From Pseudomonadota bacterium (lineage in GTDB: Bacteria; Pseudomonadota; Gammaproteobacteria; Steroidobacterales; GCA-2729495), in assembly GCA_963205295.1 (NCBI GenBank), contig CAUJIY010000121.1:1-55323 (forward strand): DNA of 55,323 nucleotides. Direction: 5' to 3'. Of the stretch, positions 1 through 55,323 are shown piece by piece. Below the pieces are notes generated by a model. The model saw nothing but the letters and a program-made list of their open reading frames with translations. It had not been told where the DNA came from and made no database searches. The position numbers and the translations under genes are program-made. The first letter of the stretch is position 1; each line of letters opens with the position of its first letter.

Positions 1-1601
1 ACCGCCGGCACGAGGATGGTGTCGCGTGCCTCCGCATCCGGCAGTGTGTGCGGGAAATCGCGGTTGAAATGCAGACCGCGGCTTTCCTGCCGTGCCTGGG
101 CGCAACGGATGGTCAGTTCGGCGACCAGCGCCAGGTTGCGCAGCTCGATAAGGTCGTTGGTGATGCGGAAGTTGCCGTAGAACTCGGCGATCTCCTCCTG
201 CAGCAGTTCGACGCGGTGGCGGGCGCGCTCCAGGCGCTTGCTGGTACGCACGATGCCGACGTAGTCCCACATGAAGCGGCGCAACTCGTCCCAGTTGTGG
301 GCGACGACGATGTGCTCGTCGGGATCGGTCACGCGGCTTTCGTCCCAGGCCGGCAGCGTGGCGGGTCCGCCACCGAGGCCTGGCAGGTCACGGCCGAGGC
401 GCGCGGCAACGGCGCCGCCGAACACCACGCACTCGAGGAGCGAGTTGCTCGCCAGCCGGTTGGCGCCGTGCAGGCCGGTGAAGCTGCACTCGCCGACGGC
501 GTAGAGGCCGGTGAGGTCGGTGGCGCCGTCGAGATCCGTGATCACCCCGCCGCAGGTATAGTGCGCCGCCGGCACTACCGGGATCGGCCGGGTGGTGATG
601 TCCACGCCGTACTCGCGGCAGCGGGCGGCGATGTTCGGGAAGTGGGCGAGCACCTCCTCGGCCGGCCGGTGGCTGATGTCGAGGTACACGCACTCGTAGC
701 CGCCGCGCTTCATCTCGTAGTCGATGGCACGGGCGACGATGTCGCGCGGCGCGAGTTCGGCGCGCGGATCGTGGTCGGGCATGAAGCGGCGCCCGTTCGG
801 GAGCAGCAGGCGCCCGCCTTCGCCGCGCACGGCTTCCGAAATCAGGAACGACTTCGCCTGCGGGTGGAACAGGCAGGTCGGGTGAAACTGCACGAACTCG
901 AGGTTGGCGACCCGGCAGCCGGCACGCCAGGCCATGGCGATGCCGTCGCCGGTCGAGGTGTCCGGATTGGTGGTGTAAAGGTAGGTCTTGGAGGCCCCGC
1001 CGGTGGCGAGCACCACGGCAGCGGCGCGGTGCGCAACGACGGCGCCGCTCCGGCGGTCGAGCGCGTACACCCCGAGGCAGCGCTGCGGCCCTGGTTCGCC
1101 GAGTCTGGCCGTGGTGACGAGGTCGACCGCCAGCTGCTCGCCGAGCACGGTAATCTGCGGCGCGGCGGCCACACGCGCTGCCAGCGCGGTGACGATGGCC
1201 TGGCCCGAGACGTCGGCGGCATGCACGACGCGGCGGCGGCCGTGCCCGCCCTCGCGCGTCAGATGCAGCGCGCTGTCGTCCGTGGTGCGGGTGAACCGGG
1301 TGCCCTGCTCCTCGAGCCAGCGGATGCACTCCGGTGCGCGCCCGGCGACCAGTTCCACGGCATCGCGGTGGCAGAGACCGGCGCCTGCAACCAGCGTGTC
1401 GGCGACATGCAGGGCAGGGGAGTCGTCCACATCGATGGCTGCGGCGATGCCGCCCTGGGCGCGGTAGCTCGAGCTCTCCTCGATGCCCCGCTTGGCGAGC
1501 AGGCCGACGCGCTGGCCCTGCGCGGCGAGGCGCAGCGCCACCGTCATGCCGCCGAGGCCAGCGCCGATGACGAGCGCGTCGAACGGGGGCCTGGCGTTCA
1601 G
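1..1601 (-). CDS. nadB: L-aspartate oxidase NadB (3' end cut by window edge)
   Basis: Flavoprotein that oxidises L-aspartate to iminoaspartate, the first step of de novo NAD synthesis; NadA next to it uses the product. About 533 codons are visible and the family is about 530-540 residues, so only a few C-terminal residues are missing. Visible marks are the FAD-binding VIGAGLGG near residue 12, the SSSYRAQGGIAA segment, the substrate-site FHPT and RGEGGRLL segments, HYTCGGV, and the C-terminal helical domain. The frame has no ATG, GTG or TTG near the N-terminus. The best start is a CTG that overlaps the nadA stop (CTGA), giving MNARPPFDAL directly before the FAD motif. Translational coupling to nadA is inferred. 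The identity is certain; the start is less so. Confidence 0.95.
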   Translation of the reverse strand, partial: MNARPPFDALVIGAGLGGMTVALRLAAQGQRVGLLAKRGIEESSSYRAQGGIAAAIDVDDSPALHVADTLVAGAGLCHRDAVELVAGRAPECIRWLEEQGTRFTRTTDDSALHLTREGGHGRRRVVHAADVSGQAIVTALAARVAAAPQITVLGEQLAVDLVTTARLGEPGPQRCLGVYALDRRSGAVVAHRAAAVVLATGGASKTYLYTTNPDTSTGDGIAMAWRAGCRVANLEFVQFHPTCLFHPQAKSFLISEAVRGEGGRLLLPNGRRFMPDHDPRAELAPRDIVARAIDYEMKRGGYECVYLDISHRPAEEVLAHFPNIAARCREYGVDITTRPIPVVPAAHYTCGGVITDLDGATDLTGLYAVGECSFTGLHGANRLASNSLLECVVFGGAVAARLGRDLPGLGGGPATLPAWDESRVTDPDEHIVVAHNWDELRRFMWDYVGIVRTSKRLERARHRVELLQEEIAEFYGNFRITNDLIELRNLALVAELTIRCAQARQESRGLHFNRDFPHTLPDAEARDTILVPA

Positions 1602-2623
1602 GTGGTGACCGATGCCCGGCCGACGGCGAGCATGCGTTCCAGGGAACGGCGGGCGCGTGCAGCCACATCGGCGGGGACCTCGATCGCCGGGTGCAGCGTC
1701 TGCAGGGACTCGAGGATCTTCGGCAGGGTGATGCGCTTCATGTGCGGGCACAGGTTGCACGGGCGCACGAACTCGACCTCCGGGAATTCCACGGCGACGT
1801 TGTCGCTCATCGAGCATTCGGTGATCAGCACCACCTGGCGCGGCCGCTCGTTGGCGATGTGCCGGATCATGCCCGAGGTGGAGCCGACGTAGTCCGCCTC
1901 GCGCAGCACCTCGGGCGGGCACTCGGGGTGCGCCATGACGTGTACGCCGGGCTGCAGGCGCCGGTATTCGCGAAGCTCCTGCGGGGTGAACCGCTCGTGT
2001 ACCTCGCAGGCGCCTTCCCAGAGGATCACCTCGACTGACGTCTTGCTGGCGACGTAGCGGCCGAGGTAGCCGTCGGGGATGAAAATCACGCGGTCGCTGC
2101 CGAGCGACTCGACCACCTTGACGGCGTTGGCCGAGGTGCAGCAGATGTCGGCCTCGGCGCGCACGTCGGCGTAGGCGTTGACGTAGCAGACCACCGGCAC
2201 GCCGGGGTGCTGCGCCTTCAGCCGGCGCACGTCTGCGCCCGTGATCGAGGCCGCGAGCGAGCAGCCAGCCTCCAGGTCGGGCAGCAGCACGGTCTTCTCC
2301 GGGCTCATGATCTTGGCGGTCTCGGCCATGAAGCGCACACCGCAGAGCACGATGACCCCGGCCTCCGTCGCCGCGCCCTGCTGGGCGAGCGCCAGCGAAT
2401 CGCCGCGGAAGTCAGCGACGCCCCAGGCGATCTCCGGGGTCTGGTAGTTGTGCGCCAGGATCACCGCACCGCGTGTGCGCTTCAGTTCGTTGATGGCGGC
2501 GATCAGCGGTGCGTGCACCGGCCATTCGACCTCGGGGATGACGTGACGGACACGCTCCCAGATCGGGCGCGTGCTGCGCTCCACCTCGGGCGTGAATGCG
2601 GCTGCGGCGCTGGCAGATGACAC
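1598..2623 (-). CDS. nadA: Quinolinate synthase NadA
   Basis: Condenses iminoaspartate with dihydroxyacetone phosphate to quinolinate using an oxygen-sensitive [4Fe-4S] cluster in the cytoplasm. The 341-residue protein has the family signatures AVILAHNYQTPEI near the N-terminus, LPDLEAGCSLA, CCTSANA, the MAHPECPPEV segment, STSGMI and the C-terminal NLCPHMKRITL. Cysteines in these blocks are the expected cluster ligands. It is the first gene of nadA-nadB, and its TGA overlaps the nadB CTG start. A perfect palindrome lies about 20 bases upstream of its start, inside a plausible promoter, and a Nudix-type regulator gene lies just upstream on the same strand, so repression in response to NAD status is likely. 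Confidence 0.97.
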   Translation of the reverse strand: MSSASAAAAFTPEVERSTRPIWERVRHVIPEVEWPVHAPLIAAINELKRTRGAVILAHNYQTPEIAWGVADFRGDSLALAQQGAATEAGVIVLCGVRFMAETAKIMSPEKTVLLPDLEAGCSLAASITGADVRRLKAQHPGVPVVCYVNAYADVRAEADICCTSANAVKVVESLGSDRVIFIPDGYLGRYVASKTSVEVILWEGACEVHERFTPQELREYRRLQPGVHVMAHPECPPEVLREADYVGSTSGMIRHIANERPRQVVLITECSMSDNVAVEFPEVEFVRPCNLCPHMKRITLPKILESLQTLHPAIEVPADVAARARRSLERMLAVGRASVTT

Positions 2624-2642
2624 GGGTCGCTAGACCTCTCTA

Positions 2643-2661
2643 TATGCTCAAAATGAGCATA
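2643..2661 (-). promoter_or_regulatory. Palindromic operator in the nadA promoter
   Basis: TATGCTCA-AAA-TGAGCATA is a perfect inverted repeat with 8-bp arms and a 3-base spacer, 20 bases upstream of the nadA start. On the minus strand it is followed at once by a TATAGA-like -10 hexamer (sharing TATA), so the palindrome fills the spacer of the probable promoter, where a repressor would block RNA polymerase. The neighbouring Nudix/winged-helix gene is the obvious candidate binder. The symmetry is seen directly; the assignment to that regulator is inferred. Confidence 0.7.
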
Positions 2662-2729
2662 AAAAACCTGAAAAATTCACCGACTGGTCCGGTGAGGTGG
2701 ACCATGCTACGCGTGCCGCCGCGGACCGG

Positions 2730-3698
2730 TCAACGCACCGCGCGGCGTCCGGCCGCGGGCACGCGCACGCCGGGTCCCTGGCGTTCGCGCAGCACGTCGC
2801 GACGGAAGCGGAAGAGCTCCGCCGGGCGGCCCGGAGCGCTGGCCTGGTACCTGCCGGTACCTTCCACCAGGCGTGCGCCCTCGACGAGGCGGCGGAAGTT
2901 CTGCTTGTGCAGGGGGATGCCGGAGAGGGCCTCGACGATCCGCTGCAGTTGCAGGAGCGTGAAGGTCGGCGGCAACAGTTCGAACACTACCGGACGGTAC
3001 TTGAGTTTGCCGCGCACCCGGGCGAGCGCCGTGGCGAGAATGCGGCGGTGATCGAGGGCCATACCCACGCCGGCGACGCGACCGGTGCCGGATGGCGGCT
3101 CCCGTTCACGGTCGCGCCAGGACTCCTGCACGGCGCCGGCCTCGTACAGCAGTTCGTAGCGTTCCAGTGCCATGAACCCGTCCCAGCCGGCTGCGGTCCG
3201 GCCGAAGCACAGTGCCGCGCGTTCCTCGCGCGTGCGCCGTTCGGCGCTGCCCGGTGCCGACAGTGCCCAGCGCGTGAGCGTCGGGTTTACTGCGCCGGTG
3301 TCGCCGGCGCCCTGGCGGCGGTCCTCCCAGGGTACGAAGTCGTACGCGTTCTGCCACTGCGCGCCCGGGGCTGCGTCGACGGGTTGTTCACGCACCAGCG
3401 CCAGGTAGGCGACCGACACCAGGCGTGGCCCACCGGCGCCTTCCCCGGGGTCGCGGCCGCGGTCGGCGAAGGTGTACAGCTGCTCGACGTAGCCGACCTC
3501 GATTCCCGCCTGCCCGCGGATCCAGCGCCGCAGGGCGAGTTCGAGGGTGCGGTCGGCCTGCGGGTCGAGTGGCCCGGACGGCAGGGCCCAGGGAGCGCTG
3601 GCGTGATCCGTGTCACGGCGCACGGTCAGCACCCGCGGCTGCCCGGCCGTGACGGCGAGGATCACGGCGTTGAGGTTGAGGACGATGGGACGTGCCAT
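2730..3698 (-). CDS. Nudix-fold transcriptional regulator of NAD synthesis (NadQ/NrtR-like)
   Basis: An N-terminal Nudix-like domain (about residues 1-190) is joined to a C-terminal winged-helix domain (segment RGKLKYRPVVFELLPPTFTL and following). The Nudix box is degenerate: after LPSGPLD, the expected REUxEE core reads as RRWIRG, so hydrolase activity is unlikely and ligand sensing is favoured. This architecture and the length of 322 residues match the COG4111/NadQ group, known as predicted repressors of nadABC in alphaproteobacteria; the related NrtR family also controls NAD genes. The position directly upstream of nadA-nadB with a palindrome in between supports that role. I chose the start at MARPIVLNLN; an in-frame ATG 15 codons upstream is possible. 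Which NAD metabolite it senses cannot be told from the sequence. Confidence 0.82.
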   Translation of the reverse strand: MARPIVLNLNAVILAVTAGQPRVLTVRRDTDHASAPWALPSGPLDPQADRTLELALRRWIRGQAGIEVGYVEQLYTFADRGRDPGEGAGGPRLVSVAYLALVREQPVDAAPGAQWQNAYDFVPWEDRRQGAGDTGAVNPTLTRWALSAPGSAERRTREERAALCFGRTAAGWDGFMALERYELLYEAGAVQESWRDREREPPSGTGRVAGVGMALDHRRILATALARVRGKLKYRPVVFELLPPTFTLLQLQRIVEALSGIPLHKQNFRRLVEGARLVEGTGRYQASAPGRPAELFRFRRDVLRERQGPGVRVPAAGRRAVR

Positions 3699-3801
3699 GG
3701 CGCGATTCTGCGGTTGCGCGGCGCGATCTGCGAGTGGAGTCACATCCCGCCCCGGTGGCCCGGGCCATTATGTCCGGACCTCCGCGACGGCAGGACACGG
3801 G

Positions 3802-5955
3802 ATGGCGGCGACATCCGACAGGGACCAGGTGCTCGGCGACTATGCCGCGTTCATCCGCGCGCTCCTGCCGCAGGCGCAGGGTTTCGTCTGCCATGACCGC
3901 CATGGCCGGGTCTTCTGGCGCGATGCGCCGGCTGCCGGCATTCCGCCCGTCACCGACGAGTACCGCGAGCGGCTGACGGCGCTGTTAGCCGGCAAGCCCC
4001 TGCCCGACGAGGGTGCCAGGGTCGTGCTCGGTCCGTACTTCGTCTACCTCGTGCGCCTCGCCGACGAGGAGCAGCACTGCCTCGGCGTACTTGCCGTGCT
4101 GGTCGATCGCGCGGCGGCGGCGCTGCCCTATGCCTTTGCCGTCGATCTCCTGGCACCGGCCTGGCGCAGCCTGCAGCGCGAACTGGCGCTGCGCTTCCGG
4201 GTGGTCACGGGCCAGCGCAAGCTCGAGGTCCAGGCCGCCGAGGAGCGGTTCCTGCACCATGTCGAGAAGATCGTGCACCAGCCGCAGGACTGCGCTGAGG
4301 TGCTGGCGACCATCCTTGGCCTGTGCTGCGAGCACCTCGGCGTCGGCGGCACATTCCTGATCCTGCCCGGCAAGGGCCTGACGCTCGCGCACGGACAGGT
4401 TCCGGAGCGCCACGCGCTCGCGCTGCTCGGGCAGGACCTGCTCGCTGCGGCGCGCAGCCCGGGCTTCGAGCCCAACAGGATGCAGCGACGATCGGACGCA
4501 CTCTGGATCGCAATCAGGCCGCGCGGGCAGGATACCGAGGGCGTCCTGGCCCTGTGCGACTGGCGTCAGTCGGCGTTCAGCCAGCGGCGCCTGGCCCGCG
4601 TGCTGCACTACGTCGCCTCGCACGTCGATGCCGTGCTCGACCGCAACTACGATGCGCTCACCGGGCTGATGGCCTGGCCATTGCTGCAGGCGCAGATCGT
4701 CGCGGCCGGCGCCGACAGCGAGGCACACACCATCCTCGCGCTCGACATCGATGGTCTGCACGTCGTCAATGACACCTTCGGTCACGATGCCGGTGACGAC
4801 GTGCTGCGCAAGCTGGCGACGCTCCTGCGTGAGGTCGTGCCGGGACAGACGGCGAGCCGCGTGACCGGTGACAGCTTTGCGGTACTGCTGCGCAATACCA
4901 GCACCGCCAGGGCCCGGTTGCTGGCCGAGGATGTCTGCGCACGTTTTCGCGAGCACGTCTACCAGCGTGCGGACAGTACCTATCGTCCGTCGGTGAGCGT
5001 CGGCGTCGCACCGCTCGCCGGGGCAGGTGTGGGGGACGATGGGTTCGCCGCCGCGCAGGTCGCCTGCAAGACCGCCAAGGACCGCGGCCGCGGGCGCGTC
5101 GAGGTCTTCGAGTCGGCGGATGCGAGCATCGTGCGCCGTGTCGACGACATCCAGATCGTCGGCTACGTGCGCAGCGCCATCGAGCACGACCGGCTGGCGC
5201 TGGTCGCGCAGCCGCTCATGCCGCTGCGGCCGGGCCGGGTGGCCCACTACCACGAGGTGCTGGTGCGCATCGTCGACGAACGCGGCGCACACGTGGCACC
5301 AGGCGAATTCATGTCGGCTGCCGAGCGCTACCAGCTCATGGAGGAACTCGACCGCTGGGTGGTGGCGACCACGCTGCGCATGCTGGCGCGGTGCGGCACG
5401 CACCTGCGCGGTGGGGATGCGCGCTTCGCCATCAACCTGTCGGGCCAGAGCCTCGGCAGCGACGCCTTCCTCGCCTTTGTCGAGCATGCCATCCGCGGCA
5501 GTGGTGTGGCCCCCGAGGTGATCGCCTTCGAGATCACGGAGTCCGTGGCCGTGGCACGCATGCAGCAGGCGCAGACCTTCATGCAGACACTGAAGCGCCT
5601 CGGCTGCCGCTTCTCGCTCGACGACTTCGGTACGGGACTCAGCTCGTTCGGCTACCTGAAGGTATTCCCGGTCGATACGCTGAAGATCGACGGCAGTTTC
5701 GTACGCGACATCACCACCAACGTGGTGTCGCAGTCCGTAGTGGCGGCCATCGCCGAGGTGGCGCGGGTGATGCAGCTCGACACCGTCGCTGAGTACGTGC
5801 AGGACCAGGCCGCGATCGACCTGCTGCGCAGCCTCAACATCAGCTACGCCCAGGGCTTCTTCGTTGGTCGCACCGACCCGCTCGAGGACGCCATCGCCAC
5901 CATCGATACCGCGGTGGTCTCCGGACTGAAGATCCCGCTGCCGTCGACCAGCTGA
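3802..5955 (+). CDS. Cyclic-di-GMP protein with degenerate GGDEF and intact-looking EAL domain
   Basis: 717 residues. The N-terminal half (about 1-285) resembles one or two GAF-like sensory domains with no clear membrane segment. The GGDEF domain (about 285-445) has an altered signature: the active loop reads TGDSF at residues 355-359, so cyclase activity is doubtful. The EAL domain (about 455-700) keeps the expected residues: EVLVR (E485), NLSG, EITES, DDFGTG (D607, D608), LKIDG, VAEYV and YAQGF. It is therefore probably a phosphodiesterase regulated by its GGDEF and GAF parts. It converges on minor-pilin operon A. A degenerate GGDEF plus EAL beside pilus genes recalls FimX, but unlike FimX the EAL site looks complete. 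The start follows the sequence pattern of the first domain; in-frame codons upstream look like non-coding sequence. Confidence 0.88.
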   Translation: MAATSDRDQVLGDYAAFIRALLPQAQGFVCHDRHGRVFWRDAPAAGIPPVTDEYRERLTALLAGKPLPDEGARVVLGPYFVYLVRLADEEQHCLGVLAVLVDRAAAALPYAFAVDLLAPAWRSLQRELALRFRVVTGQRKLEVQAAEERFLHHVEKIVHQPQDCAEVLATILGLCCEHLGVGGTFLILPGKGLTLAHGQVPERHALALLGQDLLAAARSPGFEPNRMQRRSDALWIAIRPRGQDTEGVLALCDWRQSAFSQRRLARVLHYVASHVDAVLDRNYDALTGLMAWPLLQAQIVAAGADSEAHTILALDIDGLHVVNDTFGHDAGDDVLRKLATLLREVVPGQTASRVTGDSFAVLLRNTSTARARLLAEDVCARFREHVYQRADSTYRPSVSVGVAPLAGAGVGDDGFAAAQVACKTAKDRGRGRVEVFESADASIVRRVDDIQIVGYVRSAIEHDRLALVAQPLMPLRPGRVAHYHEVLVRIVDERGAHVAPGEFMSAAERYQLMEELDRWVVATTLRMLARCGTHLRGGDARFAINLSGQSLGSDAFLAFVEHAIRGSGVAPEVIAFEITESVAVARMQQAQTFMQTLKRLGCRFSLDDFGTGLSSFGYLKVFPVDTLKIDGSFVRDITTNVVSQSVVAAIAEVARVMQLDTVAEYVQDQAAIDLLRSLNISYAQGFFVGRTDPLEDAIATIDTAVVSGLKIPLPSTS

Positions 5956-5958
5956 GGG

Positions 5959-5975
5959 GCGCCGGTCGCCGGCGC
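5959..5975. terminator. GC-rich hairpin between convergent genes
   Basis: GCGCCGG-TCG-CCGGCGC is a 7-bp perfect stem with a 3-base loop, lying between the stop of the GGDEF/EAL gene and the stop of pilE. There is no T-run, so it is at best a weak bidirectional terminator. Confidence 0.4.
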
Positions 5976-5982
5976 TCCGGGG

Positions 5983-6423
5983 TCAGCGCCAGCAGGTGTC
6001 GGTGTTGGCCGCGCCGCCGGAATCCTCGGCGAGGCGCAGGCCCTGCTGGTCGACCGAGAAGCCGACGCACTGGGTATCGTCGTCCTGCGGTCCGCCGTCC
6101 ACGACCGTGGCCGTCACCACGTAGCCGAGGGCGAGATCGTCGGAGTCGATCGTGAGCGCGTAGTAGCCGCGCTCGGTGCCGGCGATGCCGAGTCCCGCGG
6201 GCGGGGCATCGGCCATCTCGTCGGCATCGGCATAGCGGTTGTTCTGCAGGTAGAACCGCTCCTGTGCGCTCGCCAGGCGCAGCAGCGCACCGGTGGCATC
6301 GACGCGGTTCGCCCGCATCACATACTGCCGGTAGGAGGGGATGGCCACCGCCGCCAGAATGGCGGCGACGGCCATCACGATCATCAGCTCGATCAGCGAG
6401 AAGCCTGTTGCTGGCCTGTTCAT
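5983..6423 (-). CDS. pilE: Type IV pilin-like PilE, operon A
   Basis: 146-residue prepilin. A short basic leader ends in TG followed by FSLIELMIVMAVAAILAAVA, the class III cleavage site with Glu at mature position 5 and the hydrophobic assembly helix. The IPSYRQYVMRANRVDATGALL and ERFYLQNNRYA segments are typical of PilE minor pilins, which help prime pilus assembly. Two cysteines near the C-terminus (TQC, TCW) would close the D-region loop. It is the last gene of operon A, 21 bases after pilY1, and is paralogous to the PilE of operon B, sharing long stretches such as ADAPPAGLGIAGTE. Confidence 0.92.
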   Translation of the reverse strand: MNRPATGFSLIELMIVMAVAAILAAVAIPSYRQYVMRANRVDATGALLRLASAQERFYLQNNRYADADEMADAPPAGLGIAGTERGYYALTIDSDDLALGYVVTATVVDGGPQDDDTQCVGFSVDQQGLRLAEDSGGAANTDTCWR

Positions 6424-6444
6424 GGCTGATATGTCCCTGTCCGG

Positions 6445-9400
6445 TTACTCGGTGCCCGTCTGGTTCCAGTGGGTGCGCCGCGGCGGGTTGGGGAACCCGG
6501 GGTTGAAGCACTCCACGCCGATGCAGAGGGTCTCCTGCGTGCCGTCGTCGTCATCGCCGCCGTCGCCGTCGTCGTCGCAGTCGGGGCCGAGGCACTCCAC
6601 GTCCGGATCCGGATTGTCATCGGGCGGGGAGAAGAACAGCGCCGGGTCAGGCGCGATGCCACCCTGGTTGAGCGTCCGCGTGCGGTCATCGGCGGTGAGC
6701 GGCTGGCCCTCTTCCGAGCCATCGAGGTTGGTGATCGGACTACCGTCGCGCACGCTGACCAGATAGAGCCGGTTCAGGCCGCCGGCGGCGACGCAGGCAT
6801 CGCCGTTACCACCCGGGCTGAAGGAACTGAAGATCACGGTGTTGGCGAAGGTGCGCGACTCGGTGAGCACCTTCTCGCCCGGGCTCAGATCCATCCCCAG
6901 GCGCCAGCCCTTCGAGCCCGCCGGGATCACCGGATCGACATCGCTGGTGATGTCCTCGAGATCGCTGCGCGTGATCGGCGCCGGATAGCTGTCCGTGGCG
7001 ATCGTGTCGAACACGTTGTAGTCGCGCAGGGCGTAGAACTCGTCGTCCGTGGCCGTGTCGAGCGGGTGCTCGCGGTGACCAGAACCGATGTGGACGCTGA
7101 GATACATCGTCTTGCCGGAGACGATGCGCGCCACGTCCGGGGTCGCGTAGAAGCGGCGCACGTCGGCCAGCGTCGGCGAGGGGAGGTCGGCGGCGCCGAG
7201 CGAGGCCAACACGCCGCCATTCACCAGTTCCGCCACGGGCTTGCCGTTGCTGATGTCGAAGCGCCAGACACGCCCGCCCATGTCGCCGACGTACATGCGG
7301 TCGGCATAGCGGTCCCCGTCGATGTCGAGCACGCGGATGCCGGCCGGGATCGAGTGCGTCATGTCGGTGAGCACCAGGTCGTGGGCATTGCTGTCACCCG
7401 CGCTCCACAGCCGCTTGCCCGTGAGCACGTCGACCATGTACACCGCGTTGCCGCGGGCGTCGGTATTGTAGCCCTCGTCGTCCTGACCGTCGTCGTAGCC
7501 ACCGCCGAAGATGGCGGCATGGAAGACCTCGCCGTCGATGTCGATGTCGGCGACCACCGGCGGCGACCAGGTCTGGCCGAGGTCGGTGAAGTCGGCATCG
7601 TCGCTGTCGAGCTTCCACATCAGCTGCGGGTTGTTGCGGTCGGTGACGTCGAGCGCGAAGAGCGTGTCACCGCCGCGGCGCATGCCGAACAGCAGGATCA
7701 CGCGTTCCTCGCCGGCGATGCCCGGGGTGGCATCTTCGTTCTCGATGTAGACGCTGATCTCGCCATCGAGGCCGTAGGAGCGGGTGTCGGTCGTCTGGTT
7801 CAGGTACAGGCCGTAGAGCCGCCCCAGCATCTCGGCGGGCAGATAGGCCCACAATTCGGAGCCGTCGTCCGGATCTACCGCGTGGAGGTAGCCGTCGTTG
7901 GTGGACACGAACACGGTGGCGTCCGGCGCCGAGGCGGTGCCGCCGTAGATCACCATCATCGGCCGCACGTGCAGCGGGTCACCCATGACATGGCGCTCGT
8001 CGCTGGTGCTGCCGTCGTCGTCCTCGTCGAGCAGGTCGAGGCCGCGTGCCCAGTCGATGACACTGACTTTGGTGGCGTCGTCGGGCGCGCCGACCACGCT
8101 GGCCGTGATGGCTGAATTGCCCGTCGCCACGGCATTGCCGGTCGCGTTGAGGTCGGTTCCGGCGATGTCGGTGTAGACGTTGCGGCTGGCCGCTGCCGGC
8201 TGCTCGTTGGCAGCGCCGCCGAGCTGCGCGGTATTGCCGTCGACGCCGTCGGACCAGAAGCTCTGCGAGGTGTCGGTGAAAAAGCCCGTGTCGATGTCGA
8301 CCGCACTGTTGTTGTTGGCGTCGACCAGCCTGCCGCCATCGAGGCGGTATTTCTTCAGATTGCCGGGCCAGTGTTCGCGCACGGCCGGGGCGAATACCGA
8401 CACGTACACGTCGCTCAGGTTCTGCATGCGGTTGAACGCGTTGACCGGTGCCGTCGGCGTGGAGAACGTGGTCGCATCGTCGAGGATGTCGTAGATGATC
8501 TGCGTCAGGGCCGCCTGCAGGGTTGCCGTGTCGCCAGCCGAGAAGTACTGGCCACCGCCGGCGCTGGCGGTTTCCTGCAGGAATGTGGTGTCATCGAGGG
8601 CCAGGTCGACGCCGAAGCCGATGGTGTAGGTGGTGATGTTCTGCAGCCCGGTGAGGCTACCGTTGAGGTCATGCCGGTGCAGGTACTCGGCGAGATCGGC
8701 CATGCACTCGCCGTGGCCGCCAGGGGTACCGCGGCAGGTTGCGTCCGTGACGTTGGTGGCCCAGTTCGGCAGGCCCTTGATCTTGGCGGTGGCACCGACG
8801 TCCTGCGTCGGCAGTCCGTCGGTCAGCAGCACGATGTAGTTCTTCTGGCAGGCGTAGCTCACCGGCTGGGCATACTGGGTGCCGGTGATGACATTGCCGA
8901 CACGTGCGCCGGCGACGCTTTGCACCGGCCCGACGTTGCCGTAGTCGACATTGCGGCCCATGTAGTAGTTGGCCGCCTCGTACAACGTCTCCGAGAGCGG
9001 AGTCCAGGTGCTGGCCGTGAGGGCACCGACCGCACTCTGCATGGCAGCGCGCGAGGTGGCGATATTCTCGATGGCCTTGGAGACCGTACCGCCCTGGTCG
9101 TAGTTGAAGTGCATCAGCCCGACGTTGACACCGTTGAGGCCCTCGAGCAGGTCGATGGCGACCTCACGCACGATTTCCATGCGGGTCTTGGTGACGGTGC
9201 CGCCGCCGGAGTACCAGTTGAGCCAGTTGCCGTCCCACACCGTGTAGTCGGTGTTCCAGGAAGGTTCGTTGTTGGCCGCATCGTCCCAGGGCCCGTTGGC
9301 GCCGGCCGCGGCCCAGGGCTGGCCGTCACCCGTGCTCGAGCCATGCAGGCCGCGGTCGTCCTGGCATTCCACGGGACGATCCCGGGTCGAGCTGCTCGAG

Positions 9401-9813
9401 CCGCTCAGCGCCACCCACGCCTGCGTGAATGAACGCCAGGCGAGCATGCGATCGGAGAAGCTGCCGACCGACTTCAGCGGGGTGAAGGAGGCGTAGCAGC
9501 GGTTGGCCGTCTTGTTGACGTAGTTGCCGCTGCCACAGGCCGGCATGGTGCCGGTGGTGCTGAAATACAGCCGGTTGCTGCCGTAGCAGCCGGTGAAAGT
9601 CGTATCCGGATCCCAGTCCTCCTGCGTCAGCACGGTGCTGCTCATGCTCCCGGAGTTGTCGACGATGAACAGGATATTCGGCTGCGCCCCGGTGATCTCG
9701 GGATCCGTCGAGGCGACGAACAGCTCCGTGTCGTCGGCGACGGCCGGCCAGGCGGCGAGGCCGAATGCGGTGCCGAGGAGGAGCGAAGCGAGGCGATTGC
9801 GGCGGATATTCAT
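6445..9813 (-). CDS. pilY1: Type IV pilus tip adhesin PilY1, operon A
   Basis: 1122 residues with a Sec signal peptide (cleavage near PAVA-DD). A von Willebrand A-like domain follows, with an intact metal site DNSGSMS starting at D52. The C-terminal half is a PilC/PilY1 beta-propeller containing repeated TVFVSTNDGYLHAVDP-type blades and a calcium-loop motif DIDGDRYAD, matching the DxDxDxxxD pattern known to control pilus retraction in PilY1 proteins. The extreme C-terminus carries an Asp-rich, four-cysteine tail. PilY1 sits at the pilus tip with the minor pilins and acts in adhesion and surface sensing. It is encoded between a small CxxC protein and pilE. A paralogue of similar length lies in operon B. 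Confidence 0.95.
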   Translation of the reverse strand: MNIRRNRLASLLLGTAFGLAAWPAVADDTELFVASTDPEITGAQPNILFIVDNSGSMSSTVLTQEDWDPDTTFTGCYGSNRLYFSTTGTMPACGSGNYVNKTANRCYASFTPLKSVGSFSDRMLAWRSFTQAWVALSGSSSSTRDRPVECQDDRGLHGSSTGDGQPWAAAGANGPWDDAANNEPSWNTDYTVWDGNWLNWYSGGGTVTKTRMEIVREVAIDLLEGLNGVNVGLMHFNYDQGGTVSKAIENIATSRAAMQSAVGALTASTWTPLSETLYEAANYYMGRNVDYGNVGPVQSVAGARVGNVITGTQYAQPVSYACQKNYIVLLTDGLPTQDVGATAKIKGLPNWATNVTDATCRGTPGGHGECMADLAEYLHRHDLNGSLTGLQNITTYTIGFGVDLALDDTTFLQETASAGGGQYFSAGDTATLQAALTQIIYDILDDATTFSTPTAPVNAFNRMQNLSDVYVSVFAPAVREHWPGNLKKYRLDGGRLVDANNNSAVDIDTGFFTDTSQSFWSDGVDGNTAQLGGAANEQPAAASRNVYTDIAGTDLNATGNAVATGNSAITASVVGAPDDATKVSVIDWARGLDLLDEDDDGSTSDERHVMGDPLHVRPMMVIYGGTASAPDATVFVSTNDGYLHAVDPDDGSELWAYLPAEMLGRLYGLYLNQTTDTRSYGLDGEISVYIENEDATPGIAGEERVILLFGMRRGGDTLFALDVTDRNNPQLMWKLDSDDADFTDLGQTWSPPVVADIDIDGEVFHAAIFGGGYDDGQDDEGYNTDARGNAVYMVDVLTGKRLWSAGDSNAHDLVLTDMTHSIPAGIRVLDIDGDRYADRMYVGDMGGRVWRFDISNGKPVAELVNGGVLASLGAADLPSPTLADVRRFYATPDVARIVSGKTMYLSVHIGSGHREHPLDTATDDEFYALRDYNVFDTIATDSYPAPITRSDLEDITSDVDPVIPAGSKGWRLGMDLSPGEKVLTESRTFANTVIFSSFSPGGNGDACVAAGGLNRLYLVSVRDGSPITNLDGSEEGQPLTADDRTRTLNQGGIAPDPALFFSPPDDNPDPDVECLGPDCDDDGDGGDDDDGTQETLCIGVECFNPGFPNPPRRTHWNQTGTE

Positions 9814-9843
9814 GGCGGGTGACCTCAGGAGGTGGGGTGGTGC

Positions 9844-10197
9844 TCAGCCGTCACTCAGGACGACGCGGGTGACGACCCCGGTGTCGAGGTTGTAGAAGAC
9901 CATGAGCATGCGCGGGGCATCGCGCGGCTCGGCCGCGGCGGCGCGCAGCGCCGCCAGCGTGACCGGTGTGCCGGCGCTGCCGACGAAGAAGGCCGTCCTG
10001 CGATCGGAGCGCAGCCTCACCGGCTTGCACTGGTCGCATTCGCGCACCACGACGCTGCCACCCGGTGCCGACGGCAGCGTGACGTGGGCGGTATCGCTCT
10101 CGTAGGCGTTCTCGATGTTCTTCAGTGACGCCGTTGCCGCGGCGCTCCACAGCGCCAGCGCGGCCGCTGCCAGGGTGATGGTGATACGCGTGTGCAT
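9844..10197 (-). CDS. Small exported CxxC protein of the minor-pilin operon, A copy
   Basis: 117 residues: a signal peptide (MHTRITITLAAAALALWSAAATA), then a basic domain with one CDQC motif in the context VRECDQCKPVRLR, and a C-terminus ending RVVLSDG. I do not recognise a named family. A homologue sits at the same place, between pilX and pilY1, in operon B. The shared pattern is VRxCxxCxPxxLRxxxxTxxxV plus a C-terminal RVVL. Such conservation of place and motif argues for a real role in pilus tip assembly, for example thiol chemistry or chaperoning of PilY1, but that is inference. It is not in the position of Pseudomonas PilY2, which follows pilY1. The chosen start gives a clean signal peptide and lies 23 bases after pilX. 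Confidence 0.8.
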   Translation of the reverse strand: MHTRITITLAAAALALWSAAATASLKNIENAYESDTAHVTLPSAPGGSVVVRECDQCKPVRLRSDRRTAFFVGSAGTPVTLAALRAAAAEPRDAPRMLMVFYNLDTGVVTRVVLSDG

Positions 10198-10220
10198 GGT
10201 GGTGGGCTCCTTGGGTCCGG

Positions 10221-10685
10221 TCACAGGCAGCCGTTCGGGCCGATGAGGAAGAAATCCTGCTGGTGTACCGAGCGGGCGGCGCGGGCCGAACTGCCGGTCG
10301 AGGTGATCTGGAAGTGATAGGCCTTGAACGAGTCGGCGCTGCCGTAGTCCTCGCTGAAGCCCACCACGGGCGTGCATTCGATGTAGTCGGTGCTGGCTTC
10401 GAATTCGCCGAGGTCGTTGTCGTCGGCATCGGTCACTGCGGTCGCGGGCGTGGCCTTCGGACCGCAGCCGGCGCAGAAGGGGCCGTCGTTGATCGCGACT
10501 TCAACGCCGGTTTCGGCCAGCTGGAAGGCCTGCTCGGTGTACTGCGCGTTGCCGGCCATGGTCAGCCCGAAGGTGGCGCTGCTCATGGTCGAGACGGCGA
10601 GCACGGACAGCACCAGCAGCAGCACCAGGCCGATGATCAGCGAGGCGCCGCGCTGACGCGACGGCAGGGTCAGGTGGGTGTTCAT
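10221..10685 (-). CDS. pilX: Minor pilin PilX, operon A
   Basis: 154-residue PilX-type prepilin: leader RQRG, then ASLIIGLVLLLVLSVLAVSTMSSATFGLTMAGNA. Mature position 5 is not glutamate, as expected for GspK/PilX-like subunits at the very tip. The AQYTEQAFQLAETGVE segment is the PilX N-terminal domain signature. There are several cysteines (FCAGCG, ECT, GC). Its start codon overlaps the pilW stop by ATGA, so the two are translationally coupled. Confidence 0.92.
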   Translation of the reverse strand: MNTHLTLPSRQRGASLIIGLVLLLVLSVLAVSTMSSATFGLTMAGNAQYTEQAFQLAETGVEVAINDGPFCAGCGPKATPATAVTDADDNDLGEFEASTDYIECTPVVGFSEDYGSADSFKAYHFQITSTGSSARAARSVHQQDFFLIGPNGCL

Positions 10686-11644
10686 GGCAGTCCCGAGTAA
10701 CCGAGGTAGTTGCGCAGCACGATGGTCTTGTTGACCAGCGTGCGGCGGATGTTGTCGCCGGGTGCATAGTCAGCGACGTTGGCGTAGTCGTAGCTGGCGC
10801 CATCGACGTAGCCGACTTCCGGCCTTTCGGCGCGCAGCATCAGCCAGAAGCGCACGGCGATGATCTTGGCGTTGGCGTCGAAGGCGGGATCGGCGGGCGT
10901 GACCAGCCCGTCGTTCGGATTGACGTAGCGCTCGACGTCGTTGTCCGGAACCGGGCCGCGGTCGACGCCGAGCTGGACCTGCAGGTCCTCGACGCCGGCG
11001 ATGACCTCCTGGTCCTGCAGCACGCCGTCGATCAGCGTCATGCGGCGCAGGGAGGGCACGTTGGCGCCGAGCGAGGAGGAGTTGGCGATGTAGTAGGCGT
11101 GGGTCTGCCAGTCGAAGGTGCAGCAGGCCGGGGTGGCGGGCGGCGCGCCGTCGTTGAACAGGCGGCTGCGGGTGCGGTCGCTCTGCACCTGCACGACGTT
11201 GGCGGTCGGCACGGTCTGCTGCCCGCTCGCGTGGCGCACCACCAGCACGTCGGTGCCAGCGCGGTAGTTGTCCTCGAAGGCGGGGCAGGGCAGCGTGTAG
11301 GCGGCGTCGGCGGCTTCGACACCCAGGGCAGTGTCGAGCGCCCAGGCCGTGATGTCGGTGCCGTCAGGGCAGGTCACCACGATGCCGGCGGGTACCTCGA
11401 CGTAGGCGTCCATGCTGTGCATGCCCCAGTTGCGGGCCAGGCGGATGTCCGGCTGGATCGAGTCGAGGGCGAAGCGCAGGTTTTCCTGCAGTCGTTCCAC
11501 CGCGTCGCTGGTGCGATAGGTGGTGCGCGTCTGGGAGAAGATGGCGATCACGCCGATCATGAGGAAGGCGCCGATGACCAGCGTCACCATCATCTCGACG
11601 AGGCTCACGCCGCGCTCGAACCGGTTGCCGGTGTTCGCGTTCAT
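10682..11644 (-). CDS. pilW: Minor pilin PilW, operon A
   Basis: 320-residue prepilin. The leader ends in ERG and the mature protein begins VSLVEMMVTLVIGAFLMIGV, with Glu at position 5. LQENLRFALDSIQPDIRLA, DVLVVRHASG and a C-terminal TLVNKTIVLRN segment are characteristic of PilW. It forms the tip complex with PilV, PilX and PilY1. I chose the start that shares one base with the pilV stop (TGATG); longer in-frame extensions would place extra sequence before the leader. Confidence 0.92.
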   Translation of the reverse strand: MNANTGNRFERGVSLVEMMVTLVIGAFLMIGVIAIFSQTRTTYRTSDAVERLQENLRFALDSIQPDIRLARNWGMHSMDAYVEVPAGIVVTCPDGTDITAWALDTALGVEAADAAYTLPCPAFEDNYRAGTDVLVVRHASGQQTVPTANVVQVQSDRTRSRLFNDGAPPATPACCTFDWQTHAYYIANSSSLGANVPSLRRMTLIDGVLQDQEVIAGVEDLQVQLGVDRGPVPDNDVERYVNPNDGLVTPADPAFDANAKIIAVRFWLMLRAERPEVGYVDGASYDYANVADYAPGDNIRRTLVNKTIVLRNYLGYSGLP

Positions 11645-12123
11645 CACAGTTGCACCGCCAGTGCGTACTGGAGCGGTACGTCGACGCCCGGTTCCGCCCA
11701 GTTGATGGTGATGGTGTAGCTGCTGATCTCCGCCCCGGGTACCGTAACGACGCTGGCTGCACCCTGCGGCAGGAGCGCCGTCACCGACTGCTTCCACCAG
11801 AAGATGTCGTCGGCAGCGAGCGTGGCCGGCGCGCAGTCGGCCGCACCGTTGACGCAGTCGCCTTCCACGCCGGCGCCGGCCGCGTCGACGTCGTAGCCGG
11901 CGCGGGCCGTGGGGTTGGCGCGGATGCGGTCGGCCATGTCGGAGGCGAGGTCGATCGCCACCGTGCGGTAGACCGAGGTGCGCCCGGCGCGCAGTCCCTC
12001 GACGTAGAGGGCGGCGATGCCGAGCATGCCGACCGAGATCACCACCATGGCGACCAGCGACTCGACCAGGGTGAAGCCGCGGTCGCGGCGGACGGAGCGA
12101 GGCGTGTGGAGTATGGGGTTCAT
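11644..12123 (-). CDS. pilV: Minor pilin PilV, operon A
   Basis: 159-residue prepilin with leader RDRG, then FTLVESLVAMVVISVGMLGIAALYVEGLRAGR. The SLVAMVVISVGMLG helix and the following AIDLASDMADRIRANP segment identify PilV. Cysteines in GDCVNGAADCAP match the same loop in the operon B copy (NACVNGPGDCDP). It lies 9 bases after the fimT gene. Confidence 0.93.
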   Translation of the reverse strand: MNPILHTPRSVRRDRGFTLVESLVAMVVISVGMLGIAALYVEGLRAGRTSVYRTVAIDLASDMADRIRANPTARAGYDVDAAGAGVEGDCVNGAADCAPATLAADDIFWWKQSVTALLPQGAASVVTVPGAEISSYTITINWAEPGVDVPLQYALAVQL

Positions 12124-12132
12124 GCGGGATTC

Positions 12133-12744
12133 TCAGCAGCCGCCGACGGGATTGCCCTGCACGTCAGCCTGCAGGCGGTAGATCTGGGGCCGGCCGGTCG
12201 CGCCGATGGCGATCCAGCGGCCGGCGGCGACATCGTTGCCGTCGGCATCCTTGCCGGTGCTGGTGTCGCCACGGGCATCGCAGAGCTGGATGTTCCTGAT
12301 ACCGGGACCGCCGGCTGCCGTCTGCGGAAAGCCGCTGCCGGCGAACTGCAGGTAGGGCAGGGCAGCGGCGTCGATGGCGAAGGTGATGCCCTCGGCCACC
12401 GGCGGATGGGCGGCGATGACGTCCTCGCCGCCGTCGACAGAGAGATCGCCATTGGCGTCGATGAATACCAGCCAGCCGGTACCGCCGGCGTCGCAGTCCG
12501 GATCCGCATCGGCCCAGGTGCTGCTGGCGCACAGCGTCACGGTGCTGCGGCGCTTGACGGCTTCGGTGCGTGCCAGGTGGATGCTGGTGACGAGGTCGTT
12601 GGCCGCCGCCGCCATGCGGTTGTTGGCGATGAACTGCGTGAACGACGGGATGCCAAAACCGAGCACCATGCCGGCGATCAGCAGCGTGATCATCAGCTCG
12701 AGGATGTTGAACCCGGCCTGGCGGGCCGACCCCGTGTGGTTCAT
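12133..12744 (-). CDS. FimT/FimU (GspH-type) minor pilin, operon A
   Basis: 203-residue pseudopilin: leader RQAG, then FNILELMITLLIAGMVLGFG, with Glu at mature position 5. The FIANNRMAAAANDLVTSIHLARTEAVKRRSTVTLCAS block defines the GspH/FimT domain. The C-terminus ends NPVGGC, as does the equivalent protein in operon B (NPLGGC). FimU/FimT proteins link the tip complex to the major pilin. The start overlaps the upstream gene's stop by ATGA. Confidence 0.9.
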   Translation of the reverse strand: MNHTGSARQAGFNILELMITLLIAGMVLGFGIPSFTQFIANNRMAAAANDLVTSIHLARTEAVKRRSTVTLCASSTWADADPDCDAGGTGWLVFIDANGDLSVDGGEDVIAAHPPVAEGITFAIDAAALPYLQFAGSGFPQTAAGGPGIRNIQLCDARGDTSTGKDADGNDVAAGRWIAIGATGRPQIYRLQADVQGNPVGGC

Positions 12745-13286
12745 GACGGCTCGCACCCTGTCGCCGTGGCTTCGGCCGGGTGATCGCCAAGGGCAGGCTG
12801 GCCGCTGGCGCGTACGAACACCACCCGGCTCGGCGTGGTCGTGCCCGGGATGCAGAAGTCGAACTCACCGTGGCCGGTACCGGCGATGCGGCCGTTCGGC
12901 CCGAAGCTCAGGCCGTCGGCGAAAGCCGTCGAGCGCAGGACCAGACCCGGAAGAGCCGCAGCGTGTTCGAGCAGCTGGTCGCCGGTGGCGCGCGCGCCGT
13001 CGGCGTCCGCATCGACGAATGTGATCCAGCCCGCTTCCCACGCGGTGCCGTCGCACTGCTGTCCGGTGGCGCTCGCGCAGACCGTCACGGAACGATTGCG
13101 CATCACCGCCTCGCTGCGGGCCAGGTGCAGCGTGGTGACCAGCTGGTTGACACCCGTCGCCTGGCGGTTGCGTTCGGCGAGGGCCTGCACGCCGGGCACG
13201 GCGAACGCCACGCCGAGGCCGGCTACGGCGAGTGCGGCGAGCGTTTCGCTGAGCGTGAAGCCGCGGTGGCGGGAGCGGTCGGTCAT
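12741..13286 (-). CDS. FimT/GspH-type minor pilin, first gene of operon A
   Basis: 181-residue pseudopilin: leader RHRG, then FTLSETLAALAVAGLGVAFAVPG, with Glu at mature position 5. The RQATGVNQLVTTLHLARSEAVMRNRSVTVCASATG block is the GspH/FimT signature. It is the promoter-proximal gene of operon A, which then runs fimT, pilV, pilW, pilX, CxxC protein, pilY1, pilE. Overlapping or closely spaced starts and stops imply one transcript. The region upstream is unusually AT-rich near 13436-13497, but that patch lies about 150 bases away. Confidence 0.9.
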   Translation of the reverse strand: MTDRSRHRGFTLSETLAALAVAGLGVAFAVPGVQALAERNRQATGVNQLVTTLHLARSEAVMRNRSVTVCASATGQQCDGTAWEAGWITFVDADADGARATGDQLLEHAAALPGLVLRSTAFADGLSFGPNGRIAGTGHGEFDFCIPGTTTPSRVVFVRASGQPALGDHPAEATATGCEPS

Positions 13287-13650
13287 CCTCGGTGCGCCTC
13301 TGGTGGCATGCAGTCCGGGGCGCAGAGTAGGAAGACGCGATCGGTCAATCTTTGAATCCCGTCACGCGAGGGTCTCTCCCGGGCGCGCCAGGTGCGCCGG
13401 AACGGTACGGCAGCCGGATCACGGGAGAGGCCGAAATGGTAGGTTTAATTGTTAGTATTAACAAATAGTTACAAATCTTTTCCAGAAATAGTTTACGAGT
13501 GCGGCACGATGCCGGAACGGGATCTGCGTCACGGTTCAGGGGTGCAGGAACGAGTGCCGACGAGCGGCTGGCCGGCAGGGATGCGCGGTGCCACCGGTTG
13601 CATTCTGTCAAGCGGCGCCGGTCGGCCTGCGCCGGCGCTGTTGCGCGTCG
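13287..13650. other. Non-coding region with AT-rich patch and inverted repeat
   Basis: About 360 bases without a convincing gene. Positions 13436-13497 are sharply AT-rich against the GC-rich surroundings and contain TTGTTA-GTAT-TAACAA (13449-13464), a perfect 6-bp-arm inverted repeat. This could be a promoter or regulator-binding region for operon A. An 88-codon minus-strand reading frame over 13345-13611 looks random and is not called. Confidence 0.45.
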
Positions 13651-13836
13651 TTACTCTTCGATGCCCGTGCCGGGTGTGGGGCGGCGCTTCGGGCGTGGTG
13701 CCGCATGGCTGCGGCGCCCGGCCTCGGTGTCGTCGTGCTCGTGCCGGGAAAAGAAGCGCTCGACGACATGGTCCGACGACAGCTTCTCGGCGCCGTCCTC
13801 CCACAGTTCCTCGTCGATCTTGCGCTGGCGGGTCAT
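13651..13836 (-). CDS. Possible small hypothetical protein
   Basis: 61 codons giving a highly charged peptide (begins MTRQRKIDEELWEDGAEKL, continues SSDHVVERFFSRHEHDD). The composition, with an acidic helical N-terminal half and a basic proline-rich tail, looks more like a genuine small protein than a frame shadow; the opposite strand holds no real gene here. A purine-rich GGGGAA lies 11 bases upstream of the ATG. No family is recognised and no function is proposed. Confidence 0.45.
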   Translation of the reverse strand: MTRQRKIDEELWEDGAEKLSSDHVVERFFSRHEHDDTEAGRRSHAAPRPKRRPTPGTGIEE

Positions 13837-13970
13837 GGCAGGGTTCCCCGGTCAGGGCCGGGTGCCCATGCAGGAATCCTCGGTACTGCTACTGCCAGAA
13901 GATATGCGCCGGCATTTCAATGTCAAGACAATGGACGGCACCCGCCACGGTCGCTAACCTCGGTGACGAC

Positions 13971-14519
13971 GTGGACGACCCGGTCGACAAGCTACTGCAA
14001 CAGTGGGCACAGGAACGCCCGGAACTGGACTGTTCCAGTCTCAGCGTCGTGGTGCGGGTGATCTACCTCGCCAAGGTGTTCCGCCAGAGCACCGAGCAGG
14101 CGCTGGCCGGGCTCGACCTCAAGCTCTGGGAGTACGACGTGCTCTCGGCCTTGCGCCGTCAGGGGCCGCCGTTTCAGCTGCCGGCGACGGGTCTGGCGCG
14201 CGCCTCGCTGCTGACCTCTGGGGCGATGACCAATCGCATCGACCGCCTGGAAGCCCGCGGCCTGGTGGTCCGCGCCACGGATCCGGCCGACCGGCGCGGT
14301 GTCAACGTTCGGCTCACCAGCCGTGGCCGCGAACTGACCGATGCCGCGATCGAGGCCCGGCTGCAGTCGGCCAATCGGCAGCTCGAGGCCCTGAGTCCGG
14401 CCGAACGCCACGCCATGTCCGCTGGCTTGCGCCGGCTGTTCCTGGAAGCGGCACCGGCAGCCGGCAGCGAACCCGCAGCGGCCGTCAGCGGGTCTTCAGC
14501 AGGTCGCGGATCTCGGTGA
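13971..14519 (+). CDS. MarR-family transcriptional regulator
   Basis: 182-residue winged-helix regulator of the MarR group. Segments [38 protein letters not shown] (recognition helix) and [19 protein letters not shown] (wing) are diagnostic. No effector is evident. I chose the GTG giving [20 protein letters not shown] because related proteins usually begin near this motif; an in-frame ATG at 13920 would add 17 residues. The last 35 bases overlap the convergent mscL gene, and the terminal residues (rich in Ala/Gly/Ser) look like an extension past the family end. Confidence 0.85.
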
Positions 14520-14895
14520 GCAGCTTCTCCTCGGTGCTCGGGCCGGGCGGTGGCGGGGCAGGCTCGGCTTTCTTCAGGCGATTGATGGCGCGCACCAGCA
14601 GGAAGATCGCGAACGCCACGATGGTGAAGTCGAGCATGGTGTTGATGAACGCCCCATAGCCGATCACCGGGGCGCCGGCCTCGCGGGCCGCGGCGAGCGA
14701 GGCGTGGTCGCCGCCGCTCAGATCCAGGAACAGGTTGCTGAAGTCCACGCCGCCGAGCAGAAGCCCGACCGGCGGCATGATCACGTCGTTCACCAGCGAG
14801 GTGACGATCTTGCCGAAGGCTCCGCCGATGATGATGCCGACGGCGAGGTCGACGACGTTGCCCCGCATGGCAAATTCCCTGAATTCCCTGAGCAC
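14485..14895 (-). CDS. mscL: Large-conductance mechanosensitive channel MscL
   Basis: 136 residues, the normal MscL size. It has the N-terminal amphipathic helix [21 protein letters not shown]1 [19 protein letters not shown], the periplasmic loop, TM2 [19 protein letters not shown], and the C-terminal helix [12 protein letters not shown]. It opens on membrane tension to release solutes during hypo-osmotic shock. The start is a GTG preceded at 6 bases by GGAGG; no ATG fits. The gene ends inside the convergent MarR gene. With the neighbouring MscS-type channel it forms an osmotic-safety pair. Confidence 0.96.
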
Positions 14896-14979
14896 GCTGC
14901 ACCTCCGCTCGCGATTGGAACACCGGCACCGAGTGTGGTGGCGGGCGGGGCGCAGCGTCAAGCGCAGTGGGCCGGGAGG

Positions 14980-17187
14980 TCAGGCGGGCTTGCGGATGGA
15001 ATCGGTGAGGGTTGCCAGTTCCCCGGGCGACAGGCGCAGGTGCACGTCGCGCTGGGGGAAGGGAATCTCGATGCCGTGGCGGCGTAGCGCGGATTCGATC
15101 TCCCACAGGTATGTGGCGGAGATGGCACCCGGCCGGGTGACTGCCGCCGGGTTGATCCACACCACCAGCTCGAAGTCGAGGCTGTTGTCGCCGAAGCGCA
15201 CCAGCCAGACGTCGGGTTCCCGTCCGGGCGTGATGTGGGTGAACGGCACGCCCCGCGCAGCTTCGGTGACGATCGTGCGCACCTGCTCCTTGTCGGCGGA
15301 GTAGGCGACGCCGAACGGCACGTGGATGCGGTGGTAAGGTTCGTTCAGGGTAAAGTTGGTCACCTTGCCGGCGACGAACTCCGCGTTCGGCACGATGATG
15401 TCGATCCCGTCGCTGGTGGTGATGAGCGTGCTGCGCACGCGGATCTCGCGCACCGCCCCGCGCACCCCGGAGTCCAGTTCCACCACGTCGCCGATCTTCA
15501 GGCTCTGCTCGAAGAGGATCATCAGCCCCGAGACGAAGTTGTTCACCATCGACTGCAGCCCGAAGCCGATGCCGATCGACAGCGCACCGGCCACCAGCGC
15601 GAGCTGGCTGAAGTCGAGTCCGATCGAGGCGAGGCCGACCACCAGGCCGGCGGTGATCAGCACGTACTGCAGCAGGCGGCCGACGGTGTAGAGTCCGGCA
15701 CTGGCGCGGCCGGGCTGGCGGCTGCCGAATCGCGCCAGCAGACGGCGACCCAGCCGCGAAAGCACGACGGCGGCTATCATGATCAGCGCGACGCGCAGCA
15801 GCCCGTATACGGTTACCGGGGCATCGCTGATGCGGAACAGGCTGGTACCGAGCAATTCGTCGGCACGTTCGGCGGCAACGAGCGCCGGTTGCAGCAGACG
15901 GGTCCGCCACCAGCCACGCCAGCCGGAGCTTGCCGCGAGCAGGTCGGCAGTAGCGTCGAGTGCGAAACGCAGGTCGTCGCGCAGCGAGCGCAGCTGCACC
16001 AGCCGCAGCAGCGTCCTGCGACCGGTCTCGGTGAACTGCTGTGCCGTGGGCCCGGAGGTGCCCGCCGGGACCTCGACAGCGTCGCGCAGGCTGCTGGTGA
16101 GCAGCCGCTCGATCTCGCTGCGCCATTCGACGCTGTCGGCGTCGAGCTGGGTGAGTAACTGGTGCCGTTCGGCGATCTGCGACTCCAGGCCCGCACCGGT
16201 CGCCAGCTCGTGCCCGTCGGCGCCGACGGCGACCCAGTCGAGTTCGGTCTCGTAGAGGGCGATACGGGTGGCGGTGATGCCTTCCTCGATCATCGCGGCG
16301 AGGATGTTGATGTCGGCGAGGTAGGTGGTGGCCCGACCGGAATCGGCCGCCAGCATCAGCTCGCCGCGCCGGGCGCGGGTGCGCAGGATGGCGCCGCGCT
16401 GCGTTTCCAGCCGGGCGCGATCCTGCGCGATCAGGGCCCGCAGCCTGGCGGGCGGCCGCCCGGTGTCGGCGACGACCCGCATGCTGCCGGCGTCGCGCAA
16501 CAGCCGCAGATCGGCGATGCGGGGGACGAGCAGATCGATTTCCGCCTGACGCAGCCGGATCTCGGCTTCGGTCACGGCAATCTCGGCGCGGCTCGCCATG
16601 ACCTGCAGGCCGGCGACGATCCGCGCGTTGTCCGCGGTGGTCCGGGCCAGATAGGCCGCGAAGTCGGAATCGGCCTGGCGCTGTCCATCGCGCACGGCAC
16701 GCCGGGCCACGGCGATCGCGCTGTGTCGCGCATCGAGGTCGTCCTGCAACGCGCGCAGATCGCGGTCCATGCCGAGGAGAGCCAGCGTCGTGTAGTGCGC
16801 TGCTGGTGGCGGCAGCGGTGCCGGCGAGGCCGGCGTCGCCGCCAGCATCGCCGGCAGTGCGTCGAGGCTGATGCGCAGCCGCTCCAGTGCGTTTGCGGCG
16901 GAAGCAGCGTCTGCGCCCGACAGCGTGGCGCTGCTGCTGGTGGCGCGCGCCAGCAACGCAGCCACGCGCGCACCGGGATTGGGTTTTTCGGGGGCCAGGT
17001 ACTCCCACCAGCCCGGTTTCAGCGTGGCTGGGTCGGGAACCGGCAGCTGCGCCGGCGCCGTGTCCGGCGCCCGGCCGGCGCCCGGCAGAACCAGTCCCTG
17101 GGCGGACGATGCCGCGGCGAAGAGAGAGCTGAAGACCAGCAGGGCGGCGGCGCGCCGGTTTGGGTGCGGACGAATCATCGGACCCAT
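14980..17187 (-). CDS. Large MscS-family mechanosensitive channel (DUF3772-type)
   Basis: 735 residues. A signal peptide is followed by a long periplasmic helical domain (about residues 30-430, Arg/Ala-rich, predicted coiled coil), then membrane segments near LLRVALIMIAAVVLSRLG and LLQYVLITAGLVVGLASIG, the pore helix LSIGIGFGLQSMVNNFVSGL, and the beta/cytoplasmic vestibule domain with FEQSLKIGDVVEL and IIVPNAEFVAGKVTNFTL. This is the layout of MscK/DUF3772 MscS-like channels. The last half of the protein is a textbook MscS core. Either of two near ATGs (17187 or 17178) could be used; neither has a clear ribosome site. Confidence 0.9.
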   Translation of the reverse strand: MGPMIRPHPNRRAAALLVFSSLFAAASSAQGLVLPGAGRAPDTAPAQLPVPDPATLKPGWWEYLAPEKPNPGARVAALLARATSSSATLSGADAASAANALERLRISLDALPAMLAATPASPAPLPPPAAHYTTLALLGMDRDLRALQDDLDARHSAIAVARRAVRDGQRQADSDFAAYLARTTADNARIVAGLQVMASRAEIAVTEAEIRLRQAEIDLLVPRIADLRLLRDAGSMRVVADTGRPPARLRALIAQDRARLETQRGAILRTRARRGELMLAADSGRATTYLADINILAAMIEEGITATRIALYETELDWVAVGADGHELATGAGLESQIAERHQLLTQLDADSVEWRSEIERLLTSSLRDAVEVPAGTSGPTAQQFTETGRRTLLRLVQLRSLRDDLRFALDATADLLAASSGWRGWWRTRLLQPALVAAERADELLGTSLFRISDAPVTVYGLLRVALIMIAAVVLSRLGRRLLARFGSRQPGRASAGLYTVGRLLQYVLITAGLVVGLASIGLDFSQLALVAGALSIGIGFGLQSMVNNFVSGLMILFEQSLKIGDVVELDSGVRGAVREIRVRSTLITTSDGIDIIVPNAEFVAGKVTNFTLNEPYHRIHVPFGVAYSADKEQVRTIVTEAARGVPFTHITPGREPDVWLVRFGDNSLDFELVVWINPAAVTRPGAISATYLWEIESALRRHGIEIPFPQRDVHLRLSPGELATLTDSIRKPA

Positions 17188-17301
17188 GCTAGCGTAGGGA
17201 ACGCGGGTATACGAGGCGGTGGAGTCGTGGCTTCAGCCGCGATGGTCCGTCGGTGCGACCACCTGAAGGCAGCGTAGCGTGGTGGAGCGGAGTCCCGACC
17301 G

Positions 17302-18867
17302 ATGATGGCGTGGTGGATCCTGTGCGCGTTCGTACTCGGCCTGGTGGCGCGCCAGCTGGCACTGCCGCCGCTGGTCGGGTTCCTGCTGGCCGGGTTCCTG
17401 CTCGAGGGTCTCGGCGTCGAGGCTGTGCCGGCGCTGCACGAGCTCGGCGAAGTCGGCGTGTGGCTGCTGATGTTCACGATCGGCCTGAAGCTGCGCTGGA
17501 AGAGCCTGGTGCGGCCCGAGGTCTGGGTCACCGCAGCAGCCCACCTGGCATTTTCCACGGTGGCTGTCGTCATGCTGGCGCGCGGTTACGGGGTTTCGTC
17601 GTGGCTCGCTGCGTCGGTGCTCGGTACCGCTTTCGGTCTGTCGAGCACCGTGCTCACGGTGATCATCTTCGAGCCGAAGCGCGAGTTGCGTGCGTTCCAC
17701 GGCCGGGTCGCCATCGGCATTCTCATCGTGCAGGACCTGGCCGCCGTGGCACTGCTCGCCGTGGAGGCCGATCACACCCCGTCGCCGTGGGCACTGCTGC
17801 TGTTGCTGGTGCCGCTCGCGCGGCCGCTGCTTGACCGGCTGGTGCATGTCACCGGACACGGCGAACTGCTGGCACTGCTCGGCGTGCTGCTCGCCGTGGC
17901 TGCCGGTGGTTACGGCTTCGAAGCGCTCGGGCTCAGCCCCGAACTCGGCTCGCTCGCCTGCGGCGCCCTGCTCGCCGGGCACCCGCGTGCCGTCGAGCTG
18001 GGTTCGACCCTCTGGTCCCTGAAGGAGCTGTTCCTGGTCTGCTTTTTTCTCAGTATCGGTCTGGCCGGACCACCAGGCCTCGAGGGGCTGGTCGGCGCCG
18101 GTGTACTGCTGCTGGTGCTGCCGCTCAAGGTCGTGCTGTTCTTCGTGCTGCTGCTCGCCGCAGGGCTGCGTTCGCGCAGCAGTTTCCTCGCGGCGCTGAG
18201 CCTGGCGAGTTACAGCGAATTCGGCCTCATCGTCGTGGAACTCGCGGTGGAGGAGGGTCTGCTCGCACCGGGCTGGCTGCAGCTTGCCGCGGTGGCCGTG
18301 GCGGGCTCGTTCGTCATTGCCGCTTCGCTCAACCGGCTGGCACACCCGCTGTTCGCGCGCTTCGAGCCGCTGCTCGTGCGCTGGGAGCGCTCGCGCCGCC
18401 ATCCCGACGACGAGCCGCTGTCGGTCGGCAGCGCCGAGGTCCTTGTCGTCGGCATGGGGCGCGTGGGTGGCGGCGCATACGAATACCTGAAAGGGCTCGG
18501 CCTGCAGGTCGTCGGCCTCGACAGCGACATGGCCAAGGTGGAACGTCATCTGCAACGCGGCCGGCGCGTCGTGTACGCCGACGCCGAGGATCCCGACCTC
18601 TGGCATCGGCTCGCCTTCGAACGCGTCCGCGCGGTCATGCTGGCGCTGCCGGACCTCGAGGCCAAGATCATCGCGAGCCGGCAACTGCGCCTGCGCGGCT
18701 TCCGCGGGCTGATCGCAGCCACGCACGTTTTCGACGAGGAGCGTGCGCCGATCCTCGCCGCGGGCTGTGACGTCACCTACAACTATTTCAACGAGGCCGG
18801 CACCGGCTTCGCGGCCCATATCGCAGAGGCCCTGCAGGCCAAAAATGTGCCACCCGCGTTAGTCTGA
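17302..18867 (+). CDS. KefB/CPA2-type cation:proton antiporter with RCK domain
   Basis: 521 residues: about twelve membrane helices (1-370) of the monovalent cation:proton antiporter-2 family, with LPPLVGFLLAGFLLEGLG, GVWLLMFTIGLKL, GLSSTVLTVI and SYSEFGLIVVELAVEEGLL as conserved stretches, then a cytoplasmic TrkA-N/RCK domain (about 380-510) beginning EVLVVGMGRVGGGAYEYL with the dinucleotide-binding GxGxxG. It probably exchanges K+ or Na+ for protons. KefB/KefC proper are gated by glutathione; no partner KefF/G gene is present here. It is transcribed toward the hemE-like gene with a 90-base gap, so a separate promoter for the latter is likely. Confidence 0.88.
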   Translation: MMAWWILCAFVLGLVARQLALPPLVGFLLAGFLLEGLGVEAVPALHELGEVGVWLLMFTIGLKLRWKSLVRPEVWVTAAAHLAFSTVAVVMLARGYGVSSWLAASVLGTAFGLSSTVLTVIIFEPKRELRAFHGRVAIGILIVQDLAAVALLAVEADHTPSPWALLLLLVPLARPLLDRLVHVTGHGELLALLGVLLAVAAGGYGFEALGLSPELGSLACGALLAGHPRAVELGSTLWSLKELFLVCFFLSIGLAGPPGLEGLVGAGVLLLVLPLKVVLFFVLLLAAGLRSRSSFLAALSLASYSEFGLIVVELAVEEGLLAPGWLQLAAVAVAGSFVIAASLNRLAHPLFARFEPLLVRWERSRRHPDDEPLSVGSAEVLVVGMGRVGGGAYEYLKGLGLQVVGLDSDMAKVERHLQRGRRVVYADAEDPDLWHRLAFERVRAVMLALPDLEAKIIASRQLRLRGFRGLIAATHVFDEERAPILAAGCDVTYNYFNEAGTGFAAHIAEALQAKNVPPALV

Positions 18868-18957
18868 GTCCAATCTGCCTTTTCCACTTGAGAAATCATG
18901 CGATCTCGGTGAGGATCGGGCCGTGGTCGATGAGATTGACAGGGTGGAGGACAAGGC

Positions 18958-20166
18958 ATGAACCGGAAGGATTCGCCGGACATCGAGCGGCGGCATTTCG
19001 TGCAGGGCGTCGGCGCAGCATTGTCGCTGGCACCATTCGTGGCACGTGCAGCAGTTGCGGCCGATGCGCAGCCCGCCGCTGTCGCCTCTGGTGTGGCCGC
19101 TGCCGGCTCCCAACGCAACAACACGTTCCTCAAGGCCTGCCGGGGCGAACCCGTCGAGCACACTCCCATCTGGATGATGCGCCAGGCGGGCCGCTATCTG
19201 CCGCAATACCAGAAGGTCATGGAGAAGAGCGACTTCCTGACTGCAGTGCGTACCCCGGAAATTGCTGCCGAACTGACGATCCAGCCGGTGGACATCCTCG
19301 GTGTCGACGCGGCGATCTTCTATTCGGACATCACGACCACCGTCGTGCCCATGGGCATGCACCTGCGCTATTCGGATCAGACCGGGCCGTCGTTCGAGAA
19401 CCCCATTCGCGGCATGGCCGATGTGCAGCGGCTGGTCGTGCCGGATGACCCGGCCGATGGTCTCGGCTTCGTCTACGACGCGCAGCGTATCTGCGCGCGT
19501 GAACTGGCCAACCGGGTGCCACTGATCGGCTTTGCCGGCGCACCTTTCACCATGGCTGCCTACATGGTCGAGGGCCGGGCGGGCCAGTCGTTTGCGGAGT
19601 TCCGGCGATTCCTGTTCGCCGAGCCCGGCGCCTTTGCGATGCTGATGGACAAGGTGGCGCGGCATACGGCGCGATATCTCAAGGCGCAGGCGGCGGCCGG
19701 TGCCGATGCCCTGATGTTGTTCGATTCGAACGCGGGCCTCGTCGGGCCGCACGACTACGAGACCCTGAACCTGCCCTACGTCCGGCAGATCATCGCCGAG
19801 ATCAGGTCCACCGGCGTACCGATCCTGTATTTTGGCCTGGGGGCGCACGCCTCCCTGAAAGCCATCGGGGAGTGCGGTGCCGATGTCATCGGCATCGATT
19901 ACGGCATGCCGCTCGACGGGGCCATCGCACAGCTCGGCGCGAAGGTCTCGGTGCAGGGCAACATGGAACCCTTCTGCCTCTACCAGACCCGCGGCGAGAT
20001 CCGTGCGCGTGTTGCAGCGACCCTGGAGGCCGCCAGCGGCGCGCGCGGGCATGTATTCAATCTGGGCCACGGAGTGCCGCGCTATTCGCCGGTGGATAAC
20101 GTCAAGGCGGTGGTGGATTTCGTGCACGAGTTGAGCTCCGGTGCAGGCGCCGGAAAGGACGCATGA
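18958..20166 (+). CDS. Uroporphyrinogen decarboxylase (HemE) homologue with twin-arginine signal
   Basis: 402 residues, about 50 longer than usual HemE because of an N-terminal export signal: ERRHFVQG (R11, R12) followed by a hydrophobic stretch and a cleavage site near AVA-AD (residue 34-35). This is a Tat-type signal, which would carry the folded enzyme to the periplasm. The body is true HemE-like rather than a methyltransferase relative: RQAGRYLPQY (R75, R79), YSDIT (D124), YMVEG (Y202), and NLGHG (H371), matching the substrate arginine, catalytic aspartate, tyrosine and C-terminal histidine of HemE. It would convert uroporphyrinogen III to coproporphyrinogen III. It is first in a cluster with a TonB-dependent receptor and an exported HemD homologue. 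A GGAGGA ribosome site precedes the ATG. A housekeeping hemE is expected elsewhere. Confidence 0.9.
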   Translation: MNRKDSPDIERRHFVQGVGAALSLAPFVARAAVAADAQPAAVASGVAAAGSQRNNTFLKACRGEPVEHTPIWMMRQAGRYLPQYQKVMEKSDFLTAVRTPEIAAELTIQPVDILGVDAAIFYSDITTTVVPMGMHLRYSDQTGPSFENPIRGMADVQRLVVPDDPADGLGFVYDAQRICARELANRVPLIGFAGAPFTMAAYMVEGRAGQSFAEFRRFLFAEPGAFAMLMDKVARHTARYLKAQAAAGADALMLFDSNAGLVGPHDYETLNLPYVRQIIAEIRSTGVPILYFGLGAHASLKAIGECGADVIGIDYGMPLDGAIAQLGAKVSVQGNMEPFCLYQTRGEIRARVAATLEAASGARGHVFNLGHGVPRYSPVDNVKAVVDFVHELSSGAGAGKDA

Positions 20167-20231
20167 CCGTCTGCGAAGCTTTCTGCTGAAGTAAACGAAC
20201 AGAAACCAGGTCAGGATCCGGGGGAGGAGAC

Positions 20232-22616
20232 ATGTCCAGGAAGATTTCGGCGATGGCCCTGACGGGCGTGATCGGCAGCGTGCTGAGCGCTACGCCCGCA
20301 GTGGCCGTGGAGGAGGTCGTCGTCACCGCGAAGATCAGGGAGCAGGCCCTGCAGGATGTGCCGCTGTCGATCACCGTGATGAACGAGAAGGTGCTGGAAG
20401 ATCTCGGCATCGCGACCTTCGACAACCTGACCCGGTGGGTTCCGTCCCTGGACATACGCACGCCCTCCGGGCGGCGCCAGTCGACGATCACCATGCGTGG
20501 CCTTTCCCCGAACACCACGGTGGAACGGGTGCGCAGCGTCTCGGTGTTCATCGACGGCATCTATATCAGCGGTTCCATCGCCAGCCTGCCACTGCAGGAC
20601 CTCGAGCGGCTCGAGGTGGTGCGCGGCCCGCAGGCGACGATGTTCGGCCGGGCGACCTACACGGGCGCCATCGATCTGGTCACGCGAAATCCGAAAGTCA
20701 CGGAACTGACCGGCAGGGTTGACGCCGGCTATTCGGAGTATTCGGTCAACAGCACCGGCCGGCAGATTCTCAACGGCAGGCTGGACTTTCCCATCATGAC
20801 GGACCGGTTGTGGGGCTCCGTGTCCGGCGCCATCGACGATACGGAGAGTTTTGCGTCGACACCGTCCGGCAGTACCGAGGCCGGTGGAGAAAAGACGTCT
20901 TCCTATGCTGCGGTGCTATATGCAGAGCCGACCGAGGGGCTGTCGGTCAAGCTGCGCTACAACCACTCCGAGGACAAGGACGACACGTCGTTCGTGCACA
21001 TCACCCATCCGGACGAGTGGATCGCCGACGGAGTGCAGACCGCCGTAGTCGGGAACAACACCATCTGGCCGGACGGCGAGGTGATGGACCCGCGTGCCGG
21101 CACGACCGAATGCCAGCCGCACTACGGTCCCACGGATGCCACTCCGGGTTCGGTCGGACGGGGCATTCCCGCAGCCTGCGGCCAGGAAATGGAACGCGAC
21201 TTCCTGTCGTGGATTTTCGATTACGACCTGAGCGGCTACACCCTGTCGTACCACGGCGGCTATTTCCGCTCATTCCTGGACTCGAACAACGACTTCCGGC
21301 CGCGCGGCAACGTCGACGGGTTGGGAGTCGACCCGTTTTTCGGGCCGGGCAACGGCATCAACCCGGGCGCCAAGTCGCCGACGGGCTATATAGCGACGGC
21401 CGAGAAGTATCAGAGCGATTCCCACCAGCTGCGCCTGGTGTCGCCCGCCGAGGGGCAGTTCCGGTGGCTGGCAGGCGTGTACTACTTCGATGAAGACAAC
21501 ATCAATTACCGGGTGGACAACTACGTGCCGATGAACTCTTGGACGGGTTCCATCACTGGGGTGTCGCGCATCGTCGATCGTGGACCCGAGGAGACCGAAA
21601 ACGTTGCCGTGTTCGGGCAGGTCGAGTACGACCTGATGGAGACACTGACGGCATCACTGGAGTTGCGGTACGAGCGGGATACGATCCGGCAGGTGATGTG
21701 CCCGGATTGCCGCACCCAGAGCTACGCCGACCAGAGCGGCAGCGACCTGGAGGAATCGGAGAAGGACGTGCTGCCGCGCGTGACGCTGACCTGGATGCCT
21801 TCGCCTGAGCAGACCTACTATGCGCTTTACTCCGAGGGCATGCGCAGCGCCCGCTTCAACGACGAAGAGCCGGCCAATTTCCCGGGCAATTTTGCCGATT
21901 ACGTGTACGTCAGGCCGGAGCAGCTGAAGAACTACGAGGTCGGCGCCAAGAACCTGTTTCTCGAGAACCGGCTGCAGACCTCGCTCGCGCTGTTCTACAT
22001 GGATCTGAAGGACCAGCAGCAGTCGGCCCAGCTGCCGGATTCGACACTGTCGTTCACGCAGAACGTGGGCAAATCGAGCGTCTGGGGATACGAGTTCGAG
22101 GCTTTCGGACGCATCACGGAACAGGTCAGCGCCAACATCGGCATCGGCTACGCGGACCACGAATACGACACGGCCTTCGTCCCCGGGTCGTCGTTGGACC
22201 GGCGCATTCTCAATGGCCGCACCACGAAGGGCCTGACTTCGGTCGGTGTGCCGAGCACCATGGTCACCGGTGGAGTGGCCTACGAGACCACGGTGGCGAC
22301 GCACTACGACCTGATGCTTCGTGCCGACGCCTCCTATCGCAGCAAGGCGTACGTCGACGTGGCCAATCAGGCATGGATTGGTGACAGCACGCAGGTCAAT
22401 GCGCTGGCCAGCCTGGGCACGGAGGTCTGGACCCTGACCCTGTTCGCCCGCAACCTGTTCGACGACAGGACCTCGCCGGGAACCTATTCCGGCACCAGCA
22501 CCTGCACGTACACCAATCCGGCCTTCACCACCTTCACCAGCGCGCTGCAGCGCTGCTCTGGCCTGGGTGTGTCACGAGGCCGGGAGGTGGGTGCCACCAT
22601 ATCGCTCAAGTTCTGA
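20232..22616 (+). CDS. TonB-dependent outer-membrane receptor
   Basis: 794 residues. The signal peptide is cleaved near AVA-VEE (residue 25), followed by the TonB-box-like EEVVVTAK. The plug domain (about 40-160) has QDVPLSITV, TMRGLSPNT and LERLEVVRGPQATMFGR, and a 22-strand barrel ends in the outer-membrane terminus GATISLKF. It is in the large group of proteobacterial receptors annotated generically for siderophores, cobalamin, heme or plant compounds; substrate cannot be read from sequence. It lies between the exported HemE and HemD homologues, so a tetrapyrrole or related ligand is the leading hypothesis. A strong GGGGGAGGAG ribosome site precedes the ATG. Confidence 0.93.
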   Translation: MSRKISAMALTGVIGSVLSATPAVAVEEVVVTAKIREQALQDVPLSITVMNEKVLEDLGIATFDNLTRWVPSLDIRTPSGRRQSTITMRGLSPNTTVERVRSVSVFIDGIYISGSIASLPLQDLERLEVVRGPQATMFGRATYTGAIDLVTRNPKVTELTGRVDAGYSEYSVNSTGRQILNGRLDFPIMTDRLWGSVSGAIDDTESFASTPSGSTEAGGEKTSSYAAVLYAEPTEGLSVKLRYNHSEDKDDTSFVHITHPDEWIADGVQTAVVGNNTIWPDGEVMDPRAGTTECQPHYGPTDATPGSVGRGIPAACGQEMERDFLSWIFDYDLSGYTLSYHGGYFRSFLDSNNDFRPRGNVDGLGVDPFFGPGNGINPGAKSPTGYIATAEKYQSDSHQLRLVSPAEGQFRWLAGVYYFDEDNINYRVDNYVPMNSWTGSITGVSRIVDRGPEETENVAVFGQVEYDLMETLTASLELRYERDTIRQVMCPDCRTQSYADQSGSDLEESEKDVLPRVTLTWMPSPEQTYYALYSEGMRSARFNDEEPANFPGNFADYVYVRPEQLKNYEVGAKNLFLENRLQTSLALFYMDLKDQQQSAQLPDSTLSFTQNVGKSSVWGYEFEAFGRITEQVSANIGIGYADHEYDTAFVPGSSLDRRILNGRTTKGLTSVGVPSTMVTGGVAYETTVATHYDLMLRADASYRSKAYVDVANQAWIGDSTQVNALASLGTEVWTLTLFARNLFDDRTSPGTYSGTSTCTYTNPAFTTFTSALQRCSGLGVSRGREVGATISLKF

Positions 22617-22650
22617 GGGTGGCACCAGGGCGATTCGCGGAGAACCGGTG

Positions 22651-23568
22651 ATGCGCGGGAGAACTGGCCGGGCAGCCTTGACGGTCGCCGTCCTTGGCGG
22701 TGCGATGCTGTCGGTGCTTGCGTCGGCGCAGCCGGCCGCACCGCGTGAGACCGGGCTGATTGCGCGCACGGCGCTGCCGCTGTACGGAAAGACCGTGCTG
22801 TTCACGGCGCCGCGCAATTACGCTGGCCGGCTCGGCCAGTTGCTGATCGAGCGTGGTGCCCGCCCGGTCTGGATGCCGACCATCTCGATCGAGCCACTGG
22901 CCGATTACAGCGCGTTCGACGAGGTCATTCGCGAGCGGGACAAGTACGACTGGATCGCCTTCACCAGCCGCAACGGCATCGACGCCTACCTCAACCGCCT
23001 CGAGGCGCTCGGGCTGCGGCCGGCGGATGTCGCCGGCCTCAAGACCGCGGCGATTGGCAACGACGCGCGCCTGCTGGAACAGGCCGGACTGAAGCCGGCC
23101 CTGGTGCCGCCGGCACCCAGTCCGACTGGTATCGTCGAGGAGTTGCGCCGCCGCGGGCAGGTCAGTGGCGTGGTCATCGTGCCGGCACCCGATGTGGTCG
23201 GCATGGACGAACCGGCGGTCGTGCCTGACTTCATCCGCGGCCTCGAGGCGATCGGCCTTAAGACGCGCCGCGTGCCGGCCTACGTGACTGCACGCGAGAC
23301 GGCCAACCTCGAAGTCGGTACGCGGATGCTGCTTGCCGGCGAGGTGGACATCGTCGCCTTCACGAGCCGCGGCGAGATCGACAGCCTGCTGCTGCACCTC
23401 GGCGAGCGACGCGACGTGCTGAACAGCCGTGCGGCACTGGCCTGCTTCGGGCCGATCACGTCGGCAGGGGCACGGCTGCGCAATCTCACGGTCGACATCG
23501 TCGCCGCGGATTATTCGCGTTTCGAGGGCTTCGTGGCTGCGATGGAGGACTGGGCGCGCAAGCAGTAG
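22651..23568 (+). CDS. Uroporphyrinogen-III synthase (HemD) homologue with Sec signal peptide
   Basis: 305 residues. A Sec signal peptide (basic RGRTGR, hydrophobic ALTVAVLGGAMLSVL, cleavage ASA-QP at residue 26) precedes a complete HemD fold: YDWIAFTSRNGIDAYL, the AIGNDARLLEQAGLKPALVP segment, VDIVAFTSRGEIDSLL, and ACFGPITSAGARLRN leading to YSRFEGFVAAM. Normal HemD is cytoplasmic, about 250 residues and lacks such a signal. HemD converts hydroxymethylbilane to uroporphyrinogen III, the substrate of HemE, the first enzyme in this cluster. The start at 22651 has GGAG 8 bases upstream and gives the clean signal; an in-frame ATG 84 bases upstream lies inside the receptor gene. Confidence 0.87.
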   Translation: MRGRTGRAALTVAVLGGAMLSVLASAQPAAPRETGLIARTALPLYGKTVLFTAPRNYAGRLGQLLIERGARPVWMPTISIEPLADYSAFDEVIRERDKYDWIAFTSRNGIDAYLNRLEALGLRPADVAGLKTAAIGNDARLLEQAGLKPALVPPAPSPTGIVEELRRRGQVSGVVIVPAPDVVGMDEPAVVPDFIRGLEAIGLKTRRVPAYVTARETANLEVGTRMLLAGEVDIVAFTSRGEIDSLLLHLGERRDVLNSRAALACFGPITSAGARLRNLTVDIVAADYSRFEGFVAAMEDWARKQ

Positions 23569-23573
23569 CGTGG

Positions 23574-23591
23574 GCGGCCGGGACCGGCCGC
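23574..23591. terminator. GC-rich hairpin between convergent hemD-like and uvrA-like genes
   Basis: GCGGCCGG-GA-CCGGCCGC: an 8-bp perfect inverted repeat 5 bases after the hemD-like stop and 12 bases before the uvrA-like stop. There is no T-run. It probably stops transcription from both sides. Confidence 0.45.
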
Positions 23592-23603
23592 TGCGCCACA
23601 GGA

Positions 23604-29117
<5,514 letters not shown>

Positions 29118-29143
29118 GGTTCTGCAGGTGGCGTAATCCACCG

Positions 29144-29171
29144 ATATTACGGGCCTGCGCTGCGCTGGCAA
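29144..29171 (-). promoter_or_regulatory. Probable promoter of the uvrA-like gene
   Basis: On the minus strand TTGCCA (29166-29171), a 16-base spacer and TAATAT (29144-29149) precede the uvrA-like ATG by 26 bases. A TATGAT hexamer on the plus strand (29178-29183) could be the -10 of the divergent pyrB, so the two promoters would sit back to back. I saw no LexA-like CTG-N10-CAG box. Confidence 0.45.
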
Positions 29172-29244
29172 AGCGGCTATGATGCGCGCCGGATCCGGCC
29201 AGGCCGGGTGGCGACGGTCGGCGGCAGCGGCGGGGTGCAATCGG

Positions 29245-30261
29245 ATGAGCGGGCTCTTCCACGTCATCGACACGCGCGGTTTCGACCGGCCCCTGCTCGA
29301 CCAGCTGTGTGCGCTGACCACCCAGGTGCGCCGCCTGGCAAAGGCCACCGATGGGGCCCGGGCATTGCAGGGGCTGCTGCCGCAGGCGCGTGCGATGCTC
29401 TACTTTCCGCAGCCCTCGACGCGCACCTTCCTGTCGTTCAACAACGCCTGCCACATCCTCGGCATGCGCACCAGCGAGATCCGCGACCCGGCGACCTCCT
29501 CGGAGGTCAAGGGCGAGAGTTTCGACGACAGCATCCGCACCTTCAGCTCCTACGTCGACGTGATCGTGATGCGCACGCCGGAGGCGGGCTATGCGGCGCG
29601 CGCGGCGGCGCTGATGAACCGGATTCCGCGCCCGGTACCGATCATCAATGCCGGCAGCGGCAAGGACCAGCATCCCACGCAGGCACTGCTCGACATCTAC
29701 ACGCTCGAGCGCAGCTTCGCCTTGCGTGGCGGCATCGACGGCAAGGTGATCGGCATGATGGGCGACCTGCGGCGCGGGCGTACCGTGCGTTCCCTGTGCG
29801 GGCTGATGAAGAACTACCGCGACGTGCGCCTGGTGTTCATTGCGCCGGAACCCTTCGCCATGGAGCCCGACGTCAAGGACGACCTCGTCCGGCACGGCAT
29901 TGACTTCACCGAAACCGACCGGCTCGCCGGAGCGCTGCCGGGCCTCGACGCGCTCTACGTCACCCGCATGCAGACCGAGTGGGACACCGCCGGCGAGTCG
30001 AGCACGATGGACTACCGGCAGTTCAGCATCAGGCCGGACAACCTGGCGATGCTGCCGCGCGAGGCCATCATCATGCATCCGCTGCCGCGCGGCCCGGAGA
30101 TCGACCCGGCGGTCGACGACGATCCGCGCGCCATGTACTGGCGCCAGGAGCGCAACGGCATGTGGATGCGCGTGGCGATCCTGCTCAAGATTTTCCGGCT
30201 GGAGGATCGCCTGTTCGAGCTGGCGGCAGGGCTGCCTCCCGAGGGTCCGGATCCGGCCTGA
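29245..30261 (+). CDS. pyrB: Aspartate carbamoyltransferase catalytic subunit PyrB
   Basis: 338 residues. It condenses carbamoyl phosphate and aspartate in the second step of pyrimidine synthesis. The carbamoyl-phosphate loop PSTRTFLSF (S58-T61), [14 protein letters not shown], and the C-terminal [11 protein letters not shown] are all present. No pyrI or pyrC is adjacent. The final 77 bases overlap the convergent ParA-like gene. The start chosen gives [14 protein letters not shown]; an in-frame ATG further upstream lies in promoter sequence. Confidence 0.93.
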
Positions 30262-31018
30262 CCGACGGTTCCGTGGCGGGGCGCGGCGTGCCCACGGCAG
30301 CGAGCGGCGACCTCAGATCGCGTGCCGTGAGCGCCGTAGCCATGCGCTGTTCGACCCAGCCGATCAGCGGCGCCCAGGCTTCGACGTCCTTCAGGGCCTG
30401 GGAGTGCGGCAATTCGTGGATGCCGAGACCCTGCTCGGCAGCGTGTACGTAGTTCTGGCTGTCGCGCAGGACGGTAACGATCGGGATCTGCAGCGCTTCG
30501 AGAAAACGCATCAGCCGGCGGTAGGCGAGCGTGTTTTCGCGCACCCGGTTGGCGATCACGCCGAGCCGGCCCATGCGCCGGCTCACCTTGGCGACCAGCA
30601 GCAGGTCGGCCATCAGTTGCGAGACGGCGTGGATGTCCATGTCGCTCGACAGCACCGGCACCAGGATCGCATGGGCGCCACGCGTGAACTGCGTCAGCCG
30701 CTGGGCTGTCAACGCCGCCGGCGTGTCGATGATCAGCTGGCGGATCTCGGGTGGCATCCGCAGCTGGAAGCTGCGGGTCACGCGCGGATTGTGCTCGAAC
30801 GCCGCCACGCTGTAGATGTACGGGCGCTCCTGCGGGCGGTTGCGGGCCCAGCGCATCGTCGAACCCTGCGGGTCGAAATCCATCAGTGCCGTGCGTCGGC
30901 CGCCGACGGCGAAATAGGCCGCGAGGTTGATGGCGATCGTGGTCTTGCCCGAGCCGCCCTTGGGATTGAGGACGACGATCTTGCGCAACTCGGAGTGGCC
31001 GGGGATGTTGAGCAGCAT
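30185..31018 (-). CDS. ParA/MinD-like ATPase
   Basis: 277 residues with a deviant Walker [11 protein letters not shown] (residues 18-27), the DFDPQGS switch segment near residue 48 and IIDTPA for Walker B, as in the ParA family of partitioning and positioning ATPases. No ParB is adjacent, so it is an orphan that may position a non-DNA cargo, or regulate something else. It follows the DTW-domain gene by 18 bases and probably shares its transcript. The proline-rich C-terminal tail runs antisense into the end of pyrB. Confidence 0.88.
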
Positions 31019-31036
31019 GGCCGCGCCGGTTCCCGT

Positions 31037-31732
31037 TCAGCGCCGTGGCCGCGGTGGCGTAGCGCCCGTGTCGCGTGCACGCTGCAGCAGGGTGCGCAGC
31101 AGCCGGCGCAGGCTGTCGCGCGTGGCCGGCGGCTCGCCGAGGGCCGGCAGGACGTCGGCGATGGCTTCCAGCGTCGAGACCCACTCGCGACGCGGTTCGC
31201 GTCGCAGCCGGCCGTACATCGACGGTTCGCGAGGCCGCAGCACCAGCCGCGGCAGTCGCGTGAGCCAGGGGTTGCGCCACCACAGGGTCTTCGCCTGGCT
31301 CCAGGTGCCGTCGAGGACGAGGATGCCATCGAGGCCGTGTTGCGCCAGGTCGCGCTGCGTCCCGTGCCGGTCGAGCAGGGCGACGGGCGGCAGCGACGCC
31401 GGGTCGACGCCGTCCGGCAGGCCCGCCGCGGCGAGCACCGCCCAGCGCTCGCGTACCGCGGCCGGGTCACCGAGGGCGTGGCCGAGGGAAGCCCAGGACA
31501 GGCCGACGCGCAGCTCGGCAGCCGGCAGCGTCAGCGTCACCAGGCCGGCCGTGCCGAGGGCGTGGTTGTCCTCGCGCGGATGCTGCAGGATCACGACCCG
31601 CAGTCGGGTGGCGACCGGCACGATCCGATCGCAGATGCACAGCGCAGCCGGGCGGGCGCAGTGCGGACAGGAAACGGCCGTGGTCGGCGGGTTCGTGGCG
31701 GGGGCGGGCGCTGAGGGGCGACGGCGCGACAT
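31037..31732 (-). CDS. DTW-domain tRNA-uridine aminocarboxypropyltransferase (TapT-like)
   Basis: 231 residues. An N-terminal cysteine cluster (CPHCARPAALCICDR), the ILQHPREDNHALGTAGL segment, and the DTW signature VLDGTWSQAKTLW identify the family that adds the aminocarboxypropyl group of acp3U in tRNA variable loops (E. coli YfiP/TapT). Its ATG shares its A with the final A of the CCA end of tRNA-Pro (CCATG), so there is no leader or usual ribosome site and mRNA and tRNA must come from the same precursor. No alternative start codon is available before the cysteine cluster. A tRNA-modifying enzyme fused this tightly to a tRNA gene is notable. Confidence 0.87.
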   Translation of the reverse strand: MSRRRPSAPAPATNPPTTAVSCPHCARPAALCICDRIVPVATRLRVVILQHPREDNHALGTAGLVTLTLPAAELRVGLSWASLGHALGDPAAVRERWAVLAAAGLPDGVDPASLPPVALLDRHGTQRDLAQHGLDGILVLDGTWSQAKTLWWRNPWLTRLPRLVLRPREPSMYGRLRREPRREWVSTLEAIADVLPALGEPPATRDSLRRLLRTLLQRARDTGATPPRPRR

Positions 31733-31808
31733 GGTCGGGGTGACAGGATTCGAACCTGCGACCTCTTGCTCCCGAAGCAAGCGCTCTACCAAGCTGAGCT
31801 ACACCCCG
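31732..31808 (-). tRNA. tRNA-Pro (anticodon CGG)
   Basis: 77 bases including an encoded CCA. The acceptor CGGGGTG pairs with CACCCCG, D-arm GCTC..GAGC, anticodon stem CTTGC/GCAAG with loop TTCGGGA (anticodon CGG, reading CCG), and T-arm with GTTCGAATC. It sits just upstream of the DTW-domain gene in the same direction, sharing one base. Confidence 0.96.
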
Positions 31809-31900
31809 CCGTTGGCGGACACGGCTGCCCGGAGCGGGAGCCCGGGCGCGGGCCGGCATTGTGCGGGAAGGGGCTGGGCCGCGTCCAGTGGCGCTCCGTG

Positions 31901-32899
31901 TCAGTAGCGCCGTTCCACGGCGAAGTCGGCGAGGTCGGCGAGCGCGTCCTTGAAGGCGCAGGCGGGTACGCGGGCGAGGGCGGCCACGGCGAGCCGGGCC
32001 GCCTCGCGGGCGCGCGTGAGCGTGTAGGCGAGAGCGCCGGTGGTGTGGATTGCCCCGAGGATCGTGTCGATCTGCCCGAGACCGCCGTGCTCGATGGCGT
32101 GGCGGATGGCGGCCTGCTCGCGCGGGGAGCCGCGCTGCAGGGCGTAGATGAGCGGCAGCGTCGGCTTGCCCTCGGCGAGGTCGGTGCCGATGTTCTTGCC
32201 GAGTTCGTCGCGGTCGGCCATGTAGTCGAGGGCGTCGTCGACGAGCTGGAAGGCGAGCCCGATCTGCTTGCCGTACTCGACCAGGGTGTCCTCCACGGCG
32301 CGGGTCTGGTCGGCGAGGATGGCACCGATCTGCATGCCCGCCTCGAAGAGCTTGCCCGTCTTGCGATAGATGACCTGCAGGTAGCGTGCCTCCGTGGTCT
32401 CGGGGTCGCGGCAGTTCATGAGCTGCAGCACCTCGCCCTCGGCGATCGCGTTGGTGGCGTCGGCCATCACGTCCATGATGCGCATCTGGCCGACCTGCAC
32501 CATCATCTGGAAGGCGCGGGAGTAGAGGAAGTCGCCGACCAGCACACTGGCCTGGTTGCCGAAGACGCTGTTGGCGGTGCGCCGCCCGCGGCGCAGCTCG
32601 GAGCCGTCCACCACGTCGTCGTGGAGCAGCGTGGCAGTGTGGATGAACTCGATCACGGCAGCGCACAGCACGTGCTGGTTGCCCGTGTACCCGCAGGCCC
32701 GTGCCGCCAGCAGCACCAGCAACGGGCGCAGGCGCTTGCCGCCGCTGTTGATGATGTGGTGGGCGACGCTGCTGACGAGGACGACGTCGCTGGCGAGCTG
32801 GGCCCGGATCTCGTGGTCGACCCCGCTCCAGTCCTCGCCGACCAGCCGGCGTACGGCGTCGAGGTCGAAGCCGGGGGTCTTGGGTTGGACGAGCTGCAT
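31901..32899 (-). CDS. ispB: Octaprenyl (polyprenyl) diphosphate synthase IspB
   Basis: 332 residues. It makes the long isoprenoid tail of ubiquinone. The two aspartate-rich motifs are LLHDDVVDGS and QLVDDALDYM; GGKRLRPLLVLLAA is the substrate segment. The chosen start MQLVQPKTPGF matches the family N-terminus. It is divergent from rplU across about 175 bases, the same arrangement as in other gammaproteobacteria. Confidence 0.94.
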   Translation of the reverse strand: MQLVQPKTPGFDLDAVRRLVGEDWSGVDHEIRAQLASDVVLVSSVAHHIINSGGKRLRPLLVLLAARACGYTGNQHVLCAAVIEFIHTATLLHDDVVDGSELRRGRRTANSVFGNQASVLVGDFLYSRAFQMMVQVGQMRIMDVMADATNAIAEGEVLQLMNCRDPETTEARYLQVIYRKTGKLFEAGMQIGAILADQTRAVEDTLVEYGKQIGLAFQLVDDALDYMADRDELGKNIGTDLAEGKPTLPLIYALQRGSPREQAAIRHAIEHGGLGQIDTILGAIHTTGALAYTLTRAREAARLAVAALARVPACAFKDALADLADFAVERRY

Positions 32900-32997
32900 G
32901 GCGGCGGCAATAATGCCTGTGCGCGCCGCGGCTGTAAAACCGCGGAAACCCTTACCCGCTGCGGTGGGGCGCCGGATGCCGCGGCAACGCCAAGCCA

Positions 32998-33026
32998 TTG
33001 AACCGGCACGCGCGAATCTTTAGAAT
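32998..33026 (+). promoter_or_regulatory. Promoter of rplU-rpmA
   Basis: TTGAAC (32998-33003), a 17-base spacer and TAGAAT (33021-33026) form a good sigma-70 promoter about 50 bases before rplU, followed by a GC-rich discriminator as usual for ribosomal genes. Confidence 0.7.
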
Positions 33027-33074
33027 GCCCGCCTTTTCCGGCCCCGCCGGGACCGGACCCTGGAGACGCTCAGC

Positions 33075-33410
33075 ATGTATGCCGTATTTGTCACGGGTGG
33101 CAAGCAGTACCGCGCCAGCAAGGGCGACCAGCTCGAGATCGAAAAGCTGCCCGCCGCCGCAGGCGACGAGGTCGAGTTCACCGATGTGCTCATGATCGGC
33201 GCGGGCGGCAACGTGGCGGTCGGCCGGCCGAAGGTCGCCGGCGGCAAGGTGACCGCGAAGGTGCTGGCCCAGGGCCGCACCGACAAGGTGAGCGTCATCA
33301 AGTTCAGGCGCCGCACGACGTACAAGCGCATGGGTACGCACCGGCAGTCGTTCACGCTGGTGGAGATCACCGGCATAACCGGCGGGCCGTCGGGCACCGC
33401 GGCGGAGTAA
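33075..33410 (+). CDS. rplU: 50S ribosomal protein L21
   Basis: 111 residues: [18 protein letters not shown] at the start, [21 protein letters not shown] near the end, both diagnostic of L21. The tail GGPSGTAAE is a slight extension. It binds 23S rRNA with L20. It is followed after 5 bases by rpmA. Confidence 0.98.
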
Positions 33411-33415
33411 GCGTC

Positions 33416-33676
33416 ATGGCACACAAGAAGGCAGGCGGCAGTACCCGCAACGGACGCGATTCCCAGGCTAAGCGCCTTGGCGTCAAGCGCTTTGGCGGCG
33501 AGGCCGTGGTCGCCGGCAACATCATCCTGCGCCAGCGTGGCACGCAGTACCATCCGGGTAGCCACGTCGGCATCGGCCGCGATCACACGCTGTTCGCCAA
33601 AGTGGACGGCAAGGTCGAGTTCCAGCGCCGTGGTCCTCACCACCGGCTGTTCGTGAACGTGGTCCCCCAGGGCTGA
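33416..33676 (+). CDS. rpmA: 50S ribosomal protein L27
   Basis: 86 residues: [23 protein letters not shown], with the N-terminus that reaches the peptidyl-transferase centre, then [14 protein letters not shown] and [10 protein letters not shown]. It is cotranscribed with rplU. Confidence 0.98.
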
Positions 33677-33699
33677 CGCAGACACTGCCCGGGCCGATG

Positions 33700-33719
33700 A
33701 ACCCCGCCGCGGCGGGGTT
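33700..33719 (+). terminator. Hairpin between rpmA and obgE
   Basis: AACCCCGCC-GC-GGCGGGGTT, a 9-bp perfect stem, then a T-rich stretch (CGTCGTTT). It looks like an intrinsic terminator or attenuator that lowers obgE expression relative to the ribosomal protein genes. Confidence 0.65.
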
Positions 33720-33743
33720 CGTCGTTTCTGGGAGAGCCAACCG

Positions 33744-34781
33744 ATGAAATTCGTCGACGAAGCTACGGTGCGTGTCCAGGCCGGCAACGGCGGGGCAGGC
33801 TGCGTCAGCTTCCGCCGCGAGAAGAACATCCCCTGGGGTGGTCCCGACGGCGGCGATGGCGGCGATGGCGGCAGCATCTGGCTGGTGGCGCGCCAGGGGA
33901 TCAATACGCTGGCGGATTTCCGCGTCAATCGCCGCTACCGTGCGGCCCACGGCGAGCCTGGCTCCGGCGCCAACTGCAGCGGCCGCAGCGGTGCGGATCT
34001 CGAGGTGGCGGTGCCCTGCGGCACGCGGGTGTTCGCCGAGGAGACCCAGGAACTGCTCGGCGACCTGACCCACGACGGCTCGCGCCTGCTGGTGGCGGCC
34101 GGTGGCCACGGCGGTAAGGGCAACACCCGGTTCAAAAGCAGCGTCAACCGCGCCCCGCGCCGGTCGACCCCCGGCACGGCAGGCGAGGGGCGGGAACTGC
34201 GCCTGGAGCTGACGTTACTCGCCGACGTCGGCCTGCTCGGCAAGCCGAATGCCGGCAAGTCCACGCTGATCCGCGCGGTCTCGGCGGCCCGCCCGAAAGT
34301 GGCCGACTATCCGTTCACGACGCTGCACCCGAATCTCGGCGTGGTGTATGTCGGTGAGCTGCGCAGTTTCGTCATGGCCGATATCCCCGGGCTGATCGAG
34401 GGTGCGGCGCAGGGCGCCGGACTCGGCACGCGCTTTCTCAAGCACCTCGAACGTACCCGCCTGCTCCTGCATGTGGTGGATATCGCCCCGCCGCCGGGTA
34501 CGACGGTGCCGGCGGACGATGCCACCGAGATCGTCGGCGAACTGCAGCGCTTCAGCCCGGAACTGGCCGGGCGTGAGCGCTGGTTGGTGCTGAACAAGAC
34601 CGACCTGCTGGATGAGGCCGAAGTCGCCGCCCAGGAGCACGCGGTGATTGCCGCACTGGGGTGGCGCGGGCCGGTGTACCGGGTGAGTGCCGCACGTGGC
34701 GAAGGCACCGCGCGCCTGGTCGGCGACGTGATGACGCGGCTGGAGGAGCTGGCCGCCGCAGCGGCCGGGGGCGACGCCTGA
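33744..34781 (+). CDS. obgE: GTPase Obg/CgtA
   Basis: 345 residues. The Obg glycine-rich fold ([19 protein letters not shown]... with GGDGGDGG) is followed by the GTPase domain with [15 protein letters not shown] (G1), [12 protein letters not shown] (G2), DIPGLIEGA (G3) and NKTD (G4). It acts in late 50S assembly and the stringent response. The normal neighbour proB is absent; rpsT follows in the opposite direction after 8 bases. Confidence 0.97.
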
Positions 34782-34789
34782 GGGCGGGG

Positions 34790-35059
34790 CTACTTGGCCC
34801 TGGTGGTCTTCAGGGCCTTGTTCAGCCGGCTCTTGTGACGGGCCGCCTTGTTGCGGTGGATGATGCCCTTGCCGACCATGGCGTCGATCTCGGGCACGGC
34901 CGCCTGCAAGGCAGAACCTGCCGCGGCGGCATCGCCGCCCTTGATGGCCTTGTCGGCCTTCTTGATGGCGCTGCGCATGCGGGTTCGCAGGGCGGCATTG
35001 CGCTGGCGGTGCTTTTCCGCCTGTCGCGCCTTCTTCGCTGCTGACTTGATGTTGGCCAA
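34790..35059 (-). CDS. rpsT: 30S ribosomal protein S20
   Basis: 89 residues from a TTG start: (M)ANIKSAAKKARQAEKHRQRN, then the Lys/Ala-rich helical S20 body. E. coli rpsT also begins with UUG, which takes part in its autoregulation, so this start is well supported. An AAGG ribosome site lies 10 bases upstream. Confidence 0.96.
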   Translation of the reverse strand: MANIKSAAKKARQAEKHRQRNAALRTRMRSAIKKADKAIKGGDAAAAGSALQAAVPEIDAMVGKGIIHRNKAARHKSRLNKALKTTRAK

Positions 35060-35114
35060 GGCTGGGGGACCTTCTGTCGTTCGATGCCCGGCCGCGGCCC
35101 GGCGAAGGCCGCGT

Positions 35115-35143
35115 ATTTTTCGGCCTGGCCTCATCCTTGTCAA
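35115..35143 (-). promoter_or_regulatory. Promoter of rpsT
   Basis: A perfect TTGACA (35138-35143), 17-base spacer and AAAAAT (35115-35120) on the minus strand, about 55 bases before the rpsT TTG start. Confidence 0.65.
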
Positions 35144-35198
35144 GGCGCGGACTGCGTTCTTACGGCTGTTTGCGGCAAGCTGCTAGACTCCCGGGCCG

Positions 35199-36818
35199 AT
35201 GCCAGCCCCCCCGTCCCCGCCGTCGGCAGCCGTCTCCGGGCGGCGCCTGCTGAAGTCCACCACGATGGTGGGCGGGATGACGCTGCTGTCGCGCCTCCTC
35301 GGACTGGTCCGCGACATCGTCTTTGCGCGCCTCTTCGGGGCGGGCTTCCTTATGGACGCCTTCTTCGTGGCGTTCCGCATTCCCAACATCTTCCGGCGCT
35401 GGTCCGCCGAAGGCGCGTTCTCGCAGGCCTTCGTGCCGGTGTTCGCCGACTACGACCAGAACCGCCCGCCGCAGGAGGTGCGCGAGCTGGTCGAGCGCGT
35501 GACCGGCACGCTCGGTCTCGCGCTGCTGGTGGTCACGGTGGCCGGCATCCTGGCCGCGCCGCTGCTGATCATGCTGTTCGCGCCGGGTTTTGCCGCTGCG
35601 ACCACGGATGCCGCGCGCTTTGGGCTTGCCGTCGACATGCTGCGGCTGACGTTTCCGTACCTGTTCTTCATTTCGCTCGCCGCACTTGCCGGCGCCATCC
35701 TCAACACCTACCACCGCTTCGGTGTGCCGGCGTTCTCGCCGGTGCTGCTGAACGTGATCATGATCGTCTTCGCCGCCTTCCTGGCACCACGCTACGAACG
35801 GCCGGGCATGGCGCTCGCCGCCGGTGTGTTTGCCGCCGGCGTGGTGCAGCTCGCCTTCATGCTGCCGGCGCTGCGCCGCCTGCGGCTGCTGCCACGCCCG
35901 CGCTGGGGGGCGCGCCACCCGGGCGTGCGCCGGATCATGGGGCTGATGGTGCCGGCGATCTTCGGCTCCTCGGTGGCGCAGGTCAGCATCCTGCTCGATA
36001 CGCTGATCGCTTCCTTTCTCGTCACCGGCAGCATCAGCTGGCTGTACTACGCCGACCGGCTGATGGAGTTTCCACTCGGCATCTTCGGCATCGCCCTGGC
36101 CACCGTGATCCTGCCGAACCTCTCGCGCCAGCACGCCAGTGCCTCGCGCGAGGCATTTGCGGCGACGCTCGGCTGGTCGATCCGCTTCGTGGTGCTGATC
36201 TCCGCACCCGCCTCGGTCGGACTGGTGGTGCTGGCTGGCCCGATCCTCGCCACGATCTTCTACGGCGGCGAGTTCAGCGCCGCGGACGTGCACATGGCGG
36301 GTTACGCCCTCATGGCCTACGGCGGCGGTCTCGTGGCGCTCACGCTGGTGAAGGTGCTCGCCCCGGGCTACTTCGCACGGCAGGACACCCGCACGCCGGT
36401 GCGCGTCGGCCTGATCGCGCTCGGCTCCAACATGGCCTTCAACGTGCTGGTAGTCGTGCCCTGGGCCCTCGGGGGCCTGCCCGCGCCGCACGCCGGGCTG
36501 GCGCTGTCGACCTCGCTCAGCGGCTTTCTCAACGCCGCGCTGCTGTACCGCGGATTGCGCCGTGATGGCGTGCTGTCAGCCCCGGCCGCTCTCGGCCGCT
36601 TCGTGTTGCGCGTGGCCGTGGCCTGCGGCGTGATGGCCCTGCTGCTGGTGGCGTTCACGCCGCCCCTGGAGCACTGGCTGGCGGCCGGGTTGGCCAAGCG
36701 CTGCCTGTGGCTCGCCCTCATCATCGCCGGGGCCGTCGTCACCTATTTCGCGAGCCTGCTCGCCGTCGGGCTGCGCCCGGCCGAGTTCAGGATGAAAACA
36801 CCGGTTCCGCCCGTATAA
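35199..36818 (+). CDS. murJ: Lipid II flippase MurJ
   Basis: 539 residues with about 14 membrane helices. Family stretches include STTMVGGMTLLSRLLGLVRDIVFARLFGAG, MDAFFVAFRIPNIFRRWSAEGAFSQAFVP and LAPGYFARQDTRTPVRVG. It moves lipid II across the inner membrane for peptidoglycan synthesis. The order rpsT (divergent), murJ, ribF, ileS, lspA is conserved in gammaproteobacteria. Confidence 0.96.
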   Translation: MPAPPSPPSAAVSGRRLLKSTTMVGGMTLLSRLLGLVRDIVFARLFGAGFLMDAFFVAFRIPNIFRRWSAEGAFSQAFVPVFADYDQNRPPQEVRELVERVTGTLGLALLVVTVAGILAAPLLIMLFAPGFAAATTDAARFGLAVDMLRLTFPYLFFISLAALAGAILNTYHRFGVPAFSPVLLNVIMIVFAAFLAPRYERPGMALAAGVFAAGVVQLAFMLPALRRLRLLPRPRWGARHPGVRRIMGLMVPAIFGSSVAQVSILLDTLIASFLVTGSISWLYYADRLMEFPLGIFGIALATVILPNLSRQHASASREAFAATLGWSIRFVVLISAPASVGLVVLAGPILATIFYGGEFSAADVHMAGYALMAYGGGLVALTLVKVLAPGYFARQDTRTPVRVGLIALGSNMAFNVLVVVPWALGGLPAPHAGLALSTSLSGFLNAALLYRGLRRDGVLSAPAALGRFVLRVAVACGVMALLLVAFTPPLEHWLAAGLAKRCLWLALIIAGAVVTYFASLLAVGLRPAEFRMKTPVPPV

Positions 36819-36819
36819 T
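36814..36819 (+). promoter_or_regulatory. -10 element for ribF-ileS-lspA
   Basis: A perfect TATAAT overlaps the murJ stop codon, 25 bases before ribF. No convincing -35 is seen at standard spacing; it could be an activated or partly read-through promoter. Confidence 0.45.
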
Positions 36820-36843
36820 CGCGCTTTTCGACGTGCGGCTCCG

Positions 36844-37776
36844 ATGAGACTGATTCGCTCGCCCGCCAGGCAGCCGCAGACCCTCGCGTCCGGGTGCGTG
36901 GCCACGATCGGGGCCTTCGACGGCGTGCATCTCGGCCACCAGCGCATCCTGCGGCGGGTGACCGATGAAGCGGCCGGACGCGGCCTGCAGTCGCTGGTGG
37001 TGACGTTCGAGCCGACGCCACGGGAATACTTCAGCAGCACGGCGCCACCGGCACGGCTGACGCGTTTTCGCGAGAAGTTCGCGCTGCTGGCGGGGCTCGG
37101 ACTCGGCGTGTTGTACTGCCCGCGCTTCGGGCCAGCCCTGGAGTCCCTGACGCCGGCGCAGTTCATCGACGAGTTGCTGGTGCGGCGGCTGCAGGTGCGC
37201 CACCTGGTGGTGGGGGACGATTTCCGGTTCGCCCGCCAGCGGGCCGGGACGCTGGCGGACCTCGAGGCCGGTGGGCGCAGCCGAGGCTTCACGGTCGAGC
37301 AGGTGGGCAGCATCGTTGCCTCGGGCGTGCGCGTCTCGAGCACGGCCGTGCGCGAGGCCCTCGCCGCCGGCGATACGGTCCGGGCGCGTGCGTTGCTCGG
37401 GCGCTGGTATGCGATGACGGGGAGGGTGGTGCGCGGCCGGCGGCTCGGTCATACGCTCGGCATGCCGACCGCAAACGTGAACCTCTGCCGGCGGCAGAGC
37501 CCGGTGGCCGGGATCTTCGCCGTACAGGTGGCCGGGCTTGCCGCGGCACCGCTGCCCGGCGTGGCGAGCGTCGGGACGCGGCCGACCGTGGCCGGGGGCG
37601 AGCCGCTGCTGGAAGTGCATATCTTCGATTTCGACGAGGAGATCTACGGCCGCTATATCGAGGTGCAGTTCGTGGCGTGGTTGCGTGCCGAGCGGCGCTT
37701 CCCCGACCTCGACAGCCTCGGCCGGCAGATGCACCTCGATGCGGGGCAGGCACGACGCCTGCTCGCCGCCAACTAA
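36844..37776 (+). CDS. ribF: Bifunctional riboflavin kinase / FAD synthetase RibF
   Basis: 310 residues. The N-terminal FAD synthetase domain has [16 protein letters not shown] (nucleotidyltransferase HxGH) and [14 protein letters not shown]. The C-terminal riboflavin kinase domain has [15 protein letters not shown] and ending blocks [10 protein letters not shown] and [15 protein letters not shown]. It makes FMN and FAD. It is followed by ileS after 13 bases. Confidence 0.96.
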
Positions 37777-37789
37777 GGACGATGAGCGC

Positions 37790-40600
37790 GTGAGCGAGCA
37801 CGATTACAAGGCGACCCTGAACCTGCCGGAGACCGACTTCCCGATGAAGGCGAGTCTCGCCCAGCGCGAACCGGCGATGCTCGCTGCGTGGGAGGCCGAC
37901 GATGTCTACGGCCGCATCCGCCGCGCTGCCGCCGGACGGCCGCAGTTCCTGCTGGTCGACGGGCCACCGTATGCCAACGGCCAGATCCACCTCGGCCACG
38001 CCGTCAACAAAGCGCTGAAGGACATGGTCGTCAAGTCGAAGACCCTGTCCGGTTTCGATGCGCCCTACATCCCGGGCTGGGACTGCCACGGGCTGCCGAT
38101 CGAACTCGAGGTGGAGAAAAAGTACGGCAAGGTCGGCCAGAAGCTCGACGCTGCACAGTTCCGTGCTGCCTGCCGCGACTACGCGCGCGCGCAGGTCGAC
38201 AGCCAGCGCCGCGACTTCCGCCGCCTCGGCGTGCTCGGCGACTGGGAGCGGCCCTACCTCACGCTCGATCCGGCCTTCGAAGCCAGCCAGGTGCGGGGCT
38301 TCGCGCAGATCATGGCCAACGGCCACGTGCAGCGCGGTCACAAGCCGGTGCACTGGTGCCTCGACTGCGGCTCGGCGCTCGCCGAAGCGGAGGTCGAGTA
38401 TGCCGACAAGACTTCGCGCGCCATCGACGTGCGCTTCGCGGTCGTCGATGGCGCCGACTGCTACGCGCGCCTCGGGTTGCCGGCCGACACGACGTTGCCG
38501 CTCGCCATCCCGATCTGGACCACCACGCCGTGGACCTTGCCGGCCAACCAGGCGGTGGCGGTCGGTCCCGCACTCGACTACGTGCTGGTCGAGGCGACCA
38601 TCGGCGGGCAGCGTGAACGCCTGGTGCTGGCCGAGACGCTCGCGGCGTCCGCCCTCGCGCGCTATGGCGCCACCGCAACGGGTATCCTGGCACGCTGTCG
38701 CGGCGAGGCGCTGCGTGGCCTGCTGCTGCAGCATCCGTTCTACGGGCGTCGCGTACCGGTCATCACCGGGGATTACGTCACACTCGAGGCCGGCACCGGC
38801 GCGGTGCACACGGCGCCGGGCCACGGCCTGGAGGATTTCGCGGCCGGCGTGGCCAACCACCTGCCGCTCGACAATCCGGTCGACGGGGCGGGGGTGTACG
38901 TGGCCGGTACGCCACGTTTCGCCGGCATGCACATCAGGAAGGCGGATGCGGCGATCGTCGAGACCCTCGCTGCCGAGGGCCGCCTGCTGCACGCCGCGCC
39001 GGTTACCCACAGCTACCCGCACTGCTGGCGGCACAAGTCGCCGCTGATTTTCCGCGCCACGCCGCAGTGGTTCATCAGCCTCGATCGCAACGGCCTGCGC
39101 CCGGCGGCATTGCGGGCGATCGCCGACGTGCGCTGGGTGCCGGACTGGGGACGCCAGCGCATCGAGAGCATGGTGGCCGGCCGGCCGGACTGGTGCGTGT
39201 CGCGCCAGCGCGCCTGGGGCGTGCCGATCCCGCTCTTCGTGCACAAGTCGAGCGGCGAACTGCACCCCGACACGCCGCGTCTGCTCGAGGAAGTCGCGCG
39301 GCGCATGGACGTGGGCGGCGTGGACGCCTGGTTCGAACTCGATCCGGCCGAACTGCTCGGGGCGGCGGCCGCTGCCGGGTACGACAAGGTCAGCGACACC
39401 ATGGACGTGTGGATGGACTCTGGCATGGTGCACCACTGCCTGGCGGCAGCACGGGCCGAAGTCGGCTTCCCCGCGAGCCTCTATCTCGAGGGTTCCGACC
39501 AGCATCGCGGCTGGTTCCAGAGTTCGCTGCTCACCGCGGTGGCGATGCACGGGCGGGCACCGTACGAGGCCGTGCTGACCCACGGCTTCACGGTGGACGA
39601 AAAGGGCCGCAAGATGTCCAAGTCGCTCGGCAACGGCATCGACCCGCAGCAGGTGTTCTCGACGCTCGGGGCCGACGTGCTGCGGCTGTGGGTGGCGGCC
39701 ACCGACTACCGCGGCGAGATGAGCGGCTCGAACGAGATCCTCAAGCGCGTCTCCGAATCCTACCGGCGCATGCGCAACACCGTGCGTTTCCTGCTCGGCA
39801 ACCTGCACGGCTTCGATCCGACACGCCACGCCGTGGCCACGGCAGAACTCGTCGACCTCGACCGTTGGGCGCTGGCGCGTACCGGCGAGCTGCAACGGGA
39901 GATCGTCGCGGCCTACGACGCCTTCGAGTTCCACCGCGTGTACCAGCTGCTGCACAATTTCTGTGTGGTGGATCTCGGCGCCTTCTACCTCGACATCATC
40001 AAGGACCGCCTCTACACGACGCCGCGCGACGGCCATCCGCGCCGCTCGGCTCAGACCGCGATGTACCACGTGGCCGAGGCGATGGTGCGCTGGCTGGCCC
40101 CGATCCTGAGCTTCACCGCCGAGGAAATCTGGCGGGCGCTGCCCGGAACCCGTGATGTCACCGTGTTCACCAGCACGTGGCACGAGCTGCCGGCGGCCGG
40201 GGCGCGCCGGGTCGACTGGAACGGGCTGTTGCGCGTGCGCGAGACCGCAGCGCGCGCGCTGGAGGCGCTGCGTGTCACCGGCCGCATCGGTTCGGGACTC
40301 GACGCCCGCCTGCAGGTGTTCGCGGATGGCGATCTCGGGACGGCGCTGGCATGCCTCGGCGCCGAGCTGCGCTTCGTCTTCATCACTTCGGCGGCGACCG
40401 TGCACCCGGCGGCCGGGCGGCCGGACGATGCGCTGGCGGGCGATGGCTTCTGGGTGGCCGTGACGCCGACCGACGCGGCGAAATGCGTGCGCTGCTGGCA
40501 CCGGCGTGAGGATGTCGGTTCGAGCGCTGCCCATCCGCAGCTCTGTGCGCGCTGCGCCGCCAACGTGGAGGGGCCCGGTGAGCACCGGGCCTTCGCCTGA
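37790..40600 (+). CDS. ileS: Isoleucyl-tRNA synthetase
   Basis: 936 residues. It has the class I motifs [20 protein letters not shown] and [11 protein letters not shown], the editing domain with [18 protein letters not shown], and the C-terminal zinc ribbon [12 protein letters not shown]...CARC. The start is GTG ([19 protein letters not shown]), with AAGGA 10 bases upstream; an ATG 8 bases earlier runs into a stop after three codons. The stop overlaps the lspA ATG. Confidence 0.98.
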
Positions 40601-41133
40601 TGGCAGCCCCGCCGCTGGATGGCGCCCAGGACGGGACGGCCGGGCGGCGCCCGCTGCTCGGCTGGCTCGTCGTGACGCTGGTGGTGCTGGCGCTCGATCA
40701 GTTCACCAAGTTCGAGGTGACGCAGTCGCTCGACCTGTACCAGCGGGTTCCGATACTGCCGTTCTTCGATCTGGTCCGCCTGCACAACACCGGCGCGGCC
40801 TTCAGCCTGCTGGCGGGTGCGTCCGGCTGGCAGAACTGGCTGTTCATGGCCGTCGCAGCCAGCGTCAGCGCCGGCGTGCTGTGGTGGCTCGCGCAACTGC
40901 CCCGGCGCGGCAAGACGCTGCTCGCCCTCGGCCTGGCGCTGCTGCTCGGGGGGGCGCTCGGCAACCTGATCGACCGCGTCCTCTACGGCTACGTGGTCGA
41001 TTTCATACTGCTCTACTACGGCGACTGGTCCTATCCGGCCTTCAACGTCGCCGATTCGGCGATCACCGGCGGTGTCGCACTGGTGCTGTTCGACGGCCTG
41101 GTCCTGGAACGGCGCGCACCTGCCGGAAGCTGA
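40600..41133 (+). CDS. lspA: Lipoprotein signal peptidase LspA
   Basis: 177 residues with four membrane helices. The two catalytic aspartates are in GNLIDR (D125) and FNVADSAI (D152). It cleaves signal peptides of lipoproteins. The start overlaps ileS (TGATG). In Pseudomonas fkpB and ispH follow and then pilE; here both are missing and the TGA of lspA directly abuts the stop of the convergent pilE, with no bases between. Confidence 0.96.
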   Translation: MAAPPLDGAQDGTAGRRPLLGWLVVTLVVLALDQFTKFEVTQSLDLYQRVPILPFFDLVRLHNTGAAFSLLAGASGWQNWLFMAVAASVSAGVLWWLAQLPRRGKTLLALGLALLLGGALGNLIDRVLYGYVVDFILLYYGDWSYPAFNVADSAITGGVALVLFDGLVLERRAPAGS

Positions 41134-41598
41134 CTAGCGCCAGCAGCTGGCGGTAACGGTCTCGCTCGTGTCGCCCTCGCGCGTCCACGCAGTACGCACG
41201 CCGCGTTCATCGATGGCGAAGGCCCAGCACTCCGTATCGTCGGACTGCGCTCCATTCTCGTCGACGAGGGCAGTGGCGGCATAACCGACGACAGCGCCGC
41301 CCGCGGGCAGCGTGATGTCGAGCAGGTAGTGGCCGTGCTCGGTTCCGGCGATGCCAAGGCCGGCGGGCGGCGCATCGGCCAGCACGCCCGCATCGGCGTA
41401 CTCGCCGTTCTGGAGGTAGAACTTCTCCTGAGCCGAGGCGATGCGCAGCAGTGTCGCGGTGGCGTCGACGCGATTGGCGCGACGCAGGTACTGCCGGTAG
41501 CTCGCGGTGGCCAGGGTGGCGAGCAGTGCCACGATCGACACCGTTACCAGCAACTCGATCAGCGTGAAACCCCGGTGTGCCCGCTCCGATCCTGGCAT
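41134..41598 (-). CDS. pilE: Type IV pilin-like PilE, operon B
   Basis: 154-residue prepilin: leader HRG, then FTLIELLVTVSIVALLATLA with Glu at mature position 5, then SYRQYLRRANRVDATATLLRIASAQEKFYLQNGEYA. Two cysteines in the C-terminal region (ECW, SCW) form the likely D-loop disulfide. It is last in operon B, 2 bases after pilY1, and closely resembles the operon A PilE. Confidence 0.92.
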   Translation of the reverse strand: MPGSERAHRGFTLIELLVTVSIVALLATLATASYRQYLRRANRVDATATLLRIASAQEKFYLQNGEYADAGVLADAPPAGLGIAGTEHGHYLLDITLPAGGAVVGYAATALVDENGAQSDDTECWAFAIDERGVRTAWTREGDTSETVTASCWR

Positions 41599-41600
41599 GG

Positions 41601-44600
41601 TCAGCGTGCCGGCTGCGGTGCCCAGAAGGTGCGCCGCAGGGCGCCGCCGGCGCCGTCATCGGGCGGGAAGCACACCAGGCCGATGCAACGCGTCGGGCCC
41701 GCGACCAGGCTCGACGGGAACAGGAACACCGCCTCTGGTGCGATGCCCGCCTGGCTCAGGGTGCCGAAACGGTCCTCGACGGTGAGGACATCCGGATCGG
41801 CGCTGCCGTCGAGGTTGTTGACCGGCCGGCCGTTGCAGGCGTCGACCTGGTAGGCGCGGTTGGTGCCGAGCCCGCCCGCGCAGGTCGACACGCCCTCGGC
41901 GGGGGAGAACGAGGTGAAGAACACCGACCGGTCGAAGGTAATGGCGGCGGACAGTACCTTCTCGCCGGGATCCTCGGCGAGCCGCAGGCGCCAGCCGGCG
42001 GCGTCGTTCGGCACCACGGCCGTCGCGTCGCCCGTGATGTCGAACAGGTCGGCGATGCCAAGTGGATCGTCGTAGGCGGAACTGGCGCGGGCACCGAATA
42101 CGTTCGGGTCGCGTACCGAGAAGAAGGCATCCTCGGCGTCGGTGTCGAGCGGGTGACCACGGAAGCCGGAGCCGACGTTGATGGCGAGGAAAGTGCCGCG
42201 CGTGCAGTTGACGAAGACCACGTCCGGGGTGGCGTAGAAGCGCCGCACCGCGCCCGCCGGCGGATCGGTGAGATCGGCGGCACCGAGCGAGGCGAGCACG
42301 CCGCCGGCGCCGAGTTCGCCGGCATCGTTGCCGTTCAGCAGGTCGAAGCGCCAGATCCGCCCGCCGGTGTCGCCGACATAGAGCCGGTCGGCGAGCCCGT
42401 CGCCCGTCAGATCGATGACCCGTGGCGCAGCGGGAATCGAGTTGGTCATGTCGGTGAGTTCGAGGTCGTGGCCGCGGTCGGGTGCCCCGGCACTCCAGAT
42501 GACGCGGCCATCGTCGAAGTCGAGCACGAAGAGTGCATGGCCGACCGTATCGGTACGGTAGCCGCGGTTGTCCTGGGCGTCGTCGTAACCGCCGCTGAGG
42601 ATCACCACATCGCGGACCGCGGTCCCGACCCGCACCCGGGTGAGCGCCGGAGCCGACCAGACCTGGCCGAGATCGGCGAGGCGCGGACTCGTGCCGTCGA
42701 CCTGCCAGCGCAGCTGCGGGGCGTCGGGATCGCTCACATCGACGGCGAACACGGCGTCACCGCCCCGGCCCATGCCGAACACGAGTACGGCCTCGTCGCC
42801 GTCGCCGATGCCCGGCTCGCCGTCGTTGTTGCGCAGGAAGACGCTGATTTCGCCGTCGAGCCCGTAGCGTTTCCCGGAACTCGGGGTGTCGGCGCGGAGC
42901 TCCGCCTGGCGCGCGAGCAGCCGGCCGGGCAGGTAGGCCCAGCGCTCGTTGCCGGTGTCGGCGTCGAAGGCATGCAGGAGGCCGTCGTTGGTGGCGAGGA
43001 AGACCACGGTCTCGGGATCGGCGGCACTCGTGCCGTAGTTCAGCGTCACCGGGCGCACGTGCAGCGGGTCGCCCATCTGGTGGCGCGGCTCGTCGCGATC
43101 GCCGTCGCCGTCGAGGTCGGCGCCGTCGTCGCCGCGGATCCAGCGTATCAGTGCATCGCGTTCGTCTTCGGCGACGCCGAGTTCGGCGGCGGTGATGGCA
43201 CCGTTGCCGGTCTCGACCTGGTTGCCACTGGCGGTGAGGTCGGCACCGGCGACATCGGTGTACAGGTTGCGCCCGTCGTCACCCTGGAGGCGCGAGGTGG
43301 CGCCACCGGCGAGGATGCGGTCGCCGTCCGGGTCGGCGCTCCACAGGCTGGTGACGTCGGGCTGGAAGAAGCCGGTGAGCGGATCGATCGCGGTGCGCCC
43401 GGCTGCATCGAGGAGCTGTCCGTCGACGAAGCGGTACTTCTTCAGGTTCCCGGGCCAGTGCACCGTGGCTGAGGGCTGGAACAGGGAGACGAATACCTCG
43501 CGTTCTGCAGCCGCGCGGTTGAAGGCGTTGACGGGAATCGACGGGGCGACGAAGGTGCTGGCCCGCTCGGCGATGCCGGCGAGCAGTTCGGTCAGCGCGA
43601 TCGTCAGGCTGCTGGTGTCGTCGGCGAGGTAGTAGTCGCCGCCGCCGCGGCGCGCGGTCGACTCGAGCAGCGGGATGTCGATGTCGATGCCGACGGTGTA
43701 GGTGGCGATGTTCTGTACGCCCTCCACGGTGGCACTGGCGTCGCTGCGGAACAGGTACTCGGCCAGGTCGTCGAGGCAGGCGCCCTCGCCACTGCCGTCG
43801 CAGCTGCCGATGAGGCCGGCGAAACCCGGCAGGCTGGCGATGAGCCCATCGGCGCTGGTGTCACGCGTCGGCTCGCCGTCGGTCAGGTAGACGATGAAAT
43901 TCTTCTGGCACTGCTCATCGATCGGCGTGCGGTAGCTGGTGGCGTTCGGATCGCCACCCTGGCGTGCCGCGGCGACGCTGCGGACCGGACCGACATTGCC
44001 GTAGGCCACGCTGCCGCCGCGGAAATACTGGGTCGCCTCGTAGAGGGTCTCGCTGAGCGGCGTGAAGCCGCTCGCGTACAGGTCATTCACAGCATCCTTG
44101 ACCGCGGCGCGGGAGCTGCCGATGTCGGTGACCGCCTGCACCACCGGGCCGCCTTCGGTGTCATTGAACCGCATCAGGCCGACATTGGCGTTCTCGATCG
44201 TGTCGAGCAGGCCGTTCACCACGTTCTTGACGACCTGCAGCCGGGTGCGCATCACCGTTGGCGGATTGTCGCGCCAGTTGAGCCAGTTGCCGTCGAAGAG
44301 GGTCACCGTCTCGTTCCAGGCCGGTTCCTGGCTGTCATCGGCGGCCCAGGGGCCGTCGGCGCCATTGCCTGCGTACAGGCGGGTCGAACTGCCGCCGCCG
44401 TCGATACCGCGATCGGCCTCGCACTCGACCTGGTCGGGACCGTCATCCGGGTCGAGCGGCTCCCAGCGCTGCGGACCGTTCTGCCAGCCGAGGACCCGTC
44501 CGGCATACTGACCACGGCCTTCGAGCGCACTGGCCGCAGCTGCACAGCGGTTCACACTCTTGAAGACGTAGGCCCCGCTGCCGCAGGGCGGTGCGGTGGC

Positions 44601-44867
44601 ACCGGTGGCGAAGTACAGCGCGTCGCTGCGGTAGCAACCTTCGAAGGTCGAGCCCGGATCCCATTCGGCCTGGGTTTCGACCAGCGTGTCCATGCTGCCC
44701 GAGGTGTCGATGATGAACAGGATGTTGGGGCGGGCGGCATCCGGGCCACCGCTGGTCTGGCCGACGAACACCTCCGTGTCGTCGGCATGGGCGGCCGCCG
44801 CGACGGCAAGCCCGAACGCTGCGACCAGCACGCGCCAGCCTGCACTATTCTTCAGGGACCAGTTCAT
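41601..44867 (-). CDS. pilY1: Type IV pilus tip adhesin PilY1, operon B
   Basis: 1088 residues. The signal peptide is cleaved after AAAHA, and the von Willebrand A-like domain has an intact metal motif DTSGSMD (D54). The PilC/PilY1 propeller occupies the C-terminal half. The calcium loop reads DLTGDGLAD, where the second acidic ligand of the operon A copy (DIDGDRYAD) is threonine, so calcium control may differ. I chose MNWSLKNSAGW because GGAG lies 11 bases upstream; upstream in-frame ATGs overlap the previous gene. It lacks the long Asp-rich tail of copy A. Confidence 0.94.
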   Translation of the reverse strand: MNWSLKNSAGWRVLVAAFGLAVAAAAHADDTEVFVGQTSGGPDAARPNILFIIDTSGSMDTLVETQAEWDPGSTFEGCYRSDALYFATGATAPPCGSGAYVFKSVNRCAAAASALEGRGQYAGRVLGWQNGPQRWEPLDPDDGPDQVECEADRGIDGGGSSTRLYAGNGADGPWAADDSQEPAWNETVTLFDGNWLNWRDNPPTVMRTRLQVVKNVVNGLLDTIENANVGLMRFNDTEGGPVVQAVTDIGSSRAAVKDAVNDLYASGFTPLSETLYEATQYFRGGSVAYGNVGPVRSVAAARQGGDPNATSYRTPIDEQCQKNFIVYLTDGEPTRDTSADGLIASLPGFAGLIGSCDGSGEGACLDDLAEYLFRSDASATVEGVQNIATYTVGIDIDIPLLESTARRGGGDYYLADDTSSLTIALTELLAGIAERASTFVAPSIPVNAFNRAAAEREVFVSLFQPSATVHWPGNLKKYRFVDGQLLDAAGRTAIDPLTGFFQPDVTSLWSADPDGDRILAGGATSRLQGDDGRNLYTDVAGADLTASGNQVETGNGAITAAELGVAEDERDALIRWIRGDDGADLDGDGDRDEPRHQMGDPLHVRPVTLNYGTSAADPETVVFLATNDGLLHAFDADTGNERWAYLPGRLLARQAELRADTPSSGKRYGLDGEISVFLRNNDGEPGIGDGDEAVLVFGMGRGGDAVFAVDVSDPDAPQLRWQVDGTSPRLADLGQVWSAPALTRVRVGTAVRDVVILSGGYDDAQDNRGYRTDTVGHALFVLDFDDGRVIWSAGAPDRGHDLELTDMTNSIPAAPRVIDLTGDGLADRLYVGDTGGRIWRFDLLNGNDAGELGAGGVLASLGAADLTDPPAGAVRRFYATPDVVFVNCTRGTFLAINVGSGFRGHPLDTDAEDAFFSVRDPNVFGARASSAYDDPLGIADLFDITGDATAVVPNDAAGWRLRLAEDPGEKVLSAAITFDRSVFFTSFSPAEGVSTCAGGLGTNRAYQVDACNGRPVNNLDGSADPDVLTVEDRFGTLSQAGIAPEAVFLFPSSLVAGPTRCIGLVCFPPDDGAGGALRRTFWAPQPAR

Positions 44868-44886
44868 GAGCGGCGGCTCCATGGCG

Positions 44887-45252
44887 TCAGCGCGCTGCAT
44901 CCAGCACGACACGGCGCACGTAGCGCGTCTTCGGGTCGTAGTAGACGTAGCAGAATGCGCGATCGGCACCGCGTCCGGCGGCGCTGCGGGCCTGTTCCCT
45001 CATGGTCGCCAGGGGTACCGGTGCCGGCGACGGGCGCACGAGGTAGCGGGTCTCGGCATTCACCCGCAGCACCTGCGGGCGGCAGCGCGGGCACAGGCGC
45101 ACCATCAGGTAGCCACTGTCGTTGCCGGGCAGCGTCAGGTCGGCGAGCGTGAGTTCGTACGCCTGCTCGACGGCACGCAGTGCACCGTGGGCAGCGCCGA
45201 AGCCGAGCATCGCCGCGAGCGCCACGGCGGCCAGGAGTGTCCTCGTGCGCAT
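44887..45252 (-). CDS. Small exported CxxC protein of the minor-pilin operon, B copy
   Basis: 121 residues: a signal peptide (MRTRTLLAAVALAAMLGFGAAHG), a single CPRC motif in VRLCPRCRPQVLR, and a C-terminus with RRVVLDAAR. It is a homologue of the protein between pilX and pilY1 in operon A, sharing the pattern VRxCxxCxPxxLRxxxxTxxxV. Function is unknown; a link to tip-complex folding is inferred from the repeated position. The start at 45252 has GAGGA 8 bases upstream; that GAGGA follows the ATGA overlapping the pilX stop. Confidence 0.8.
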   Translation of the reverse strand: MRTRTLLAAVALAAMLGFGAAHGALRAVEQAYELTLADLTLPGNDSGYLMVRLCPRCRPQVLRVNAETRYLVRPSPAPVPLATMREQARSAAGRGADRAFCYVYYDPKTRYVRRVVLDAAR

Positions 45253-45263
45253 GGGTATCGTCC

Positions 45264-45755
45264 TCATTCCTCGACCTGGCGCAGGAAGCCCTGCGCATGG
45301 ATGGCCTCGGCATTGCGCTGGTCGGTGCGGCCACGCGACTCGACGCGATAGTGCAGCTGGATGAACTTGCCGATGCTGCTGCCGGGCAGGTCGCTGGTGG
45401 CACCGGCAAGGCACAGCCGCGTCTGGTAGCGCCCGCCGAGTGCGGCCACGTCGACGGCAGCGCCCCACGGCAGGTCCGCATCGCTCCAGGGTGGCGCGGC
45501 AGCCGGGCAGTCGGGTGCGGCATCGAGATCGATCGCTGCCGTTTCGATTCCGCGCAGCGTGGCACCGATACCCGACTCGGCGAGCTGGAAGGCGTTCTCG
45601 CGGAACTGCGCATTGCCCGACATCGCCAGGTCGAGCGTGGCGCTGCGCATGGCGGAGATCGCCAGCACGGTGAGCACCATGAGCAGGACCAGGCCGACGA
45701 TCAGCGCCGCGCCGCGCTCGCTCCTCAGGTGCGGACTGATGCTGTACCCGCTCAT
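45264..45755 (-). CDS. pilX: Minor pilin PilX, operon B
   Basis: 163-residue prepilin: leader SERG, then AALIVGLVLLMVLTVLAISAMRSATLDLAMSGNA, with no glutamate at mature position 5, as in operon A and in GspK-like tip subunits. AQFRENAFQLAESGI is the PilX N-terminal domain. The start overlaps the pilW stop (ATGA). Confidence 0.92.
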   Translation of the reverse strand: MSGYSISPHLRSERGAALIVGLVLLMVLTVLAISAMRSATLDLAMSGNAQFRENAFQLAESGIGATLRGIETAAIDLDAAPDCPAAAPPWSDADLPWGAAVDVAALGGRYQTRLCLAGATSDLPGSSIGKFIQLHYRVESRGRTDQRNAEAIHAQGFLRQVEE

Positions 45756-46720
45756 CCGGTCACCTGGTTGCGCAGCACGATCGTCTTGGAGACTTCCAGC
45801 CGCTGGAAACCCGCCGGGTAGCCGTCGTCGCCGGGTTCGATCGCCGGCGCATCGGCGTCGGGTGGCTGGTACTGGCGTGGGTCGGCAAAGCCGACGCCCG
45901 GGGATTCCTCGGAGCGCAGCAGCAGCCACAGGCGCACCGCGACGATGCCGCCGCCAGCGACCGCCGGGTTGTCCGGGTCGACGTAGCGCTCGACCGTGCC
46001 GTCGCCGTTGCTGTCGAGACCGAACTGCACCTGCAGGTTCTCGACCCCGCTGACCATCTCCTGATCCTCGACGACGCCGCCGGCCACCAGCGTCTGGCGG
46101 CGCAGCGATGGCAACCCATCGGTAAAGCTCGAGCTGTCGTCGATGTAATAGGCGTGCACGACGAGGTCGCGGGTTTCGCTATCGGCGGCGAATCCCGCCG
46201 GGATCACGCCGTCGGCGAACAGCTGCGCGAGCGCGAGGCTGCTCTGCACCTGCACCTGACCCACCTGCGGGGCGCGCAGCAGGTCGCTGGCGTGGCGCAC
46301 GACCAGCACGTCGCTGCCGGCACGCGCGGTGCCGAACGGCGCGCAATCGAGGTCGTAGCCGTCGTCGCTCGCCTGCACGGCGGTGCCGAGGTCGAGGGCC
46401 CAAGCGGTGATGTCGGTGCCGTCGCAGCTCACGCCGATGCCTGTCGGCGGTGCGAGCAGGGCGCTTTCCCGATGGCGGCCCCAGAATCCGGCGAGACGCA
46501 GGTCGGGTTCGAGGGTCTCGAGCGCGAAGCGCGCGTTCTCCTGCAGCCGGGTGCTGACCTCGGCAGCCCGGAAGTTGTCCTTGCTCTGCAGGTAGACCTG
46601 GAAGGCGCCCCAGGTGAGGAAGACCCCGATCGCCATCGCGACCACCAGTTCGACGAGCGTCATGCCGCGGCTGGCGTTCGGGAAGGGGCGGCTGCCGGCG
46701 GTATGGCGGGAACGGGTCAC
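45752..46720 (-). CDS. pilW: Minor pilin PilW, operon B
   Basis: 322-residue prepilin: leader SRG, then MTLVELVVAMAIGVFLTWGA, with Glu at position 5. LQENARFALETLEPDLRLAGFWG, SDVLVVRHASD and the C-terminal EVSKTIVLRNQVTG match PilW and its operon A partner. The start overlaps the pilV stop by ATGA-type coupling. Confidence 0.92.
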   Translation of the reverse strand: MTRSRHTAGSRPFPNASRGMTLVELVVAMAIGVFLTWGAFQVYLQSKDNFRAAEVSTRLQENARFALETLEPDLRLAGFWGRHRESALLAPPTGIGVSCDGTDITAWALDLGTAVQASDDGYDLDCAPFGTARAGSDVLVVRHASDLLRAPQVGQVQVQSSLALAQLFADGVIPAGFAADSETRDLVVHAYYIDDSSSFTDGLPSLRRQTLVAGGVVEDQEMVSGVENLQVQFGLDSNGDGTVERYVDPDNPAVAGGGIVAVRLWLLLRSEESPGVGFADPRQYQPPDADAPAIEPGDDGYPAGFQRLEVSKTIVLRNQVTG

Positions 46721-47181
46721 AGCTGCAGCGCCAGCGTGTACGACGCCGGCGCCTCCTGCCCGGCCTCGGGCCAGGCGATGGTGATGGCGAACTGCTCGAC
46801 GGGTGCCACGGCCTGTCGTTCGATGGTGGCGGTGGCACCGGTCGGCAGGCGCCGGCGCAGGTCCTCCAGCCAGCGGAACCAGTCGTCCTGTGCCAGCTGG
46901 TCGGGATCGCAGTCGCCGGGGCCGTTGACGCAGGCATTGTCGGCACCGGGACCGGCGCCGGGGTAGCTGCCGGTCGGGTTGAGGCGGATCCGGTCGGCCA
47001 TGTCGCTCGCCAGCGTCACGGCTGCCGACCGGTAGAGCGCGGTGCGCCCGGCGCGCAGGCTCTCGACGTACAGTCCGGCGATGCCGAGCAGACCCACGGC
47101 CAGCACCACCAGTGCGACCAGGGCCTCGACCAGCGTGAAGCCACGCGTGGCCTGCGGGACAACCGGGTGGATGGCAGCCAT
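46717..47181 (-). CDS. pilV: Minor pilin PilV, operon B
   Basis: 154-residue prepilin: leader ATRG, then FTLVEALVALVVLAVGLLGIAGLYVESLRAGR. The AAVTLASDMADRIRLNP segment and paired cysteines (NACVNGPGDCDP) match the operon A PilV. It follows the fimT gene by 4 bases. Confidence 0.93.
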   Translation of the reverse strand: MAAIHPVVPQATRGFTLVEALVALVVLAVGLLGIAGLYVESLRAGRTALYRSAAVTLASDMADRIRLNPTGSYPGAGPGADNACVNGPGDCDPDQLAQDDWFRWLEDLRRRLPTGATATIERQAVAPVEQFAITIAWPEAGQEAPASYTLALQL

Positions 47182-47185
47182 GGGT

Positions 47186-47800
47186 TCAGCAGCCTCCCAG
47201 CGGGTTGGCCGGGCCCTGCAACGGGTCGACGCGATCGAGCATGGCGGGGCGCCCGGCGGGTGAGATCACGATCCAGCGCCCGGCGGCCACACCGCCGCCG
47301 GTGTCGCGGTTGCCACGCGTGTCGCAGAGCTGGATGTTGCGCACCGGGTCGGTGCCGGCCGGCGCGGTAAGGAGGCCATCGCCGCGGAACGCGAGCCATT
47401 CGGGCGGGCCGGCATCGACCCCGGAGCGGGCCTGGCCGCTGATCCCGGCATCGAGCGGGCCGTGCCCCTGCAGCAGGGTCTCGGCTGCATCGACCACGCC
47501 GTCGGCGTTGTCGTCCACGAATGCGATCCAGCCGTCGAGCAGCCGTGCCTCCGCCTCGCAGGTACCCGCGGCGCCGTCCCAGTTGCTGCTCGCGCACAGG
47601 GTCACGGTGCGGTTGCGGGTGGTCGCGGCCACCCGCGCCGCGTGCAGGCTGGCCACGAGGTCGTTGCCGGCCGTGGCCATGCGGGCATTCGCCAGCAAAT
47701 TGCTGACCGCCGGCACGCCGAGGCCGAGTGTGATTGCCACCACCATCATCAGCATCAGGAGCTCGATGAGGGTGAAGCCTTCTCGGTGCTTCTTTCCCAT
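47186..47800 (-). CDS. FimT/FimU (GspH-type) minor pilin, operon B
   Basis: 204-residue pseudopilin: leader REG, then FTLIELLMLMMVVAITLGLG, with Glu at position 5. The LANARMATAGNDLVASLHAARVAATTRNRTVTLCASS block is the GspH/FimT domain, and the C-terminus NPLGGC resembles the operon A homologue. A 103-base gap separates it from the preceding gene, so a second promoter is possible. Confidence 0.9.
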   Translation of the reverse strand: MGKKHREGFTLIELLMLMMVVAITLGLGVPAVSNLLANARMATAGNDLVASLHAARVAATTRNRTVTLCASSNWDGAAGTCEAEARLLDGWIAFVDDNADGVVDAAETLLQGHGPLDAGISGQARSGVDAGPPEWLAFRGDGLLTAPAGTDPVRNIQLCDTRGNRDTGGGVAAGRWIVISPAGRPAMLDRVDPLQGPANPLGGC

Positions 47801-47903
47801 CGCCCTGCATCCTGCTACTGCCGGTCGCGGCGTGCAGCACCACCCGATGAGCGGTTGGCTTGCAGGGATGGGCGGCGGGCGGCATGGCGGCCGTCATCGC
47901 GGC

Positions 47904-48434
47904 TCAGGGCGGACAGGTCAGCGGCTTGCCGGCGGCCGTGCGCCGGGCGACCCGCGGGCGTCCCGTGGTGCTCACGATCACCGCCCGAGCCGCCGTGGCC
48001 CCACGGGCGTCGCAGAAAATCACGCTGCCGTTGGTGGCGCGCAGCGACCAGGGGCGCAGCACGTAGGCCGCGCGGTTGCTCGTCGCCTTCAGGTTGGTGG
48101 CCTTTTCCTGCCAGGTGACGATGCGTTCGCCATCGTCGACCCGCGGCGGGTCGTCGCCATCGGCATTGACGAAGACGATCCAGCCGGCGGCCCAGTCCCC
48201 CACACCCGTGCACTGGGCGGCACCCGTGCTGCGACAGACCACCGCCTCGACGTCTGCGCTGCGCGCCAGCGTGCGGGCGGCATGGACGGCGTGCACCAGG
48301 TCGTTGACGGCCGTGGTCATGCGGGTCTCGAGTACCAGCGTATGCAGTGCCGGCACACCGAGCCCGGCGAGTGCGCCGACCAGGGCCAGGGCAAGGACGA
48401 CGTCGATGAGGCCGATGCCGCGGTGCAGGTTCAT
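47904..48434 (-). CDS. FimT/GspH-like minor pilin, first gene of operon B
   Basis: 176-residue pseudopilin: leader HRG, then IGLIDVVLALALVGALAGLG. Mature position 5 is Asp rather than the near-universal Glu, and position 1 is Ile rather than Phe, so it may be assembled differently. LETRMTTAVNDLVHAVHAARTLARSADVEAVVC is the GspH block. Divergent from the Irr-like gene over 148 bases. Confidence 0.85.
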   Translation of the reverse strand: MNLHRGIGLIDVVLALALVGALAGLGVPALHTLVLETRMTTAVNDLVHAVHAARTLARSADVEAVVCRSTGAAQCTGVGDWAAGWIVFVNADGDDPPRVDDGERIVTWQEKATNLKATSNRAAYVLRPWSLRATNGSVIFCDARGATAARAVIVSTTGRPRVARRTAAGKPLTCPP

Positions 48435-48519
48435 GGCGCCGGACGATACCCGCCTCCGGCCGCCTGCCGCAGCCCGACAATCGCGTGCGATCGTGGCGAA
48501 ATACTGCGACGGTACGCGT

Positions 48520-48548
48520 TTACAGCGGCCGAGAGCGGCCGCTACAAT
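48520..48548 (+). promoter_or_regulatory. Promoter of the Irr-like gene with an internal inverted repeat
   Basis: TTACAG (48520-48525), a 17-base spacer and TACAAT (48543-48548). The spacer holds AGCGGCC-GAGAGC-GGCCGCT (48524-48543), an inverted repeat with 7-bp arms that could be an autoregulatory operator. The divergent pilin operon B starts 86 bases away. Confidence 0.6.
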
Positions 48549-48582
48549 CCGGTTGCAAGGCTTTTCCGGGGGATTCGCGCAC

Positions 48583-48996
48583 TTGGACGTACGTGACCGC
48601 ATCACGGCCAGGCTGACCGAGCTGGGCATCCGACCCACCTCGCAGCGGGTGCAGATCGCGCTGCTCGTGCTCGACCGGCCCTGCCACTTCTCGGCCGACC
48701 AGCTGCTCGGTACCCTGCGGCGCAACGGCGCGCGGGTTTCCAAGGCGACGGTCTACAACACCCTGAACCTGTTCTCGCGCCACGGGCTGATCCGCGAAAT
48801 CGCCGTCGATCCCGAGCGCCTGATGTACGACTCGACCACGAACAGCCACCACCACGTCTACAACGTGGCGACCGGCGAGCTGTTCGATATCGGCGCGCAG
48901 GAACTGCGTATCGGCAAGCTGCCCGCCCTGCCGCGCGCCACCGAGGCCGAGAGCGTGGAAGTCATCGTCAAGGTGCGCCCGAAGCCGGCTGGCTAG
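48583..48996 (+). CDS. Irr-like Fur-family transcriptional regulator
   Basis: 137 residues from a TTG start with GGGGGA upstream. The winged helix has GIRPTSQRVQIALLVLDRP and VSKATVYNTLNLFSRHGLI. The dimer domain has TTNSHHHVYNVATGELFDI and ends MPA-like KLPALPRATEAESVEVIVKVRPKP. The triple His motif, the lack of any CxxC zinc pair and the C-terminal pattern are those of Irr, the heme- and iron-responsive regulator best known in alphaproteobacteria, rather than Fur, Zur or PerR. Its targets here are unknown; the heme-enzyme cluster at 19-23.6 kb would be an attractive one. Confidence 0.87.
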   Translation: MDVRDRITARLTELGIRPTSQRVQIALLVLDRPCHFSADQLLGTLRRNGARVSKATVYNTLNLFSRHGLIREIAVDPERLMYDSTTNSHHHVYNVATGELFDIGAQELRIGKLPALPRATEAESVEVIVKVRPKPAG

Positions 48997-49014
48997 CGCT
49001 GCTGCGCAAGCTGC

Positions 49015-49020
49015 TATACT
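49015..49020 (+). promoter_or_regulatory. -10 element for tRNA-Thr
   Basis: TATACT about 15 bases before the tRNA, followed by a very GC-rich discriminator typical of stringently controlled stable-RNA promoters. No clear -35. Confidence 0.45.
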
Positions 49021-49035
49021 GCGCGCCGCCCGCGC

Positions 49036-49111
49036 GCCGGCGTAGCTCAGTTGGTAGAGCAGTCGCTTCGTAAGCGAGAGGTCGGGGGTTCAAGTCCCTC
49101 CGCCGGCACCA
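49036..49111 (+). tRNA. tRNA-Thr (anticodon CGT)
   Basis: 76 bases including an encoded CCA. Acceptor GCCGGCG/CGCCGGC, D-arm GCTC..GAGC, anticodon loop TTCGTAA (anticodon CGT, reading ACG), T-arm GGGGGTTCAAGTCCCTC. The anticodon stem has one terminal G-G mismatch. Confidence 0.95.
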
Positions 49112-49243
49112 CCCTCATTCATTCGACGTCCCGGCCAGCATTGGCTGCGGCCGCATCGTGCCAGTACACTGGCCTGGCCGCGGCGGCCTGCGCCGGGCCC
49201 TGCCAGCCGGGCCGGCTGAACCACACCAGGATCGCCGGGGCTT

Positions 49244-49837
49244 ATGCGACTCGTCGTCGGAATCTCGGGAGCCAGTGGCTCCGTCTACGGCATCCGCCTG
49301 CTGGAGGTCCTCGCGACCCGGCCCGACATCGAGACCCACCTCGTCATCAGCCACGGCGGCAAGCTCAACATTGCCGTCGAGACGAAGATGTCGCTGGCCG
49401 ACGTCGAGGCGCTGGCGAGCGTGGTGCACAACGACCAGAACCTCGGTGCCACGATCGCCAGCGGGTCGTTCCCGACCGACGGCATGATCGTCGCGCCCTG
49501 CTCGATGAAGACACTCTCCGGGATCGTCAATTCCTACGCCGACAACCTGATCGTGCGCGCCGCCGACGTCGTGCTCAAGGAGCGCCGCCGCCTGGTGCTG
49601 GTGCCGCGCGAGATGCCGCTGCACGAGGGACACTGCCGGCTGCTGTACGAGGCATCGCGGCTCGGCGCCATCATCGCGCCGCCGATGCCGGCTTTCTACA
49701 ACGAGCCGCGTACGGTGGCCGACATCGTCGACCACACGGTCGGCCGGCTGCTCGACCTGTTCGGCATCGACAGCGGTATCGTCCGGCGCTGGGACGGTGC
49801 CGGGCGTGGCGCGACGGGCCGGAAGAAGCGCCGGTGA
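49244..49837 (+). CDS. ubiX: Flavin prenyltransferase UbiX
   Basis: 197 residues. It joins dimethylallyl phosphate to FMN to make the prenylated flavin used by UbiD decarboxylases. GISGASGSVYG, IVAPCSMKTLSGI, LVLVPREMPLH and IAPPMPAFYNEP are all present. The stop overlaps the next gene (GTGA). A UbiD-family gene lies 1.5 kb downstream. Confidence 0.95.
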   Translation: MRLVVGISGASGSVYGIRLLEVLATRPDIETHLVISHGGKLNIAVETKMSLADVEALASVVHNDQNLGATIASGSFPTDGMIVAPCSMKTLSGIVNSYADNLIVRAADVVLKERRRLVLVPREMPLHEGHCRLLYEASRLGAIIAPPMPAFYNEPRTVADIVDHTVGRLLDLFGIDSGIVRRWDGAGRGATGRKKRR

Positions 49838-50310
49838 GCGCGGCCGACCGCGATGCGATCCGCCGGCAGATCGAGGCGCACAACACCCTGACGCTGGCCA
49901 CCTGCCGCGATGGCGAGCCCTGGGCGGCGACGGTGTTCTACGCGAGCGACGAGGCCCTGCGCCTGTATTTCGTCTCCGACCGCCGTACGCGTCATGCGCA
50001 GCACATGCTGGCCGATCCGCGGGTGGCGCTCACCATCGATGCCGATGTCGACGCCTGGAGTGCGGTGCGTGGCCTGCAGGTCGCCGGCACCGCGGCACCG
50101 GTGGACGACGCCGGGCGCGCACGCGCGCTCGGGTACTACCTCGCCAAGTTCGCCAGCGTGAAAGCGCTGTTCGAAGCGCCGCGTTCGGCCGACGAGCAGG
50201 CCATCGCCCGGCGGCTGCAGCACACCGACTTCTGGTGCGTCACGCCGGGCTACATCCGCTTGGTGGACAACAGCCGCGGCTTCGGTTTCCGCCTCGAACT
50301 GCGTCCTTAG
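49834..50310 (+). CDS. YhbP-like (UPF0306) flavin-fold protein
   Basis: 158 residues from a GTG overlapping the ubiX stop. HNTLTLATCRDGEPWAATVFYA, TRHAQHMLADPRVALTI, VRGLQVAGTA and the C-terminal IRLVDNSRGFGFRLEL resemble E. coli YhbP, a member of the pyridoxamine-phosphate-oxidase (split barrel) superfamily. It probably binds FMN or a related cofactor; its reaction is unknown. Overlap with ubiX suggests a flavin-related role. Its stop overlaps the convergent SDR gene by 4 bases. Confidence 0.8.
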   Translation: MSAADRDAIRRQIEAHNTLTLATCRDGEPWAATVFYASDEALRLYFVSDRRTRHAQHMLADPRVALTIDADVDAWSAVRGLQVAGTAAPVDDAGRARALGYYLAKFASVKALFEAPRSADEQAIARRLQHTDFWCVTPGYIRLVDNSRGFGFRLELRP

Positions 50311-51101
50311 TGGCCGTCGCCGCCCGGGTACGGCGGCAGTTGGCCGAGGTGGATGCCGCTGTCGACGATCAGCGTCTCCCCGGTGATCAGGTCAGCGTCG
50401 GTCAGGAACCACACGAGCACGCGGGCGATGTCCTGCGCCGTGGCCACCCGCTTCAGCGGCAGCTGGGCGGTCTGCGCGGCAAGCATCTTTTCGTACTGGG
50501 CATCGCCCAGGCCACTGCGCAGCCAGCGCGTCTGGATCATGCCGGGCGCCACGGCATTGATGCGGATCTCCGGCGCCAGCACATGCGCGAGTGATTTCGT
50601 CATCAGGTTCAGTGCGGCCTTCGAGGCGGCGTAGGGGATGGAGGAGGCGATGCCGGTGACCCCGCCGATCGAGGAGTCGTTGACGATCGCGCCCGCACCC
50701 TGCTTCTTCATGTAGGGCGCCACGGCGCGCACCATCTGGTAGGCACCGACGACATTGACGGCGTAGATGTCGAGGAAGTCCTGCTTGCTGACGCCGTCGA
50801 GCTTCTGGAACGGGTTGAACCGGGTGCGCGCGGCGTTGTTGATCAGGTAGTCGATGCGGCCCCAGCGGTCGGCTGCCGCCTGCACCATGGCGCGGCAGGC
50901 GTCGTCGTCGGCGACGTCGGCCTGGAAAACGATCGTCTCGACGCCCCTGGCGCGGCAGGCGGCAGCGGTGTCCTCGGCTTCCTGCTGGCTGCGGGTGTAG
51001 TTGATCACCACGTTGCAGCCGCGTTCGGCGAGCAGAATCGCGGCCGCAGCGCCCACGCCGGTGGCGGAGCCGGTGACGATGGCCACTTTGCGGTCAGGCA
51101 T
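50307..51101 (-). CDS. SDR-family NAD(P)-dependent oxidoreductase
   Basis: 264 residues of the classical short-chain dehydrogenase type. TGSATGVG (residues 10-17) binds the dinucleotide, NNAA follows, and the catalytic tetrad is N116, S144, Y157, K161. The C-terminus LITGETLIVDSGIHLG is typical. The substrate is unknown. It is divergent from the UbiD-family gene across about 230 bases. Confidence 0.9.
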   Translation of the reverse strand: MPDRKVAIVTGSATGVGAAAAILLAERGCNVVINYTRSQQEAEDTAAACRARGVETIVFQADVADDDACRAMVQAAADRWGRIDYLINNAARTRFNPFQKLDGVSKQDFLDIYAVNVVGAYQMVRAVAPYMKKQGAGAIVNDSSIGGVTGIASSIPYAASKAALNLMTKSLAHVLAPEIRINAVAPGMIQTRWLRSGLGDAQYEKMLAAQTAQLPLKRVATAQDIARVLVWFLTDADLITGETLIVDSGIHLGQLPPYPGGDGH

Positions 51102-51332
51102 GGGATTCTCCCGGAAACGGTGACGAAACCACGTGAGAATGATACGAGCCCGGATGCGCCCGGCGCGAGGCGGAGTGCGTGCGGTGGCCGGGGCGTGGTC
51201 GCGGCCGGAAGCTGCGCCTGCGACCGGTCCGGTACCGCAGGAGCAGACCGCCTCACCGCCAGAAATGCTATGTTCTGCCGCCCGGCATGCGTAGTCCGTG
51301 CCGCAACCGACCAGCTCCCGGAGATCCGTTCG

Positions 51333-52829
51333 ATGGCCTACCAGGACATGCGGGAATTCCTCGCCCACCTCGAGCAGGCGGGACAGCTCAAACGCGTGAG
51401 CGTGCCCTTCGACGTCGGCCGCGACACCAACGAGCTGCAGGCCCTGATGCGTCACCTCGCCGCCAACGACGGCCCGGCGCTGGTGCTCGACAACCTCGTC
51501 GGCTACAACACCCCGGGCGTGCCGCTGGTGTTCAACCCGTATGGCACGCGCGAGCGCACCGCCATGATCCTCGGCACGCGCGACCCGATCGAGGCCAAGC
51601 TCAGACACGTCACCGTGTTGCAGGATCCTTCGCGCTGGATCAAGCCACGGCTGGTCGAGCGCGCGGCCGCACCCTGCAAGGAGGTCGTGATTCCGCGCGG
51701 GCAGGTGTCGGTGGACCGTGACATTCCGCACGTCTTTTTCGGCCGCGAGGGTGCCTCCTATATCACCGGCGGAGTGGTGGTCACGAAGGACCCGGAAACC
51801 GGCGTGCGCAATGTCGGCGCCTACCGCGCGACGAGCTTCTGGAACAGCCTGCACCCGCACGGTGGCAGCTACAGCGAAGAGCAGATGAAGAAGCAGCTTT
51901 CCATCTTCGCGTTCTGGAACCCGCCGATGAGCCACATCGGCCTGCACCTCGCCCGGGCGCAGCAACTCGGCCGCCCGCTCGAGCTCGCCATCGCCTGTCA
52001 GGTGGAACCGGCGCTGCATCTCGCCTGTGCCACGGGCATTCCCTTCGGCATGGACGAATACGACTACGCCGGCGGGCTGCGCGGAGCACCGGTGGACCTG
52101 GTGAAGTGCGAGACGGTGGACCTCGAGGTGCCCGCGACCGCCGAGTACGTGATCGAGGGCGTGTTCCGCCCGAACGTGCCAACCGACGTCATCGGCTGGC
52201 ATTCGAACGCCGTCGGCTACTACGACAAGCACCAGGTCTTTCCGCTCTTCGACGTCACCGCGATCACCCACCGGCGCCACCCGCTGTGGTACGGCACCAT
52301 CGAGATGATGCCGCCGTTCGACCACAACTACATGGCGCTGATGCCGGTCGAGGGGGAGCTGCTTGCCGATCTGCAGCGCAAGATCCCCGAGGTGCGCGAT
52401 GCCGTGGTGACGCCGAACATGAGCTACATCGTGCAGCTCGGTGTGGACGGCGCCACGAAGCCCCACCCGGAGTTCGGCAAGTACGTGCTGCACGCCGTGT
52501 GGGGTGCTGCAGGCCGCTGGCCGCGCACCGCGAAGCTCGTCGTCGTGGTGGGTCCGGACGTCGATCCCTACGATCTCGGTGCGGTGGAGTGGGCGATCCA
52601 GAGCCGCGTGCAGCCCTGGAGCGACATCATCATCAACCGCGCCGGTCAGGCGATGGTGCTCGATCCCTCCGCGCCGAAGGGGCCGCAGGGCTTTCCCACG
52701 GTGTCGGAACAGATGGGCATCGACGCCACGATCAAGATTCCCGAGCGCTTCACCGACTACGCCGAGGTGAGCCAGGCCGATCCGGCGCAGGTACAGCAGG
52801 TGGCGCGCAAGCTCGCCGGGATCTGCTAG
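51333..52829 (+). CDS. ubiD: UbiD-family decarboxylase
   Basis: 498 residues, the usual UbiD length. It decarboxylates an aromatic or unsaturated acid with prenylated FMN made by UbiX. Segments GGVVVTKDPETGVRNVGAYR, MDEYDYAGGLRG and DLEVPATAEYVIEG correspond to the cofactor and catalytic blocks, including the conserved glutamate after MD. It may be the ubiquinone-pathway enzyme, but genomes often hold several UbiD paralogues with other substrates. Upstream in-frame codons look like promoter sequence, so the start is MAYQDMREFL. Confidence 0.88.
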   Translation: MAYQDMREFLAHLEQAGQLKRVSVPFDVGRDTNELQALMRHLAANDGPALVLDNLVGYNTPGVPLVFNPYGTRERTAMILGTRDPIEAKLRHVTVLQDPSRWIKPRLVERAAAPCKEVVIPRGQVSVDRDIPHVFFGREGASYITGGVVVTKDPETGVRNVGAYRATSFWNSLHPHGGSYSEEQMKKQLSIFAFWNPPMSHIGLHLARAQQLGRPLELAIACQVEPALHLACATGIPFGMDEYDYAGGLRGAPVDLVKCETVDLEVPATAEYVIEGVFRPNVPTDVIGWHSNAVGYYDKHQVFPLFDVTAITHRRHPLWYGTIEMMPPFDHNYMALMPVEGELLADLQRKIPEVRDAVVTPNMSYIVQLGVDGATKPHPEFGKYVLHAVWGAAGRWPRTAKLVVVVGPDVDPYDLGAVEWAIQSRVQPWSDIIINRAGQAMVLDPSAPKGPQGFPTVSEQMGIDATIKIPERFTDYAEVSQADPAQVQQVARKLAGIC

Positions 52830-53057
52830 CGCGGCCGCCATCCCGTGCCGCGTCCTCGGGACCGCCCCGGGTTGCGCCGTCCGTTAACGGCAGTGCAAGT
52901 CCTGCGGCGCTCCGCAACATGTTATGTTCTTCGGCTGCGGCGTGCGTTGTCGGTCGATGATCCACCCAACACGGCGAGAGTCATGCGATGAACTGCCAGG
53001 ACATGGGCGCCGCGTTGGTGCGCAGCACGGGCCGATAGGCCGTTTCGTGGTCGACGC

Positions 53058-54038
53058 ATGAACAGCGCCTGCATCGTTGGACTCGGCGCCATCGGCGGCT
53101 ATCTCGCGGCACGCCTGGCGCTGTCGGGCGTACGCGTCACGGCTGTGGCACGCGGTGCGCAGCTCGAGGCGGTGCGCCGCAACGGCCTCGTGCTCGTCGC
53201 CGGCAGCCGGCGCGAGACCGCACAGCTGCGCGTGGTTGGCAGCACGCAGGAGGCGGGCGCCCAGGAGGTCGTGTTCCTGACGGTCAAGGCGCAGGACCTG
53301 CCGGCGCTGGCCACGGAGCTGCGTCCGGTGCTGGCCAGCGACACGCCGGTCGTCACCGTCGGCAATGGCTTTCCGTGGTGGTATTTCTATCGGGCGGCGC
53401 CGGGGGGCGTAAATCCCGTGCTCGCCTCGGTCGATCCGCGCGGCGCGCTTTGGCGGCTGATCGGCCCGGAGCACGCCGTCGGCTGCGTGGCCTATCCGGC
53501 GGCGCGCACCACGGCGCCGGGGGTCGTCGAGCACATCTATGGCCAGCGCTTCTCGCTCGGTGAACCCGATGGCAGCATCTCGCCGCGTGCGCAGCGCATC
53601 GCCGCGCTGCTCACGGCGGCCGGGCTCGAAGCGCCGCTGCGCCAGGACATCCGCAGCGAGATCTGGATGAAGCTCGCGCTGAGTGCGGCCTACAATCCGG
53701 TGAGCCTGCTCACCGGCGCCACGCTCGGGCAGATGCTCGATGATCACGGCACTGCCGCGACGCTGCAGGGTCTCATGAACGAGACCATAGCAGTGGCAGC
53801 GTCGCTCGGCGTGCGCGTGCCGCTGCAACCGCGCCAGCTGATGGAACTCACGCGCCCGCTTGCGGCCCACAAGACATCGAGCCTGCAGGATCTCGAAGCG
53901 GGGCGGCGCATCGAGATCGACCCGATCGCCGGGGCCGTGGTCGAACTTGCGCGGCTGCGCAAGGTACCGACGCCGGCGCTCGACGCCCTGCTGGCCCTGA
54001 CGCGGCTGCGCGCGCGCCTCGCGGGCTGCTACGGCTGA
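53058..54038 (+). CDS. 2-dehydropantoate 2-reductase (PanE/ApbA family)
   Basis: 326 residues. N-terminal Rossmann motif CIVGLGAIGGYLAARLA, then VVFLTVKAQDL, and a C-terminal helical domain with SEIWMKLALSAAYNPVSLLTGA containing the family lysine. It would reduce ketopantoate to pantoate with NADPH for coenzyme A; related proteins act on other 2-oxo acids, and no panB or panC is adjacent, so the exact substrate is uncertain. Confidence 0.85.
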   Translation: MNSACIVGLGAIGGYLAARLALSGVRVTAVARGAQLEAVRRNGLVLVAGSRRETAQLRVVGSTQEAGAQEVVFLTVKAQDLPALATELRPVLASDTPVVTVGNGFPWWYFYRAAPGGVNPVLASVDPRGALWRLIGPEHAVGCVAYPAARTTAPGVVEHIYGQRFSLGEPDGSISPRAQRIAALLTAAGLEAPLRQDIRSEIWMKLALSAAYNPVSLLTGATLGQMLDDHGTAATLQGLMNETIAVAASLGVRVPLQPRQLMELTRPLAAHKTSSLQDLEAGRRIEIDPIAGAVVELARLRKVPTPALDALLALTRLRARLAGCYG

Positions 54039-54168
54039 GGCCGTCGGGCCGGGCGCGGCACCCGCAGGTGCTGTGTGATCGCGGTGTGGTCGCCAGCCGC
54101 CGCTACTGCAGGCACATGCCGCCGGCCCGCCTATACTGCCGGCTGCCCGCAACGGACTCGTGCCCACC

Positions 54169-54867
54169 ATGATCAGCCGCCACCGCCTGGCACGCCTCGT
54201 TCCCGTCATCGTCGCGCTGCTGCCGGTCGCGGCCAATGCGGCCCTGCCAGCACCCGGGTCGCCGGCGTATTGCGTGGCCGTGCAGGAGATGCTCGCGGGT
54301 ACGAAGGTCGAGGCGGGCAATACCGTGTTCACCGACATGACGGCCTTTCGCAAGTCGAAGCCGTCGGTGCAGCCGCTGCGCATCTACCAGGTGGTGACCT
54401 ACGCGGGCCGCGAACCGATCATGGTCTCATGCAAGGTCAAGACGGCGGCGCATCTGCGCGCCGTGCATGGTCCGACCGCAGCCGGCCAGCAGCGCTACTG
54501 CCCGGACGTGACCCGCCGGACGCAGGCCGAGGCCGTCGCAGCCCTGCGCCAGTCCGGACAGGCGGCGGCGGCAGGGCGCGCGGCAGCCTTCGTCATCGAT
54601 GCCGACGAGCCGTACTGGACCGGACGCTCCTTCCTCGAAGAATTCCAGCTGAGCTACCGCAGCGACGATGGGGCGATCCACATCCGTTCACCCGGGCTCT
54701 ACCAGGACTACGACAGCTGGATCACCAGCCTGCTGCCCGAGCGCCTGCAGGGGCAGAGCTACTGCCACCTGGCCACCACCGGCTATATCGAGGCACTCGC
54801 CACCGGTGCGATGGCGCCTGGCACCACCGTGTCGGGTGCGGAGGATGCGCCGGTGACGCCGCGGTAG
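54169..54867 (+). CDS. Exported protein of unknown function
   Basis: 232 residues. The signal peptide MISRHRLARLVPVIVALLPVAANA is cleaved before ALPAP; a TATACT hexamer lies about 32 bases upstream. The mature protein has four cysteines (YC, SC, YC, YC) likely forming two disulfides. No family recognised and no function proposed. A start 9 bases earlier is possible. Confidence 0.75.
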   Translation: MISRHRLARLVPVIVALLPVAANAALPAPGSPAYCVAVQEMLAGTKVEAGNTVFTDMTAFRKSKPSVQPLRIYQVVTYAGREPIMVSCKVKTAAHLRAVHGPTAAGQQRYCPDVTRRTQAEAVAALRQSGQAAAAGRAAAFVIDADEPYWTGRSFLEEFQLSYRSDDGAIHIRSPGLYQDYDSWITSLLPERLQGQSYCHLATTGYIEALATGAMAPGTTVSGAEDAPVTPR

Positions 54868-55159
54868 CACCAGGGCATCGCCAGCCGGGAGATCGTGCCC
54901 GCGGTGCAAGCTCGCGGGATCGTCGGACAATCGTTGGCGCACCTCGTGGAGCGGATCGATCGTCCGCTCAGCTGTGACCTGGTGCCGGTTTCCGGCGCAT
55001 CGTTCTGCATTACGTTCAAATCCCCTCTTCACGACCCGTGCGAGGAGTACGGTTCTCGTCAGAACGACAATCCGGCGCCCCTTCTGCCACGGACCGGCAA
55101 CAGGCCAGCACGACGGACGCCACCAGCAGGATCGCTCATCCATCGAGGGGGTTTCACCA
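54868..55159. other. Intergenic region
   Basis: About 290 bases with no supported gene, hairpin or repeat. It must hold the promoter of the exported protein gene that follows. Confidence 0.5.
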
Positions 55160-55323
55160 ATGAATCGCTTCATCGTCAATTCCCTGTTTGCTGCCGCCGC
55201 ACTTGCGGCGTCGGGCAGTGCATCCGCAGTACAGGTCCAGCTCACGGAGATCGGTCTTCGCGCGGGCAGCGGCACGTCCTACTCGTTGATCACGACCGGC
55301 TCGACGGCGACCTGGGACTGGAG
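55160..55323 (+). CDS. Exported protein, N-terminal fragment (cut by window edge)
   Basis: 54 codons visible. A clear signal peptide (MNRFIVNSLFAAAALAASGSASA, then VQVQLTEIGLRAG) follows a GAGGGGG ribosome site 8 bases before the ATG. Too little is visible to name a family. Confidence 0.75.
   Translation, partial: MNRFIVNSLFAAAALAASGSASAVQVQLTEIGLRAGSGTSYSLITTGSTATWDW

Follow-up and report, generated by a model that had tools for sequence, protein, structure and literature searches.

HemE and HemD are consecutive enzymes of heme synthesis. The cytoplasm is where cells make heme and related compounds, and what scavenging systems are generally thought to move is finished heme. Why, then, should homologues of both enzymes carry export-type leaders and be encoded on either side of a TonB-dependent receptor (TBDR)? 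The question is raised by a stretch of 55,323 nucleotides, referred to here as the window. It corresponds to contig 121 of a draft genome that comprises 172 contigs, totals 2.97 Mb and is 94% complete (G000; the related genomes are numbered likewise). A first-pass annotation had proposed three plus-strand genes at this locus, and their coordinates were borne out (Table 1). The genes follow each other in the same direction, with 65 bases between the genes for the HemE homologue and the TBDR and 34 bases between those for the TBDR and the HemD homologue.

Table 1. Position and N-terminal features of the three genes in the window.
Feature	Coordinates	Strand	Details
Shine-Dalgarno-like GGAGGA	18946..18951	+	six bases 5' of the HemE ATG; favours the leader-containing start
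HemE-like uroporphyrinogen decarboxylase homologue, 402 aa	18958..20166	+	Tat-type leader, approximately residues 1-35 ERRHFVQGVGAALSLAPFVARAAVA; URO-D domain 53-391
TBDR, 794 aa	20232..22616	+	EEVVVTA resembles a TonB box; this and the signal peptide were read by eye
HemD-like (HEM4 fold) protein, 305 aa	22651..23568	+	Sec-type leader MRGRTGRAALTVAVLGGAMLSVLASA

All leader and signal calls were made by eye. The leader of the window HemE homologue (MNRKDSPDIERRHFVQGVGAALSLAPFVARAAVA) has a hydrophobic stretch and an AxA-like end in addition to its twin-arginine motif. Leaders of the RRxFVxG type occur on HemE homologues from four species, i.e., the window genome, G003 (MDRRHFVQGVGAALALGP), G034 (ARRRFVKGVGAALTVAPL) and G062 (GRRHFVQGVGAVLSLAPL). 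The HemD homologue starts with a hydrophobic leader in eight of the ten family genomes that have the gene (G000, G003, G034 on contig 81, G035, G013, G011, G060 and G062); no leader is seen on either homologue in G014 and G026, or on the second HemD copy of G034 (contig 88). The first-pass annotation had described N-terminal export signals on both enzymes, with mis-called starts as the alternative, and comparison of the homologues speaks against mis-called starts, as the leaders recur. For the HemE-like gene, no ATG is found between the ATG at 18958 and the conserved domain; in-frame GTG or TTG codons at 19000, 19021, 19039 and, as the last, 19093 are formally possible starts, but a mis-called start was rejected because the leaders are conserved across species and GGAGGA precedes the ATG at 18958. 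The HemD-like reading frame is open back to a GTG at 22567, and its leader begins at the ATG at 22651.

The HemE homologue scores 398.7 bits against the Pfam URO-D family and exceeds the cut-off of the NCBIfam hemE equivalog TIGR01464 (356 versus 302.95 bits). R75, Q76, A77, R79, D124, Y202, S257 and H371 are kept in all four leader-bearing homologues, and Arg75, Arg79, Asp124, Tyr202 and His371 of the window protein, most of which had been recognised as an intact substrate and catalytic set from the sequence alone, are canonical HemE residues in the alignment. In the human enzyme, we take the corresponding set to be R37, R41, D86, Y164, S219 and H339. At the position of Ser257, the five other HemE rows aligned have Thr. 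The AlphaFold model (pLDDT 81) finds as its top PDB match in Foldseek human UROD with coproporphyrinogen III (1r3y), with a target-normalised TM of 0.93 and 38% identity. Fold, active-site residues and a score above the equivalog cut-off are thus shared with HemE (TIGR01464/PF01208), but the window protein differs by its Tat-type leader, by a clade of its own and by its place in a lineage without classical heme synthesis. It is 32-44% identical to HemE of the other families of the order, and in a quick tree of 39 rows with long branches, from which duplicate rows were dropped, the HemE-like clade is set apart from the HemE of the order by a branch of 0.79 with an SH-aLRT of 100.

The HemD homologue matches Pfam HEM4 (PF02602) with 130.2 bits against a gathering score of 27.5 and stays below every NCBIfam HemD equivalog cut-off, the best score being 59.9 versus 275 bits. 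Its AlphaFold model has a pLDDT of 87, and the best 12 PDB fold matches are all uroporphyrinogen III synthases; since their query-normalised TM values are 0.42-0.67, the lobes of the model are not positioned exactly as in the PDB HemDs. A search of PDB sequences with the HemD profile gave no match at E 0.01. The complete HemD fold read from the sequence earlier is supported by the HEM4 score and the fold search, and the structure predictions agree with both enzyme folds. In comparison to the HemD uroporphyrinogen III synthase (PF02602), the window protein is alike in its HEM4 fold and differs by its Sec-type leader and its sub-cut-off NCBIfam scores. It is nearer to HemD of cyanobacteria and of Chloroflexales (35-46% identity) than to that of the other families of the order, against which pairwise scores are 46.6 bits at most; the score against the HEM4 protein of G008 is 79 bits. 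A HemD tree of 69 rows, with duplicates dropped, includes no HemD of these other families, as these aligned pairwise over too short a length or too weakly. A tolyporphin-like natural-product cluster was considered because HT-58-2 has a HemD relative, and was rejected. As the gene contexts vary and no such cluster is found at four cyanobacterial loci (L095, L097, L101 and L104), the cyanobacterial relatives are taken as ordinary HemD.

Purifying selection acts on both genes. For the mature parts, dN/dS is 0.07-0.16 in comparisons of four HemE-like genes and 0.06-0.24 in those of six HemD-like genes, several dS values being above 1.

The TBDR contains a plug (PF07715) and a beta-barrel (PF00593) above the Pfam cut-offs, and it passes no NCBIfam receptor cut-off (147.7 versus 223.5 bits for the siderophore model, 80.9 versus 316.9 bits for the heme model). 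Its best PDB matches are siderophore and pesticin receptors. These relatives do not favour a porphyrin ligand and do not exclude one either. The window TBDR is 61-64% identical to receptors encoded next to HemE/HemD in G003 and G034 and next to a gene for a PNPOx-fold protein with a CxxCH motif in G017.

How widely are these genes distributed? The HemD-like profile has strong matches (> 430 bits) in ten of the 40 family genomes; in G008, it matches an ordinary HEM4 protein with 116 bits. A pattern scan of species genomes returned 65 HemD relatives, including ten loci in nine MAGs of the family, one Thermodesulfobacteriota MAG and one Deltaproteobacteria MAG, the rest belonging mostly to cyanobacteria and Chloroflexota; the named carriers of the HemD-like gene within the family are MAGs. 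HemE-like proteins (> 640 bits, profile A3) were found in six family genomes, with three each in G014 and G026 and the others in G000, G003, G034 and G062, and no further genome passes E 1e-110 among 196 drawn from the order. The search of related genomes that had been proposed for the trio located HemE, HemD and TBDR together in G003 and G034, where the gene order differs from that of the window, so that two gene orders exist. In G062, the HemE and HemD genes lie on different contigs. Because G035, G013 and G011 have a HemD-like gene without any HemE in the genome, the two homologues are, as far as gene content tells, not obligate partners. Given these genomes without HemE, the HemD homologue is also not bound to make uroporphyrinogen III, the known product of HemD.

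The vicinity of HemE/HemD-like genes repeatedly encodes a CxxCH-bearing PNPOx-fold protein, whose leader is by eye of an export type. Of the 40 family genomes, 15 have it at more than 300 bits, namely all ten with the HemD-like gene versus five of the 30 without it (G001, G005, G017, G032 and G033; Fisher p 3.5e-6, phylogeny ignored). The 300-bit cut was our choice; the next matches fall to 42 bits, and E 0.001 gives 35 of 40 genomes through weak other PNPOx proteins. In the window genome, the gene is located on contig 131, where its neighbours are an FAD amine-oxidase-family gene with a Tat- or lipoprotein-type leader, a second TBDR gene and a further PNPOx gene. The receptor that adjoins the gene in G017 is 62% identical to the window TBDR.

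G014 and G026 encode three types of leaderless HemE paralogues, of which one is intact, one has R79 changed to Pro and one has Y202 changed to Phe. The neighbours of their HemE and HemD genes encode FAD proteins of the geranylgeranyl-reductase superfamily (78.9 bits, under the cut-off of 158.8), a YfhL-type ferredoxin, PNPOx-fold proteins and OppA-type binding proteins, and the G014 locus additionally contains a TBDR and an Opp-like ABC transporter. Gene calls in the loci of relatives were made by a simple codon-usage caller, and names without Pfam or NCBIfam support were given by eye. Neither G014 (98% complete) nor G026 (78% complete) has a hemB or a hemC match. Since no HemC match is present, hydroxymethylbilane, the usual substrate of HemD, is probably not made in these two, and because the HemE and HemD genes are kept without hemB and hemC, an imported tetrapyrrole substrate is the simplest reading of their gene content.

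For the window, we propose, tentatively and at slightly less than an even chance, that the trio constitutes an extracytoplasmic tetrapyrrole-processing module. The substrate, an exogenous tetrapyrrole that is probably uroporphyrin-like, would enter the periplasm through the TBDR; there, the Tat-exported HemE homologue, judged by its residues and fold, would decarboxylate the acetate side chains of the reduced tetrapyrrole, and the Sec-exported HemD-fold protein would bind or rearrange the same macrocycle. HemE acts on porphyrinogens, which air oxidises, so a periplasmic reductant would have to exist, although naming it amounts to a guess. Candidates for shifting the porphyrin to or from the porphyrinogen state are the CxxCH PNPOx-fold and the FAD amine-oxidase-family proteins, which have export-type leaders, are encoded elsewhere in the window genome and would probably serve in this role; co-occurrence was seen for the PNPOx-fold protein only.

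Alternatively, both proteins could have been repurposed as periplasmic tetrapyrrole binders, serving the TBDR as hemophores or substrate-binding proteins and performing no catalysis. A HemD-like gene is often found beside or near a TBDR gene without an adjacent HemE (G035, G060, G062 and G013), and HEM4 is a two-lobed fold for which the weaker fold matches of the model, at ranks 13 and below, include periplasmic sugar-binding proteins. The altered active sites of the G014 and G026 HemE paralogues (R79 to Pro, Y202 to Phe) would also fit. However, the catalytic set is kept in each of the four leader-bearing HemE homologues, the mature HemE domain is under purifying selection, and the flavin and FAD partners suggest chemistry. 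Binding without catalysis is rather unlikely in our view, though the most probable of the alternatives.

Eight family genomes inspected, among them the window genome (contig 126), have a cluster of hemB, hemL, cysG, a gene resembling cysK, a short one resembling hemA, and a hemC with a tail of 200 residues; in G003, cysG is truncated at the end of the contig. For the window genome only, Pfam confirmed CysG, HemC and HemB along with an aminotransferase and a weak match to GlutR_N. By eye, a cysB-like gene adjoins the set in seven of the eight genomes and a cysH-like gene in five. Among the 37 family genomes, 32 have HemB and 31 have HemC, some of these matches being partial. As the cysG/hemC/hemB/hemL cluster is kept, the family presumably makes uroporphyrinogen III in the cytoplasm for siroheme. 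Since HEM4 matches are missing from most family genomes in which hemB and hemC are present, their gene content implies that another protein must perform the HemD step for siroheme. The C-terminal tail of HemC was considered for this step. A motif resemblance is seen by eye only, and the idea is not supported: Pfam finds no HEM4 at E up to 10 in five rows in the correct frame, with row L167, which was in a wrong frame, left out of the count, and a nine-row alignment of the tail (A7) has no significant profile match to HemD of the order (A6) or to A1.

The siroheme branch offers a further explanation, in which endogenous uroporphyrinogen III is leaked or exported to the periplasm and converted into a coproporphyrin-type metallophore that returns via the TBDR. 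The required hemA-like, hemC, hemB, hemL and cysG genes occur together in G000, G003, G034 and G035. Coproporphyrin metallophores are known from other bacteria, and the nearest scored classes of the TBDR are siderophore receptors. In contrast, the trio contains no exporter gene, and G014 and G026 have HemE and HemD genes but no hemB or hemC match, which makes this explanation improbable.

In another reading, the signals would be non-functional and the pair would be the ordinary cytoplasmic HemE and HemD of the organism, for heme or siroheme. A BLAST search of the window genome revealed no second HemE, and there is no second HEM4. The single further URO-D member is weak (57.8 bits), of the methyltransferase type, and adjoined by a gene that by eye resembles those for corrinoid proteins. 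The pair thus appears to be the only recognisable HemE and HEM4-type HemD of this genome, as expected for housekeeping enzymes, with the caveat that in a 94% complete draft a hemE, hemD or hemH may have been missed. The separate cytoplasmic hemE and hemD for which the first-pass annotation had suggested a search were not found in the window genome, and the idea that the trio is a duplicate beside housekeeping copies was rejected. Profile searches of the window genome also gave no ferrochelatase (HemH) and no AhbA/B match. Across family f1, a classical HemE is present in only one of 37 genomes (G029), the window genome included, and a strong ferrochelatase (> 200 bits) in four (G011, G025, G027 and G034); G004 and G006 have weak partial URO-D matches. 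In the 23 genomes of the other families of the order, HemE, HEM4 and ferrochelatase are each found in 20. Siroheme-dependent (Ahb) heme synthesis in the host was rejected, as AhbA/B domains occur in only one of 60 genomes of the order, again G029, and hence in one of the 37 of the family. The window genome therefore seems to have no recognisable heme route, in a search that covered HemE, HEM4, HemH and AhbA/B. Because no other HemE or HEM4 is found in the window genome and late heme synthesis is absent from most of the family, the pair does not double a housekeeping heme pathway. Nor does the HemE of the trio look like a housekeeping enzyme, since both this HemE and a classical one are missing from 31 of the 37 family genomes, 28 of which keep hemB. 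Together with HemE leaders conserved in four species, the lack of a detectable ferrochelatase in the window genome and the absence of HEM4 matches from most family genomes with hemB and hemC, this makes a cytoplasmic housekeeping role very unlikely. That the cluster is a horizontally acquired remnant without present role is hardly credible, because its patchy spread (HemD-like in ten of 40 family genomes, HemE-like in six genomes) is countered by dN/dS values of 0.06-0.24 and repeated gene association.

The first-pass annotation had read the locus as processing of an imported or leaked precursor in the periplasm. The leaders, the linkage to a TBDR, the intact HemE site and the likely imported substrate in G014 and G026 agree with this; what did not hold is a backdrop of housekeeping enzymes, as neither a housekeeping HemE nor another HEM4-type HemD is found and only the siroheme branch is present. 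Under the proposed extracytoplasmic module, scavenging or degrading foreign tetrapyrroles or making a metal-binding porphyrin is more likely than rebuilding heme, because the host seems to have no known heme route but makes siroheme. Since no ferrochelatase was found in the window genome, the end product is probably not heme, and degradation, iron release or a metal-binding porphyrin are candidates; the salvage option raised earlier, if understood as classical-route heme salvage, is unlikely here for the same reason. The most complete version would be a full extracytoplasmic pathway for foreign uroporphyrin-like pigments, which the TBDR would import and which would undergo redox priming in the periplasm, rearrangement of the HemD type and decarboxylation of the HemE type. 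Such a pathway, in a lineage that has lost heme synthesis and with a cytoplasmic counterpart in sister genera, is doubtful as a whole. Nonetheless, export-signalled HemE and HemD homologues in bacteria that are apparently unable to make heme, and whose lineage seems to retain uroporphyrinogen III synthesis for siroheme alone, suggest that foreign tetrapyrroles are remodelled before import. If true, this would be a new route for environmental tetrapyrrole turnover, with two simple enzymes amenable to study.

To our knowledge, there is no earlier case of HemE and HemD working on scavenged rings outside the cytoplasm. The coproporphyrin-dependent heme pathway proceeds through HemE, CgoX, CpfC and ChdC. 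A HemE followed by an FAD amine-oxidase-family enzyme would formally repeat its step order, but the proteins described here bear leaders, and no ferrochelatase was found in the window genome. Literature searches among open-licence PMC papers, at the level of titles and the beginnings of abstracts, gave no description of an exported HemE or HemD. HmuS of Bacteroidota is a chelatase-family protein with a signal peptide; according to its authors it is exposed to the periplasm, and it participates in releasing iron from heme in a host without full heme synthesis (PMC13227078). HmuS belongs to the CobN/ChlH chelatase family, of which Pfam finds no match in any of the three window proteins, whereas the latter include members of the HemE and HemD families. 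In both cases, however, homologues of tetrapyrrole-biosynthesis enzymes carry a signal peptide and occur with a TBDR where full heme synthesis is missing, and HmuS is the nearest precedent in kind.

In the genome G034, a run of genes homologous to the pilin-like genes of the window (locus L066, 2495-6078) adjoins the HemE/HemD/TonB-dependent receptor trio, which may reflect a common ancestral location.

The siroheme operon of the family contains a short hemA-like gene encoding about 290-320 amino acids, whose GlutR_N match is weak in the genome of the window. Its hemC carries a conserved tail of 200 residues with the motifs R.WVSG..SW..LA..G.WVEG and HHACGPGKT; this tail, for which no significant match was found, may be a very diverged HemD. 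In G008, a contig of 5.2 kb (C42, locus L071) encodes a second hemC of canonical type, followed by a SUMT-HemD fusion, and possibly represents a contaminant or an additional corrin/siroheme set.

The URO-D-superfamily gene of methyltransferase type is surrounded in L073 by genes that, judged by eye, resemble corrinoid-protein, ferredoxin-type and methyltransferase genes, and this cluster, which has a similar counterpart in L074, perhaps serves corrinoid-dependent demethylation. A strong ferrochelatase (>200 bits) is kept without classical HemE in four family genomes (G011, G025, G027 and G034), which may finish imported porphyrins into heme.

Outside the family, the L094 cluster comprises three FAD genes related to the geranylgeranyl-reductase-like ones, two PNPOx-like genes, a FrhB-like gene and a HemD without leader; its CxxCH PNPOx gene is spread over two ORF calls. 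The cluster has the appearance of a tetrapyrrole reductase set of related type.

Locations of the gene clusters discussed
Feature	Location	Remarks
Pilin-like gene run	window 9844-13286	minus strand
Family siroheme operon	L163 (G000:C126) 1354-8474	also L164-L169, L172
URO-D-superfamily gene, methyltransferase type, and neighbours	L073 (G000:C1) 8147-13550	L074 (G006) similar
FAD/PNPOx/HemD cluster	L094 3600-15715	Deltaproteobacteria MAG Dive96_bin3.122
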